A stretch of DNA of 64,000 nucleotides from Sipunculus nudus (lineage: Eukaryota; Annelida; Sipuncula; Golfingiida; Sipunculidae). The notes beneath the pieces are model-generated. The model did no database searches and was not told the origin of the DNA. It saw nothing but the letters and a program-made list of their open reading frames with translations. The stretch spans positions 74,352,300 to 74,416,299 of the forward strand of contig CM049314.1 in assembly GCA_026874595.1 (NCBI GenBank), given 5' to 3'. Numbering within the stretch: the first letter of the stretch is position 1; every line of letters starts with the position of its first letter. The position numbers were made by a program, and so were the translations under genes. Of the stretch, positions 1-64,000 are shown piece by piece.

Positions 1-410
1 GATGTAAAGATCATGGTCACCAGTTTTCAAACCCCTCCAAGAACTTGGTGGAAAAGATAGATGGTAAGGCAATAAGTTTCATAGATCCTCTGAGAATTAG
101 GTTGAAACATTATGTGATACTACAAAAGATATCAGGTTCATCAGAATTTTACATTTTGGCTGATCTGACCCTTTGTGTGTTCAGTTTTAAAAAAAAATTT
201 GAACTTAAATGTTTGAACTTGAAGATCAAGGTCATGTTCAACAGTTTTCAAACACATCTGAGAAAACGCAAAAAAAACCCACCTGACGTGTCAAATTTGA
301 AGATAAATTATGCAGTGCTTCAGAAGTTACCATGGTCATTAGAGCACAAAAATCTTTTAAATTATCATTACCATATGTTTCAATCTCATCAGAGAGCTCT
401 GTTTTAGTAG
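1..410. other. Left-edge non-coding sequence
   Basis: No gene is recognised here. Two halves resemble each other (the motif AGTTTTCAAAC recurs near 21 and 243 after a GATCAWGGTCA-like string), which suggests an old dispersed repeat. The open frame at 45-407 has no recognisable composition and is probably chance. If the host gene continues leftwards, this is intron. Confidence 0.4.
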
Positions 411-469
411 CTATTTTGTCTGTTTGAGGTAGCCTTGTGGAAATTACCTAGGTTTCAGTAGCTATTTTT

Positions 470-3400
470 TTCTGTGTGTTTGAGGTAGCCTAGTGGACAT
501 TTACCTGGGTTTCAGTAGCTATTTCCTGTGAGTTTGAGGTAGCCTTGTGGACATTTACCTTGGTCCCAGCAGCTATTCTTGTCTGTTTGTCCTTGTGGAC
601 ATTAACTTGGGATTGAGTAGCTTTTCCTGTGTGTTTGAGGTAGCCTTGTGGACATTAACTTGGGATTGAGTAGCTTTTTCCTGTGTGTCTGAGGTAGCCT
701 TGTGTACATTAACTTGGGATAGAGTAGCTTTTCCTGTCTGTTTGAGGTAGCCTGGTGGACATTAACTTGGGATTGAGCAGCTTTTTCCTGTGTGTTTGAG
801 GTAGCCTTTTGGATATTAACCTCGTTCTCAGAAGCTATTTCGTGGCTGCATGAGGTAGCCTGGTGGACATTTAGCTAAATTGCAGTTGATATTTCCTGTG
901 TGTTTGATGGAGCCTTGTGGACATTTACCTTGGTTTCAGCAGCTATTCTTGTCTGTTTGAGGTAGCCTTGTGGACATTAACGTGGGATTAAGTAGCTTTT
1001 TCCTGTGTGTTTGAGGTAGCCTTGTGGACATTTATCTGGGTTTCAGTGGCTATATCATATCTGTTTGAGGTAGCCTTTTGGATATTAACCTCGGTTTCAG
1101 AAGCTATTTCGTGTCTGCTTGAGGTAGCCTGGCGGACATTTAGCTGAATTGCAGTTGATATTTCCTGTGTGTTTGATGGAGCCTTGTGCACATTTACCTT
1201 GGTTCCAGCAGCTATTCTTGTCTGTTTGAGGTAGCCTTGTGGACATTAACTTGGGATTAAGTAGCTTTTTCCTGTGTGTTTGAGGTAGCCTTGTGGACAT
1301 TTATCTGGGTTTCAGTGGCTATATCATATCTGTTTGAGGTAGCCTTTTGGATATTAACCTCGGTTTCAGAAGCTATTTCGTGTCTGCTTGAGGTAGCCTG
1401 GCGGACATTTAGCTGAATTGCAGTTGATATTTCCTGTGTGTTTGATGGAGCCTTGTGGACATTTACCTTGGTTCCAGCAGCTATTCTTGTCTGTTTGAGA
1501 TAGCCTTGTGGACATTAACTTGGGATTGAGTAGCTTTTTCCTGTGTGTCTGAGGTAGCCTTGTGTACATTAATTTGGGATAGAGTAGCTTTTCCTGTCTG
1601 TTTGAGGTAGCCTGGTGGACATTAACTTGGGATTGAGCAGCTTTTTCCTGTGTGTCTGAGGTAGCCTTGTGTACATTAACTTGGGATAGAGTAGCTTTTC
1701 CTGTCTGTTTGAGGTAGCCTTGTGGACATTAACTTGGGATTAAGTAGCTTTTTCCTGTGTGTTTGAGGTAGCCTTGTGGACATTTATCTGGGTTTCAGTG
1801 GCTATATCATATCTGTTTGAGGTAGCCTTTTGGATATTAACCTCGGTTTCAGAAGCTATTTCGTGTCTGCTTGAGGTAGCCTGGCGGACATTTAGCTGAA
1901 TTGCAGTTGATATTTCCTGTGTGTTTGATGGAGCCTTGTGGACATTTACCTTGGTTCCAGCAGCTATTCTTGTCTGTTTGTGGTAGCCTTGTGGACATTA
2001 ACTCGGGATTGAGTAGCTTTTCCTGTCTGTTTGACGTAGCCTGGTGGACATTAACTTGGGATTGAGCAGCTTTTTCCTGTGTGTTTGAGGTAGCCTTGTG
2101 GACATTAACTTGGGATTGAGTAGCTTTTTCCTGTGTGTTTGAGGTAGACTTGTGGACATTTATCTGGGTTTCAGTGGCTATATCATATCTGTTTGAGGTA
2201 GCCTTTTGGATATTAACCTCGGTTTCAGAAGCTATTTCGTGTCTGCTTGAGGTAGCCTGGCGGACATTTAGCTGAATTGCAGTTGATATTTCCTGTGTGT
2301 TTGATGGAGCCTTGTGCACATTTACCTTGGTTCCAGCAGCTATTCTTGTCTGTTTGAGGTAGCCTTGTGGACATTAACTTGGGATTGAGTAGCTTTTTCC
2401 TGTGTGTCTGAGGTAGCCTTGTGTACATTAACTTGGGATAGAGTAGCTTTTCCTGTCTGTTTGAGGTAGCCTGGTGGACATTAACTTGGGATTGAGCAGC
2501 ATTTTCCTGTGTGTTTGAGGTAGCCTTTTGGATATTAACCTCGTTCTCAGAAGCTATTTCGTGTCTGCATGAGGTAGCCTGGTGCACATTTAGCTAAATT
2601 GCAGTTTATATTTCCTGTGTGTTTGATGGAGCCTTGTGGACATTTACCTTGGTTTTAGCAGCTATTCTTGTCTGTTTGAGGTAGCCTTGTGGACATTAAC
2701 TTGGGATCGAGTAGCTTTTTCCTGTGTGTTTGAGGTAGCCTTGTGGACATTTATCTGGGTTTCAGTAGCTATTTCCTGTGAGTTTGAGGTAGCCTTGTGG
2801 ACATTTACCTTGGTCCCAGCAGCTATTCTTGTCTGTTTGTCCTTGTGGACATTAACTTGGGATTGAGTAGCTTTTCCTGTGTGTTTGAGGTAGCCTTGTG
2901 GACATTAACTTGGGATTGAGTAGCTTTTTCCTGTGTGTCTGAGGTAGCCTTGTGTACATTAACTTGGGATAGAGTAGCTTTTCCTGTCTGTTTGAGGTAG
3001 CCTGGTGGACATTAACTTGGGATTGAGCAGCTTTTTCCTGTGTGTTTGAGGTAGCCTTTTGGATATTAACCTCGTTCTCAGAAGCTATTTCGTGGCTGCA
3101 TGAGGTAGCCTGGTGGACATTTAGCTAAATTGCAGTTGATATTTCCTGTGTGTTTGATGGAGCCTTGTGGACATTTACCTTGGTTTCAGCAGCTATTCTT
3201 GTCTGTTTGAGGTAGCCTTGTGGACATTAACTTGGGATTAAGTAGCTTTTTCCTGTGTGTTTGAGGTAGCCTTGTGGACATTTATCTGGGTTTCAGTGGC
3301 TATATCATATCTGTTTGAGGTAGCCTTTTGGATATTAACCTCGGTTTCAGAAGCTATTTCGTGTCTGCTTGAGGTAGCCTGGCGGACATTTAGCTAAATT

Positions 3401-6400
3401 GCAGTTGATATTTCCTGTGTGTTTGATGGAGCCTTGTGCACATTTACCTTGGTTCCAGCAGCTATTCTTGTCTGTTTGAGGTAGCCTTGTGGACATTAAC
3501 TTGGGATTAAGTAGCTTTTTCCTGTGTGTTTGAGGTAGCCTTGTGGACATTTATCTGGGTTTCAGTGGCTATATCATATCTGTTTGAGGTAGCCTTTTGG
3601 ATATTAACCTCCGTTTCAGAAGCTATTTCGTGTCTGCTTGAGGTAGCCTGGCGGACATTTAGCTGAATTGCAGTTGATATTTCCTGTGTGTTTGATGGAG
3701 CCTTGTGGACATTTACCTTGGTTCCAGCAGCTATTCTTGTCTGTTTGAGATAGCCTTGTGGACATTAACTTGGGATTGAGTAGCTTTTTCCTGTGTGTCT
3801 GAGGTAGCCTTGTGTACATTAACTTGGGATAGAGTAGCTTTTCCTGTCTGTTTGAGGTAGCCTGGTGGACATTAACTTGGGATTGAGCAGCTTTTTCCTG
3901 TGTGTCTGAGGTAGCCTTGTGTACATTAACTTGGGATAGAGTAGCTTTTCCTGTCTGTTTGAGGTAGCCTTGTGGACATTAACTTGGGATTAAGTAGCTT
4001 TTTCCTGTGTGTTTGAGGTAGCCTTGTGGACATTTATCTGGGTTTCAGTGGCTATATCATATCTGTTTGAGGTAGCCTTTTGGATATTAACCTCGGTTTC
4101 AGAAGCTATTTCGTGTCTGCTTGAGGTAGCCTGGCGGACATTTAGCTGAATTGCAGTTGATATTTCCTGTGTGTTTGATGGAGCCTTGTGGACATTTACC
4201 TTGGTTCCAGCAGCTATTCTTGTCTGTTTGTGGTAGCCTTGTGGACATTAACTCGGGATTGAGTAGCTTTTCCTGTCTGTTTGACGTAGCCTGGTGGACA
4301 TTAACTTGGGATTGAGCAGCTTTTTCCTGTGTGTTTGAGGTAGCCTTGTGGACATTAACTTGGGATTGAGTAGCTTTTTCCTGTGTGTTTGAGGTAGACT
4401 TGTGGACATTTATCTGGGTTTCAGTGGCTATATCATATCTGTTTGAGGTAGCCTTTTGGATATTAACCTCGGTTTCAGAAGCTATTTCGTGTCTGCTTGA
4501 GGTAGCCTGGCGGACATTTAGCTGAATTGCAGTTGATATTTCCTGTGTGTTTGATGGAGCCTTGTGGACATTTACCTTGGTTCCAGCAGCTATTCTTGTC
4601 TGTTTGAGGTAGCCTTGTGGACATTAACTTGGGATTGAGTAGCTTTTTCCTGTGTGTCTGAGGTAGCCTTGTGTACATTAACTTGGGATAGAGTAGCTTT
4701 TCCTGTCTGTTTGAGGTAGCCTGGTGGACATTAACTTGGGATTGAGCAGCATTTTCCTGTGTGTTTGAGGTAGCCTTTTGGATATTAACCTCGTTCTCAG
4801 AAGCTATTTCGTGTCTGCATGAGGTAGCCTGGTGGACATTTAGCTAAATTGCAGTTGATATTTCCTGTGTGTTTGATGGAGCCTTGTGGACATTTACCTT
4901 GGTTTCAGCAGCTATTCTTGTCTGTTTGAGGTAGCCTTGTGGACATTAACTTGGGATCGAGTAGCTTTTTCCTGTGTGTTTGAGGTAGCCTTGTGGACAT
5001 TTATCTGGGTTTCAGTAGCTATTTCCTGTGAGTTTGAGGTAGCCTTGTGGACATTTACCTTGGTCCCAGCAGCTATTCTTGTCTGTTTGTCCTTGTGGAC
5101 ATTAACTTGGGATTGAGTAGCTTTTCCTGTGTGTTTGAGGTAGCCTTGTGGACATTAACTTGGGATTGAGTAGCTTTTTCCTGTGTGTCTGAGGTAGCCT
5201 TGTGTACATTAACTTGGGATAGAGTAGCTTTTCCTGTCTGTTTGAGGTAGCCTGGTGGACATTAACTTGGGATTGAGCAGCTTTTTCCTGTGTGTTTGAG
5301 GTAGCCTTTTGGATATTAACCTCGTTCTCAGAAGCTATTTCGTGGCTGCATGAGGTAGCCTGGTGGACATTTAGCTAAATTGCAGTTGATATTTCCTGTG
5401 TGTTTGATGGAGCCTTGTGGACATTTACCTTGGTTTCAGCAGCTATTCTTGTCTGTTTGAGGTAGCCTTGTGGACATTAACTTGGGATTAAGTAGCTTTT
5501 TCCTGTGTGTTTGAGGTAGCCTTGTGGACATTTATCTGGGTTTCAGTGGCTATATCATATCTGTTTGAGGTAGCCTTTTGGATATTAACCTCGGTTTCAG
5601 AAGCTATTTCGTGTCTGCTTGAGGTAGCCTGGCGGACATTTAGCTGAATTGCAGTTGATATTTCCTGTGTGTTTGATGGAGCCTTGTGCACATTTACCTT
5701 GGTTCCAGCAGCTATTCTTGTCTGTTTGAGGTAGCCTTGTGGACATTAACTCGGGATTAAGTAGCTTTTTCCGGTGTGTTTGAGGTAGCCTTGTGGACAT
5801 TTATCTGGGTTTCAGTGGCTATATCATTTCTGTTTGAGGTAGCCTTTTGGATATTAACCTCGGTTTCAGAAGCTATTTCGTGTCTGCTTGAGGTAGCCTG
5901 GCGGACATTTAGCTGAATTGCAGTTGATATTTCCTGTGTGTTTGATGGAGCCTTGTGGACATTTACCTTGGTTCCAGCAGCTATTCTTGTCTGTTTGAGA
6001 TAGCCTTGTGGACATTAACTTGGGATTGAGTAGCTTTTTCCTGTGTGTCTGAGGTAGCCTTGTGTACATTAACTTGGGATAGAGTAGCTTTTCCTGACTG
6101 TTTGAGGTAGCCTGGTGGACATTAACTTGGGATTGAGCAGCTTTTTCCTGTGTGTCTGAGGTAGCCTTGTGTACATTAACTTGGGATAGAGTAGCTTTTC
6201 CTGTCTGTTTGAGGTAGCCTTGTGGACATTAACTTGGGATTAAGTAGCTTTTTCCTGTGTGTTTGAGGTAGCCTTGTGGACATTTATCTGGGTTTCAGTG
6301 GCTATATCATATCTGTTTGAGGTAGCCTTTTGGATATTAACCTCGGTTTCAGAAGCTATTTCGTGTCTGCTTGAGGTAGCCTGGCGGACATTTAGCTGAA

Positions 6401-7220
6401 TTGCAGTTGATATTTCCTGTGTGTTTGATGGAGCCTTGTGGACATTTACCTTGGTTCCAGCAGCTATTCTTGTCTGTTTGTGGTAGCCTTGTGGACATTA
6501 ACTCGGGATTGAGTAGCTTTTCCTGTCTGTTTGGCGTAGCCTGGTGGACATTAACTTGGGATTGAGCAGCTTTTTCCTGTGTGTTTGAGGTAGCCTTGTG
6601 GACATTAACTTGGGATTGAGTAGCTTTTTCCTGTGTGTTTGAGGTAGACTTGTGGACATTTATCTGGGTTTTCAGTGGCTATATCATATCTGTTTGAGGT
6701 AGCCTTTTGGATATTAACCTCGGTTTCAGAAGCTATTTCGTGTCTGCTTGAGGTAGCCTGGCGGACATTTAGCTGAATTGCAGTTGATATTTCCTGTGTG
6801 TTTGATGGAGCCTTGTGGACATTTACCTTGGTTCCAGCAGCTATTCTTGTCTGTTTGAGGTAGCCTTGTGGACATTAACTTGGGATTGAGTAGCTTTTTC
6901 CTGTGTGTCTGAGGTAGCCTTGTGTACATTAACTTGGGATAGAGTAGCTTTTCCTGTCTGTTTGAGGTAGCCTGGTGGACATTAACTTGGGATTGAGCAG
7001 CATTTTCCTGTGTGTTTGAGGTAGCCTTTTGGATATTAACCTCGTTCTCAGAAGCTATTTCGTGTCTGCATGAGGTAGCCTGGTGGACATTTAGCTAAAT
7101 TGCAGTTGATATTTCCTGTGTGTTTGATGGAGCCTTGTGGACATTTACCTTGGTTTCAGCAGCTATTCTTGTCTGTTTGAGGTAGCCTTGTGGACATTAA
7201 CTTGGGATCGAGTAGCTTTT
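470..7220. repeat. Higher-order repeat, three copies of 2,250 bp
   Basis: Landmark sub-blocks recur at exactly 2,250-2,251 bp steps: for example the block beginning ACATTTACCTTGGTC at 551, 2801 and 5051, and minus-strand open frames ending at 1097, 3347 and 5597. Copies differ at only scattered bases (for example 2584 versus 4834, and 3612). This points to very recent unequal exchange or segmental duplication of about 42 minisatellite units at once. An assembly artefact is possible. Confidence 0.85.
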
Positions 7221-7654
7221 TCCTGTGTGTTTGAGGTAGCCTTGTGGACATTTATCTGGGTTTCAGTGGCTATATCATATCTGTTTGAGGTAGCCTTTTG
7301 GATATTAACCTCGGTTTCATAAGCTATTTCATGTCTGCTTGAGGTAGCCTGGCGGACATTTAGCTGAATTGCAGTTGATATTTCCTGTGTGTTTGATGGA
7401 GCCTTGTGGACATTTACCTTGGTTCCAGCAGCTATTCTTGTCTGTTTGAGGTAGCCTTGTGGACATTAACTTGGGACTGAGTAGCTATTTCCTGTGTGTT
7501 TGAGATAGACTTGTGGACAATAACCTGGGTTTCAGTGGCTATATCATGTCTGTTTGAGGTAGCCTTTTGGATATTTGCCTCAGTTTCAGAAGCTTTTTCG
7601 TGTCTGCTTGAGGTAGCCTGGTAGACATTTACCTGAATTTCAGTTGATATTTCC

Positions 7655-8040
7655 TGTGTGTTTGATGTAGTCTGTGGACATTTCCTCGGTTTCAGGAGCT
7701 CATGAGGGTGTGTTTGATGTAGTCTGTGGACATTTCCTCGGTTTCAGGAGCTCATGAGTGTGTGTTTGATGTAGTCTGTGGACATTTCCTCGGTTTCAGG
7801 AGCTCATGAGTGTGTTTGATGTAGTCTATGGACATTTTCCTTGGTTTCAAGAGCTTATGAGTGTGTGTTTGATGTAGCCTGTGGACATTTCCTCGGTTTC
7901 AGAAGCTCATGAGTGTGTGTTTGATGTAGTCTGTGGACATTTCCTCGGTTTCAGGAGCTCATGAGTGTGTGTTTGATGTAGTCTGTGGACATTTTCCTTG
8001 GTTTCAGGAGCTTATGAGTGCGTGTTTGATGTAGCCTTGT
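7655..8040. repeat. 52-bp subfamily block, first copy
   Basis: About seven units with 52-bp spacing (GGAGCT at 7695, 7747 and 7799) carry CTCGGTTTCAGGAGCTCATG and GATGTAGTC. They are a locally homogenised, shortened variant of the main unit. Because 52 is not a multiple of three, they cannot be part of a continuous coding repeat. Confidence 0.8.
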
Positions 8041-10221
8041 GGACATCTGCCTGGGTTTTAGTAGCAATTTTGTTTGAGTTTGAGGTAGCCTTTTAAACAT
8101 TTTCCTGTGTTTCAGTAGCTATTTCATGTGTGTTTGATGTAGCTATCTTGACATTAACCTGAGTTTCAGTAGCTATTTTTTGTGTCTGAGGTAGCCTTGC
8201 GGACATTTATCTGTATTGCAGTTGATATTTCCTGTGTGTTTGATGGAGCCTTGTGCACATTTACCTTGGTTCCAGCAGCTATTCTTGTCTGTTTGAGGTA
8301 GCCTTGTGGACATTAACTCGGGATTAAGTAGCTTTTTCCGGTGTGTTTGAGGTAGCCTTGTGGACATTTATCTGGGTTTCAGTGGCTATATCATTTCTGT
8401 TTGAGGTAGCCTTTTGGATATTAACCTCGGTTTCAGAAGCTATTTCGTGTCTGCTTGAGGTAGCCTGGCGGACATTTAGCTGAATTGCAGTTGATATTTC
8501 CTGTGTGTTTGATGGAGCCTTGTGGACATTTACCTTGGTTCCAGCAGCTATTCTTGTCTGTTTGAGATAGCCTTGTGGACATTAACTTGGGATTGAGTAG
8601 CTTTTTCCTGTGTGTCTGAGGTAGCCTTGTGTACATTAACTTGGGATAGAGTAGCTTTTCCTGTCTGTTTGAGGTAGCCTGGTGGACATTAACTTGGGAT
8701 TGAGCAGCTTTTTCCTGTGTGTCTGAGGTAGCCTTGTGTACATTAACTTGGGATAGAGTAGCTTTTCCTGTCTGTTTGAGGTAGCCTTGTGGACATTAAC
8801 TTGGGATTAAGTAGCTTTTTCCTGTCTGTTTGAGGTAGCCTTGTGGACATTTATCTGGGTTTCAGTGGCTATATCATATCTGTTTGAGGTAGCCTTTTGG
8901 ATATTAACCTCGGTTTCAGAAGCTATTTCGTGTCTGCTTGAGGTAGCCTGGCGGACATTTAGCTGAATTGCAGTTGATATTTCCTGTGTGTTTGATGGAG
9001 CCTTGTGGACATTTACCTTGGTTCCAGCAGCTATTCTTGTCTGTTTGTGGTAGCCTTGTGGACATTAACTCGGGATTGAGTAGCTTTTCCTGTCTGTTTG
9101 GCGTAGCCTGGTGGACATTAACTTGGGATTGAGCAGCTTTTTCCTGTGTGTTTGAGGTAGCCTTGTGGACATTAACTTGGGATTGAGTAGCTTTTTCCTG
9201 TGTGTTTGAGGTAGACTTGTGGACATTTATCTGGGTTTTCAGTGGCTATATCATATCTGTTTGAGGTAGCCTTTTGGATATTAACCTCGGTTTCAGAAGC
9301 TATTTCGTGTCTGCTTGAGGTAGCCTGGCGGACATTTAGCTGAATTGCAGTTGATATTTCCTGTGTGTTTGATGGAGCCTTGTGGACATTTACCTTGGTT
9401 CCAGCAGCTATTCTTGTCTGTTTGAGGTAGCCTTGTGGACATTAACTTGGGATTGAGTAGCTTTTTCCTGTGTGTCTGAGGTAGCCTTGTGTACATTAAC
9501 TTGGGATAGAGTAGCTTTTCCTGTCTGTTTGAGGTAGCCTGGTGGACATTAACTTGGGATTGAGCAGCATTTTCCTGTGTGTTTGAGGTAGCCTTTTGGA
9601 TATTAACCTCGTTCTCAGAAGCTATTTCGTGTCTGCATGAGGTAGCCTGGTGGACATTTAGCTAAATTGCAGTTGATATTTCCTGTGTGTTTGATGGAGC
9701 CTTGTGGACATTTACCTTGGTTTCAGCAGCTATTCTTGTCTGTTTGAGGTAGCCTTGTGGACATTAACTTGGGATCGAGTAGCTTTTTCCTGTGTGTTTG
9801 AGGTAGCCTTGTGGACATTTATCTGGGTTTCAGTGGCTATATCATATCTGTTTGAGGTAGCCTTTTGGATATTAACCTCGGTTTCATAAGCTATTTCATG
9901 TCTGCTTGAGGTAGCCTGGCGGACATTTAGCTGAATTGCAGTTGATATTTCCTGTGTGTTTGATGGAGCCTTGTGGACATTTACCTTGGTTCCAGCAGCT
10001 ATTCTTGTCTGTTTGAGGTAGCCTTGTGGACATTAACTTGGGACTGAGTAGCTATTTCCTGTGTGTTTGAGATAGACTTGTGGACAATAACCTGGGTTTC
10101 AGTGGCTATATCATGTCTGTTTGAGGTAGCCTTTTGGATATTTGCCTCAGTTTCAGAAGCTTTTTCGTGTCTGCTTGAGGTAGCCTGGTAGACATTTACC
10201 TGAATTTCAGTTGATATTTCC

Positions 10222-10607
10222 TGTGTGTTTGATGTAGTCTGTGGACATTTCCTCGGTTTCAGGAGCTCATGAGGGTGTGTTTGATGTAGTCTGTGGACAT
10301 TTCCTCGGTTTCAGGAGCTCATGAGTGTGTGTTTGATGTAGTCTGTGGACATTTCCTCGGTTTCAGGAGCTCATGAGTGTGTTTGATGTAGTCTATGGAC
10401 ATTTTCCTTGGTTTCAAGAGCTTATGAGTGTGTGTTTGATGTAGCCTGTGGACATTTCCTCGGTTTCAGAAGCTCATGAGTGTGTGTTTGATGTAGTCTG
10501 TGGACATTTCCTCGGTTTCAGGAGCTCATGAGTGTGTGTTTGATGTAGTCTGTGGACATTTTCCTTGGTTTCAGGAGCTTATGAGTGCGTGTTTGATGTA
10601 GCCTTGT
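10222..10607. repeat. 52-bp subfamily block, second copy
   Basis: This is a duplicate of the block at 7655-8040, carried by the 2,567-bp tandem duplication. The order of variant units is the same. Confidence 0.8.
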
Positions 10608-11122
10608 GGACATCTGCCTGGGTTTTAGTAGCAATTTTGTTTGAGTTTGAGGTAGCCTTTTAAACATTTTCCTGTGTTTCAGTAGCTATTTCATGTGTGT
10701 TTGATGTAGCTATCTTGACATTAACCTGAGTTTCAGTAGCTATTTTTTGTGTCTGAGGTAGCCTTGCGGACATTTATCTGGGTTTCAGAGCTATTTGATG
10801 TGTGTTTGAGGTAGCCGTGTGGACATTTACCCGAGTTTAAGTAGCTATTTTGTGCGTGTTTGAGGTAGCCTTGTGGACATTTATTTGGGTTTCAGAGCTA
10901 TTTGATGGGTGTTAGAGGTAACCATGTTGACATTTACCTGGGTTTCAGAAGCTTTCTCCTGTGTGTTTGAGGTAGCCTTGTGAACATTTACCTTGATTTA
11001 AGTAGTTATTTCCTGTGTGTTTGACCTAGCCTTGTGGACATATACCTGAGTATTAGAGCCACGTGGACATTTTCCAGTTACTAGCTATTTCTGTGTGTTG
11101 AGGTAACCATGTTGACATTTAC

Positions 11123-11251
11123 CTGGGTTTCAGTAGCTATTTCCTGTGTTTTTGAGGTGGCCTTGCAGATGGCTGAGGCTCGGGACTTGATGTTTGCCAG
11201 GTTATCTCTCATCTGCAGATTCCTGAGTGATGAGATCAATCTGTGCCGCAG
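11123..11251 (-). CDS. Exon: post-REJ region 3, the source module of the minisatellite
   Basis: The acceptor TTTACTATTGTCAG and donor CCAG|GTAAATG enclose 129 bp, 43 codons, phase 0 to 0. It reads LRHRLISSLRNLQMRDNLAN, then IKSRASAICKATSKTQEIAT and ETQ. The family pattern 'R..LI.SL......AL..AT..T.E(I/V)....Q' is clear. The last 40 coding bases plus the first intron bases are nearly identical to units of the array that starts right after the donor. Reading on through the donor meets a stop within about 15 codons (TAG in the first degenerate unit), so splicing at or near the donor is required. Confidence 0.82.
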
Positions 11252-11645
11252 CTGACAATAGTAAAGAAGCCAACAAGTTTATCACAACGCAAGTTCCTTC
11301 GTATTTTTATTAATAAGGAAAATAAATAAATCTTGGGACACTACAAGGTCTAGGTGAGTGACAGAATTAAAGAAAACCTACGTTTTTTGAGGTCTCTATT
11401 TAATTGATACATCCATGACAAGCAGCTTAATAAACATATATATTAACTGGCATGGTTATTGGAACTAGATTAACTGATAATTTAAGGATGTGCTCCATGT
11501 GTACTGAATGCAGGGCGGCCATGTAATTAGATGGCATATTATTTTTTTGGTCATGTCGAAAACCACCAGAGACCTTCAAGATGGTCCATGCAACCCTCAT
11601 AGAAACAAGTTTGTCTTACATGTTAGGGTTGGTCCATGTAATTAC

Positions 11646-11731
11646 CTGTACTTGATTGAGTTTAGTTCTCTCCTCTGGAGTCTGCAGTGAATTCAGTGTT
11701 GCTGCTACTGTTCCTATCAGAGCTACAGCAC
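11646..11731 (-). CDS. Exon: post-REJ region 2
   Basis: The acceptor TATTTTTTAAACAG and donor ACAG|GTAATT enclose 86 bp. It completes the split codon (G) and reads AVALIGTVAATLNSLQTPEE, then RTKLNQVQ. A weaker donor six bases upstream (TCAA|GTACAG) is also in phase and would drop VQ. This matches the 'L....A..LN......E.R' helices of the family. Confidence 0.88.
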
Positions 11732-12094
11732 CTGTTTAAAAAATAGAAAAAAGTTTTGTAGACTTCATATATGCGAGGTGGATATTTCAAAATTTGCACT
11801 TTTTTATTCACAAAGGTTGATTTTAAAGATGTTACTGGTACCATACGTTTAACCATACAGAGTATATCATACATTGTATGAACTATTTAATATGCTTGCA
11901 AAACCCAACCAATTTGAAACGAACCCACAGAACATCAAATTCAAGTTTATTAAAGGAATAGGATGTTATGGATCTAAAAGTAATTCATAATCTCAATATT
12001 TGAAATGCATGATCCACTGTGGGTATATACAGAAAGTATCCAGAAAAGGTTTGATGACAATATGCACTATCAGCAAGCACCAGAATACCCTTAC

Positions 12095-12230
12095 CTTCTT
12101 TGTTTCCTAAGGTTAACATGGCTGATAAGCTGCCAGCAGAAGATGTTGTATTCGCGCTGCTTACTAACGTCTCTAGCTTGTTAAGAAGGTTCGGGGATGA
12201 TCCATTAACTGTCATTCCTACAGGCAGCAC
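12095..12230 (-). CDS. Exon: post-REJ region 1
   Basis: The acceptor ACTACCTTTAG and donor GAAG|GTAAGG enclose 136 bp (45 codons + 1). It reads VLPVGMTVNGSSPNLLNKLE, then LVSSANTTSSAGSLSAML and LGNKEG. It joins SLNVK of the previous exon without a phase break. This Ser/Thr/Leu-rich helical stretch is typical of the segment between REJ and GAIN/GPS in polycystin-1-like proteins. Confidence 0.88.
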
Positions 12231-12814
12231 CTAAAGGTAGTCATTATAAAACCACATGTATTTGCCTGATAGGGCCTACTTTTCAGTTCAGGTCTAAGTG
12301 ACATAGAAAACTGCACTGCATTGGCCATCCATTCTGTTCACACACAATTGCTGTCATGTTTTACACAACATAACGAATTTTAATCCAACATTTGTCGGGC
12401 TAACATGGCGAGTAAATAGTACCACAGAAAGCGTTGATGTCAAACACCATTACTGCTAGTGTAACATAAAACTATATATCCTGTAAAAACTGTCTCGGAA
12501 AATAGCAATATCCTACAGTCCTCCCCTCTACAACTTAAGTTAAAATAGGTTGCTTCATCAAATCTGAAGGGCGTATGGGGTTTACTCATATGGTGATACA
12601 CAATATCAAAATACATTTAAGGGTACTTGGTACTGAAAGAGTTAAACTGTGGCCTTGAAAGAGTAAATCTGTTACCTTATAAATTTCTTAAGTTACAAAT
12701 ATTAAACAAGGTATCCCAGTGCTTAAAATTACACTGTAATTACTATAAAACTATAACGTGGGTTAAAACAATTAAAGGGCAGACTTTAAAAATCTACAAA
12801 TAAACTAGATTCTG

Positions 12815-13406
12815 TCCATTTTTCATTATTCTGGGGGCTAATTTGGAGTGCCATAGCTTGAAGAATATGGGCAACAGAGACCTTTTCCCAGGTTTCCAAG
12901 AAGACTTTTCATGGACCTTTCTGGATGTAAAGTGAGAAGATTCCAGATCAAGTGGTTACGATTTGTGCCCTGTTAACAGATGATTGCATCTTTTGAGGTC
13001 TCAAAAATAGAGAAAAAATAGTAAAAAATCGAAAAAATACACATGGCGCCACCAGTCTGCAGAAACTGATAAAACTCTCCATGATCAATATCCATGCAAA
13101 AAATCATGGTGATCAATGCATTATTTGTTCAGATATTTGAATTTGAACTTTTGTATCAAATTTTCCATTATTCTGGGGGGGGGGGTGTAATCCGGAGCCC
13201 CTTATGGGTAACAGAGACCTAATTCCAGGTTTCGAAAGAGATTTTTCATGAACCTCTCTGGATGTAAAGTGAGAAGAGCCAGGTCCAGTGGTTACGATGT
13301 TAATGTTTATGCCTTGTTAACGGACAGACGGCCGGATGGCCAGACGAACGACGGACAAAGAGTGATCGCTATAGCTCAGATGACTAACAGTCAGCTGAGC
13401 TAAAAA
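12815..13406 (+). repeat. Dispersed repeat, family A (two divergent units)
   Basis: Two units carry the family A landmarks ATTATTCTGGGG, AACAGAGACCT, AAAATAGAGAAAAAA and a GGCGCCACCAGTCTGCAG string. They end in GGACAAAGAGTGATCGCTAT followed by AGCTCAG...CTGAGCT and TAAAA. The same end occurs at 22,230-22,290. The hairpin-then-CTAA end recalls Helitron/Helentron-type non-autonomous elements, which is an inference. Confidence 0.7.
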
Positions 13407-14479
13407 AAAGGTATCGGAAAATAGCTTTATTTTACAACTGCTGTATAACAGCAATGTTTATTTTAGGCTACGATTGAGGAATTACTGGTAACACAATAGA
13501 ATATATCACTCTGTAGCATCCTACTCTACATGATGCCTGAACTTTGCTTTCATTAACCTCCAGTTGACCAGGGAATGGGGCATCCCGATGACTGTCAGCT
13601 ACGAGAGGTGCCCTCGTCAATCACAAGGCAGTGTGTATTTTACCCTGCCTTTCACGGATAGCATAAAACTATTAGTAACACTTGGATTCGGGCTCTTGAG
13701 ATCCGAGCAATGGAACGGCAAACTTGGGGTGATGCCTAACTTTATTCATTAGAGTTGGCTATTGACCATGTCCGTAATCTGTTGTAGACACCCACTTTTC
13801 AAACATCAGTCATGAATCCTAGCCTGGTAAGTATTTTTCAATTTCATTTCAAATTGAAATACAATTTGCATTCCTGATAATTTATAGATTTAGACTCTAA
13901 ATTTTATTCCAGTAAAACTGTGTTATTTCTTTAAATTGTGTATGTGCATGTCGCCTAGGCCCCCCCACCCCCACCCCATTATAAAGCAAACTACAACTCA
14001 ATTGATCTCTCTACTTGACGGTGCAGAATCCTGCTATTATACTCCGTTCTTCTACCCCTGTTCACCTGATTTTGTTATAATTTTTATAAAATACACTTAA
14101 ATGTATCTGTATTTATCCCAGAGGAAAATCAGGAAAATTTGGCGATTATCTTACAGCAAGATCAAACTTGCCCATTTATGGATTCTTTATGATTAATGTA
14201 GTGAGAAAAAATGACTGAACAGATGTACAGTGTTGCGATATATCAGTGATGATCCTAGGGCGTATTCACACTTTGTTCGCATTTAAACTTTTAGTCTTGA
14301 AGTAGTCAGCTTTGTATCCGAACTGTATTTTGCTTATAAACAAAAGCCTAGACTAGATTTTACAACATAACCTGAGTTAGCTGTCTCCATTTGTTTCGTA
14401 ATCTGATTCAGGCAACTAAGCACTCCCCCGTGCAACGCATGCTAGGGCAAGATCAAGGTTCGCGGTCAAGGCCGTTCGC

Positions 14480-14660
14480 TGAAACAGGACTCATTCGGAC
14501 TAGAAGCGGGAAGCCTGTACACACTAGAAACCGGTTTACTGTGAACCGGACTTAAGTAAACCGGGCTACTGTAGTGCTAGACCACCTTTCAAGCGGACTA
14601 TAGTAAACCGAACTGATGCAGATTAGTGGCCTAGTGCCGACACAGTAAACCAATTCAGGA
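14480..14660. repeat. Cluster of AGTAAACCG motifs
   Basis: Five variants of AGTAAACCG or its complement CGGTTTACT occur within about 150 bp, in a locally more GC-rich stretch. Spacing is irregular and no element boundary is seen. Confidence 0.4.
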
Positions 14661-15110
14661 GCAAGATTATTTGTTTGCGGATACGGCCTAAGATGAAGGA
14701 CTAAAATTACATCCACTTGATGATTTGTAGTGATGACGTGACAGTGGTATTAGTACGTAATATGTTTGTAACATCATAGATACATCCCTTTTTCATCACA
14801 TAGATAAACAGATGTGGCCACTTGAACTGACGCCATCATTTTTGCACCACTTTCTAGACAGGTCTACACCGTCTTGGCGTTACAAAGTAAAAAAATTTAT
14901 TTTTGTACTATTGTGATATATCATAAATCGCCACATTACTTTCTTTGATATGGGCTAATTTGTATGGGCAAGCACAATATATGTGAAGGAAACATCCGAA
15001 AAACTGGAAGGAAAGATGTGTTGGAACAGAATATTGTTAAAACCAGGGTTGTTTTCGTATACAATTTTTGCATTGATACATCATGATAGCATCTGAAATC
15101 TGTCCCCTAC

Positions 15111-15256
15111 CTTCACATTAAGGGATTTTGAACTTGATGATCCCAGCTTGTCCACAGCAGTCACTGTCAACGTGACGAAGTAACCTGACTCCATTAATCC
15201 TGGCGACAAGAGCATCCCTGGCATGTTTGGCTCTGACCCATAATGCAGCAGCTCAC
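15111..15256 (-). CDS. Exon: REJ module, following strands
   Basis: The acceptor CGGGTTTTTCAG and donor GAAG|GTAGGG enclose 146 bp (2 + 48 codons, phase 0 end). It reads RELLHYGSEPNMPGMLLSPG, then YFVTLTVTAVDKLG and SLNVK. 'LL.YG....' and 'V.V.V.D.LG' are the expected strands after the CSG(W/Y) block. The split codon with the previous exon encodes R. Confidence 0.92.
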
Positions 15257-15699
15257 CTGAAAAACCCGAGAGACATAGCTCCAACTAAAAGCTTATGGAC
15301 AAACTTCAGGACCTCACATGAGCAATTTCAATTTTTTTACACTTTTTTAAATGTAACAGTTTTCTTTTTATTTACCTTGATATTTGTAAAAAAAACACAG
15401 GACACCTAACATGAGAGTCTCCCCTGTAATTTGCTGCTTACATCAAATATCTTTAAATTGAATATGATGATTGTTTTCAACAGCTATGTTTGTCCGTGAT
15501 ATAATACCACTGTTCATGAATTTCAACGATGTGCCAAAATTGTTCCACAATTTAAGTAACTACCTAAAACCCAAGGATTTGCTTAAAGTTCCTCGATTAT
15601 GTTTTATGTAACACACCGAATTTTTTCATATATATTTTACTGTTGGAGGTAATCACGGACATGTTTTAATGCCACCGTAACTAAGTATGCATGTACATC

Positions 15700-16000
15700 T
15701 TCAGTTTTGGATTATTGTTATATTCTGGTGTTTATTAATACCAGGTCCTGTGACTACGCCCTTGCAGGCCCTTGGTGTGTAGTCAACCCATTGCTAAAAC
15801 ATAAAACCACCAAAGAACGACCGAACGTCCATTCGTTTTGTGAGAGAAACACAGCCATCGGCCTAGCCTTCCCATCAAGCCTGCTAAGTGCTAACATTGG
15901 GTGGGGACCGTCTGTGAAAAAATATCACGGCCCTGGCTGAGATTCAACCTCATGATCTTCTGACTTTGAGTTCAGTGTTCTACCCCTAGACCACAGAAAA
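15700..16000 (-). mobile_element. tRNA-derived SINE-like element
   Basis: On the minus strand from about 16,000 the sequence has an A-box-like TGGTCTAGGGG and a B-box-like GGTTGAATCTC about 33 nt apart, the arrangement of a tRNA head. About 230 bp of tail follows down to about 15,700. The anticodon-arm stem is poor, so it is not a functional tRNA. Confidence 0.6.
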
Positions 16001-16560
16001 CGGCATCAGTAAACTTGGCTCAGATAAACCTGATGAATTAGGTCAATCTCAAATAGTCTTTCTTTAATAGGACTTACTTTTGCTTCAAACCTTGCATGCC
16101 CTTGTGATGGGCTAATCATCAATTATAATCTATGATAATTCGTTTGTGTAAAATGATCAAGTTATCAAACTTCCAGTGGGATTTATCAGTTACAAAGATT
16201 TGAACTTAAGTAAGGCTTTGTGATAAGGAAATGAATGCTTATATGTGATCCATGCAAGCAAACTCTAGAGAAGTCTGTGTTTACTGAAAATTACACCTAA
16301 GGTTAGCTAGGGCTTATAGATAAAAAGCTATAAAATTTATACATATAAAAGCATATATATAGCCCTATATATAACAGCTGAGAAAATGTACAAGTCTGTA
16401 TCGCGCTGCAATTTCATACTCTTAAAGGACTTTCTAGTTCTGGTTATAGGTCGGTAGAGGTCAACCAATTTTTACTGATTTCTGTGGATCATGATGTTCC
16501 CAACACTAAGATCCTCTGTCTAGTTATAAGTCGTTCTTTTACGACTGTGAATGTACTTAC
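16001..16560. other. Intronic sequence without recognised content
   Basis: AT-rich sequence before the donor of the central REJ exon. Nothing is recognised. Confidence 0.4.
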
Positions 16561-16767
16561 GATCCAACGGATTATCATAGGTTGCGTAAAAGTAAAAGTC
16601 CACTGGCTCATCCTCATCGTGATATCCGCTGCATGACATGGAGAAGGCGTTAGATAAGGCAGTGCCCTCTGCTGGTGATACCTCACACTTCCCTATTGTT
16701 GGATGGGAATTAATGGTCATGTTAAGATCTGCCTGACCTTTGAAATATGGACAGTAGCTGTCAACCA
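16561..16767 (-). CDS. Exon: REJ module, central part
   Basis: The acceptor TGTTCCCTTTCAG and strong donor GATC|GTAAGTAC enclose 207 bp (2 + 68 codons + 1). It reads VDSYCPYFKGQADLNMTINS, then GKCEVSPAEGTALSNAFSM, CSGYHDEDEPVDFYF and YDNPLD. The G.C.V.P..G.AL...F...CSG(W/Y).D...P..(F/Y).F block is the best conserved part of REJ domains. It is preceded by a 6.8-kb intron carrying a satellite and a LINE fragment. Confidence 0.92.
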
Positions 16768-17096
16768 CTGAAAGGGAACAATAAACGGGAAAATGAATAG
16801 GATTCATACACAATGATCATGTTGTGGTTGAATTATGATGTTATACTTAATACTTACTTCATCACCTCTATTCATCACATTTAAAATAATTAATTTTACA
16901 TTTTAATAAAATAAAATAACAAGTGACCCATGGGTCATGACGCTCAGCTGACTGGGAAGAGATTCCCAAAAGGGAATTTGGTAGTATATACCCATTCAAC
17001 TGAAGCATCAAACAGATTAACCAACAGGCAAAGATTAAGTCTGTATTTATATATCTCAAAGATAGAGAAAAAAATGTGTAAACTTTAAAAACTAGA

Positions 17097-18150
17097 ATAC
17101 GGGTAGCCGACAAGTGACTACGTGTATTCGCCAAAATCAGAGTGGAACGGGTGAAGTGAGGCATGGATTGAGTGGCAAGGGGAAATAGAGTGAGGTATGT
17201 TGCATATTAGTATGGATGTCTGCAGCCTAAATGTGTATACATCTAGGTTGTGCCACCTACCACAAATCCAGAAAGCTGTCCAAGTTGTATACATATGCAA
17301 AATTTTAGGCAGGAAAGCCAAAGCACTACATGTTTATGAGTGACAGACAAACAGACAGACGCTGTGCAAAAATGATAAAGACCTATGTGAGATCTATACA
17401 AGGTGCAAAATTTTGGCCCAATCGTTCAAACGGTTCCCGAGATATGACCTATAATGTCTGCAGCATAAACTGGAATGTAGTTGGGGCCACCTGTCATAAA
17501 ATCAAGAAAGCTATCCAGGATGTATAAAACTGCAAAATTTTAGGCAGATATGTCAAACCACTGCCGAGATATGAGTGACATTATCGAACGGCAGAAAACA
17601 GACGGCGCTGTGCAAAAATGGTTGCAGGTGGCGCCACCAGTTTTCCGTATGATAAAGAGCTATGTGAGATGTATACACATGCTAAATTTTGGCCCAATCG
17701 GTCAAACGGTTCCCGAGATATGAGCTTGGATGTGATCAGCGTGAACGAAAATGTAGGTGGCGCCATCTCTCATAAAATCAAGAAAGCTATCCTGGATGTA
17801 TACGCATACCGGATTTCAGGTGAATTAATAAATTCACTGCAGAGATATGAGTGATTTTAACCCAAGGCAGATGAACAGATGGACACTGTGCAAACATGGT
17901 TACAGGTGGCGCCACCATTTTTGTTATAAAGCGATCCTAGGGCTACATTTGTATAAATTTTATTTCCTGATCGGTCAAACGGTTCCCGAGATATGAGGGT
18001 TTATGTGTGGAAACAGACGAAGAAATGGACGCTGGATAGAGAGGAAAGGTCAGAGGTCAACACAAATTGGTTAGGCACTAGTTCACATGTGACTCGATAA
18101 TTGGTGTAAGTTTCGGAAAAATCGGTCTATTTATCTCAGAGGGGCTCTCT
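17097..18150 (+). repeat. Family B interspersed repeat with tandem core, copy 1
   Basis: It starts with the hairpin-bearing end GGGTAGCCGACAAGTGACTA. Then come units of roughly 277 bp or part of one, each with two GGTGGCGCCA-type palindromes and the phrase GGTTCCCGAGATATGA. The other end has AAACAGACGAAGAAATGGAC and leads into family A at about 18,157. The same ends flank copies at 32,161-34,140 (plus) and 51,820-52,715 (minus). Confidence 0.75.
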
Positions 18151-19852
18151 GGAAACGAACGTGGCGGCGGCGATGGAACCCGGTCAAAAACATAGTATCC
18201 ACAAAAATTCGTTTTGGAGGATACAAAAATACAGGTGGCTCCACCAGTCTGCAGAAACTAATAAAAAGACTTTATGGTCAATATCCATGCAAAGAATCAT
18301 ATTTATCTCCGCATTAGTTGTTCAGTTACTTCAGCTTTTGTATCAAATTGTCCATTATTCTGAGGGATACTTCAAAGTCCTATAGCTTGAAGAATATGGT
18401 TAACAGAGACCTAATTTCAAGTTTCCACAGGCACTTTTCATGGGCCTCCTTGCATGACAAGAATGAAGATTCTAGGTCCAGTTGTTGCAGTTTGTACCCT
18501 GTTGACAGATAACCACATCTTTAAAGGTCTCAAAAAAAGAGAAAAAAAGGATTGGTAAAAAATTGAAAAAATAGAGGTGGCACACCCAGTCTGCAGAAAC
18601 TGAGGAATAGCTCATGATCAATATGTATGCCAAAAATCATGACCATCAGTCAAGTAGTTAATGAGATACTGCAGTTTTTGTATCTAATTTTCCATTATTC
18701 TCGGGGGGGGGGGGGGGTATTTTGGAGCCATACAGCTTAAAGAATATGGGTAACAGAGACCTAATTTCTGGTTTCCATGGAGACTTTTCATGGGTCTCCC
18801 TGTGAGTCAATAATGAAGATTCTAGGTTCAGTTTTATGATTTGTGCCCGGGTAACAGATGTTCATATCTTTAAAGGTCTCAAAAATAGAGAAAAAATTCG
18901 TAAAAAAACCCGAACAAATACAGGTTGTGCCAGCAGTCTGCAGAAACTGATGTAACACTCCATGATCAATATCCATGCAAACAATTATGGTGATCTCTGC
19001 ATTAGCTTTTCAGATACTTCAGCTTTTGTATCAAATTTTCCATTATTCTGAGCTGTACTTTGGAGTGCCATAGCTCAAAGGATATGGGAGAGACCTAATT
19101 TCAGGTTTCCATGGAGACTTATCTTGGGTCTCCCTGTGTGTCAAGAATGAAGATTCTAGGTCCAATCGTTCTGTTTGTGCCTTGTTAACAGATGTTCACA
19201 TTTTGAAAGGCCTCAAAAATAGAGAAAAAAATTCGTAAAAAATTGAACGATACAGGTGGCGCCACCAGTCTGCAGGAAGTGATGGAACATCTTATGATCA
19301 ATATGTATGCCAAAAATCATGACCATCAGTCAAGTAGTTAATGAGATATTGAAGTTTTTGTATGAATTTTTTTACTATTCTGGGGGATACTTTGGGGCCC
19401 CATAGCTCAAAGGATATGGGTAACAGAGACCTAATTTCTGGTTTCCATGGAGACTTTTCATAGGTCTCTCAGTGTGTTGAGAATGAAGATTCTAGGTCCA
19501 GTCGTTACGAATTGTGCCACGTTAACAGATGACAGAATCCTTAAAGGTCTCAAAAATAGAGGAAAAAATCGAAAAAAATCGAACAATACAGGTGGCACCA
19601 CCAGTCTGCAGAAACTGATGGAACATCTCACGATCAATATGTATGCCAAAAATCATGACCATCAGTGTTATAGTTATTGAGATATTGAAGTTTTTGTATG
19701 AAATTTTTTACTATTCTGGGGGGTACTTTGGGGCCCCATAGCTCAAAGGATATGGGTAACAGAGACCTAATTTCTGGTTTCCATGGAGACTTTTCATAGG
19801 TCTCTCAGTGTGTCGAGAATTAAGATTCTAGGTCGAGTCGTTACGATTTGTG

Positions 19853-19865
19853 CCTGGTTAACAGA
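19853..19865. repeat. Target-site duplication, left
   Basis: CCTGGTTAACAGA, identical to 21,160-21,172. Confidence 0.85.
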
Positions 19866-21159
19866 GGTTTTTAGAAAAGGTGGTCCTTTACGAAAAGTTG
19901 AAAGATGGTATTTAAATGGTAAACAGTTAGAAGTGGTTCCATACTATAAATATCTTGGTATTACTTTCTCAACAAAATTATCCTGGTCAAAAACACAACA
20001 ACAGCAAGCTTTGCAAGCAAACAAAGCTGTATGTATGATTTAAAAATTCAGTAAAAAGTGTAAATATGTTAGTACTAAACATCTCTTTTATCTTTTTTGA
20101 TCTAATGGTAGTGCCAGTATTATTATATGGATGCGAATTATGGGGCTTTAAGAAATCAGAAACTATAGAGAGAGTGCAGCACACATTTTGTAAATATATT
20201 TTAAATGTAGGCCAGAATACTCCAAATGCAGCAGCATTAGGGGATTGTGGCAGATTTCCTTTGTTTGTAACTTGTTTATTACGTTGTGTTAAGTTTTGGG
20301 TTAAATTACTTTATATGCCAGAACATAGGTATCAGAAACAAGTGTACAGTTTGTTGAGGAATTTAGACAACAGTGGTAAATCAAATTGGGTATCTCAAGT
20401 AAGAACATTGCTATTTGAGTCTGGTTTTGGATATGTTTGGATGGCACAGTATGTTGGAGATGCGAATAAATTTTTGAAAGAATTTGAAATTAAAATAAGA
20501 GACATGGCTATTCAAAACTGGCATAGTAATATTGAGTTGTGTAGTAAATTATATTATTATGGTGCTTTCAAATCTATGCTAACTCTTGAAAAGTATTTAT
20601 ATTGTATTCCTAATAAGAAACATCGCATAGCACTTGCTAAACTTCGATGCTCCAATCATGAATTGGCTATAGAAATAGGTCGTCAAAATGATATATCTCG
20701 TGAAGAGAGGATCTGTAAATATTGTTTACATCATGGATACAACATTGTTGAGGATGAAGCTCACTTTATGCAAGAATGTATTCTATATAATGATTTGAGG
20801 ATAAAATACTTTAGACAAGACTTACATTACCCAAGTGAACAAAACTTTATTAAATTATTCAATTTAGACAATCATATTGAGATAATGAATGTTGCTGCAT
20901 ATTTATATTATTCCTTTTTGAGGAGACGAAGAATAATAGATGGTTTAAGTATGTGTTACATACTCACTGATGATGGCAATATAGATACATTGTGTACTAA
21001 GGTATGCAGTCATGTTACATGTGTTTGTTGCATTATATATTAATTAATAATAAGACTGCTACTTTATGTTCTATTAATGCAATTATTTGATTGAATTATT
21101 GTTGAAATGTTTGGAACTTTGGGCCTGAAGCCTTTTTCCTGAATAAACTCTGTTCTGTT
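19866..21159 (+). mobile_element. 5'-truncated LINE insertion
   Basis: A 1.29-kb insertion inside a family A unit, flanked by the 13-bp duplication CCTGGTTAACAGA. It carries the C-terminal part of a LINE ORF2, then a short 3' UTR ending AATAAACTCTGTTCTGTT. The (CTGTT)n-like tail and target duplications fit target-primed reverse transcription with 5' truncation. Confidence 0.88.
19868..21043 (+). pseudogene. LINE ORF2 C-terminal fragment (broken)
   Basis: It first reads VERWYLNGKQ and YKYLGITFS, the end of the reverse-transcriptase thumb. A stop (TAA at 20,041) and a frame change near 20,090-20,100 in a T-run break the frame. The intact part (20,066-21,043) contains PVLLYGCELWG, then a terminal zinc-binding motif CKYC...HFMQEC. 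Such ends are typical of CR1/L2/RTE-like LINEs in invertebrates; the exact clade is not certain. It lies antisense to the host gene. Confidence 0.85.
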
Positions 21160-21172
21160 CCTGGTTAACAGA
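21160..21172. repeat. Target-site duplication, right
   Basis: CCTGGTTAACAGA, identical to 19,853-19,865. The satellite unit resumes directly after it. Confidence 0.85.
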
Positions 21173-22479
21173 TGTTCACATTTTGAAAGGTCTCAAAAAT
21201 AGAGAAAAAAATTCGTAAAAAATCGAACGATACAGGTGGCGCCACCAATCTGCAGGAAGTGATGGAAAATCTCATGATCAATATGAATGCAAAAAATCGC
21301 GACCATCAGTCAAGTAGTTAATGAGATATTGAAGTTTTTGTATGAACTTTTATACTTTTCTGGGGGGTAATTTGGGGCCCCATAGCTCAAAGGATATGGG
21401 TAACAGAGACCTAACTTCTGGTTTCCATGGAGACTTTTCATAGGTCTCTCAGTGTTCCGAGAATGAAGATTCTAGATTCAGTCGTTACGATTTGTGCCAC
21501 ATTAACAGATGACATAATCCTTAAAGGTCTCAAAAATAGAGGAAAAAATCGAAAAAATCGAACAATACAGGTGGCACCACCAGTCTGCAGGAACTGATGG
21601 AACATCTCATAATCAATAAGTGTGCCAAAAATCATGACCATCACTGATGTAGTTATTGAGATATTGAAGTTTTTGTATGAAATTTTTTACTATTCTGGGG
21701 GGTACTTTGGGGCCCGATAGCTCAAAGGATATGGGTAACAGAGACCTAATTTCTGGTTCTCAAGGGGATTTTTCATGGACCTCTCAGTGTGTCAAGAATT
21801 AAGATTCTAGGTCCAGTCTTTACGATTTGTGCCTTGTTAACAGATGTTCACATTTTTAAAGGTATCAAAAATAGAGAAAAAAATTCGTAAAAAATCGAAA
21901 AAAAACAGGTGGCGCCACCAGTCTGAAGGAAGTGATGGAACATCTCATGATCAATATGTATGTAAAAAATCATGACCATCAGTAAAGTAGTTAATGAGAT
22001 ATTGAAGTTTTTGTATGAATTTTTTTACTTTTCTGGGGGGTACTTTTGGGCCCCATAGCTCGAAGGATATGGGTAACAGAGACCTAATTTACGGTTTCCA
22101 AGGAGATTTTTCATGGACCTCTCAGAATCCCAAGTTACAAGGTTCTAGGTCCAGCGGTTACGATTTGTGCCTGGTTAACGGACAGATGGACAGACAGACG
22201 GACAGACGGACAGACGGATAGACAGACGGTCGACGGACAAAGAGTGATCGCTATAGCTCAGATGACTTTCAGTCAGCTGAGCTAAAAATTGCCATGCTGT
22301 TTCATTGATATATTCAAAACAAAGTTTTGCCATCTTGTTAGCTGAAACATAAAACGCAATCACATAATATATTTTTTAAATATTTGATGACATATTCAAT
22401 GATAATACTGGTTTAAACGGTACTTAGATCATGGCTAAAAGAAAACATCTAACAAATACCAATATCAAGGCCTATTTAC

Positions 22480-23215
22480 CAGGTTTCCTGCAAAATGACT
22501 TACAAAAAGTCCAGATTTTTTTTTCAACTAATTTTCAGGGCATGACACCAATCCACTTCTGAGAAAAAGTGCATCAAGGTATTCTATATAAACAGAACAG
22601 CAGGTGGCACCACTTGTCTGGTCTACAACAAAGGTATCCAAGACGGATTAACATGCCAAAAATTTCAGGCTGATATGTCCATCCATTCCTCAGATATTAA
22701 CGATTATTTACCCAAAGCAAACAAACGGATAGACCCCAGGCAAAACAATTGCCGACGGAACAATCAGTCGGAAATACAAGATGGAGGTATCCAAGATGTA
22801 TGGACATGCGCAATTTCAGGCCAATAGGGCAAACCTCTCCTGAGAAGGGCATCATTGTATTCAATGAAAACGGGAAGGTCAGTGGCACCATCGTCTGTAA
22901 GAAAACTCTCCAAGATTGATGTACATGCCACATTTCAGACCAATAAATTTAACCACTCCTGAGATATTGGCAGTTTTCAAACAGACACCAGATTCATACT
23001 ATATAATAAGGACTGCAGGTGGCACAACCTGTATGCCAGATTTCGGAAACATCAGTCCAAGGATCTAAGATGAGTTCGCACGAAATGATGGCCTCGGCTG
23101 TGGCTCAACCCTGTCAAAAACATAGTACATGTATCCGCAAAACTTCTTTTCGCCGGATAAAAGTATATGTGGCAATTTTAATTTCAGATGGTGGCTACTC
23201 AGTTTTATGTTTCAA
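22480..23215. repeat. Degenerate tandem-like repeats
   Basis: Divergent units of about 130 bp carry GCAGGTGGCACCA cores and CCTGAGATATT-like phrases. They end near 23,160 in an imperfect hairpin (TATCCGCAAAAC / TTTTCGCCGGATA). They look like relatives of family B. No coding content. Confidence 0.5.
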
Positions 23216-23610
23216 AATATCACATTTATGAATTGATAACACAGGTTTTATGTTTTGAAATATCACATTTACGAACTTATAAAACAGGAAACAATATAAA
23301 ACAAAAGAATGACATGAGATGCAGCAGCCTCAAAATATGAGCCTTTCTGTTAACTGCCTCAATGAAAAATATGAGCATAAATAGGATTCTAAGTTAAGCT
23401 TTGTCTATCTGATTGAATACTAATTAATTTTGTTTCATTCTTTGTTCCCCAAAGAGTAGTCTTAGACAGAAAACACTCATTGTATCAAATATATTCTTTG
23501 TCATGAACTAACTCTTTGTTAACTTTGATTCTTCTATTTTTTAAAGAAATATGTCCCGGTAGTACTGATCGCTGGCCAGTCAAAGAAAAAACGGATTGCC
23601 AAGAGGTTAC

Positions 23611-23843
23611 CTGAAACTTTGAAGAGGCAGGAGCTGCTGGGAGATAAGTCGACAGGCATAAAGCGACATTCACGATTTGTTTCTCCGCAGGTGGTACCAA
23701 ACACCATCTTACACCCCGGACTTTCCATGGGGGTCCATAAGTATCTCCACAGAGGGGTCCAGTCACAGTCCGGGCATGTCACCTTGATCTGCAGGGTGAT
23801 GCTTAACGAAGACGTCAGTTTTGATAAACAGTTCCTCCTACAA
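23611..23843 (-). CDS. Exon: REJ module, cysteine-rich part
   Basis: The acceptor is ATTGCTTTTGCAG and the donor is TCAG|GTAACC. It is 233 bp: one split base, 77 codons and one split base. It reads CRRNCLSKLTSSLSITLQIK, then VTCPDCD and WRYLWTP, then SSSCLFKVS. The C..NC followed by a beta strand, C..C and Y.W is the REJ signature. The joined codon with the next exon gives V (KVSVVDSY), continuing the strand. Confidence 0.88.
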
Positions 23844-24109
23844 CTGCAAAAGCAATCATAATAAACTTATTTCCAAGAAGGTCGTCCGTGGTCGGAGACA
23901 AACGTGTGTTTTGGGTCCTCTCCAGGCGTCAGCGTATTTCATTGTTTATTCAAAACTTTGTAATACAAAAAACGCAGAACTAATTCCTTGATAGAATTGG
24001 AATGCGAGGAGGTACCCGAGGTGTTGACAGATAGAGGAATTTTTGTGAACTTTGGAGCCGAAAATATTGGAAGTGAACCCAGAGTTCAGTAGCACGGTTT
24101 GGAGCTGTC

Positions 24110-25279
24110 ATGGATCGTGAGCAAGTACAGAAGGCGTTACGTAATCCTAAACTCTGGTTGAGAATTGACGCAAGAGGAATGCCCAGGCAATCCGAAATAC
24201 AAGTGGCGTCAGCTGTTTACAGTGCCATTGTTCGTGAGCATGGCTACAGTGCTATTGAACCTGGGGATATAATAGGTGCACAGTTTCTCAAACAGGCTTG
24301 GATTGTGTACATGCTGAAAGAAGCTTCAGTGTTATTGGCAGTGAGTGCAGGGGTATTGGAAATTGAAAATAAACTTTTTCAAATGACAGAGTTCCATGAA
24401 ACAGGATGGACTCGGAAAACTGTGCGAGTGTCAGTTCATGGCATTCCAATGCATGTGAGTGATGATGAAGTTGAGCAGTGGCTTGACAAGTACATGGTAA
24501 GAGATACACCTGTACAACCCGCAATGGCAAAGAAAGGACTAAAAGAATCAAAATTTGCGTATTTATTTTCTGGAAATAGATTCTGCTATGCCACAGAAAT
24601 AAAACAAGCTATACCTAGATATACAACATTTATGATGGTCGACCCACTTGATCTTGGGGCCGCCAATCCAAAACTGCTTCAAGCAAATATCGTGGTTTAT
24701 CATGACAACCAGCCTGTGAATTGCAGTCACTGCAGAAACCTGGACCATAATGTAGCGGACTGTGATATTAAGGCTGGTCGAAGAAGGATGGCCCAGAAAA
24801 AGAAAAAGTGTTATTCGTGTGGTGCGATGGATCATCTGGCTCGAAGCTGTCCCAGCCAGCGAGAGCAAGCTGTTGAGTCCCAAGAGGAGGACGAACCTGA
24901 AGACGCCTACACCGACGCAGAGGCTGGCAGTGAGGATGACATGTCCAACATAACGCTGATTGCAGCAGAACCTGATGACCATCCAGTAACAGCTGAAAGT
25001 GATGGTGAGGCAGATAAACAAACTGATAGCCAAGTGAAAAAAGACAAGCGGAAACCAAAAAATGCAGCAAGTAAAAAAAAGACAGGGTTACCAAGGAACA
25101 CTGTCGCCTCTGATAATCCTGGAAAAGCGCCCGTCTGTCAACAGGTGATGATGCAGCGAGACAAACGACTGGCACAATCACCACCAGGTGAGGCACAACT
25201 TGACAAAAGGTCCAATATAGGTCCCCTCACAAACTGGCTTATCAAAGATAATACAACCCCCAAGGCTGGTGGGACATAA
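24110..25279 (+). CDS. LINE ORF1 protein (RRM-like fold plus two CCHC knuckles)
   Basis: 389 residues, ATG to stop. Residues about 104-150 (TVRVSVHGIPMHVSDDEVEQ) resemble the RRM-like segment of Tx1/L1 ORF1 proteins. Two CX2CX4HX4C zinc knuckles follow at residues 205-218 (CSHCRNLDHNVADC) and 234-247 (CYSCGAMDHLARSC), then an acidic and lysine-rich tail. It would bind the element's RNA as an ORF2 partner. The frame is intact, unlike ORF2, which suggests only moderate age. Confidence 0.88.
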   Translation: MDREQVQKALRNPKLWLRIDARGMPRQSEIQVASAVYSAIVREHGYSAIEPGDIIGAQFLKQAWIVYMLKEASVLLAVSAGVLEIENKLFQMTEFHETGWTRKTVRVSVHGIPMHVSDDEVEQWLDKYMVRDTPVQPAMAKKGLKESKFAYLFSGNRFCYATEIKQAIPRYTTFMMVDPLDLGAANPKLLQANIVVYHDNQPVNCSHCRNLDHNVADCDIKAGRRRMAQKKKKCYSCGAMDHLARSCPSQREQAVESQEEDEPEDAYTDAEAGSEDDMSNITLIAAEPDDHPVTAESDGEADKQTDSQVKKDKRKPKNAASKKKTGLPRNTVASDNPGKAPVCQQVMMQRDKRLAQSPPGEAQLDKRSNIGPLTNWLIKDNTTPKAGGT

Positions 25280-25306
25280 ACAAAACCCATTTACCCGTAT
25301 TGTCTC

Positions 25307-28300
25307 ATGAAAGTTGGATCACTGAACGTCAGAGGACTCCGCAAAAAGATGAAACGGACTGGTTTATGGTTAACGATAAAGAAAATGAAAATTGATATCT
25401 GTTTTATACAGGAGGCTTATGTTACACAGGAAGATGCAAAGATATGGGCTAATGAATGGGATGGAACATTGTTCTTTTCCCCATATAATAATTGTAGTAG
25501 AGGTTTAATTATATGCGTATCTAAAAAACTTCATGTAGAAGGAATGGTGCAGATTCAAATAAGTGAATACAATTCAAGAATTCAGCTGATTAAATTTAAA
25601 AGTGATGGTTCAAAATATGCATGTTTTAATATATATGCACCAAACAGTGATAAGGAGAAAATTATTTTCTTTAATCGATTAAAACATGTTGTACAGTCGC
25701 TAACTTTCTCGGATGAAATTGTAATTTTAGCTGGAGATATGAATACAGTTATGGAGGAAAGTATAGATAATATATATGGAGGGAAATGTAATGAAAAGGT
25801 GATTAAATTGTTTAATAACTGTATTAATTCCTGTGCATTAGATGATATTTATAGATCTATAAATAAGGATCAAAAGGAATTTACATGGTTCAGAAGGAAC
25901 CCGCTAGCTGCTAGACGGCTAGATTACATTTTTATTTGAAAGGGGCTTCTAAATTTATGTAAATCATGTGAAATTAAACCTTACACAAAATCTGATCATT
26001 CATTTGTAACTGCCTCTATCAAACACCATTTAGATCGAGGTCCTGGATATTGGAAACTCAACAATAGTTTGTTCAAGAACAAAAATTTTATAGAATTAAT
26101 CAATAAGTTATTGGATAAAACGATATCAGGAAGTAACAAAGGACTTAACCCACAAATAGTATGGGAGGTATGTAAAAACAGAGTAAAATGCGCTGCATTA
26201 GATTACGGAAGATGTATAGCTTCTTCGACAAAGGTTGAAATGTTGGTGTATAAGGAGCGTTTAAAAGAACTTGAAAAGGAGTTTGTAAATAATCGGGGTA
26301 AAAATATTGGCGAAAAATATTGTGAGCTTAAAATGAAGTACGACATCTTGTGTGATGTAAACTTAAAAGGCGCACAAATAAGATCCAAACTGAAATGGAT
26401 TGAAGCCGGTGAAAAAAATACTTCATATTTCCTGGGCTTAAAGAGAGTAAGAGGTAGTATGAAGTGTATTTCGGTTATAAAAAAGAAAAATGGACATATT
26501 TGTGATGATATAGATGAAATAATGAATGAGTTATATAATTATTATTCTGAACTATACACGAAACATGGTTAATTTGTAAAAGAAAAGTACGATACATTTA
26601 TGGAGAATATAGTTACTCCTCAATTATCGGATGATGATCAAATGATATGCGACGGGGAAGTAACTGTAGAGGAATGCACTGAAGTAGTTAGGTCTATGAA
26701 TCCAAATGCAAGTCCCGGAATTGATGGTCTTGGGCCAAAATTTTATCAAACGTTCTGGAGTAAAATACAAAATATTGTTGTTGATTCATTAAATTATGCG
26801 TTAAAAGTTGGCAGATTGTCAGCCACTCAAAGGAAAGATATTATTATATTGTTACCAAAAGGAGATAAATTGACTAGGAATATAGATAATTTTAGACCAA
26901 TTACATTAACATGTACAGATTATAAACTTGTGGCAGGCGTATTAGCAAAACGATTACAAAGAATTATTATAAAGTTAATAAGTACTGATCAAACTGGCTA
27001 TATTAAGGGGCGTGGAATATTTCAGAATACTCGATTAATTGAAGATATTATATGGTACACGCAGCAAAATAAAATACCAGGTATTCTTCTAGCATTAGAT
27101 TATAGCAAGGCTTTTGATAGCCTGAATAGAGATTTCATGTTACAATGTTTAGAATCATACAATTGTGGGCATAATTATCTACAATGGATAAGGCTCCTTT
27201 ATAAAGATACACAAAGTTGTGTGTCTAATGCCGGCTGGTTATCAAAGTTATTTTCGCTGGAAAGTGGGATTAAACAAGGGTGCCCTTTAAGTGCCCTACT
27301 ATTTATTTTGTCAGTTGAGATATTTTCATGTAAATTAAAGCAAGATTTTACAATTTCTGGTGTAAAAGTAGGCGAAACGCAAGTAAAATTAACACAGTAT
27401 GCCGACGACTTGACTGTTTTTTGTGGAGATAAGATGTCGGTTTTGAAAGTATTCAAATATGCAACAGAATTTGAACAATTCACCGGCCTAAGATTGAATA
27501 TGAAAAAAACTTGTGGGATGTGGTTAGGAAAGTGGAAGGATAGGAGAGACTCCTTAGCTTCCCTAAATATGATACCGCCGGGTGAAAATGTAAAGATACT
27601 AGGTGTCAGATATGCCAATGACCGGTCAGCAGCTGAGGTGGAGAGTAATTGGGAAATCAGGATTAAAAATATAGAAAAAACTGTTAAATCCTGGAGCAAA
27701 AGAAATTTAAGTATTCATGGTAGAGTAATTCTATCAAAGAGTTTGCTGGCCTCACAAATCGTACATTTACTGATGGTACTGCACCCACCGGAACATGTTT
27801 GTAAACGGGTTAACGGTATGATATATAAATTCATTTGGCAGGGTACTGGAAAAGGAAAAGAAAAAGTAAAGAGACTTGTTATGCAGCAGGGATATAGGTA
27901 TGGGGGAATTAATGTTCCAGTTGTTGAAAATATACAGAAAAAATATTTATATTAAATGGTTGAAAAGATTTATGAAATGTTATGACGATAATTGGTTCTT
28001 GATTGGAAAAATGTTATTGGAGTATTTTGGTAATAACATGGTTGTTGCATATTCCAACACAAATTTTGCAAATTTTACACCAAAGGATTATATTAAAAAA
28101 TGCCAATGTTTTATCTCAACTTTTTGAAAACAGTTTTAGACAGTAAAGATGTAAATAATGAATTGGCTGAAAAACAAATGATATGGAATAATGTTAATGT
28201 AAAATACAAAGGTAATACTCTATTCTTTGGCGATTGGTTGAAAAAAGGTATTGTGCATGTTTCAGATGTACTTAACCATAATGCTGGAGTGACTGATTAA
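25307..28300 (+). pseudogene. LINE ORF2 (endonuclease-reverse transcriptase), two nonsense codons and frameshifts
   Basis: Starts 27 bp after ORF1. The APE-type endonuclease part shows LNVRGLR, FIQEAYV, GDMNTV and RRLDYIFI, then a TGA at 25,937; the same frame continues with the SDH motif. A second in-frame TAA stands at 26,570. From 26,600 the reverse transcriptase is open: NFRPITLT, QTGYIKGRGI, LALDYSKAFDS, GIKQGCPLS and the catalytic YADDLTVF (residues 267-274 of that segment). After 27,955 the frame shifts (27,876-28,127) and returns (28,100-28,300). The C-terminal few hundred residues of the family are missing. Confidence 0.88.
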
Positions 28301-28340
28301 TATGATGTCAAAATTTTTCTATTAAAAGAAACACTCTTAC

Positions 28341-28416
28341 CTGAGAGTGGTAGGAACAGTAGAGTTTCTGTCATGACATAGCCCAGCATAGGTCACCCTC
28401 TGGTGACAAGGACAAA
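28341..28416 (-). CDS. Exon: REJ module, N-terminal piece
   Basis: The acceptor TTTTACCTTTTTTAG and strong donor CTCAG|GTAAGA enclose 76 bp, two bases at each end being split codons. It reads CPCHQRVTYAGLCHDRNST then TTLS. Together with the following exon it forms ...TTLSCRRNCLSKL. A LINE lies immediately downstream in the intron, its recognisable end only about 30 bp from this donor. Confidence 0.75.
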
Positions 28417-29636
28417 CTAAAAAGGTAAAATGAAAGAACATTTACTGTCTTGAACCTAACATTAATGTTTACAATAGACTCAGCAACTGTGTCTGATATA
28501 AGTACGTTAGTCTAGTATTAATTATTTATCAGCTTATAAGTTTAAGTACTTGACAGTATTTCAGGTAGTTATTTTGTATTAACCACATCCAAACTGAATT
28601 AATTAAGATTGTGCCAACAGTTTTGTGTAACATATAAAGCTAAAAAATTACCCTGGGATCAGGATAAATTTAAGGATATTTTTATAATAAGTAGAGAAAA
28701 AAATTATCTAAACTAGGGACCCAAAGATCTTCAGTTTCTTCCACTATTGGCAGGTGAGCAATACCTGGAAGATAAAACGTTTAGGATGAAAAGTTGGCTT
28801 CAAATGCATCCACATTCTTTCCTAAAAGGTTAGTCCTGTGGCCTTGACCCCGAAATCATGAGTGTTCTTGTGTACGCGATGGGCCAAATATAAGTCAAGC
28901 TTGAAAACCATATGTCAATCCAAACTGCAGTTATCACGAGGAATAAAAAATACCAGACATACAGAATAAGGAACAGATGAACGGACAGGGTGTTTAATAT
29001 AGGCCATCTGCTAATTCAAGCGGGGCCCTAATAAACAGCACAAGGTTTTAGGACACAAATGATACCAAAGTTGCTAATCTTATAGTATCAATTTAATTTG
29101 ACAGTCTCAAAATAATGGAAGAAATGCATCAAACATAGAAAAAATACAGGATGCGCCACCAGTTTTCAGGGACTGAAGAAACTAATCATACTCAATAAAC
29201 CAGGGTTTCAGGACACTGGATTAAACCAGAGCTGAGAAACTGACATAATGCTGCCATTTGTCTAGAAAACATATAAAAATTGTAAAAATTAGAAAAAATA
29301 CAGGTGGCGCCACAAGTTTTTAGGAACTGACAATACTAGTCATGTTTAATATTCGAGGCAAGAGTCATCGTAATCCATGCATTAATTATCACGATACTGG
29401 AGGTTATGTATCAATGTTTTAATTATTCTTGGGGGTACATAGGTCACACTGAGCTTATTCAGGTTCCCAAGGGGATTTTTTGTTGACCTTCCTGGACATA
29501 CATGCATTTTAGGAGTTTCTCGGTCTAGTGATTAAGATTTGTGCCCTGCTAATGGATGGCCGTATGGACGACGGACAAACCGTCATTTCAATCTCAGTTG
29601 ACTTTAAATGAGCTAAAATACAAGATAAAAGCTTAC
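28417..29636. repeat. Intron with family A-like repeat (about 29,085-29,620)
   Basis: From about 29,085 there are two units with AAAATACAGG, GCGCCACMAGTTTT and GGGGGTACAT phrases. They end GACGACGGACAAACC, then CTCAGTTGACTTTAAATGAG and CTAAAA. 28,417-29,085 holds nothing recognisable. Confidence 0.55.
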
Positions 29637-29710
29637 CTGGCAAAGTAGATGTGGCTGTAAAAAAGACGGAGACACTTTTTATGATAGGATCCTGCTGATA
29701 TGTACTACAG
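29637..29710 (-). CDS. Exon: start of the REJ-side region
   Basis: The acceptor TATAAAACCTCAG and donor CCAG|GTAAGC enclose 74 bp, starting with one base and ending with one base of a split codon. It reads CSTYQQDPIIKSVSVFFTAT, then STLP. The 'V.V.F.A' pattern resembles the strand before REJ in the family, but sequence alone does not name it. It joins the next exon in phase (split codon for V). Its own start phase does not match the Pro/Thr exon, so an intervening exon is missing. Confidence 0.65.
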
Positions 29711-30700
29711 CTGAGGTTTTATACCACATGGTGATTATGCATGTGGCAAACACCACCAACACAGTACAGATCATATTTAAATGTCATTTGATTTTGATGA
29801 AAGGTCAAATATTGTACAAAACATATTACAAACCGCAGGTTGGCTACCTGTAAATACGCTTACCATATTATATGTTTAGAATGAACTAATTGCAAAATAA
29901 ATATGTTACCTATTCGTTATTAACGTTACTCATGTATAATGCTAGACTGGATTGCTAAAGATGTGTATTAACAGCTGTGAAACAGACCAGAAGACCTACA
30001 AGAAAGAACCATCAATATGTGGAAAGTGACAATTTTTTTTTTATTTATTTTTTTTTGGTGGAGGTAACCGCGAATTGAACCCACGATCTCCCGGCTTTGA
30101 GTCCTGCGCTCTACCCCTGAGCCATAGAAGCCGGTCTAAGTGACAATGTTGCAAAATTGAACCAATGAACTAATTTGGGCATTCAAGTATCCACCACAGG
30201 CCAAAATAGATTAATATCCTAAGTACATGGTGGGTATTTATACTCACAAGTTGTCATTTATTGATAATAGGACATGGTGGCCAGTGAAATAATGTGGTTG
30301 ACTTCATATTTGTTTCAGTGTTTCATTTCAGGTTCAAATTTGGTGACCTCACCATACAGTAAACTAACATAAAGCATATCCTTTACTGTATGAATTATTC
30401 AATATGTCGGCAAATTCTTTACAATTTAAAAGGACCAAGAGAACAATAAACTAGTAATAAAGGTCTTGTCCTTTATAGGAAATGATATTACAGGTCTCAC
30501 ATTATTCAGACTATCAATCTTGTCTTAATGATAACATAAATAATCTGTTGATATTAATAGTATCGAAAATTTGTCTCAAGACACCACATGCACAGTTTAT
30601 TAATACGAGACCACTATGAGGCTACAGTTAACAAATGTTCACCTGTGTATTTGAGGCATCTTATTCACGAATGTTTCATTTTTGCAAATATCGCAAATTT
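29711..30700 (-). mobile_element. Intronic stretch with a tRNA-derived SINE head (30,055-30,140)
   Basis: On the minus strand at 30,140-30,060 the sequence reads a tRNA-like head with TATGGCTCAGGGGTAGAGC (A box) and GTGGGTTCAATTCGCGG (B box). A T/A-rich tract (TTTTTTTTTTATTTATTTTT on plus) follows. It resembles the head at 16,000 (both contain ACTCAAAG) and is probably the same tRNA ancestry. The rest of the interval shows no exon I can defend, although one is expected somewhere between here and 41,714. Confidence 0.55.
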
Positions 30701-30870
30701 AAAACACAAAAACAAAAAAAATAAGGGACCCTTTGGTCACGGCGCTCAGCTGAACTTTGTAAAATTTTATCAGGTGCTTATTTATTTTTTTTTACACATT
30801 ACCACTTGAAAAGCTATGAGGAAATGGCCTTTCTGTTTGGGGATAATCAAACGCTAAATATATTAATGCA
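30700..30870 (+). repeat. Dispersed repeat, family C, copy 1
   Basis: Shares GGGACCC..GGTCACGG, GCTCAGCTGAACTTTG and TATGAGGAAATGGCC with 41,975-42,130. A related end is at 16,915-16,960. Confidence 0.6.
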
Positions 30871-31009
30871 AGACAAAAACTACAAGTGCACATTTTGGAC
30901 AACATCCAAGGAGCATTACCACTAGCATTACCTCACACGATGAGGTAAAAAGCTGATTTATCATCACATTACATTGCATATAATGTACTGTATTTCCTTG
31001 TACAAATAA

Positions 31010-31010
<1 letters not shown>

Positions 31011-31056
<46 letters not shown>
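31011..31056. repeat. (TA)n microsatellite
   Basis: An uninterrupted TA run of about 46 bp directly left of the inverted-repeat element at 31,057. Confidence 0.95.
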
Positions 31057-31059
<3 letters not shown>

Positions 31060-31410
31060 AATTATCATAAAAAGAAGAGAGACATTAACGCCAAAGTTTA
31101 AACTATCATATTATTTGGATAACATATACAGATTGTTGCTGAATTTTCAGCTACCCCTGAAACCTTCGTCAGAGCGAGTGACTATCTGTAAACAGAGCTG
31201 AAAGTGTGACCCTTCGCTAGGTAAACGGGGCTGGCTTGCCAGCTGTATCCGTTAATCTGTCTTAATGGGTATATACCCATGAACCCCTCCCTGTCTTTGA
31301 TACCCCAGCAGCCCTGTTTTCATGTGGCTTTACACAGGCCAGTTCTGACAAGACATCAGACAGATTAATGGGTTGGCCTTGATGTCTCTCTTCTTTTTAT
31401 GTTCATTGAC
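31057..31410 (-). mobile_element. Short inverted-repeat element with hammerhead-like core
   Basis: The ends form an inverted repeat: CATAAAAAGAAGAGAGACAT at 31,066-31,085 and its exact complement at 31,382-31,401. GTCAAT/ATTGAC extends both outwards after three mismatched bases. On the minus strand the interior has CTGACGAAGG (31,172-31,163) followed by CTGAAAATTC, which recalls the CUGANGA...GAAA core of hammerhead ribozymes in Penelope-like terminal repeats. No coding content. A MITE is the alternative. Confidence 0.5.
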
Positions 31411-31429
31411 AGTCTTATGCCAGCACCCG

Positions 31430-31725
31430 GAGAATTTATATATATGTCACAAGGGGAGAAATGACTGGTGGGCTGATCGTGGAATCGAACCCGCTGGTTC
31501 GAAATTTTAACAGCATATTTCGATGCAACATCACCGGGCGTGTGTTGGTTGGTGTAAAGCTGTCCCATCCCTGTGAGTGGGGTCGGGAATTGGTGGCTCC
31601 AAAACCAGAACACAAAGTGTTTTACCCAGTTTAATGCCTGTAGAAGTGACAAAAAGTGCAATAATATAATTGCTGTGTAGCACTCGGGTCTCGACCTGCC
31701 AAACTGCCCGATTCCCGCGCTTCAC
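31430..31725 (-). pseudogene. Degenerate Ty3/gypsy integrase C-terminus joined to a tRNA-like segment
   Basis: Minus-strand frames read VLVLEPPIPDP and, after a shift, LHRNMLLKF. These match the better copy at 36,894-37,008 (YIILEQPNPEVP and TLHRNMLLKF). Bases 31,440-31,500 then carry GGTTCGATTCCACGATCAGC, a B-box segment also found at 38,370-38,390. Confidence 0.6.
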
Positions 31726-31929
31726 TTCTACTTATATTATGTGACCTCTGACCTTTAATTAAAATAACAAGAACAAGGTACCCTATTCACTGCAAAAGTA
31801 TCACCTTTCACAACATTCGTGATACGGTCGGCTGCGCGAAAAGCCAACTGTAACAGTAAACATTAAAACACAACAATATAATTGTGGTATGGCAATTGAT
31901 CTGTATCTAGATCTACTCTGTGATATATT

Positions 31930-31949
31930 CCCCCCCCCCCCCCCCCCCA
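31930..31949. repeat. Poly-C tract
   Basis: About 20 C in a row near the left side of the family B copy at 32,161. Length is unreliable in any assembly. Confidence 0.9.
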
Positions 31950-32160
31950 TCGTGAAATGGCGTCCTCGTCATTTGGTATCATATCTAAACAAGGCCTACA
32001 GGCCTAATGCGAACCAGTGCAAAGATTGGGAGTATGAATGGAGGTTTATTTTTAAAATTTAATATTGATCCTCTTAAATCCTGCATATCTACCTTAGTCA
32101 TTATGATTATAGCAAAATGGCCTTTCGGACCTGCAAGTTTCAGACTAGGACATTTTAAAA

Positions 32161-34140
32161 CTAGAATATGGGTAGTCGACAAGCGACTATATGTATCTGC
32201 AGAAATCAGAGAGGGACGGGTGAAGTGAGGCATGGATTAAGTGGCAAAGGGAATAGAGCGAGGTGTGTTGCATATTAGCATGGATGTCTGCAGTGTAAAT
32301 GTGAATGTAGGTGGTGCCACCTGTCATAAAATCGAGGAAATTGTCCAGGATATATAAACCTGCAAAATTTCAGGTGGATAATTCAAACCACTGCTGAGAT
32401 ATGAGTGATTTTATCTTAAGCAAATGGTCAGATGGACGCTGTGCATAAATGGTTGCAGGTGGCGCCACCAGTTTTGCTTATGATGAAGAGCTATGTGAGA
32501 TCTATACACATGAAAAATATTGACCCAATCGGTCAAACAGTTCCCGAGATATGAATTTGGATGTCTGCAGAGTAAACGTGAATCTAGGTGGCGCCACCTG
32601 TCATAAAATCAAGAAAGCTGTCCAGGATGTATAAACCTGCAAAATTTCAGGTGGATAAGTCAAATCACTTGTGAGACATGAGTGATTTTATCCCAAGGCA
32701 GATGAACAGGTGGACCCTGTTCATAAGTGGTTGCAGGTGGCGCCACCATTTTTGCTTAGGATGAAGAGCTATCTGAGATCTACACGCATGCGAAATTTTG
32801 GCCCAAACGTTCTCCGAGATATGAGCTTGGATGTCTGCAGAATAAACCTGAATATATGTGGCGCCATCTGTCATAAAAAATCAAGAGAGCTGTCAAGGAT
32901 GTATAAACCTGCAAAATTTCAAGTGGATAAGTCAAACCACTGCTGAGATATGAGTGATTTTTATCCCAAGCAAATGAACAGATGGACGCTGTGCATAAAT
33001 GATTGCAGGTGGCGCCACCAGTTTTGCTTATGATGAAGAGCTATATGGGATCTATACACATGCAAAATTTTGACCCAATCGGTCAAACGGTTCCCGAGAT
33101 ATGAACTCGGATGTTTGCAGAGTAAACGTGAATGTAGGTGGCGCCACCTGTCATAAAATCGAGAAAGCTGTCCAGGATGTATAAATTTGCAAAATTTCAG
33201 ATGGATAAGTCAAACCACTTGTGAGACATGAGTGATTTTGACCCTAGGCATATGAACAGATCGACCCTGTGCATAAGTGGTTGCAGGTGGCGCCACCAGT
33301 TTTGCTTATGATGAAGAGCTATAAGAGATCTATACACATGCGAAATTTTGGCTCAATCGGACAAACGGTTCCCGAGATATGAGCTTGGATGTCTGCAGAA
33401 TAAACCTGAATGTAGGTGGCGCCACCTGTCATAAAATCAAGAGAGCTGTCCAGGATGTATAAACCTGCAAAATTTCAAGTGGATAAGTCAAACCACTGCT
33501 GAGATATGAGTGATTTTATCCCAAGGCAGATGAACAGATGGACGCTGTGCATAAGTGGTTGCAGGTGGCGCCATTACTTTTGCCTACGATGAAGAGCTAT
33601 GTGAGATCTATACACACGCAAAAGCAACATTTTGGACCAATCGGTCAAACGGTTCCCGAGATATGAACTTGGATGTCTGCAGAGTAAACGTGAATGTAGG
33701 TGGCGCCACCTGTCATAAAATCGAGAAAGCTGTCCAGGATGTAATAAACCTGCAAAATTGCAGGTGGAAAAGTCAAACCACTGCTGAGGTATGAGTGATT
33801 TTATCCAAAGGCAGATGAACAGATGGACGCTGTGCAAAAATGGTTGCAGGTAGCTACATTTGTGCAAAATTTTAGCCTGATCGGTCCAACGGTTCCCAAG
33901 ATATGTGGGTTTATGTATGGAAACACACGCACAAATGGATGCTGGGCAGAGAGGAAAGGTCAGAGATCAACCAGGCGCAGCAGTTCACATGTGACCGATC
34001 ATTATTCCGAATTTTAAAAAAATTCTGCCCAGTGGTTATGGAGGAGTTCTCTGGAAACCTATGCGGCGCTGGCGGCAGCGTCGGCATCCGACTGAAAAAA
34101 TAGTATCCGAAAAACTCTGTTTTGGTGGATACAATGATTG
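32161..34140 (+). repeat. Family B interspersed repeat with expanded tandem core, copy 2
   Basis: Left end GGGTAGTCGACAAGCGACTA forms a perfect-stem hairpin (GTAGTCG ACAAG CGACTAT with one GT pair). About five core units of 272-280 bp follow, with TTGCAGGTGGCGCCA at about 32,454, 32,731, 33,004, 33,281 and 33,558. Each has a second palindrome about 140 bp on and the phrases GGTTCCCGAGATATGA and AAACCTGCAAAATTTC. The right end has GAGAGGAAAGGTCAGAG and the hairpin at 34,106-34,132 (GTATCCGAAAAACTC / TTTTGGTGGATAC). Confidence 0.85.
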
Positions 34141-34870
34141 TAGCTGGCACCACCAGTCCTATATACAAGGAAGAGGTATATAAATATGGCGAATGTCAGA
34201 CTGATATGTCAAACCCCTCCTGTGAAATAAGCAGCGACATACACTGTGAAAAAATTATTGTAGGTGGCGCCACCCGTCCTGTACACTATAAAACACCCGA
34301 TATGTATAAACATGCCCAATTTTAGGCTGATGTATCAAATTCCTCTGTAGAAATAAACAGGCGCATACACTGCAAAGGTCAATGTAGGTGGCACCACCTG
34401 TCTTGTAAATGAGAATACCATCAAAGACGCATAGACAGGTAAAAATATCAGTCCAATATATCAAACTTCCCCAGAGTTTGATGCACTGGGCTGACAAGGC
34501 TTAGGTGAGTAAGGCAGTTGCCCTCGAGTGAAACTCTTGACCTATACCTGGCTAGACTGAGTGAACTTTTGAATTGTACCTGGCTGCAATGAGTGAACTC
34601 TTGACCTGTTGCATAATCTGACACAGGTGGCAGTCTGCCAAAGCTTTAAATAGAGTAAGGCTGAACTTTGGTGCCAAATATGATGCAGTGAGCAGTCTGC
34701 CAAAGCTATAAATAGAATGCAGCTACTGCACTGAGTGAACTCTTGACCTATGCCTGGCTGCACTTCTTCCAACCCTGGCACTGTGCCAAAACTATTTATA
34801 GAGCCGACATCATCTTGGCTAATAGCCAACATCAAGGCACTGGCAATCTGCCAATGGTAAACCAAGTGCT
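34141..34870. repeat. Minor degenerate tandem repeats
   Basis: 34,141-34,460 holds three units of about 120 bp with GTGGCACCACC-like cores and AAATAAACAG phrases. 34,505-34,870 holds scattered duplicates of GAGTGAACTCTTGACCT, TACCTGGCTGCA and CAGTCTGCCAAAGCT. No coding content. Confidence 0.6.
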
Positions 34871-36208
34871 GCCATCTGTACACAAAAGTGGTCCCTACTT
34901 GAAATCACTTTGAAATTTATTTTCCCAATACAAAATGCTTTTCTGCTGACTTTTTATAAAAAAGAAATCAGGAATATATGAAAAATTATTACGGATGCAT
35001 ACTGAATGCAAAATTAAAATACAGACATATCTCATTGATGACAAATTCTTGAATTAAGTTGAGTAGGGATACCAATAATTTATAATCCACGTACAGTTGT
35101 CTTTATATAGCCACAGAGAACTTAATATCCATGATTGTAACATTGCCTGGTATGATGTATAACTTTTATCATAAATCTAAATTTTTTAAAAGCTTTTAAA
35201 AAAACTTTCTTTTCAATATTAACCAAAGATAATCTTAAATCTAAATGTCTAGTGGTATGATGTAATGGATGCTGATAAACTGGTGCCAGGCTAGATGTAA
35301 CAGCATAACACAGCTAACATATATGGTAAAATGAATCAATTCAATCTCCATAATTCAGCCAAAATCATTCATGTGGAACCATTAATGACAATTATTATAA
35401 GAATTATTGTAGGGATTATTCTTGTAAAATATTAAACAAACTGGCTTCAGTGGCATCAGTAAAAAATGTTTCGCAGGTTTATAACTCATATAAGAAGATT
35501 TCAGCTTCACGTAACTCAGCCAAAAAGCACTAAACCAAAACCATTTGAACAAACTTGAATTATCAACAACTGAGTATAATTAATGTGTAAGATTTAAGAA
35601 TTTGGCCCAGTGGTTTTTGAAGAGAAGATCTTTGTAGCCACTGAGCTAAAATGGCATATAACTAAATTCAGTTTCCCATAACTTAGCCCAAAGTCTCTGA
35701 AAAGAGACCATTTGAACAAACTTCAGAAAGCATTACCCTAGGATGATTTCTGTGCAATATTAAACATTTTGGCCATATGGTTTCAGAGAAGAAGTTTTGT
35801 GTAGCCCTCAGTGTGATACAGGCACTGATGACCCCGTACTAAAAAGGCCGATGCAGGTGGCAGATAGGTCCAGCCGTTTCTGAGATTTAAATTTTAATAG
35901 GCTTTTTTGCACAGTTAACAAAGTTCAACCTCCTGTAACTCAGCCAAAATCTCCAAACTAGAACCATTCGAACAAATTGGAGAAAGATTGTTCCAGGGAT
36001 CATTTCTGTGAAATATTGGACAATTTGGCTGGACAGTTTCGGAGAAGAAGATTTTTAAGGCTTTTTATGTCTTTTCCCTATAAAATCTAAGAAAATGCAG
36101 TTAGAAAAAAATAAACAAAAACCGATATAGTTTTTTGGATGACTGATTATTTGCAAAAAAAAATGGTGATGCTAGCTCCTGCCGTTTTTGAGATAGCTAT
36201 GGTTAACA
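34871..36208. other. Intronic sequence with an old repeat
   Basis: From about 35,450 to 36,190 similar phrases recur (AACTCAGCCAAAA, ACCATTTGAACAAACTTC, GTTTCAGAGAAGAAG) at about 150-250 bp. This indicates an old tandem-like repeat leading into the microsatellite at 36,209. No exon is recognised. Confidence 0.5.
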
Positions 36209-36262
36209 TACAGACAACGCACAACGCACGACGCACGACACACGACACACGACGCCGGACCA
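36209..36262. repeat. CGCACGA-type microsatellite
   Basis: Imperfect 7-bp repeats of ACGCACG / ACACACG terminate the preceding dispersed repeat. Confidence 0.8.
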
Positions 36263-36375
36263 TCGCAGGTTCACTAAAAAGAGCTTCCCTTTAAACGTAT
36301 CCCTACAATAATGTTCACTTTTAATTATATTTTCACATATATTACACATGTAGTGTTACATAGATATTCAACGAA

Positions 36376-37602
36376 TTATACATATGTCGCAGGAGTTAAC
36401 GCATAAGCGGTCATCTTTTTCTTATCGTGTGCTATTGGAACATAATTTGTAGTTGAATTTACGAAATTAGGTGTGCTTGCGTTATGTGCAAAATTATGCG
36501 ATTGAAATCTTTGCACAGGTTTCCTTGTTCTAGTAGAGCGTCGCACTGAATCCTGAGATGCTTCTTTATGCGGTTGGCTTTGTTGTACTTCCTGTCCTAT
36601 CGGATCAGCCTCAGGAATGGGATCTAGGTCAACTGCATCGGTATTATCCGAAATATTGTCCGGGGACTCTTCGACACCTACGTCATGATCACAGTGACTT
36701 TTGGGATCTGTAAGAGCCTGTACTTTTTCCGGATCTGATGCTATGGCAGGCTGTCTCCTCGGTACGACTAGCATCCAGTCGTTTGGGTCATCGTCCGAGT
36801 TGTCTGTTTCATCACCATGGTCTGGTTTTCGCTTGTGCGATAACGTACTGTGGATTTTCGATGGTCTCTTGTCTTCGGGTATATGTACTGGTAGTTCGAA
36901 TTTTAACAGCATATTTCGATGCAACGTTTTTGTTTGGCCAGTCCCATCCTCTCCCTGCACCGTAAACACTGGGACTTCAGGATTTGGTTGCTCCAAGATA
37001 ATATACACATCTCTGGCCCATTTGTCTGCTTATTTCTGACGACCCTTTAACCCAACATTTTGAACAAGGACGCGATCAAAAGGTTTCAGATCTTGTGGGG
37101 TTACTCTCCTGTCATAATAAATTTTATACCTCTCGCCAGTACTGCTTGATACCTGTGATGCTGTATTGTACGCGAATTCAAGTTTTTTCTTTAATTTTGT
37201 TATGTACTCGACAGACTGTTTGGTTTCAGCTTTTGGTTTCCAACATTTCTCGCAGATGGTTTCTCACTTCATCGTACAATGCAGGTGGAATCCGGCGATG
37301 TGGATGTTTACACGGAGTATTGTCGGTCAGGTGTATTTCATGTACCACTGTGTTGATCCGACTTAGTTCTGTTTTGGTCTTTGCAAACACGAAGGCCCAT
37401 TTATTCAGCAATGCATTCATCTGCTGGCGTTCCTCCTCAGTAAAAAATTCTGGATCCCAGCTGAACCAAACTTGTCAACAGCGACCTCTGCTGGCTGGAC
37501 AGGAATGTTACTATTAAGGTTACCGGGTCTGACAATGACTAACACTGCTTGCAGTTCACATAACCGAATGTTTGGCCTGATGATCTGTGCCTTTGCTGAC
37601 AT
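36376..37602 (-). pseudogene. Ty3/gypsy pol remnant with internal deletion
   Basis: Read on the minus strand from 37,602: a linker (MSAKAQIIRPNIRLCELQAV), the start of the reverse transcriptase (HEIHLTDNTP, RRIPPALYDEVRNHL), then abruptly the integrase C-terminus (VEYITKLKKKLEFAYNTASQ, FDRVLVQNVGLKG, VYIILEQPNPEVP, LHRNMLL) and a 36,376-37,008 tail with RRSTRTRKPVQRF. The catalytic RT, RNase H and integrase core are absent, deleted at about 37,225. A stop near 37,030 and a frameshift at the junction mark it as dead. Confidence 0.82.
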
Positions 37603-37703
37603 GTTACAAATCTGAACTGGAATCTTGTATGTTGTTTTCTATCGTTTGATGTGTACAACACGTGGGCAAACTGTCACTCCCCCGGTAAAGCATCTGATGA
37701 CTC

Positions 37704-38266
37704 TAGGGTAATTGCAGCATGAACCAATGGTGCCCTGCGGTGGTTGTTTGTACCCATGAAGTACCCATCAGAGTGGAAGGAACAGAATGCACCGGCTTAG
37801 TTGACTCAGGGTTTAAGGTAACTACCGTATCTGAGAGTTTTTGTACAAGCATTTACCACATCTCCATCTCCATTCCCTCGACGGATTGGGCATTGAGGTT
37901 TATTCAGCAGGCGGACACCACCAACCATTTAAAGGGTATGTGGAAACATGTGTCAGCGTTCCCTTTTGGAAGGAAATGTAGAACTGCCAATTCTAGTAGC
38001 TCAGGATACGGAGTACAACCACCATGTTCCCGTTATCCTCGGGACTGATTTGATACAGCTTTTTAAAGAACATACAAATGATAAGCACACAGATGTCATT
38101 CCTCACCAGTGGAACACAGCTTTTAGTGTTTTACCGAGAAAGGACGGTAGAATGGGACAGGTAAAACTGGCTCGCCGTAAACCTGTGAAAATCCCATCCA
38201 GCACATCCGTTACAGTTTAAGGCAGGATGCGCAGGGCACCATTGGTTCATGCTGCAATTACCCTGG
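37704..38266. repeat. Inverted repeat bounding the protease segment
   Basis: AGGGTAATTGCAGCATGAAC at 37,704 is the reverse complement of sequence at 38,247-38,266. The matched arms are about 36 bp (37,704-37,739 and 38,231-38,266). They flank the inverted protease block. Confidence 0.75.
37741..38230 (+). pseudogene. Ty3/gypsy aspartic protease fragment, inverted
   Basis: The plus strand reads VEGTECTGLVDSGFKVTTVS, where DSG is the retropepsin active site, then, after a frame change, VELPILVAQD and VPVILGTDLI. The protease should lie upstream of RT on the same strand, but here it is on the opposite strand to the pol remnant. The motif RRAPLVHAAITL occurs at the end of this fragment (38,229-38,265) and also, inverted, at 37,741-37,704. 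Confidence 0.78.
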
Positions 38267-38324
38267 GGGGTGAGTGTCACGGTTCACATATAAGGGTTCC
38301 AACTTCCTTGCCAAAGAAGCTTGC

Positions 38325-38413
38325 TTTTCTGGCGAAGCGGTTAGAATGCTGGAATTCTGTGCATGCCGTGCGGGTTCGATTCCACGATCGGCCCACCAGT
38401 CATTTCTCACCCT

Positions 38414-38463
<50 letters not shown>
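38325..38463 (+). mobile_element. tRNA-like head followed by (TA)n
   Basis: TGGCGAAGCGG (perfect A box) and GGTTCGATTCC (perfect B box) are about 45 nt apart, ending CCCACCA and leading into (TA)n at 38,417-38,463. The variable region and stems do not fold convincingly, so a SINE head is likelier than a tRNA gene. Confidence 0.55.
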
Positions 38464-38467
<4 letters not shown>

Positions 38468-38504
38468 TAATAAATGGTAAAGCCATGTTAGTCTATAGTT
38501 GAAG

Positions 38505-38640
38505 CGAAAGTTAATATAAACAGTGACGCCTTTTAGATAGACTAACTAGTTTATTAACACACGAGCTTTCGAACTACAAAGACTTCTTCGTCAGGTGGTA
38601 ATAAGTGGGAACGTGTAGAGAGATGTTAAATATAACATGT
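38505..38640 (-). mobile_element. Penelope-type terminal segment with hammerhead-like core
   Basis: On the minus strand CCTGACGAAGAAGTC, a short hairpin and TTCGAAAGCTC are followed at 38,529-38,525 by GCGTC. CUGACGA...GAAA...GUC is the order of conserved hammerhead-ribozyme bases, and such cores are known in Penelope-like terminal repeats. The neighbouring GCCATGTTAGTCTATAG (plus) is common in such repeats. Helix I is not convincing, so activity is doubtful. Confidence 0.45.
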
Positions 38641-39004
38641 AGAGAGATGTTATATATACAGATAGTGTATCCCTCTTTAAGGGATTTTCAGCATATTTTT
38701 ATACTGATTCTGCAGAAACTTAAATAGTATCAACATATTTAAATGAAGTTTGCCATCGTGTAGTAACATTTTAAAGAGAATCCATTTCTGATATTTTAAC
38801 AAATATAATTCTCATATTTTTGCATCTAATATGCATATTTTTGAATTAATTTACATATGAGTTCATCAAATGAACCATTGATTTTGAGCAGTTATGTAAC
38901 CTCTCCTACACAAATTAACATACTTAATTTCTTTCCCCCTTTTGAAGCTTTGCCAACTTAATTAACATGTTTTTGCATCTGATTTGCCAATTCGTGTACT
39001 CCTT

Positions 39005-39043
<39 letters not shown>

Positions 39044-41270
39044 GTTTGTTTAAAAAACACATTGTAAATGAGGCAAGTTTATTACTTTCCTTTAAAAAAT
39101 AACACTAACCCATTATGAACAATTTTTCATAATTTGACCTCTTAATAAGCATAATTTTGCATCTTATTTGCATATTTCTGGACTCATGTATATTAAAATT
39201 TTTGTTAAATTATGACATTGTTAATAGAGCGAGTTTGTTACTTTTCCTTCACAAGCTGACACATCATCCATTTTGACTCATTTTAAACCTTTGATTAGCA
39301 TATTATTGCATATTCATGAACTCATACAATATATATATATATGTTTGTCAAATAAAGCCATTGTTAAAACAGCAAGATAGTTACTTTTTCTTTGCTTTTT
39401 CTTTTGTCCTTGATCCTCCCCTCCCTTGATTTGCATATATGTTTTAATCTACATATAATTATAATTTATTTAATCAGGCAATCAGTTTAAAAGCAAACGA
39501 AACAAAGCAAAAAATGAAAGACATTTAAACTTAAAATAGTTGAACATAAGTAATTTTTTCCCTCTTCATCAATAAAGGAAAGATAACAAACTATCTGGCA
39601 AATTTTCCACAGGATATATTTGACTGACAAACAAGAGCACCGCAAACGTGCATAATACGTCTGTCGTGTATCTGATGACCTCTGACCTGATTAAATATTT
39701 ATGAATTTTTATGGGAAAGATATAAAGGTGACAATCTCTATTTGTGAATATGTATAATGAGTTTCATGAAAATCTATAGGATTTTTGGTAAGTCACCAAA
39801 ATGCCTCCAAAGTACGGGGACCTCTGGCCTCATGAGATATGTGTGGATTCTGCTGGTATTTGAGCTAAGGCTCTAAAGAGTTTCATCAAAATCCTTCATA
39901 TTCTTCATAAGTTATCACATCAACACCAAAAAGTAGCCAAATTACCCGTTTTTTATCGCTGCGGCTTTTAAAACAAACTAAAAAAAATATCTCCTGCTGC
40001 GGGCTTAAATAGATGGTTTATCTGAAATGAATGTGTACAGCCTCATGCGGCCAGACATGGTACACTTGTGGGCGATAAAAGGAGATAAAGCACGTCACAG
40101 AGGAATACTATTTGTAGTCACAGAATTATTGTTTCAATTGTATGATGTAAATATTCATATACAATGTTAAGGTTATTTGCATACAAACTTTAAATAAACG
40201 TGCAGCCATAAAAACAGGATTTACAGTACTTATGCTGAGTATCGCAAAAATTCATCCAAACCCTGGAAAGTCATCAATCGACTCTAAAATTAAAAGGATA
40301 GACAGACGGTGGGAATACCAAAATCTCTAAGCCTATGACGTGCTTATACAAAAGTGTAAATGTAATTGATAGTTCTAAAACTAGTTTAAAGATAAGGCCA
40401 AATGAGTTAAATGAGATAAATTCCATGGCAATAAAGTTTGCCCATTAAATTCTTGATTGAGTGTACCAGTGGTATGCCTGGCAAGAAATTTAAATGGAAT
40501 CCTCACAACTTTATAGCAATACATGCCTTTGTGGGCACAATTAAATGTTTACTTAAATAATGTAACCCCTTGTGATAGGATACAAAATTCATAATTTAAC
40601 AAGAGTAAAGAAAAATAATGAATTGCATGGAGAAAATAATAACATTTATTAATTTAATGCATCCTGTGTGTGTGAGGAGGGGGGGGGGAGGGAGCCAAGC
40701 TGGGCTTGCCTGATGTAACAATACTTGACATGGTGTCTAAAAACTTAAATCAAAGCTTCTCAATTTTTCCATCAATTTCTTTGAAATTTCAGATTAAAAA
40801 AAAATAAAACCTTATGTATACATGCTGTGAAAATTGCATGGGGAAAACGTGCCATGGCCAAAGTAGGATAAAATTAAAGGTATAACAGTACTGATTTTTT
40901 TGTTTATGCTGATAACGTGAAAGACAGATCTAATTTTTGGAATACATTTATATCTTAATTAAAAAAGTTATATCGTTGAAAAAGTCTCTATCTTCAGTAA
41001 TTATCATGTTAAAAAAAGTAAATATATTTCCTGATTTTTTACATAACTTCATAACTTCAAGAATTATGCACTACTGACCTAATTCTGGTATGTACATAGC
41101 AAGTGTATAGAGGAACATGTAAAATAAATATGATCAAAACAGATTGGTGGTTTGATATTAGTCAGTCTTGAAGTGTAACAATGGGTTTTAGTGGAAAACT
41201 GAGGGTTTTTCCATAATATCTCTAAGGCATGTGTCCTAGTGACCGAATTGATGGTTTGATAGGAGATTTT
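38641..41270. other. Long AT-rich intron portion
   Basis: No exon or element is recognised. It contains (TA)n at 39,008-39,032, repeated phrases such as ATTTGCATATTT and TTAATTAACAT between 38,820 and 39,430 that suggest an old tandem repeat, and a G-run at 40,678-40,689. Confidence 0.4.
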
Positions 41271-41425
41271 GGGGACATCTTAGTGTATGCTAAATTTTGG
41301 ATTTGTAGGTCCAACGGTTTCAAAATGTGCCCTGGTAATGGACGGATTCCAAGACGGACGATGGACAAAGGACCATGACTTTAGCTTAGAAGAATTATAA
41401 ATAGTCAGCTGAGTTAAAAACCACA
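41271..41425 (+). repeat. Family A-like 3' end
   Basis: GGACGGATTCCAAGACGGAC, then TTTAGCTTAGAAG...AGTCAGCTGAGTTAAAA, matching the end hairpin of family A at 22,230-22,290. Confidence 0.55.
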
Positions 41426-41713
41426 GTGTGTCCAACAGCTTCAGGAGTCATGATAACACAGTCTCATCCGAAGGAAGGCTTTCAAGTTCAGGATATGATT
41501 AGGCATAAAAGACCAAAATCAGAAGAGGCGATGAAGAAAATGGGATTGAGAAATTAAATAAACAACTCAGGATTGTTAATGGCTGCTTAATGAATTTATA
41601 GCAATATTTCTATAGTTTCTCTTAATATTGAGTCAGTTGGTCATATATTGATGTTAATAATATTTGTGGAACACTTAAATATATCATATTCATACCATCT
41701 GAAGAATACTTAC

Positions 41714-41755
41714 GGGTTGGTGGTGGTGTTGGTGGTGGTGTAGTAATCCTCAGAG
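41714..41755 (-). CDS. Exon: 42-bp Pro/Thr linker
   Basis: The acceptor GTACTTTAACAG and strong donor CCC|GTAAGTATT enclose 42 bp, phase 1 to 1. Joined to the lectin exon it reads ALRITTPPPTPPPT. The run is a CCA/ACA micro-repeat (GGTGGTGGT on the plus strand), probably length-variable and a likely O-glycosylated hinge between the lectin and REJ parts. Short exons of low complexity are easy to over-call, but both splice sites and the phase fit. Confidence 0.75.
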
Positions 41756-41974
41756 CTGTTAAAGTACATAAAGGTTAGTTTGCAACATATTGGCTGTGAT
41801 GTTACATCATCCAATGAAATGATACATACAATATGACACTGCTCTTAATATAAAGGTACATTTATGGTAGATATAAAGTCTTAAGAATAATAAGACAACA
41901 ACAACAACAAAAAACTGACTGCTCAGGCATGTGTTTTTAAAAGCAGTGTGGTTGGGCAAATATTTACCTTTTTA

Positions 41975-42130
41975 TAATAAAAATGGGGCCCATGGGTAAC
42001 GGTGCTCAGCTGAAGTTTGAAAAATTTAAGCAAATGTTAAATATGTTAATTTCTATTGTAATTGTTTTTCTTATGGATTAGCAAAAGCAAGGTATGAGGA
42101 AATGGCCCTCCTACTTAGTGAAGTTCTAAA
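41975..42130 (+). repeat. Dispersed repeat, family C, copy 2
   Basis: GGGGCCCATGGGTAACGG, GCTCAGCTGAAGTTTG and TATGAGGAAATGGCC match 30,700-30,870. Confidence 0.6.
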
Positions 42131-42429
42131 TATATGATTGCAAAACTAATACTGTGACAAGAGAGCCATAGAAAAAAAAAAACAGTTGTTGATATGAAAT
42201 ATTTACAGATGGACAAAAGGTGGAGAACTAGGACTTATACCTTTATTTCAGGAGAATAATGCTATTAAGTTTATATTAAAACCTTTCACTCGCAAATCTA
42301 TTTTTGCATTAATGTAAATTTTTTTAATTTTACAACTTTTATTTTTAAATTTGCAATAAAAATTATCTGAAAGTTAACTCAGAATTGTAACTTAAATCAT
42401 TATTCACCCATAGTTTTGCTCATATCATT

Positions 42430-42810
42430 TACAACATTTCAAAGTGAATTCGTTTTGAAGGCCGCACTTGAAGAGAATTTCAGCTCTTGAGTTCATGCTG
42501 AAGGTGATTGCAAGACCAGATACAATAACCACAAACAATCCTTTCGTTACAGATCCCACGCTAAAAACACTGAGCTGTCTAAACACGTCTGGGCCCTAAA
42601 AGACAAGAATATCAATTACAAGCTTTCCTTGCAAATCTCCGCCAGGGGTGCACCATACTTCTGTGGCACTCGAAAGTGTGATCTCTGTTCGTCTGAAAAG
42701 CTACTTAAAGCAACTGCCCCCCCCCACCCCCCACCCCCACCCCCCGGAACATTGTTGAACTCAAGAGCTGAAAACTTTTCAAGTGCCGCCATCAAAAACA
42801 TGATATAAGA
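42430..42810 (+). pseudogene. Penelope-like element, GIY-YIG endonuclease remnant
   Basis: The plus strand reads NNHKQSFRYRSHAKNTELSK, HVWALKDKNINY, and CDLCSSEKLL, and after a C-rich expansion KCRHQKH in a shifted context. The order NHK.SF..R......ELSK..W.LK, a C..C zinc pair and a final CRH is typical of the C-terminal half of Penelope GIY-YIG endonucleases. Stops and the C-rich insertion show it is dead. A hairpin-like GGATTTTTTTTATCC follows at 42,813. Confidence 0.72.
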
Positions 42811-43211
42811 GGATTTTTTTTATCCTCTATTGCCCCGTCAGGAAGGCAACAATAGGTTTTCACCTGTCAAAAAGACTTAATCACGTGCCCCAGGCTTGGT
42901 TTCTGAGACAGTAGCATTTTGTGCCTAATCATAGTTGTTCTCATAGTCATAATGCATTGGAAACATGCTCGCTTTTTGGTTTAATAAGCAGCAATTAGCC
43001 AGTACAATAGTGTAATAAAAAACATTTCTTACAAATAAAGATTTTTTTACATTGCAATTGCTAGTGATCTCATTAAAAAACATCTTAAACCTGTACCAAA
43101 TATTTAAATATTATTGGTTGTAGTTTATTACTATATACAGTATATATTACTATAAAATGAATGTCATGTAATTTGCCAATACCAATAGATTTTTGTTTAA
43201 AGTTCACTAAC

Positions 43212-43391
43212 CATTTTGAATCTTGCATATGTATGGGAGTTTCTTGGTGCATTCTCCATGCATCCACTTGGTGCTGATTTTGAGGTTGAACATGGTACAA
43301 CCAAAAGGCTTCGTTTGATCCCAACTAGATTCATGTGGGAAGAACAAAGTCATTGGGCTTTGATCAACCCAGTTTCCAAATCTGCTCATAC
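43212..43391 (-). CDS. Exon: C-type lectin domain, C-terminal half
   Basis: The acceptor TGGTTTGCAG precedes 180 bp, phase 1 to 1, with donor AATG|GTTAGT. It reads GMSRFGNWVDQSPMT, then SSWDQTKPFGC and KWMHGECTKKLPYICK. The W.D strand, the FGC and GEC cysteines and the YICK closing strand are all present. The usual EPN or QPD and WND calcium/sugar ligands are not seen: the position before the GEC cysteine reads WMH. Classical calcium-dependent sugar binding is therefore unlikely; that is an inference. Confidence 0.92.
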
Positions 43392-44949
43392 CTGCAAACC
43401 ATGAACATGTCTGTGATTAACCAAACCTCATTGAATTTTTTTTACTAATTTTAACTGGAAGTGGGACAAACGATGAATTTCAGGTAACAACTTTTTTTTT
43501 AATGAACGATGGCCGATTAAGCTTTGGTGTACTTTACTATAAAAATAAAGTATTTCTAAACAGGATAGGAGGGGCAAAATATATCATTTTGAAAATATTG
43601 GCTATAATGGCGCAAACTTAGACATTTTAAACGCCTCATGATAAATATGTTTTATCAACAAATGTACCTTTAAATGTTAAAATAAAAGTAAGGTCCTTAT
43701 TTCTTCGTGTAAACATACAATATTAACTAAATACCAACATATACAGAATATATCCCGACACATGGTAACACGTACAGCAGACACATCAACATTTCCACCA
43801 AGTTACTGATACAGTCATGCATTCAAAACCAAACTAGGAACGGATACAGGATTTTTAAATAAAGGATTCGGGAGGGGGTGGGAAACCCTTCCCATAATGT
43901 AGAAACATGATGAAAATTAAGGCTATATTGACGCAAGCTGAGGCACGTTTTAATGCGTTTCTACTAGGTTACCTTTTTATACATTAAGTTACCGGCCTCT
44001 ATTTCTCAAAACCTCAAATTGTTCAGATATTGTTAAGTAAATCCATATATAATATAAGGAATTGAACTGTTATAGGGAATGTTTCTGAAATTTACCAATA
44101 TTAAACTATACTGTACTATATGTACTTCCGTTAGCACCAATAACCGTATGTCCGTCTGCTAGGTTACAAAAATTGTCAAAGCAGACGGTCGAATAGCAGA
44201 CACTTTTTCCAAATATCATGTTCCATTGGATTCCTGTTAGACTCATTAACATACCTCCATCTTGGATTACTTTGGCGAAAATCAAACTTTTATTTAGTAG
44301 GCTTTACTAGATAATTCCATCTGCATGGGTCTAACAACGTCTGTAATTTTGTGGACGTTGAATAAAGGTACGATCTTTTGATCTTGTAAAAGTCATTAAG
44401 GAACTTATACATTAAGAATAAAAATGTAGTTTTCTCGTTAATGTTCAGTCATAAATACTTAATCCCAGTAACAAAAAAAAGTTAGTGTTCATTACTGGTT
44501 GCTTTCACAGGGAACTCTGTCATCTATCATGGAAAGGAAAACACAACATTTGGATACAAATATTTTTCAATTTAGGAATACCTGCAATAATTTTTAGTTG
44601 TTTGGACAGTAATTTAGTGGACATTTTAGATGCATTTTTCACATATATTTTGCTGTAAACTGAAATAAAACCACTAAAACACACAGGAAAAACTCTTTTT
44701 TTTCGGCCAAGAAATGTGTGTAATTTATACAAAATATATCTTGATACATTAAAGATCTTATAAGCTAATGCGTTATATGATGATTAAATGGAATTTGGAA
44801 TATGTCTGCTTGACCTGCAAGGTTTAAGAATTCACTGTTAGCCTACCAAACACTCAGCATCTTATTAATTTCAGCATTATGACAAGTGTCAATTTGATTT
44901 ATTTCTCATCTCCGACTAATTTCTTCTTTATTTCTGTGTTTGAACGTAC
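43392..44949. other. Intron within the lectin domain
   Basis: No element is recognised except a 9-bp inverted repeat CCGTCTGCT/AGCAGACGG around 44,152-44,188 with a third AGCAGAC just after it. Confidence 0.4.
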
Positions 44950-45132
44950 CTAACCACTGGTTTTGTAAAGATCCAAACTTGTTAATGACATAATCGTATT
45001 CTTCCATAGAGTGTATAGTCAGCAAGACCCCTCCGAGGGCTCTGCAGTTGATCATAGCATCAGTGAATGGTTCCGGGTCCATGTGGTAGCAGTGACCACC
45101 AAACTCTCCTTCATCAGGCCAGCAATCGTCAT
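44950..45132 (-). CDS. Exon: C-type lectin domain, N-terminal half
   Basis: The acceptor ATTTTATTTTAG precedes 183 bp, phase 1 to 1, with donor TTAG|GTACGT. It reads DDCWPDEGEFGGHCYHM, then FTDAMINCRALGGVLLTIHS and EEYDYV. These are the long-form CTLD landmarks: N-terminal Cys, CY, the A..C..LGG.L..I helix, and the E..(F/Y) helix. A less likely donor sits five bases upstream (AGTG|GTTAGG); the chosen donor is the one that restores the phase of the next exon. Confidence 0.92.
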
Positions 45133-45619
45133 CTAAAATAAAATGTCAAGGTTAAGGTTATACAACAGTAGTCATAAAATCATGACTGAGAAGAAATATA
45201 TCCAATTTGAACCAATTAGGCCAACTTCCGGTCATGACACTTGTCATGTCATCAACTTCTCGTCAAAGGTCGTTATAAGAATACTCTCACAATAATGTTT
45301 TACAACTGGTAATCTTACCATAGATAATGGTTTAAATGAAACAAATTTAATGATATTAACGTTCAAATAGGACATAATCCTTTGAATTTGTTAATGGTGA
45401 ACCAGACTGCCTGAAAAAAATGAATGGATTGTTACTGGAATGCTTTCCTAACCCTTCACTAAATTTCAACAAAGTCTGTCTGGAACTTTTTGTATAATAA
45501 GGCTGACCGACAAACCAAGGGTAAAGTATTATAATTCTCACCACCTAATATAATATTACAAGTATAATGATACAGAAAATGGAAAAAATTGAAAATGAAA
45601 ATCATGAATGTCACGTTAC

Positions 45620-45760
45620 CTGGCATACATGTGCTGCCATCTGGCAGTAAATGAAAGTTTTCAGGACAGGAACAGAAGTAGCCTGGTCCCGTGTCTGTGT
45701 CATTACAAATGTGAGAGCAGAAATGATTGCCCTCTGCACACTCGTCCTTGTTTAGATGAT
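45620..45760 (-). CDS. Exon: EGF-like domain
   Basis: The acceptor is GTTTGTTTGTTGCAG and the donor is CCAG|GTAACG. It is 141 bp, phase 1 to 1, the typical class of a shuffled EGF exon. It reads NKDECAEGNHFCSHIC, then GYFCSC and GSTC. All six cysteines are present. The first split codon forms D with the preceding exon. The D-x-D/N-E consensus for calcium binding is only partly met (NKDE), so calcium binding is uncertain. Confidence 0.92.
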
Positions 45761-46292
45761 CTGCAACAAACAAACAAAACTGATTACAAGCACTCAGAGA
45801 AAATTCAAAACAAATTGAATCACGTTTGTCAATGTCTTAAAACGGGGTTTTTAAACTTTCACAGGATCAGATTTTCGTCACTGTTTTAAGACTTAAAATA
45901 AATATTTATAACCAGATGTGTTCACCAGTCATGTAGAGGTAGTATAAATGTGAGTCAATTAATTGGTTCCCCTGCTTGGTTCATTATTCATTAAATAAAT
46001 TGCATGGTGCACTAGGAAGCAAGGTCTCTGTTAGAGTTGCTGTCAGAGCTTTGATAGTGGGTAGATGGGAGGAATACGTTTCATCCAATTTGATCTGTAA
46101 CAAATAATATTTGTGCATTGATTGTGTATATCTTAAAGCCAGATAAAAGATTCAACTAACCTTTCTGTTGAACATTTTTATGAATTCCGGCTTACTCTTC
46201 ATACATTATGAACTGTAGGTAATATTTGTTCGGAAGGTCCTTCAAGCACCTCTGTGATAGATGTATGAGTGTGTTGATCAGGAAGCTGTTGG
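45761..46292. other. Intron upstream of the EGF exon
   Basis: No gene or element recognised. Confidence 0.4.
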
Positions 46293-46465
46293 TAACATGG
46301 TGTAACAGTGCTAGAGATGCTGTATGTAAACATGGTGTAACAGTGCTAGAGATGCTGTATGTAAACATGGTGTAACAGTGCTGGAGATGCTGTATGTAAA
46401 CATGGTGTAACAGTGCTTGAGATGCTGTATGTAAACATTGTGTAACAGTGCTAGAGATGCTAGAT
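46293..46465. repeat. 35-bp minisatellite, about five units
   Basis: The unit begins CATGGTGTAACAGTGCTAGA and recurs at 46,296, 46,331, 46,366, 46,401 and 46,436 with one or two base changes. It lies 120 bp from the Ngaro-like element. Confidence 0.92.
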
Positions 46466-46584
46466 GTATTTTCGACAAGATTTAATGAAAGAGAGTTTAT
46501 AACTTAAGGTGATCGGTTCTGGTTTCAGGGACTCTAATGCTGCCCATTGCATTTTTGCATATGACGTCACGCGATCACTTTTTC

Positions 46585-46668
46585 AGTTTTTATAAACTGA
46601 TGTCAGCACCAAACACTGAACGCAGAGTGAAGTTTAATTGTTTAATTAAAAATACATAAAGAATGCCT
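46585..46668 (-). repeat. Split direct repeat B2 (84 bp)
   Basis: Copy of B1 at the 3' end of the element. It ends TTTATAAAAACT, then flanking GAAAAAGTGATC. Confidence 0.9.
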
Positions 46669-46761
46669 TAGTCTGTACACCCAGTGATATCGCAATACAA
46701 GGTACATAATCACCGTATATAACATCACTTAATCTCTCCTAATTAACCTGAAATTACGCCC

Positions 46762-46846
46762 ACACTGGGAATAGACTGACTGGCCATCGTTGGCTGGAGA
46801 GCCAACAGATGGCGCTACCTGCTAAGGGGTTTGGGCTGACGCTAGT
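46762..46846 (-). repeat. Split direct repeat A2 (85 bp)
   Basis: Copy of A1 placed directly after B1. It is followed by a 93-bp unique spacer (46,669-46,761) before B2. Confidence 0.9.
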
Positions 46847-46927
46847 TTTTATAAACTGATGTCAGCACCAAACACTGAACGCAGAGTGAAGTTTAATTGT
46901 TTAATTAAAAATACATAAAGAATGCCT
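46844..46927 (-). repeat. Split direct repeat B1 (84 bp)
   Basis: Identical by eye to 46,585-46,668. It overlaps A2 by the three bases ACT (element strand). Confidence 0.9.
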
Positions 46928-46954
46928 GGGTAGAGAGAACATATATAAATAACC

Positions 46955-47917
46955 TTAAACATGATTAAAAAGGGTTTCACAGTAATCAAAAGGTGTTTGA
47001 GCATGTACATAGTGTTCGTAAAACACATCCCTTGTTGTCCATCGCCCAAGTTTCAAAACAATGTCTGGGTCTGTACCGACTTCGATGGCTGATGTGGCAC
47101 CTGTAGGCCTGAACGATTTCGCAGAAAATCCCTTGGAGGCCAACCCAGCTTTGTCAATACAATCATCAAGAATACTTGCTATTGTGGATGACGATATAGC
47201 TTTGTAAGGTGTAGTCAACGACAGGAAAACAGGACGCGTGTCCATCGGACGAATATCCTCAGTGCGTTGTATGTAACATTTAACAGCAGCAACAGGGTCT
47301 AGTTTTGAATCAGCGTGCGGCGGTAAAGTCTCCTCAAAACCGCTCCGTGAGGTATCATTCTTCGAACCAAATATGCGTATAACGGCCGCTCCATTAGGGA
47401 GAAAGGTAATTTGATCCGTGCTGAATACTATTGGTACGATTTGTCCGCTCTTTGGATCGTAAACCTTTGCTTTCGGGGCAATGTCAGAGGGTCTGAGCAT
47501 AATTGATAGAGCAAGGAGAGCCACTGTTTTTAGCCTAAGATCTTTAATTGTGAGATCCTCATTTTTAGGCCAGCTCGTGAACAAGTTCATAAGCGGCTGA
47601 ATAGGCATCACCATTGAGCGCGTTCGTGGTGCTGAAGTGCCACCTTTCGTAAGTGCTTTCCACATATTTGAAAGTGCCTTTGTATGCATCAAGTTCGCTC
47701 TGCCTAAGGCGTTGTATAAGTTTGAAATTGCTGCTGTCGCGGATTTTATGACCGAAGCAGGTTTAACTGTCTCATCAGCTAAAGAACACAAAAAATCAGC
47801 GATGACAGCTGCAGTGTCAGGAGGAAATAATAAACAACGTTTATCACAGAAATGTCTGAGTTTCCGGAGCAATCCGTTGTACAGTTTTAGGGTGGAATCT
47901 GCCCAGGCAAATTTCAT
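46955..47917 (-). CDS. Ngaro-like tyrosine recombinase (ORF3)
   Basis: The frame is open back to 49,147, but upstream of about 48,004 it is only the shadow of ORF2. The first ATG after the ORF2 stop is at 47,917 (MKFAWADSTLKLYN), giving 320 residues. It has the N-terminal SAM-like helices (STLKLYNGLL) and a catalytic fold: first Arg in LSIMLRPSDIA (R142), second box SAKSFRPTGAT (R270), GRW, and VFYEHYV with the candidate nucleophile Tyr (Y300 or Y303). The His of the usual HxxR box is replaced by Lys (K267). The enzyme would integrate a circular DNA copy without target duplication. Confidence 0.9.
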   Translation of the reverse strand: MKFAWADSTLKLYNGLLRKLRHFCDKRCLLFPPDTAAVIADFLCSLADETVKPASVIKSATAAISNLYNALGRANLMHTKALSNMWKALTKGGTSAPRTRSMVMPIQPLMNLFTSWPKNEDLTIKDLRLKTVALLALSIMLRPSDIAPKAKVYDPKSGQIVPIVFSTDQITFLPNGAAVIRIFGSKNDTSRSGFEETLPPHADSKLDPVAAVKCYIQRTEDIRPMDTRPVFLSLTTPYKAISSSTIASILDDCIDKAGLASKGFSAKSFRPTGATSAIEVGTDPDIVLKLGRWTTRDVFYEHYVHAQTPFDYCETLFNHV

Positions 47918-47952
47918 TTGGGCAGTTGCTCTGGGGGACCAGCCCTCCCTAG

Positions 47953-49803
47953 TTAAACGTTTTTCCCAGAAACTCTCCAGGCATATATTCGCCAGCGTCG
48001 ATTTTTCCACGGTTCTGGTCGGGCACCCCTGAACCTCATCGCTCTGGCACTGTTCGGTATCTTTAATGGCGGAGCAACGGCCATGTTCTGTAAAGTTTTG
48101 TACCAGAACTGACTGGGCCACCTCGGTGCAATGATTGTTGCTTCTGCTCTCTGATCGCGTATGACCGATAGCACCTGGGGAATTAACCTGAAGGGAGCGT
48201 TTACAAAGTTCATCTCCTCTCCCCAATTTTGTTGTGACAGAGCATCTATGCCCTCTGTCTGAGGCTCCCAGTAGCGCGAATTGAACCTTGGCAGCTGAGT
48301 GTTTGTCACACTTGCAAACCTGTCGACGGTATGCGGGCCGAAAAGACGGTCTATAAGTTCGAACAATTTTGGATGCAGCTGCCAATTGTAAATGTCCACT
48401 ATTCTTGATAACCTGTCGGCTTCCTGATTTGCTGATCCCTTTATATGAGCAGCCTGTATATGTATGTTCCGGTCGTGACTGAGTCGCCAGATCGCGGCTG
48501 CAATATTTGTCAAGTCCTTGCACGGGCCCCCTTTGTTGACTATATACGCAAGGGCCGTAACATTGTCCGTGAGGATTTGAATGGATTTGTCCTGTATAAT
48601 ATCTTCGAACGTTTGCAGACCCATGAGAATTGCCATCAGTTCTCGATAATTGGATGACTGGTGAGCCATGCGATGAGTCCATTGTCCGGATGCATGCCTC
48701 TCTCCTAAGGTGGCTCCCCAAGCCAGATGGGAGGCATCGGTTACGAGTTGCATCTGTACGGGTCGTACTTGTACAGGACAGACGTTCCATTCTGAGACGT
48801 AACTCAGCCACCACTGCAGCTCCTGTTGAACCTCTTGACCGAGATACAGCAGGGATTCCCAAGTCTCTCTCTGACGTAGTAGACGGTATGTGCCCCTGAG
48901 CAGCAGCTTTGCAGGCATGATCACTTGTGCCATTGCAACACATTGGCCTGCAATGGATGCAAGCCGTCTGGCGGTAACTGAAGGGGCTGATAATACTTGG
49001 CGGATTGAGCAACGAAGCTTGCGAATTCTCTCCCCCGTGATTGATATGTCTGGGAAACCTGATTTCCCATGTGACCTGATTATGTTCCCCAAGTATTTCA
49101 CCTCTTTCCTTGGCATAAGCAACGATTTTTCGAAATTTACTGTCCATCCTAACTCTGATAATGTTTGAATCAGTTGATCTAAATGGTCTGTGAAACAGGC
49201 AGGTCTGCTCATAAGAATAAAATCATCAACAAATAATACAATTCTTAAACCCAATGACCTCAGATATGCTACTACAGGTCTCAAAATTTTACAAAAATAA
49301 TACGGACTCAAAGCTAACCCGAAAGGCAATTTCTTATATCTATAATACTTTCCTTTCCATCGAAATCCCAGCAAGTCACGATGCTCCTGCTTCACAGGTA
49401 CATGCAGGAACCCATCTTTTAAATCAACTGTCGCTAAATCATCATCTCTCTGTATTAATGATTTTACAGTACGTATGTCTTCGTAAGCACATTTTGGTGT
49501 ATTACAAGCTTGGTTAAGAAACCGCAAGTCTATGACCAGACGAAACTTATTCTGTTTCTTAGGAACAATGTTAATCGGGCTAACACACTTTGGCTTGTGA
49601 GAACACAGCTCAATTGCATCTAGTAATAACAAACGACTAATTTCTTTGTCTAAAAATTTGCACTGAGCAACTGAAAACAGAGGATTCTGCAAATGAAAAC
49701 TGCACTGATCTTTTGATAATTCAATAGGTACACCATGCCTTACCCAATTGATAATATTATCTGAAGCACCAATACGTTCCCATGCACCAGGGACTAATAC
49801 CAT
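47953..49803 (-). CDS. Ngaro-like reverse transcriptase-RNase H (ORF2)
   Basis: 616 residues. Reverse-transcriptase motifs: VPKKQNKFRLVIDLRFLN (80-97), VDLKDGFLHVPV with first catalytic Asp (126-137), LPFGLALSP (159-167) and FVDDF with the catalytic pair (191-195). RNase H follows: VTDAS (D356), NYRELM (E388), LTDN (D413) and EADRLSR (D463). All four acidic residues are present. After RNase H a further conserved-looking region runs to the stop. It would copy element RNA into DNA. It lies 320 bp after gag. Confidence 0.93.
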   Translation of the reverse strand: MVLVPGAWERIGASDNIINWVRHGVPIELSKDQCSFHLQNPLFSVAQCKFLDKEISRLLLLDAIELCSHKPKCVSPINIVPKKQNKFRLVIDLRFLNQACNTPKCAYEDIRTVKSLIQRDDDLATVDLKDGFLHVPVKQEHRDLLGFRWKGKYYRYKKLPFGLALSPYYFCKILRPVVAYLRSLGLRIVLFVDDFILMSRPACFTDHLDQLIQTLSELGWTVNFEKSLLMPRKEVKYLGNIIRSHGKSGFPDISITGERIRKLRCSIRQVLSAPSVTARRLASIAGQCVAMAQVIMPAKLLLRGTYRLLRQRETWESLLYLGQEVQQELQWWLSYVSEWNVCPVQVRPVQMQLVTDASHLAWGATLGERHASGQWTHRMAHQSSNYRELMAILMGLQTFEDIIQDKSIQILTDNVTALAYIVNKGGPCKDLTNIAAAIWRLSHDRNIHIQAAHIKGSANQEADRLSRIVDIYNWQLHPKLFELIDRLFGPHTVDRFASVTNTQLPRFNSRYWEPQTEGIDALSQQNWGEEMNFVNAPFRLIPQVLSVIRDQRAEATIIAPRWPSQFWYKTLQNMAVAPPLKIPNSARAMRFRGARPEPWKNRRWRIYAWRVSGKNV

Positions 49804-50122
49804 GTTACAATGACAAACCGTATTAAATGTAGTAAATCAACATGTACAATTATATGTTCAAGTCTCAGCTATCAGCTGACATATCAGTCAAGGAACCTCT
49901 CAATATAATTGTTCAAAGCACAAACAGTATGACAAGTTAATATATAGATTCCCATGTGAGCATCTAATCAATTGTAACAACATGGAACATAATAACCAGC
50001 TGGTTTATAACAAAAATGTCAAATGTTGATTCAGGATCCACGTCTGATCCGGCAGGATCTATTCTCTTTTGGGGGCGCTAGGCTCACCCCATAACTTACA
50101 CTGACGGGCATTATTCTGGCCC
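49804..50122 (-). other. Spacer between gag and RT ORFs
   Basis: No ORF of its own is visible. Expression of ORF2 from the same RNA must use reinitiation, shunting or an internal start; the sequence does not decide which. Confidence 0.4.
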
Positions 50123-51010
50123 TCACGCATTCTGATCATTTACGTTTTGGCCTCCTGATTGAGGTTTCCTGTAGAACTGCCGATTAGCAGTGGCATGTGT
50201 GTAATAATCCTGATTAGAGCGGTCCCTGTAGAATCCGCCTCTCTGGCCTCTGCTATAGCGTCCCCGGCCTCTGGTCCCAGTCTGATACTGTGTGGCGCTG
50301 GCTGCAGCAATAGTGGCAGCACTTTTGAGATTGTCTAGGGTCTCTGCAGTGAAGAGAGAAGTGTTCTTTTGGATGTTTCTAAACAATTTTGTAGTTGTAG
50401 CATCAAATTGTCCCTGGACTACAAGACTAGCCAGCTCATCTTGCAGATATTTTAACTGCGCATATTGTACTGTAAAGATTTTCATCAGTTCAACTTCAGT
50501 AAGGCTGCCTGTATGACCAAACAGAGAAATCAGCAATCTTAATGTTGTTTCCGCATATTTTGCACTGTTAGTCGCTATGGCGTGAGCGGTGCGTGTCTCT
50601 TTAGTTATGCCTTGCGTTCCCTTGGGCAAAATACAGTCAGGCGGTAAATGGACTCTCTGAACAGAATCAGCGATAGACTTATATTCAGACTGGACGTCTT
50701 CATTGACTGGAGCTGTAAAAACACTGTGTTTAGGTCTCACCTCAGTCTGTTGATCTCCAGCAGCAGGACAGTCGGAAGGACTGGTCAAGGTACTGGGTGC
50801 GTCAGGCATCTGACGGTGATCGTGGGCGATATTAGCCCCATTTACGGTCTCTTGGGTAGCACTGATTTGCTTGACATCCGGTGATTTAAATTTGTCAGTC
50901 AATATACTTAGCTTTGCAAGTATACCTGCGTTTGTTTCTTCTATTTTCTGTAGCCTGGCATCATTGTCATGCCTGAATTGCTCAAATTCCGTTCGGTCTA
51001 TCTTGCTCAT
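50123..51010 (-). CDS. Ngaro-like gag (ORF1)
   Basis: The start chosen is MSKIDRTEFEQF at 51,010, just inside repeat A1; the frame is also open to an ATG at 51,091 within A1. The N-terminus is charged and probably coiled (DNDARLQKIEETNAGILAKL). The middle is helical. The C-terminus is a basic Arg/Gly-rich tail (GRGRYSRGQRGGFYRDRS) likely to bind RNA. There is no CCHC knuckle, as in several DIRS-group gag proteins. Identification rests on position and the RG tail. Confidence 0.78.
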   Translation of the reverse strand: MSKIDRTEFEQFRHDNDARLQKIEETNAGILAKLSILTDKFKSPDVKQISATQETVNGANIAHDHRQMPDAPSTLTSPSDCPAAGDQQTEVRPKHSVFTAPVNEDVQSEYKSIADSVQRVHLPPDCILPKGTQGITKETRTAHAIATNSAKYAETTLRLLISLFGHTGSLTEVELMKIFTVQYAQLKYLQDELASLVVQGQFDATTTKLFRNIQKNTSLFTAETLDNLKSAATIAAASATQYQTGTRGRGRYSRGQRGGFYRDRSNQDYYTHATANRQFYRKPQSGGQNVNDQNA

Positions 51011-51047
51011 GGTCAGTTGAATGCAAAAAGCCGTGTTCCCGCGATGA

Positions 51048-51132
51048 ACACTGGGAATAGACTGACTGGCCATCGTTGGCTGGAGAGCCAACAGATGGCG
51101 CTACCTGCTAAGGGGTTTGGGCTGACGCTAGT
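51048..51132 (-). repeat. Split direct repeat A1 (85 bp)
   Basis: Identical by eye to 46,762-46,846. In element orientation it begins ACTAGCGTCAGCCC. It contains the upstream ATG of the gag frame. Confidence 0.9.
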
Positions 51133-51819
51133 CAGCCTCTTTCTCGTTCGCGCTGTTTTGGTGATATCCACGAATATGGATGTCGCACAGATTTGATTGT
51201 TTCATGACAGGATTACAGAAAATACAGCAGGATACGGTATGTAAGATGTTTATAAGGTACATCTGGATAAGTTTGCCGTAACTCTTTGTGCATGACATAA
51301 CGTTTCAGATACTTCATACACCAGGTAAAGTTTTGGAAAGTTTCAATATTAAACTGGCCTCCTTCATTTAAGTGTAGATGGCGTACTGCGCATGTCAGAG
51401 ACCAGTGTTGATTAATGCGTAAATCTATCAGTGAAAAGTCAGAGATATTGTGACATCAGTCTGGACGGAGTGAAATGTAAATTCACGTCCACTTGATTAA
51501 AACTGTAGAGACTTATCTGTTAAACCGATCGTTAGGATAATATCCACAGTGTTTATGATATTTATTTGCATGCATGATTTCTACATCTGTATTAAAATAT
51601 CGCTTTTGTCACGAAAATATAGTATTAGCACTGGAAATTAGTATCTGTCAGTGTAAACTTTAATTAGGTTGGTCGGACTTCAGTGTTAAAAGCCTTGTTG
51701 AAATACATATACGTTATGAATATTATTTAGTTGATACATAGTACTATTTCAGTGTGTATATGTTAAAGTTTGATAATTTTTGTAAGCACTGGTATAATGT
51801 TAGAAATATGCGTTTATTT
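51133..51819. other. Intron flanking the Ngaro-like element
   Basis: No gene recognised. The first bases (CAGCCTCTTTCTCG) form one half of the inferred empty target site. Confidence 0.4.
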
Positions 51820-52715
51820 ACTGTATCCGCCAAAACAGTGTTTTGCGGATACTATGTTTTCAGTTGCCCGCCGTCGCCGCCGCCTAGGTTTCCGGAGAAC
51901 TCCTCCGTAACCACCGGACAGAATTTTTTAAAATTCAAAATATGATCGGGTCACATGTGAACTGCTGCGCCCTCATTTTTGGTTGACCTCTGATCTTTCC
52001 TCTCTGCCCAGTGTCCATTTGTGCGTCTGTTTCCACACATAAACCCACATGCCTTCAGACTCGTTTGACCAATCGGGCTAAAAATTTTGCACAAATGTAG
52101 CCCTTGGATAGCTTGATAAAATACATAAAAATGGAGGCACCACCCGCAACCATTTTTGCACAGCGTGCATCTGTTTATTTGACTCGGGATAAAATCACTC
52201 ATTTCCCTGCAACGAATGGACGTATCCTGAAATTTTGCATCTGTTTTTATCCTGGATAGCTTTCTTGATTTTATGACAGGCGGCGCCACCTACATTCTTA
52301 TTCTGGCTTCAGACAACAAGGCTTATATCTCAGGACGGGTCGACGTATCCTCCTAAAATTTTGCATGTGTATAGAACTCACATAAATTTTTATCATACGC
52401 AAAACTGGTGGCGATACCTGCAACCATTTGTGCACAGCGTCCATCTGTTTGTCTGCCATGGGATTTAATCACTCATATTTCTGCTGTTGTTTGACTACTA
52501 ATCTGCCTTAAATTTTGCAATTGTAAACATCTTGGATAACTTCCTGGATTATGTGGCAGATGGCGCCACCTACATACACATTTTAGCTGCACTTATCCAT
52601 GCAATATGCAACACACCTCACTCTGTTTCCCCTTGCCACTCAATCCATGCCTCACTTCACCCGTCCCTCTCTGATTTCGGCGGATACACGTAGTCGCTTG
52701 TCGGCTACCCGTGGT
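51820..52715 (-). repeat. Family B interspersed repeat, copy 3 (inverted)
   Basis: Read on the minus strand it begins GGGTAGCCGACAAGCGACTA (52,715 side), has a reduced core of about two units with GGTGGCGCCA-type palindromes, and ends at 51,824-51,853 in the hairpin GTATCCGCCAAAACA / TGTTTTGCGGATAC. Intervening GCTGGGCAGAGAGGAAAG-like text matches 33,940-33,960. Confidence 0.8.
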
Positions 52716-53505
52716 TTTATGTGGTCATTAAGGTATATCTATAAACTGATGTACACACATATATTTACTTGAGAAGTCATTTTTAGTTGGAGATCATTCA
52801 GTATTAGTATCCGGTATTGAGTAAAAGTACAGTTTATTTTTCTTTTTTCATAATAAATCAGGATTGATTTTTTAATGTCCAGGATTTGTATGTATAATAT
52901 TTCATACTTTAAATGTGAGACGTAAGTTTAACCCTGTCAACCATCTCCTTCTCCGTCATCTTTTTACTTTATATGATACCTTGTTACGGTACATTCTGAG
53001 CACGATACCTTTGGATTACGATAAATTTTGTATATGAGCAGTATTAATCAAGAACATTACACAATACATCCGTAAACATACACACACTCTGTTGTGGTAT
53101 TTGATTAAGTTAATCTCGGCCTACAATGGTACATGAGACAATGTTGGCAAACAGAAAACCAAAGTGACCAATGCGGTTGGTTGCATATGTGCAAAGTTGA
53201 AAGGTTACTAATTGCTGCTGCTCTTTGTAAGTTTGTCTGACTAGTGGCCAGATCTCCTTGTTTTCAATGTTTTTGGAATATTTTGGTGGGCCCCCACATA
53301 ATATTTTACCATCAATATTAACAAAACAGACATTCTGTGTGCGCTTGGTTTGTCGTTTTCTGGCCTATTTCTTTAAAAAGGGTAAAGGGATTATCTTAAT
53401 TAAATAGACACCAGATATCAGAATAGGCCCCTTTAAGGACTATTTTATGCAGAAACCTCTCTGCTAACTAATACAGCTCCAGCCCATTAGATTAGAACAC
53501 CTTAC
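52716..53505. other. Intronic sequence
   Basis: No exon or element recognised before the discoidin exon at 53,506. Confidence 0.4.
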
Positions 53506-53662
53506 CTCGGCATGCCTGAGATGTGGACAGTAACAGCTCTGCCCGCAGACAATGACTCTTCGTATCACTGTGGGGCAGGATGTATATCCTGACCACTAAT
53601 GCTGGCATGGGATGAAATTTGAGGGCCACATGATTGTCAGGTTGAGACGGTCCAGCAAAGAC
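53506..53662 (-). CDS. Exon: F5/8-type-C domain, C-terminal third
   Basis: The acceptor is a T-run ending TTTTTTTAG and the donor is GAG|GTAAGG. It is 157 bp, phase 0 to 1. It reads VFAGPSQPDNHVALKFHPM, then VVRIYILP, then CLRAELL and QAC. This matches the 'F.GN.D....F..P..AR(F/Y)VRI.P' strand and the closing CLR.ELLGC segment. The final Cys pairs by family precedent with the Cys in the first exon. No ATG occurs early in the exon, so it is invisible to an ATG-based ORF search. Confidence 0.88.
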
Positions 53663-54500
53663 CTAAAAAAACGTGTCAATCCGAGCTTTCAACAGGAAGA
53701 ACAAGTGAAGAATCCAGGACACTCTGGGAATAGTTAGGAAGAGTCGCATGGAATTTTTGAGCATCCCAAATGGAGGACATGCTTGTCAGACTTTGAACAG
53801 TTATGTAAATATTGTTTCATTGTTTGATTATATTCTTTGTAAATTATATGATCGGTCAATTTTATTTGTTAGGGTCAGTTTTTTTAGTTGTCATTAAAAA
53901 ATGGATCGTTTTGTTTGAACTGGTCGTTAACTGTCAGTGACTGCTGCATGGTCCAGCTTTGGTTCTCGATGTTCTACAGCCAGAAATGTGTGCATCTGGT
54001 TAGTAGCCCCGGACATCTTGCACATCAGATGGTAACCACCGTGTTCCTGACAGTTGTGGTTAATGTAAGATCTGGGTTAATGATATTTCCTCATCAAAAT
54101 ATGACATATAAGTACTCATATTTCACCATTACAATTTCATGAATTTTTAAGGATTTTACAAGGTTAATCATTTAAATTCTTAAATTATATCTTTTTAAAT
54201 TATGTTTTTTATTATATTTAAAGACCGTTTTTAAACTGTTAAGGAAAAAAATGAATGAGTAATGGAGATATTATATTTTACAATTCACTTTTCAGCATTT
54301 TAAATAGGGTTCAAACTTACATCAATTAATTTCCATGCATATAATCTCATGCACCTATGAAAAAATTGCAAGTTACAGACAACACGTACATGTTCCCTAT
54401 TATTCAAAGAATCATCTAATTTATCAAGAGGCAGACCTTAGAATTGGTCTCGATTGTTGTTTTTAGTGACTGTATGATACTGAAAGAATCAGGCCTTTAC
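53663..54500. other. Intronic sequence
   Basis: Nothing recognised. The plus frame at 53,888-54,142 has no family features. Confidence 0.4.
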
Positions 54501-54504
54501 CTGC

Positions 54505-54730
54505 CACCCCTCTTCTCTTTATTTGGAATGACCCATTTACAGGCCACTTAATTGTAAAGTAGGCTGGCCCTTTGTGCCGGGCGCAAAGATATACCACTCT
54601 TCTGCTTGTCCATGAATGATCCAGGCGTAGGTTACTGCCCACGTCTGGTCAGCACTATGTTTAGTCATTCAGACGTGTTAAGGGGCTTAACCATAATTGA
54701 CATAAGGTGAAGTTCAGTTTGTTTTTCTTC
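54505..54730 (+). repeat. Dispersed repeat, family D, copy 1
   Basis: Shares CCTCTT...TTTATTTGGAATGACCCAT, AGGCTGG, GTGTTAAGGGGCT and TTAGGTTCAG-like phrases with 57,425-57,630 in the same orientation. Confidence 0.65.
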
Positions 54731-55632
54731 AACATTTTAAAAATGAACTGCCACACAGAAAAGTAGTTAGGTAGATAAAGTTAGATAAGTGAAGATGAAA
54801 AAGACTACCCAATCCAGGAGTTTCAGATTCCTTGACATACTAAGGTACGTTAATTTTTTTTAATGATAGTGTCAAAGAAAACAAAGTAGAATGGACATAG
54901 ATGGCATCAGACATTGACCTGTAAATGTTTTACAGTTAATTGCCAAAGCATGTAAGGTAATATCGAGTGGCCAACGTCCATCGGGGCGAAATAAAAAGTA
55001 GCAACGGAGATATGCCTGTACCTCATAATATTGCTGGTAGATAATATATACAAGTAGAATTTGTTCTATAATTAGCGTCATAGAAAACAATATACGTAGC
55101 AAGTTCCTTAAATGGCCCTGAGCGGTTGGAAGTGTTAATGTCTTAAATGACATGAGCAATGGCCCTTCGAGGCTGGATATGAAACTGCTGTGGAACAATT
55201 GCATGAGAAATGACCCAAAATGTGGCTAAAGATAGCCACCTAATCTCAGTGCTGGAGGAGTTCAAACATGAGTCGACGTAAGGCGAAACCTGTAGTAGCC
55301 AGTCGTGACAGTTTGAAAACTTTCCACTAGCGCTCAAAGGACTGGCTGTATAATTAATAAATACAAAAACCTTTGCCAGGTGGCAACCGTTGTGTGCTAG
55401 TGCTTGTGGTAAAGAATAACACAAGTGTTGTGTTACATGACTGGCCCGGAGGTAAGCCTATATTGTAAAAAAACGTACTTAAGTATTGTATTCGTAGACA
55501 TAGGTATATTATACTACCAGTATTTTGATTTACATGAAATGTAGAAACCGAGACTTGAATATGTTTCTTTGAGTATATTGCTTAATAGTACGTTATAAAT
55601 TATATTGTATATTGCTTTATATTCTTGAATTC
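54731..55632. other. Intronic sequence
   Basis: Nothing recognised. Confidence 0.35.
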
Positions 55633-56367
55633 GAGAGAGTGAACCAGCTAATAACAAGCTAACATTAATATACTGGGTATCATTCCTAAATTAACACGTC
55701 TGTTTCAATAAATTTAATTGCATAAATTCAATGTTTAAATCCAGTAATTTAACATGCATTCACAAATATAACAATATGTTTCCTGTGTCGTAAATGCCAC
55801 CTTCAATACTCTTGACATTTAACAAACATACATAATTCTCATCCAGATTTAACTGATCTTGAATTACAATATTTTATCATTCTTTTCTGACACTCGGAAG
55901 GCACACGAAGCTATACTTTACTTGATAAGCATTTCGACAGCCGAGTACTTACACGCAACAGAAACATGACATAAGGTCAGGTGCTTGGTAGATATCAGAC
56001 GTTATATATAAAAAGGATTATCTAGTGTGAATTATGAACAACTGATATAAAGGATGGCGATTATGAGTGTTTGGGAGTGACAAAGTCTGTAGTATCACAG
56101 TATTTGGGCTTGACAATTATGCCTGTATTGCGACTTGTATTATCTCACTGTGCAATATACATGTAACTGGACATGCGAAAGATTTTCTCAATATAGCAAT
56201 TTACCAAATTTACAAATACTTAATTCATTTGCCAAAGGTTTTAAAGGGAAAAAGAAATATATTTAAATTGTATCTCAGACACATTAATTTAACCAATATT
56301 ATTCTGTGAAGAGCTTCAACCTACAAGTATATTAATGTTAGCTTGTTATTAGCTGGTTCACTCTCTC
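55633..56367. mobile_element. Inverted-repeat element (735 bp), MITE-like
   Basis: An exact 41-bp terminal inverted repeat begins GAGAGAGTGAACCAGCTAAT at 55,633-55,673; its complement is at 56,327-56,367. The 653-bp interior has no transposase; its longest frame (56,067-56,309, plus) shows no known motif. This is consistent with a non-autonomous DNA transposon. Target duplications could not be identified. Confidence 0.7.
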
Positions 56368-57172
56368 ATAAAAGAATTGAATAAATAGTGTCATATTTTA
56401 TTCATACTTCGACTAACTGTCCTACTGGTGTCTCTGCAAAATTAATACAGCTTTCTATTGATACAACTTACGGTTTAAGGTAATTGACCTTCTGCCTATT
56501 AGTATAACATTACTTGCATACCCCAAAATAACAATTATGAAAACATTTGATTATATTTTGAGTTTAATTTTTATTCATGCAAGTTTGCATCCATTTAGGT
56601 ACATATGTAGTACTTATGTAGTTTTATGACCTGACCCTATTCTTCATTCAGCCTGTATATGATAATTGTATCATTACCCAGATCAGCAAAGCATGTGTTG
56701 TCAAGATAAACAGACCTGTTAATCACATTGACTTTTAAGTAAGAGTTGTTCATTATTTATATATATTGTGATACAATTGTGTGGAACTGATACTGCTGCA
56801 CCATTGTTCAGCACAGCTACAACACGGGGGATACAGTTGATATATCAATTCACAACTGTGCATTCAGGAAGTGAAAATATTTACATGAAGGTACAGAGAC
56901 TATATATTATTGCTGCAAAATACAAAGTGGCCACTGGGCTGTTAATGCACCAATTCTTTCTTTGAAAATAAATCAATTATTGATCTTAAATTTGCCTCAT
57001 GCTTTCCAAATGATTAGCAGAGATAACAGGCCTTTTAAAGTCAACACTGGTATGTTTCAACCAAAAGAAATATTTTTACTCATTTTCCTATCTAAGAGTG
57101 GCAGAAAGTTTCGTGTTATAATCCCAATTAACATTGGCAGGTAAAGAGGGTTATAAATAGGGCAGACCTTAC
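56368..57172. other. Intronic sequence
   Basis: Nothing recognised before the discoidin exon. Confidence 0.35.
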
Positions 57173-57319
57173 CACTGAATTCACTTCACTGAAGAAATGC
57201 CAAATCCTGTTATCTGTTGTGACACCGACGAGGAATTTCTGAACGTCCACATGGCCGGCCTCCATGGCCCCCGTCTGAACAATCACTCCAATGATATCCT
57301 TCTGTTCTAATAATTCTAT
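57173..57319 (-). CDS. Exon: F5/8-type-C domain, middle
   Basis: The acceptor TTCTTTTTTTCAG precedes a 147-bp exon (49 codons, phase 0 to 0) with donor GTG|GTAAGG. It reads IELLEQKDIIGVIVQTG and later VQKFLVGVTTDNRIWHFFSE. This corresponds to the family's ITGVITQG strand followed by the 'F.V.YS.DG..W' strand. It joins PWIQ from the previous exon exactly as in discoidin domains. Confidence 0.9.
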
Positions 57320-57424
57320 CTGAAAAAAGAACCCCAACATCATTAAGGTAGTTCTAATTCCGCATCCCCGCAATATAAACTATGCCATTTAAATTTCTTT
57401 AAAGAGGTTTTAGACATCAGTCCT

Positions 57425-57630
57425 ACCTACAACACCTCTTATTTATATTTGGAATGACCCATAAATAGGCCATCCCTATTGTAAAAAAGGCTGGTCTACA
57501 GCAGTATGCAAAATGTCACTTGTTTCTTGTGCTTGATCCAAACGTGGGTTGATTGGTAGGCACCTGGTTGAGTCATTTTGACATGTTAAGGGGCTAAATG
57601 TTAACCGATGTAAGATTAGGTTCAGTAGCC
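57425..57630 (+). repeat. Dispersed repeat, family D, copy 2
   Basis: Matches 54,505-54,730 with many substitutions. Confidence 0.65.
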
Positions 57631-60600
57631 GCCGCGATTGTTCTAGCTTCCCTGTTAATCACATATAACTAATAGACTGGCAGTATATGTTTTGGACAGA
57701 CCTTTCGGCCAATCGGTGATTTTAAATTTAAACTCCGGTGTTGTTTTCTATTATCTGTGCTTGCTTGCAAATATAATTATTTTCAATTAGTGATACATAT
57801 CTATATTGGGGCACATAAATTTCTTTTGCAATATTTTTTTTCTTCGAAATTTGAAATTAACTGATAAAGGTCCAAAACACTACTGCCAACCTGGCCACCA
57901 GGCACTATATATAATAGTTGTACACTATATGGTCAGCCAATATGCATCAGTGCACAGCCACACTAAACAATCTAATTAGATTAAAAGCTGTATAAACAAA
58001 TGGGGAGTGTTTATTCTGTGTAGTTGTTACTTTAAATATATGGATAGTCAGATAGAAGTGTTGCATATACTCTTATAGCAGGCCTGGTGTCTGAAGCCAG
58101 ATCTCATTAATTTTTTTGTATTAATCGATTCTCTCAAGTCTGACATTAGTGATCATACAATCGATCCAAAGTTAAAAAAGGCCTTAAGAAAATGTAAAGA
58201 AAAAAGTAAGACAAAAGTTAAAATAACATACTGAGAAATTATTTGACTGATATAACAAATATGCCATTGTTTATAAAGTAGAATAATTACTGTAGTGATA
58301 GTGTATATATACCATAGATATATACCTATACCCACAACCTTATATTACTATATGTGGTTATTTCCCATTGATCTTGTCAGAGTTTATTTGTGATGTAACA
58401 GTAACCTTTGGGCAGTTGGTTGTGTGATGTATGTCGGTACGCGATGGCAGGGCACTCACGGAAGGACCTTAGAACCATTGACCCAGGAACAACAGGAACG
58501 CGTTGACCCGTGTCGCTTACAGTCATCTGTTGAACTCCGGCAACAACAAATAAACGGACAATGAGAACGTTTTCATTCATTCATTAACAGCGGTTAAACA
58601 ACCTGAACTGGAATTTAAAAGTGGATCGATCGATATTGCGTTAAGGTCCACAGACACTATAAATACCCTTCATTTAGTGATTCTGAATTGGGTTGCAAAC
58701 AAGAACTGAGATCCAGGGATATCCAGGCCTGATGATATGTAGTCTCCTTGTGATAAGGCGGAGACATTTTGGACGTTTTGGACTTTATTATGGTTGTGCA
58801 CAGATTATGAACTGAACTTTCGTTATGACTCCTCAGAGCAACCCCGGAGTCATTTTTTTTATTTCGTCGAACCAGCACCAGTGACTTTGATTTACAGCAG
58901 ATAAGTATTTCTTCATTTGTACCGCACCAAGATTTAGTTATCATGTGTTAGAGACTTTGTGTTTATGTATTGTATATATTGTAAATAATGTTTGTTTAAA
59001 TAATTATATATATTTTGTACTAGATTTGTGAGTCAGTTTTTCATTTAACATCTTCGTTGTGTGAGTGGAACTCGGGGATGTTTCGTGCTACACGCAACAG
59101 TTGTCAGAGTGGGAGTGATCTGACAGTTTACATATATAAACATGACATTATTGTGTTCATGACTGTTTTACACAGGACTGGAGAATGAAGTTTTTGCACA
59201 CCATAATCTCAGTGTATATCAGTTGAAAGCTAATTCTGTAGGATTTGAATCTGATATTTTCAAAGCTTAATTATAATAATAATATTTCTAGAAAAAAACA
59301 TGTTGAACATCATATAACCATAGTGAAAAATGTTTTATTAATTTGATCAATTATAGCAATTTTTAAAGAACTCACACTGAGATACAAATTATTGGCTCTT
59401 ATCACTAATTGGCTACAAAAATGTTACACATTCTTAAATTTCCGGTTGATATCAGCATTGTCAATTCAGTATTTTTTTAAAGTTATAATATATTTACAAA
59501 GGTTAAATGGTAATTTCTTTTAATTTGAAGGGTAGGATTTACGGACAACAGTGTTAAGTTACCACTGCTTATTGTTTAAGAACATTAACAACTTTAATTT
59601 GAACAGGAGACAGAATCTACAGACATTTGTCCTTATGCAGTTTAATATGAAATCATGGATCCAGTATGATGAGGATTCTTCGATGCTTTACTCCCTTATT
59701 GGTAATGATCTCTGAGACTGACATTACACACAAACAAATGCTAGTATCACCATATATGCTTTTTGTAGAAAGCACTGAACATCTAGTCCTGTCTTTGAAT
59801 AAAACAATATGCTTCTTGCACAAAAGCTGACTACAGGCCCACATAACGATAATGACTGACCATGGTATATAGTATTTTTCATGTTTCAAAGTAAGTACCA
59901 GGCACATTATAACATTTTTCATTCTTGTGAGTCACCTGTTAGAAAAGTTACGGCTGATGAACATCGTGCCAACTGCTGAGAATGGGAAAATCGACTTTTT
60001 TTTATGCATTGTATACTACCAAAAAATTAATTTGTTTCTTTGTAAGAGTAAAACAATTCAAAAGGAGACATCCAGACCTTTAACAATAAGCATAATCAGT
60101 GATGGTACTAGTTTTACATTAATAAGCTTAAATATATATCAAGTCCCTAGAACACAATACTTTGCTACATGCCTCACATAAAAAATCATAATTAACAGAT
60201 CAACAATAATAATCAGCTTGACAAATATATGAATCTGATTTAAAAAAAATATAAAAATAATAATAACTTAGAATCAAATTTCTAAAATGACTTTAAGTAA
60301 TAGATTATTTACATATTTACAACCTGAAGGCTTTATACAACAATATTTTACAATAATACATTATAAATGCAGCCATTACAGGAGAGAATCAGTGCATAGC
60401 ACTACCATACCAATCGATAAATATTTCAGTAACAGAGCATTATACCTGGCTGAACTTCAGGGGGCTAAAACAAGTGAATTTTATATTTTTATGCAAAAAA
60501 ATGGGTACAATTTGTAATAGACACTCAACTTGTGAACTAGTAGTTTTATTTTTATGAATTCCCACATTTCTGTCTGTGAACCAACATTTAATTTTTTTCA

Positions 60601-60829
60601 AAGTGAACACACTTTTGGTATTTTTGACAAAGACCTCTCGAACACGTCCAAAACAATATTTGAGGAAGTGATGCTTATTATTTGCTTATTTGTAGGTTCA
60701 CTTCATGTTCTTACATATCTATGTTCTTTTATGATAAACCCACGTTAAGTATATTTGTCAATGATGATTATACGCGTACACATATCATGTAATGATCATT
60801 GTTTAAAAATGAATGTACAATTTCTTTAA
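57631..60829. other. Long intron portion
   Basis: No exon is recognised. 57,660-57,750 shares AACTAATAGACT..CAG.ATATGTTTTGGA with 62,633-62,700, a further dispersed repeat. 58,380-59,130 is more GC-balanced and could be an old LTR, but no terminal dinucleotides or partner copy were seen. Confidence 0.35.
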
Positions 60830-60965
60830 AGTTAATGATTACGAATACAATTACGATTACCAAAATAAGTTCATGTAATCGATTATGACTACAATTACTT
60901 TATGATTACTTCAAAAAGTAATCATGATTACAGCCACGATTACAGTCTTAATACTGTCAAAAGGT
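60830..60965. repeat. GATTAC-rich cluster 1
   Basis: About nine ATTAC/GTAAT words in 130 bp in both orientations (ACAATTACGATTAC, ATGTAATCGATTATGAC). Resembles subterminal repeats of DNA transposons; a second cluster lies at 62,435-62,605. Confidence 0.6.
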
Positions 60966-62434
60966 AATATTAGAAGTGTATATTCAAAACTGTATTCAAA
61001 TGAATCAAAGAAATGAAAACTTACAGAGTATACAGATCCGATAGTTAGTCTCATCAAGATATGAGACATAATAGTCTGAAGAATAACTAGAAATTATTTA
61101 TATCATATCAATGTGTGCTGCACTTTATTAACAGAGGCCTTGATTTCATTATTTCACAGGGTGTGTCAAAGAATTTTAAACAACGGGTTGGGGACGGATC
61201 CGGGCTAAATGCTGGCATTTGTGGGGCAGGGCGGGCTACATTATTGAAGTGCGGATTTCTGAGAGCCAAACATGTGGTTGTAATAACAGTGATCACCTTT
61301 ATCAGAATATAATGCTCATGTCAGGTCATGTTCCTTCGATTATTTCTTCCTTGAAAGTTTATTGTATATGAAAGTGTTAAACGCATGAAATTTCAATTTT
61401 CTAATATTGTTTAGACAGATTCGTGTTTGCAGTCCCCACTGTATATGTTGTTGTATAAATGTACCTGGCCATAATGTTGTATGTTTGGACTGTTCAGTAC
61501 TGTAGGCTTATACTTGTGACCAGTCTCAAATATTACATAACATGGCCCAATGTAGAGCACCAGCATGATTACCTCTGATCTAATAGAGGCCACTACAGGG
61601 GCAGCATCTGCCTTTGTCACTGGCTGGATATAGTTTTACATAACCTTCAAAGCCTGAGGTGTTCTCCTCATTGATCTGCCAAAGACCAATGGCTGGTTAA
61701 TATCAATGCAGGAGCAAACACTGCATGCAACAAAGAAGGCATGCTCCTTTGATATCTATCTATGTGTACACCTCTTGGATAAGAGCTGGAATTCCTCTGT
61801 AGTCCCATGAAGAATCTAATTCTATCTCCATGGAAGCACCATACCCTTCCCCTTCAACTAATTAGCTTAGCATTACTTAGCAGGATAAACCATATCTTTG
61901 TCAAATAAGGTGTGAAATGTTGTCAGATAATTCTTTCCTCCAGCTAGAGCAGCTACAGGTTCTGGGTATACATGCGTAATAAAAATCTGTTTAGTGTGGA
62001 CAATTAATCATGACTAGGTTTAGAGTCTATGCTCATATACTAATGAGATGATTTGCTCGAGAGGTAACTGGCGAGTGAATATTACCTGGCTTACTATAAC
62101 AGCTCATTTTTGCAGTACTTATTGCACAAGTATAATAAGCACTTCAACATGGTCTTTAACAAAGTTATGATAAAATACTTAATATGATAAAATTAAATTT
62201 AAAATGCTGATTTTATTTATTTCTCTATTATTTCATCTCAAAATGCTCACATAAACAAGCCACCTAGCTTCGTATTAGAAACATCTATGATTTGACTTGA
62301 TACAGATGATTTGATGGCTGTCAGGAGTCACAACAGCTGCATACGTCACCCTTAATGATACTTTTTATCAGTGTTAAAAATGAAATATAAGTATTATAGG
62401 TAACGTTACCTTAACCTGTTATAAATTGGAAAAA

Positions 62435-62605
62435 TACAAAAGTAATCAATGTAATCATATCTAATTATTATGATTACGATTACATTTGGAGAGTAATTGA
62501 TAACGATTACAATTACTCTAGTTTTAAAATGTAATTGATTATGATAACTATAACTTAAAAAAATGTAATCAATTGTAAATGATTAGGATTAATGATTACA
62601 ATTAT
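62435..62605. repeat. GATTAC-rich cluster 2
   Basis: About ten ATTAC/GTAAT words in 170 bp (TATGATTACGATTACATTTG). It may be the partner end of the cluster at 60,830-60,965, enclosing 1.5 kb without coding sequence. Confidence 0.6.
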
Positions 62606-63745
62606 CCCATGTATGCTGTTTCCCACGGTTAACTAATAGACTTGCAGGATATGTTTTGGATAGACCATTTAGTGGTTTTTGAACTTTATTAAATTCCTGT
62701 GTAGTTTTCTCTTATCTATGGAACAAATCCTACAAAGGCACACCTAGGCCTATCTGATAAAACAGCAGAATCACAGTTGGCCATGTTATAAGGGGGGGGG
62801 GGAGGGAATTTTTTTTTTTTTGTAATTTTGAAAAAGTTTGCATAAATGCGCATAATCAATGAATTTATAAAGTCTGTGTAGCAGATTTAAAGCCCATAGA
62901 CAGCGCTATTATAAATAAGAAAATAGTAATCTGCCTTCTAAAGAAAACAAGCCATGTAAACATTCAATTATTTGGCCCATATTTCTAAGTTCATTCGCGC
63001 AAAAGGTGCATTTGTGAATATTCCTTGATGACGTTCCTTACTCCAGGGTTATTGCCGGGTCCACAACAAAATCTTATTGGTTCTTCCTTGACCCATTCAC
63101 GAATATCCTGCACATTTCTTGAGATTCCGTTCATGTTTGCGCGAGTTATTCTGTGATCAAGCACACATACATGTATATGAAAGCATACTCTCCTGGTGGC
63201 GGCAATAAACAAGATGTAAAAGTAAAGAAGCATTTTGAAAATTGTGGACAAACTCTCGATGGCCACCAAAACACTACATCACCGTGGCATGAGCAAACTA
63301 CTAGCAATGGACGAAGCTTAACATACGCTCCTCAAACAGACGTTGTATACTGCAGTCGCCTCGGAACTCTGGTGTAACCCATGCTTTGTATAGCAAAAAT
63401 TTCTGGGTTTGAAGTCCAGGGTGCCCACAGAGCAAAGAATTATTATCAGACTAATGAGAAAGTGATATCAATGTATCATAAATTGTGACATAATGTGCAT
63501 CCAGTTTGAAATTTTAAACATGTGACACCCGCTCTCGTTGGAACACACTGGGACCAGCAGCAACTGGTATTTCAATTATTTGGCCACAGAAAACTTCCAT
63601 AATGGAGGATGGGTGGCACCATCGTGAATCATAATAAAGATATGTGTTCTTAGAATCGTGGAGGTCTTTTATATATGTTTATTTGCAATGATGTTATGGA
63701 CACATATGTTTGTTGTGAGACAAGAAAGAAAAACTGGTAACAAAC
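62606..63745. other. Intronic sequence
   Basis: Contains G- and T-runs at about 62,790-62,821. No exon recognised. Confidence 0.35.
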
Positions 63746-63918
63746 CTGAATCCATGGTCTTTTATCAGACACATAGCTGCACCAGCCACCAGTGCCATTT
63801 AATCGGACTTTAGAAGCTTCATATCCTGGCAACGCAGAGGATGCGGAGAGGAAAAATTCTTTCATTTCAGGGTTCTCGAAACCTAGTCTTTCATAAGCCT
63901 TACACTCGATGACATCAT
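63746..63918 (-). CDS. Exon: F5/8-type-C (discoidin) domain, N-terminal third
   Basis: The acceptor is CTTTCCCCCCAG and the donor is CAG|GTTTGT. It is 173 bp, starting with two bases that complete a codon and ending in phase 0. It reads DVIEC...ERLGFENPEMKEFFLSASSA, then RLNGTGGWC and PWIQ. These are the family landmarks: first disulfide Cys, LG(M/F)E, ITASS-like strand, RLN, WC and PW(I/L)Q. The upstream exon lies beyond the right edge or was not recognised. This is the most N-terminal part of the protein seen in the window. Confidence 0.9.
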
Positions 63919-64000
63919 CTGGGGGGAAAGAATACATACTGTTCCAATAAGACAACTTGAAAATCAATTTTGGGTAATATTTGTACCTACAGAACCTGTA
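63919..64000. other. Right-edge intron
   Basis: Intron upstream of the first discoidin exon. The host gene continues beyond the window. Confidence 0.5.

Follow-up and report, generated by a model that had tools for sequence, protein, structure and literature searches.

An intronic minisatellite in a polycystin-like gene family of Sipunculus nudus carries the end and the splice donor of a coding exon

The last 48 bp of a coding exon, together with the first six bases of the following intron, recur as the 54-bp unit of a minisatellite that fills most of that intron in a polycystin-like gene of Sipunculus nudus. We consider it very probable that a tandem duplication of the exon end and its donor, in the common ancestor of four paralogous loci (A to D), seeded this intronic array, which later expanded without function. 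The window, that is, the whole stretch of 64,000 nucleotides that was analysed (C9:74352300-74416299 within a 1.43-Gb genome), contains locus A. Three further paralogues (B, C and D) carry related arrays, and a fifth (E) has the exon and the donor.

The source exon and the array unit

The source exon of locus A reads LRHRLISSLRNLQMRDNLANIKSRASAICKATSKTQEIATETQ and then gtaaatgtc, and its length and borders are identical in all five paralogues. Tandem Repeats Finder (TRF) finds a period of 54 and 199.0 copies with 78% matches over 401-11048, while cyclic alignment gives 202 rows, of which 128 are 54 bp long and 53 are 53 bp long; at every locus the row counts include the exon's own end and partial units. 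The array thus consists of head-to-tail units of tens of bases in many copies, each unit corresponding to a stretch that holds a donor, and it begins at an exon. The 48-bp exon end matches the array in at least 36/48 bases at 106 positions and reaches 42/48 at three places, one of which (505-552) lies beside the units at 480-540 that a sequence-only reading had named as nearly identical to the exon end. In the window outside the array, the same exon end matches at most 25/48 bases on the gene strand, with a maximum of 28/48 on the opposite one; it matches at most 20/48 on the array's opposite strand, and at most 30/48 when the array is shuffled 100 times. The sequence-only reading had set the exon directly against the array and derived the array from the 3' end of that exon, donor included, inside a polycystin/REJ gene; the analysis bears it out on each of these points, and the exon-to-array match is far above chance.

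Two particulars of that reading are revised. It had described the unit as the exon end plus about 15 bp, whereas it joins 48 bp from the exon's 3' end to GTAAAT, which occupies intron positions +1 to +6; the non-exon part shrinks to 6 bp since GTCCRCAAG belongs to the exon as well. GTCCGCAAG occupies exon positions -48 to -40 at both C and D, and therefore 48 of the 54 unit bases are exonic. The next unit of D reads GTAAATGTCCGCAAGGCTACC, and D's exon end agrees with it in 41/48 bases. The array does start at the donor, as had been claimed, but its far border lies near 393 and not at 411, as judged by eye against paralogue C. This right border is similar, by eye, in A, B and C, and the array end of D is unlike theirs. 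In a comparison by eye of two sequences, the last unit ends in cag followed by gttttt ggatgagcttgaaatg at C and in cag followed by agctct ctgatgagattgaaaca at A; the six bases after cag would be a decayed GTAAAT, and the remainder probably old intron.

Table 1. Features of the window gene and coordinates of the downstream channel exons (window positions unless a C9 position is given)
Feature	Position	Strand	Basis
54-bp minisatellite, about 200 copies, decayed coding sequence	411..11122; last unit to ~393	-	TRF, cyclic alignment
Donor GTAAAT, 6 intron bases within unit	11117..11122	-	read from sequence
Final 48 bp of exon, exon-derived part of 54-bp unit (copy 1)	11123..11170	-	sequence match
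Source exon, 129 bp, phase 0 at both ends	11123..11251	-	open frame; cag precedes, gtaaat follows
Preceding exon, 86 bp, (G)AVALIGTVAATLNSLQTPEERTKLNQVQ	11646..11731	-	matches at paralogues
Second exon upstream, 136 bp, VLPVGMTVNGSSPNLL...GNKE	12095..12230	-	matches at paralogues
Open segment with REJ-domain exon of window gene	16523..16816	-	Pfam REJ, E 1.4e-12
Lectin_C, below cutoff	44909-45145		Pfam
EGF-like match, FXa_inhibition	45462-45836		Pfam, 3.4e-9
F5_F8_type_C, below cutoff	63653-63997		Pfam
PKD_channel exon, A	C9:74324132	-	downstream, same strand
PKD_channel exon, B	C9:74210878	+	downstream, same strand
PKD_channel exon, C	C9:75603746	+	downstream, same strand
PKD_channel exon, D	C9:75634290	-	downstream, same strand
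PKD_channel exon, E	C9:26797954	+	downstream, same strand

The exon that continues the protein (LFAAEEIS...) was located past the array in C, B and A, and a next exon lies past the array at A, B, C and D. The distance to it is 12,530 bp at A, 3,045 bp at C, about 4.3 kb at B (from alignment) and roughly 20 kb at D. An exon-like open stretch adjoins the array at about 285-411 of the window, ending in cag followed by gtggg, and is broken in C. We first assigned the next exon to its part at about 410-285 (LSDEIETYGND...NLTRQ), implying an intron that arose within an exon; both ideas were dropped when the LFAAEEIS... exon was found beyond it. By eye, the C counterpart of this stretch has a stop, an insertion and no donor.

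A REJ exon is present at all five C9 loci and lies, in order, upstream of each PKD_channel exon; each of these channel exons is probably part of the same transcript as the REJ and source exons. From these separate exons we call the host gene polycystin-1-like. The exons around the array, when joined, match no Pfam family above the cutoff (DUF1690 appears below it, E 0.008). The PLAT domain has 41 matches in the genome and none on C9, in a profile search that can miss split exons. Loci A and B (C9:74.18-74.36 Mb) and loci C and D (C9:75.56-75.68 Mb) form two polycystin-like pairs, tail to tail and inverted.

The window holds other elements as well. Retrotransposon-like open frames occupy 25280-27952, with an RVT_1 match at 26573-27952 (E 4e-32). 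On the minus strand, 46958-49836 contains two long overlapping open frames; on inspection by eye, one resembles a reverse transcriptase and the other a tyrosine recombinase, as in a DIRS-like element. Pfam gives no match on 46958-49222. Arrays with units of 278-336 bp lie at 18336-19865, 21156-22179 and 32281-33851, with GGTGGCGCCACC in 2/3 printed units. As for the assembly, COX1 matches on C60, C61, C62, C66, C72, C74, C75 and C89 have open frames of 577-578 aa, and the lack of stops in the standard code suggests bacterial contigs.

Paralogue series and confinement to one gene family

A protein search, for which the query was the exon joined to the stretch at about 410-285 of the window, recovers the source exon in the window (A) and at C9:74182584 (B), 75563164 (C) and 75674919 (D). 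The match at E (C9:26718203) is weak (E 0.147), and the E exon is identical to the other paralogues in 68-71/129 positions. We accept E as a paralogue because the exon length of 129, the borders, the phase and the REJ and PKD_channel neighbours agree. E lies about 48 Mb away on the same contig, with the donor at the same place.

Copy number differs widely within this series. Locus B has 22.0 plus 7.8 copies by TRF (25 plus 10 rows), about 30 in total, around an insertion of about 830 bp. Locus C has about 13 copies (14 rows by cyclic alignment, since TRF splits this array), and D has 2.3 by TRF, in 3 rows. At E, 9 kb contain no such array by TRF and no match by a short blastn search; one 53-bp repeat, the only one there, has 2.5 copies 4.3 kb downstream and differs in sequence. 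Since E has the exon and the donor without an array in these 9 kb, the exon is the source and the direction runs from exon to array.

The insertion in the B array (L001 2967-3803) carries TTAA at each end together with inverted ends that match (CACATTCACTGCC), and resembles a piggyBac-type short element. A second minisatellite with a 72-73 bp unit occurs in a later intron, with 11.7 copies at C (L003 6791-7629) and 3.6 at B (L001 8480-8741); an exon origin for it, checked by translation, gave nothing clear.

Identity between A and B is 98.0% across 1,713 bp on the upstream side and 94.6% across 4,591 bp on the downstream side. The exon identities (A-D 113/129, A-C 108/129, C-D 111/129) do not settle the branching order of A/B, C and D, so the 2.3 copies of D may represent a remnant rather than a primitive state.

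We searched the whole genome with a 35-base unit pattern, allowing up to 3 mismatches. All 79 matches (9 forward, 70 reverse) fall at A, B or D, and the reversed pattern gives none genome-wide; as the more decayed units of C escape this pattern, decayed copies elsewhere are possible. In DNA matching, 8/8 among the matches listed, of which there are at least 8, lie at B, C and D, the window itself being outside the list. At the sensitivity used, the 54-bp unit has no matches elsewhere, and does not form arrays at many unrelated places as a genome-wide satellite would. The claim that the array belongs to this gene and is not a general satellite therefore holds within the reach of the search.

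Growth, coding potential and splicing potential of the array

The structural basis for the length of the array at A lies partly in large duplications. Its 202 rows include 63 distinct ones, and the array has grown in part by duplication of blocks of 2.2-2.6 kb. A shift of 2567 gives 99.1% identity from array position 373 to 2998, including an exact stretch of 1,954 bp, and a shift of 2250 gives 99.1% over 4489-8465; a shift of 4500 gives 98.4%, and shifts of 4817 and 7067 give 97.8% over about 1.07 kb. The block pairs at shift 2567 and at shift 2250 each agree more closely than A and B do upstream, so some of the growth looks young. Those at shifts 4817 and 7067 are no closer than that, and part of the growth may thus predate the split of A and B. 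Among the distinct near-full units of A, 40/59 differ from some B unit by 2 mismatches or fewer and 59/59 by 4 or fewer; conversely, 29/30 B units have an A unit within 4 mismatches, the remaining one being 11 away. The A array may have grown from a B-like state, and a loss of copies at B is possible.

Misassembly could account for some of the near-identical 2-kb blocks. That the blocks, which account for much of the length at A, are an artefact altogether, and that the true array is shorter and B-like, we regard as unlikely. Exact identity over as much as 1,954 bp would fit such an error, and so would the roughly 30 copies of B in spite of its upstream identity to A. The shifts differ, however (2250 and 2567), the blocks overlap in a complicated arrangement, and they deviate from one another at about 1-2% of sites, which is unlike a simply repeated read path. 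The source exon, the unit and the copy series are independent of this question.

The array has lost its coding capacity. Units agree with the consensus base in fractions of 0.816, 0.880 and 0.872 at the first, second and third codon positions (59 distinct units, which are mutually non-independent), and these units of A have no excess of change at third positions. The longest open run, 174 aa, is inside the range of 20 shuffles (107-176). From the donor to the first stop there are 13 codons at A, 13 at B, 18 at C and 39 at D. The sequence-only reading had placed the unit in the frame of the exon; this is true of the 103/202 rows of A that are both 54 bp long and stop-free in that frame, and fails for the rest. 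It had also hinted at a bearing on fast ectodomain evolution, a hint that finds no support, as the extra donors leave no open frame and the array shows no coding constraint.

These results argue against translation of the units with their frame kept, as in a coding tandem repeat: frameshifts and stops interrupt them, with the short array of D staying open from the exon through its extra units, and the array looks untranslated. It is very improbable that it was once an extracellular coding repeat with an 18-aa unit that later became intronic. The 54-bp unit, open in the exon frame, and its 103 intact rows would agree with such a past, as would the frame of D. The codon-position values and the run length within shuffle range speak against it, as do the stops met fewer than 19 codons from the donor in A, B and C and the GTAAAT kept after the exon in all four copies.

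Candidate donors in the array were counted as a GT with at least 8/9 donor positions matched. There are 34 at A (the exon's own and 33 more), 8 at B, one of which belongs to the insertion, 3 at C and 1 at D. At A, the closest competitors are situated 131 and 185 bp downstream; of the donors counted at A, B, C and D, only that of the exon would keep the frame open. This first donor is probably the one used, judging from frame, homology and the conserved length of the exon. The candidates would suit a working splicing element whose competing donors lead to unproductive extended transcripts and so set gene output, and a lack of open frames is what such unproductive forms would show. We nonetheless hold this reading to be improbable. 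The donor bases are no better kept than others: GT, retained in 64% of the 59 distinct near-full units, ranks 34th among 53 dinucleotides; AGGT occurs in 64/202 rows, and a weaker sequence, CAAGTTAAT, is the most frequent form (61 rows). We thus see no selection on donor bases in the units, and a range from 2.3 to 199 copies across paralogues argues against a set function.

A related idea, that the array is a bank of 33 decoy donors that tunes productive splicing and may convert the coding exon end, is quite improbable. Its gene-conversion feedback is prompted by the three differences between the A and B exons, all of which fall in the last 48 of 129 bp, the part shared with the array (chance about 0.05, by our own arithmetic). 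Units acting as internal exons were considered and rejected: a pyrimidine run in the array is at most 5, and at most 12/18 pyrimidines precede an AG. This evidence is weak because the two true acceptors measured have just 11 and 13/18.

We favor instead a seeding of the array by tandem duplication. In the ancestor of A to D, a stretch of 54 bp (48 of exon and the first 6 of intron, with the donor core) would have undergone tandem duplication. With the upstream donor still functional, as we propose, the extra copy would have stayed intronic and been free to decay. It would then have multiplied, at A partly by blocks of about 2.25 and 2.57 kb, with about 200 copies and a 12.5-kb intron as the outcome. 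Unequal exchange or replication slippage probably drove this growth, which appears to have been neutral; the array most likely has no function.

Comparison with known systems and implications

Human IFI6 (6-16, G1P3) contains a minisatellite with a short unit of about 12 nt. This minisatellite is reported to supply several splice donors (Turri, Cuin and Porter 1995; via PMC4526556, PMC2572611), and it is the nearest case known to us, its units likewise carrying the donor of an exon. The array at A differs in its 54-bp unit, of which 48 bp are coding, in its roughly 200 copies over 10.7 kb and in its series of paralogues. For IFI6, use of further donors is reported, whereas those at A are candidates read from sequence alone.

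Intron gain by tandem duplication of AGGT shares with our case a duplication across an exon-intron junction in which the splice signals of the parent copy are inherited. At A an existing intron has been lengthened and no new one gained, because E has its donor in the corresponding position and the next exon's acceptor is found past the array. The C. elegans minisatellite CeRep25B is over-represented near alternative splicing regions in many genes (PMC4039745), and resembles our array as an intronic minisatellite with a possible tie to splicing; the 54-bp unit, by contrast, was detected in a single gene family, from whose own exon it derives. Among the literature matches listed, in which subscription papers are thinly covered, nothing is closer than these three.

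In this family, the end of a coding exon with its donor is the seed of a 10-kb intronic array. States of 0, 2.3, about 13, about 30 and about 200 copies in one genome make the stages of array growth comparable. The 34 near-equal donors with near-identical flanks offer a natural test of how the spliceosome chooses among them. Such arrays mimic exon ends and can mislead gene annotation, and the polycystin-like loci of S. nudus provide a case for how introns grow from inside their own gene.
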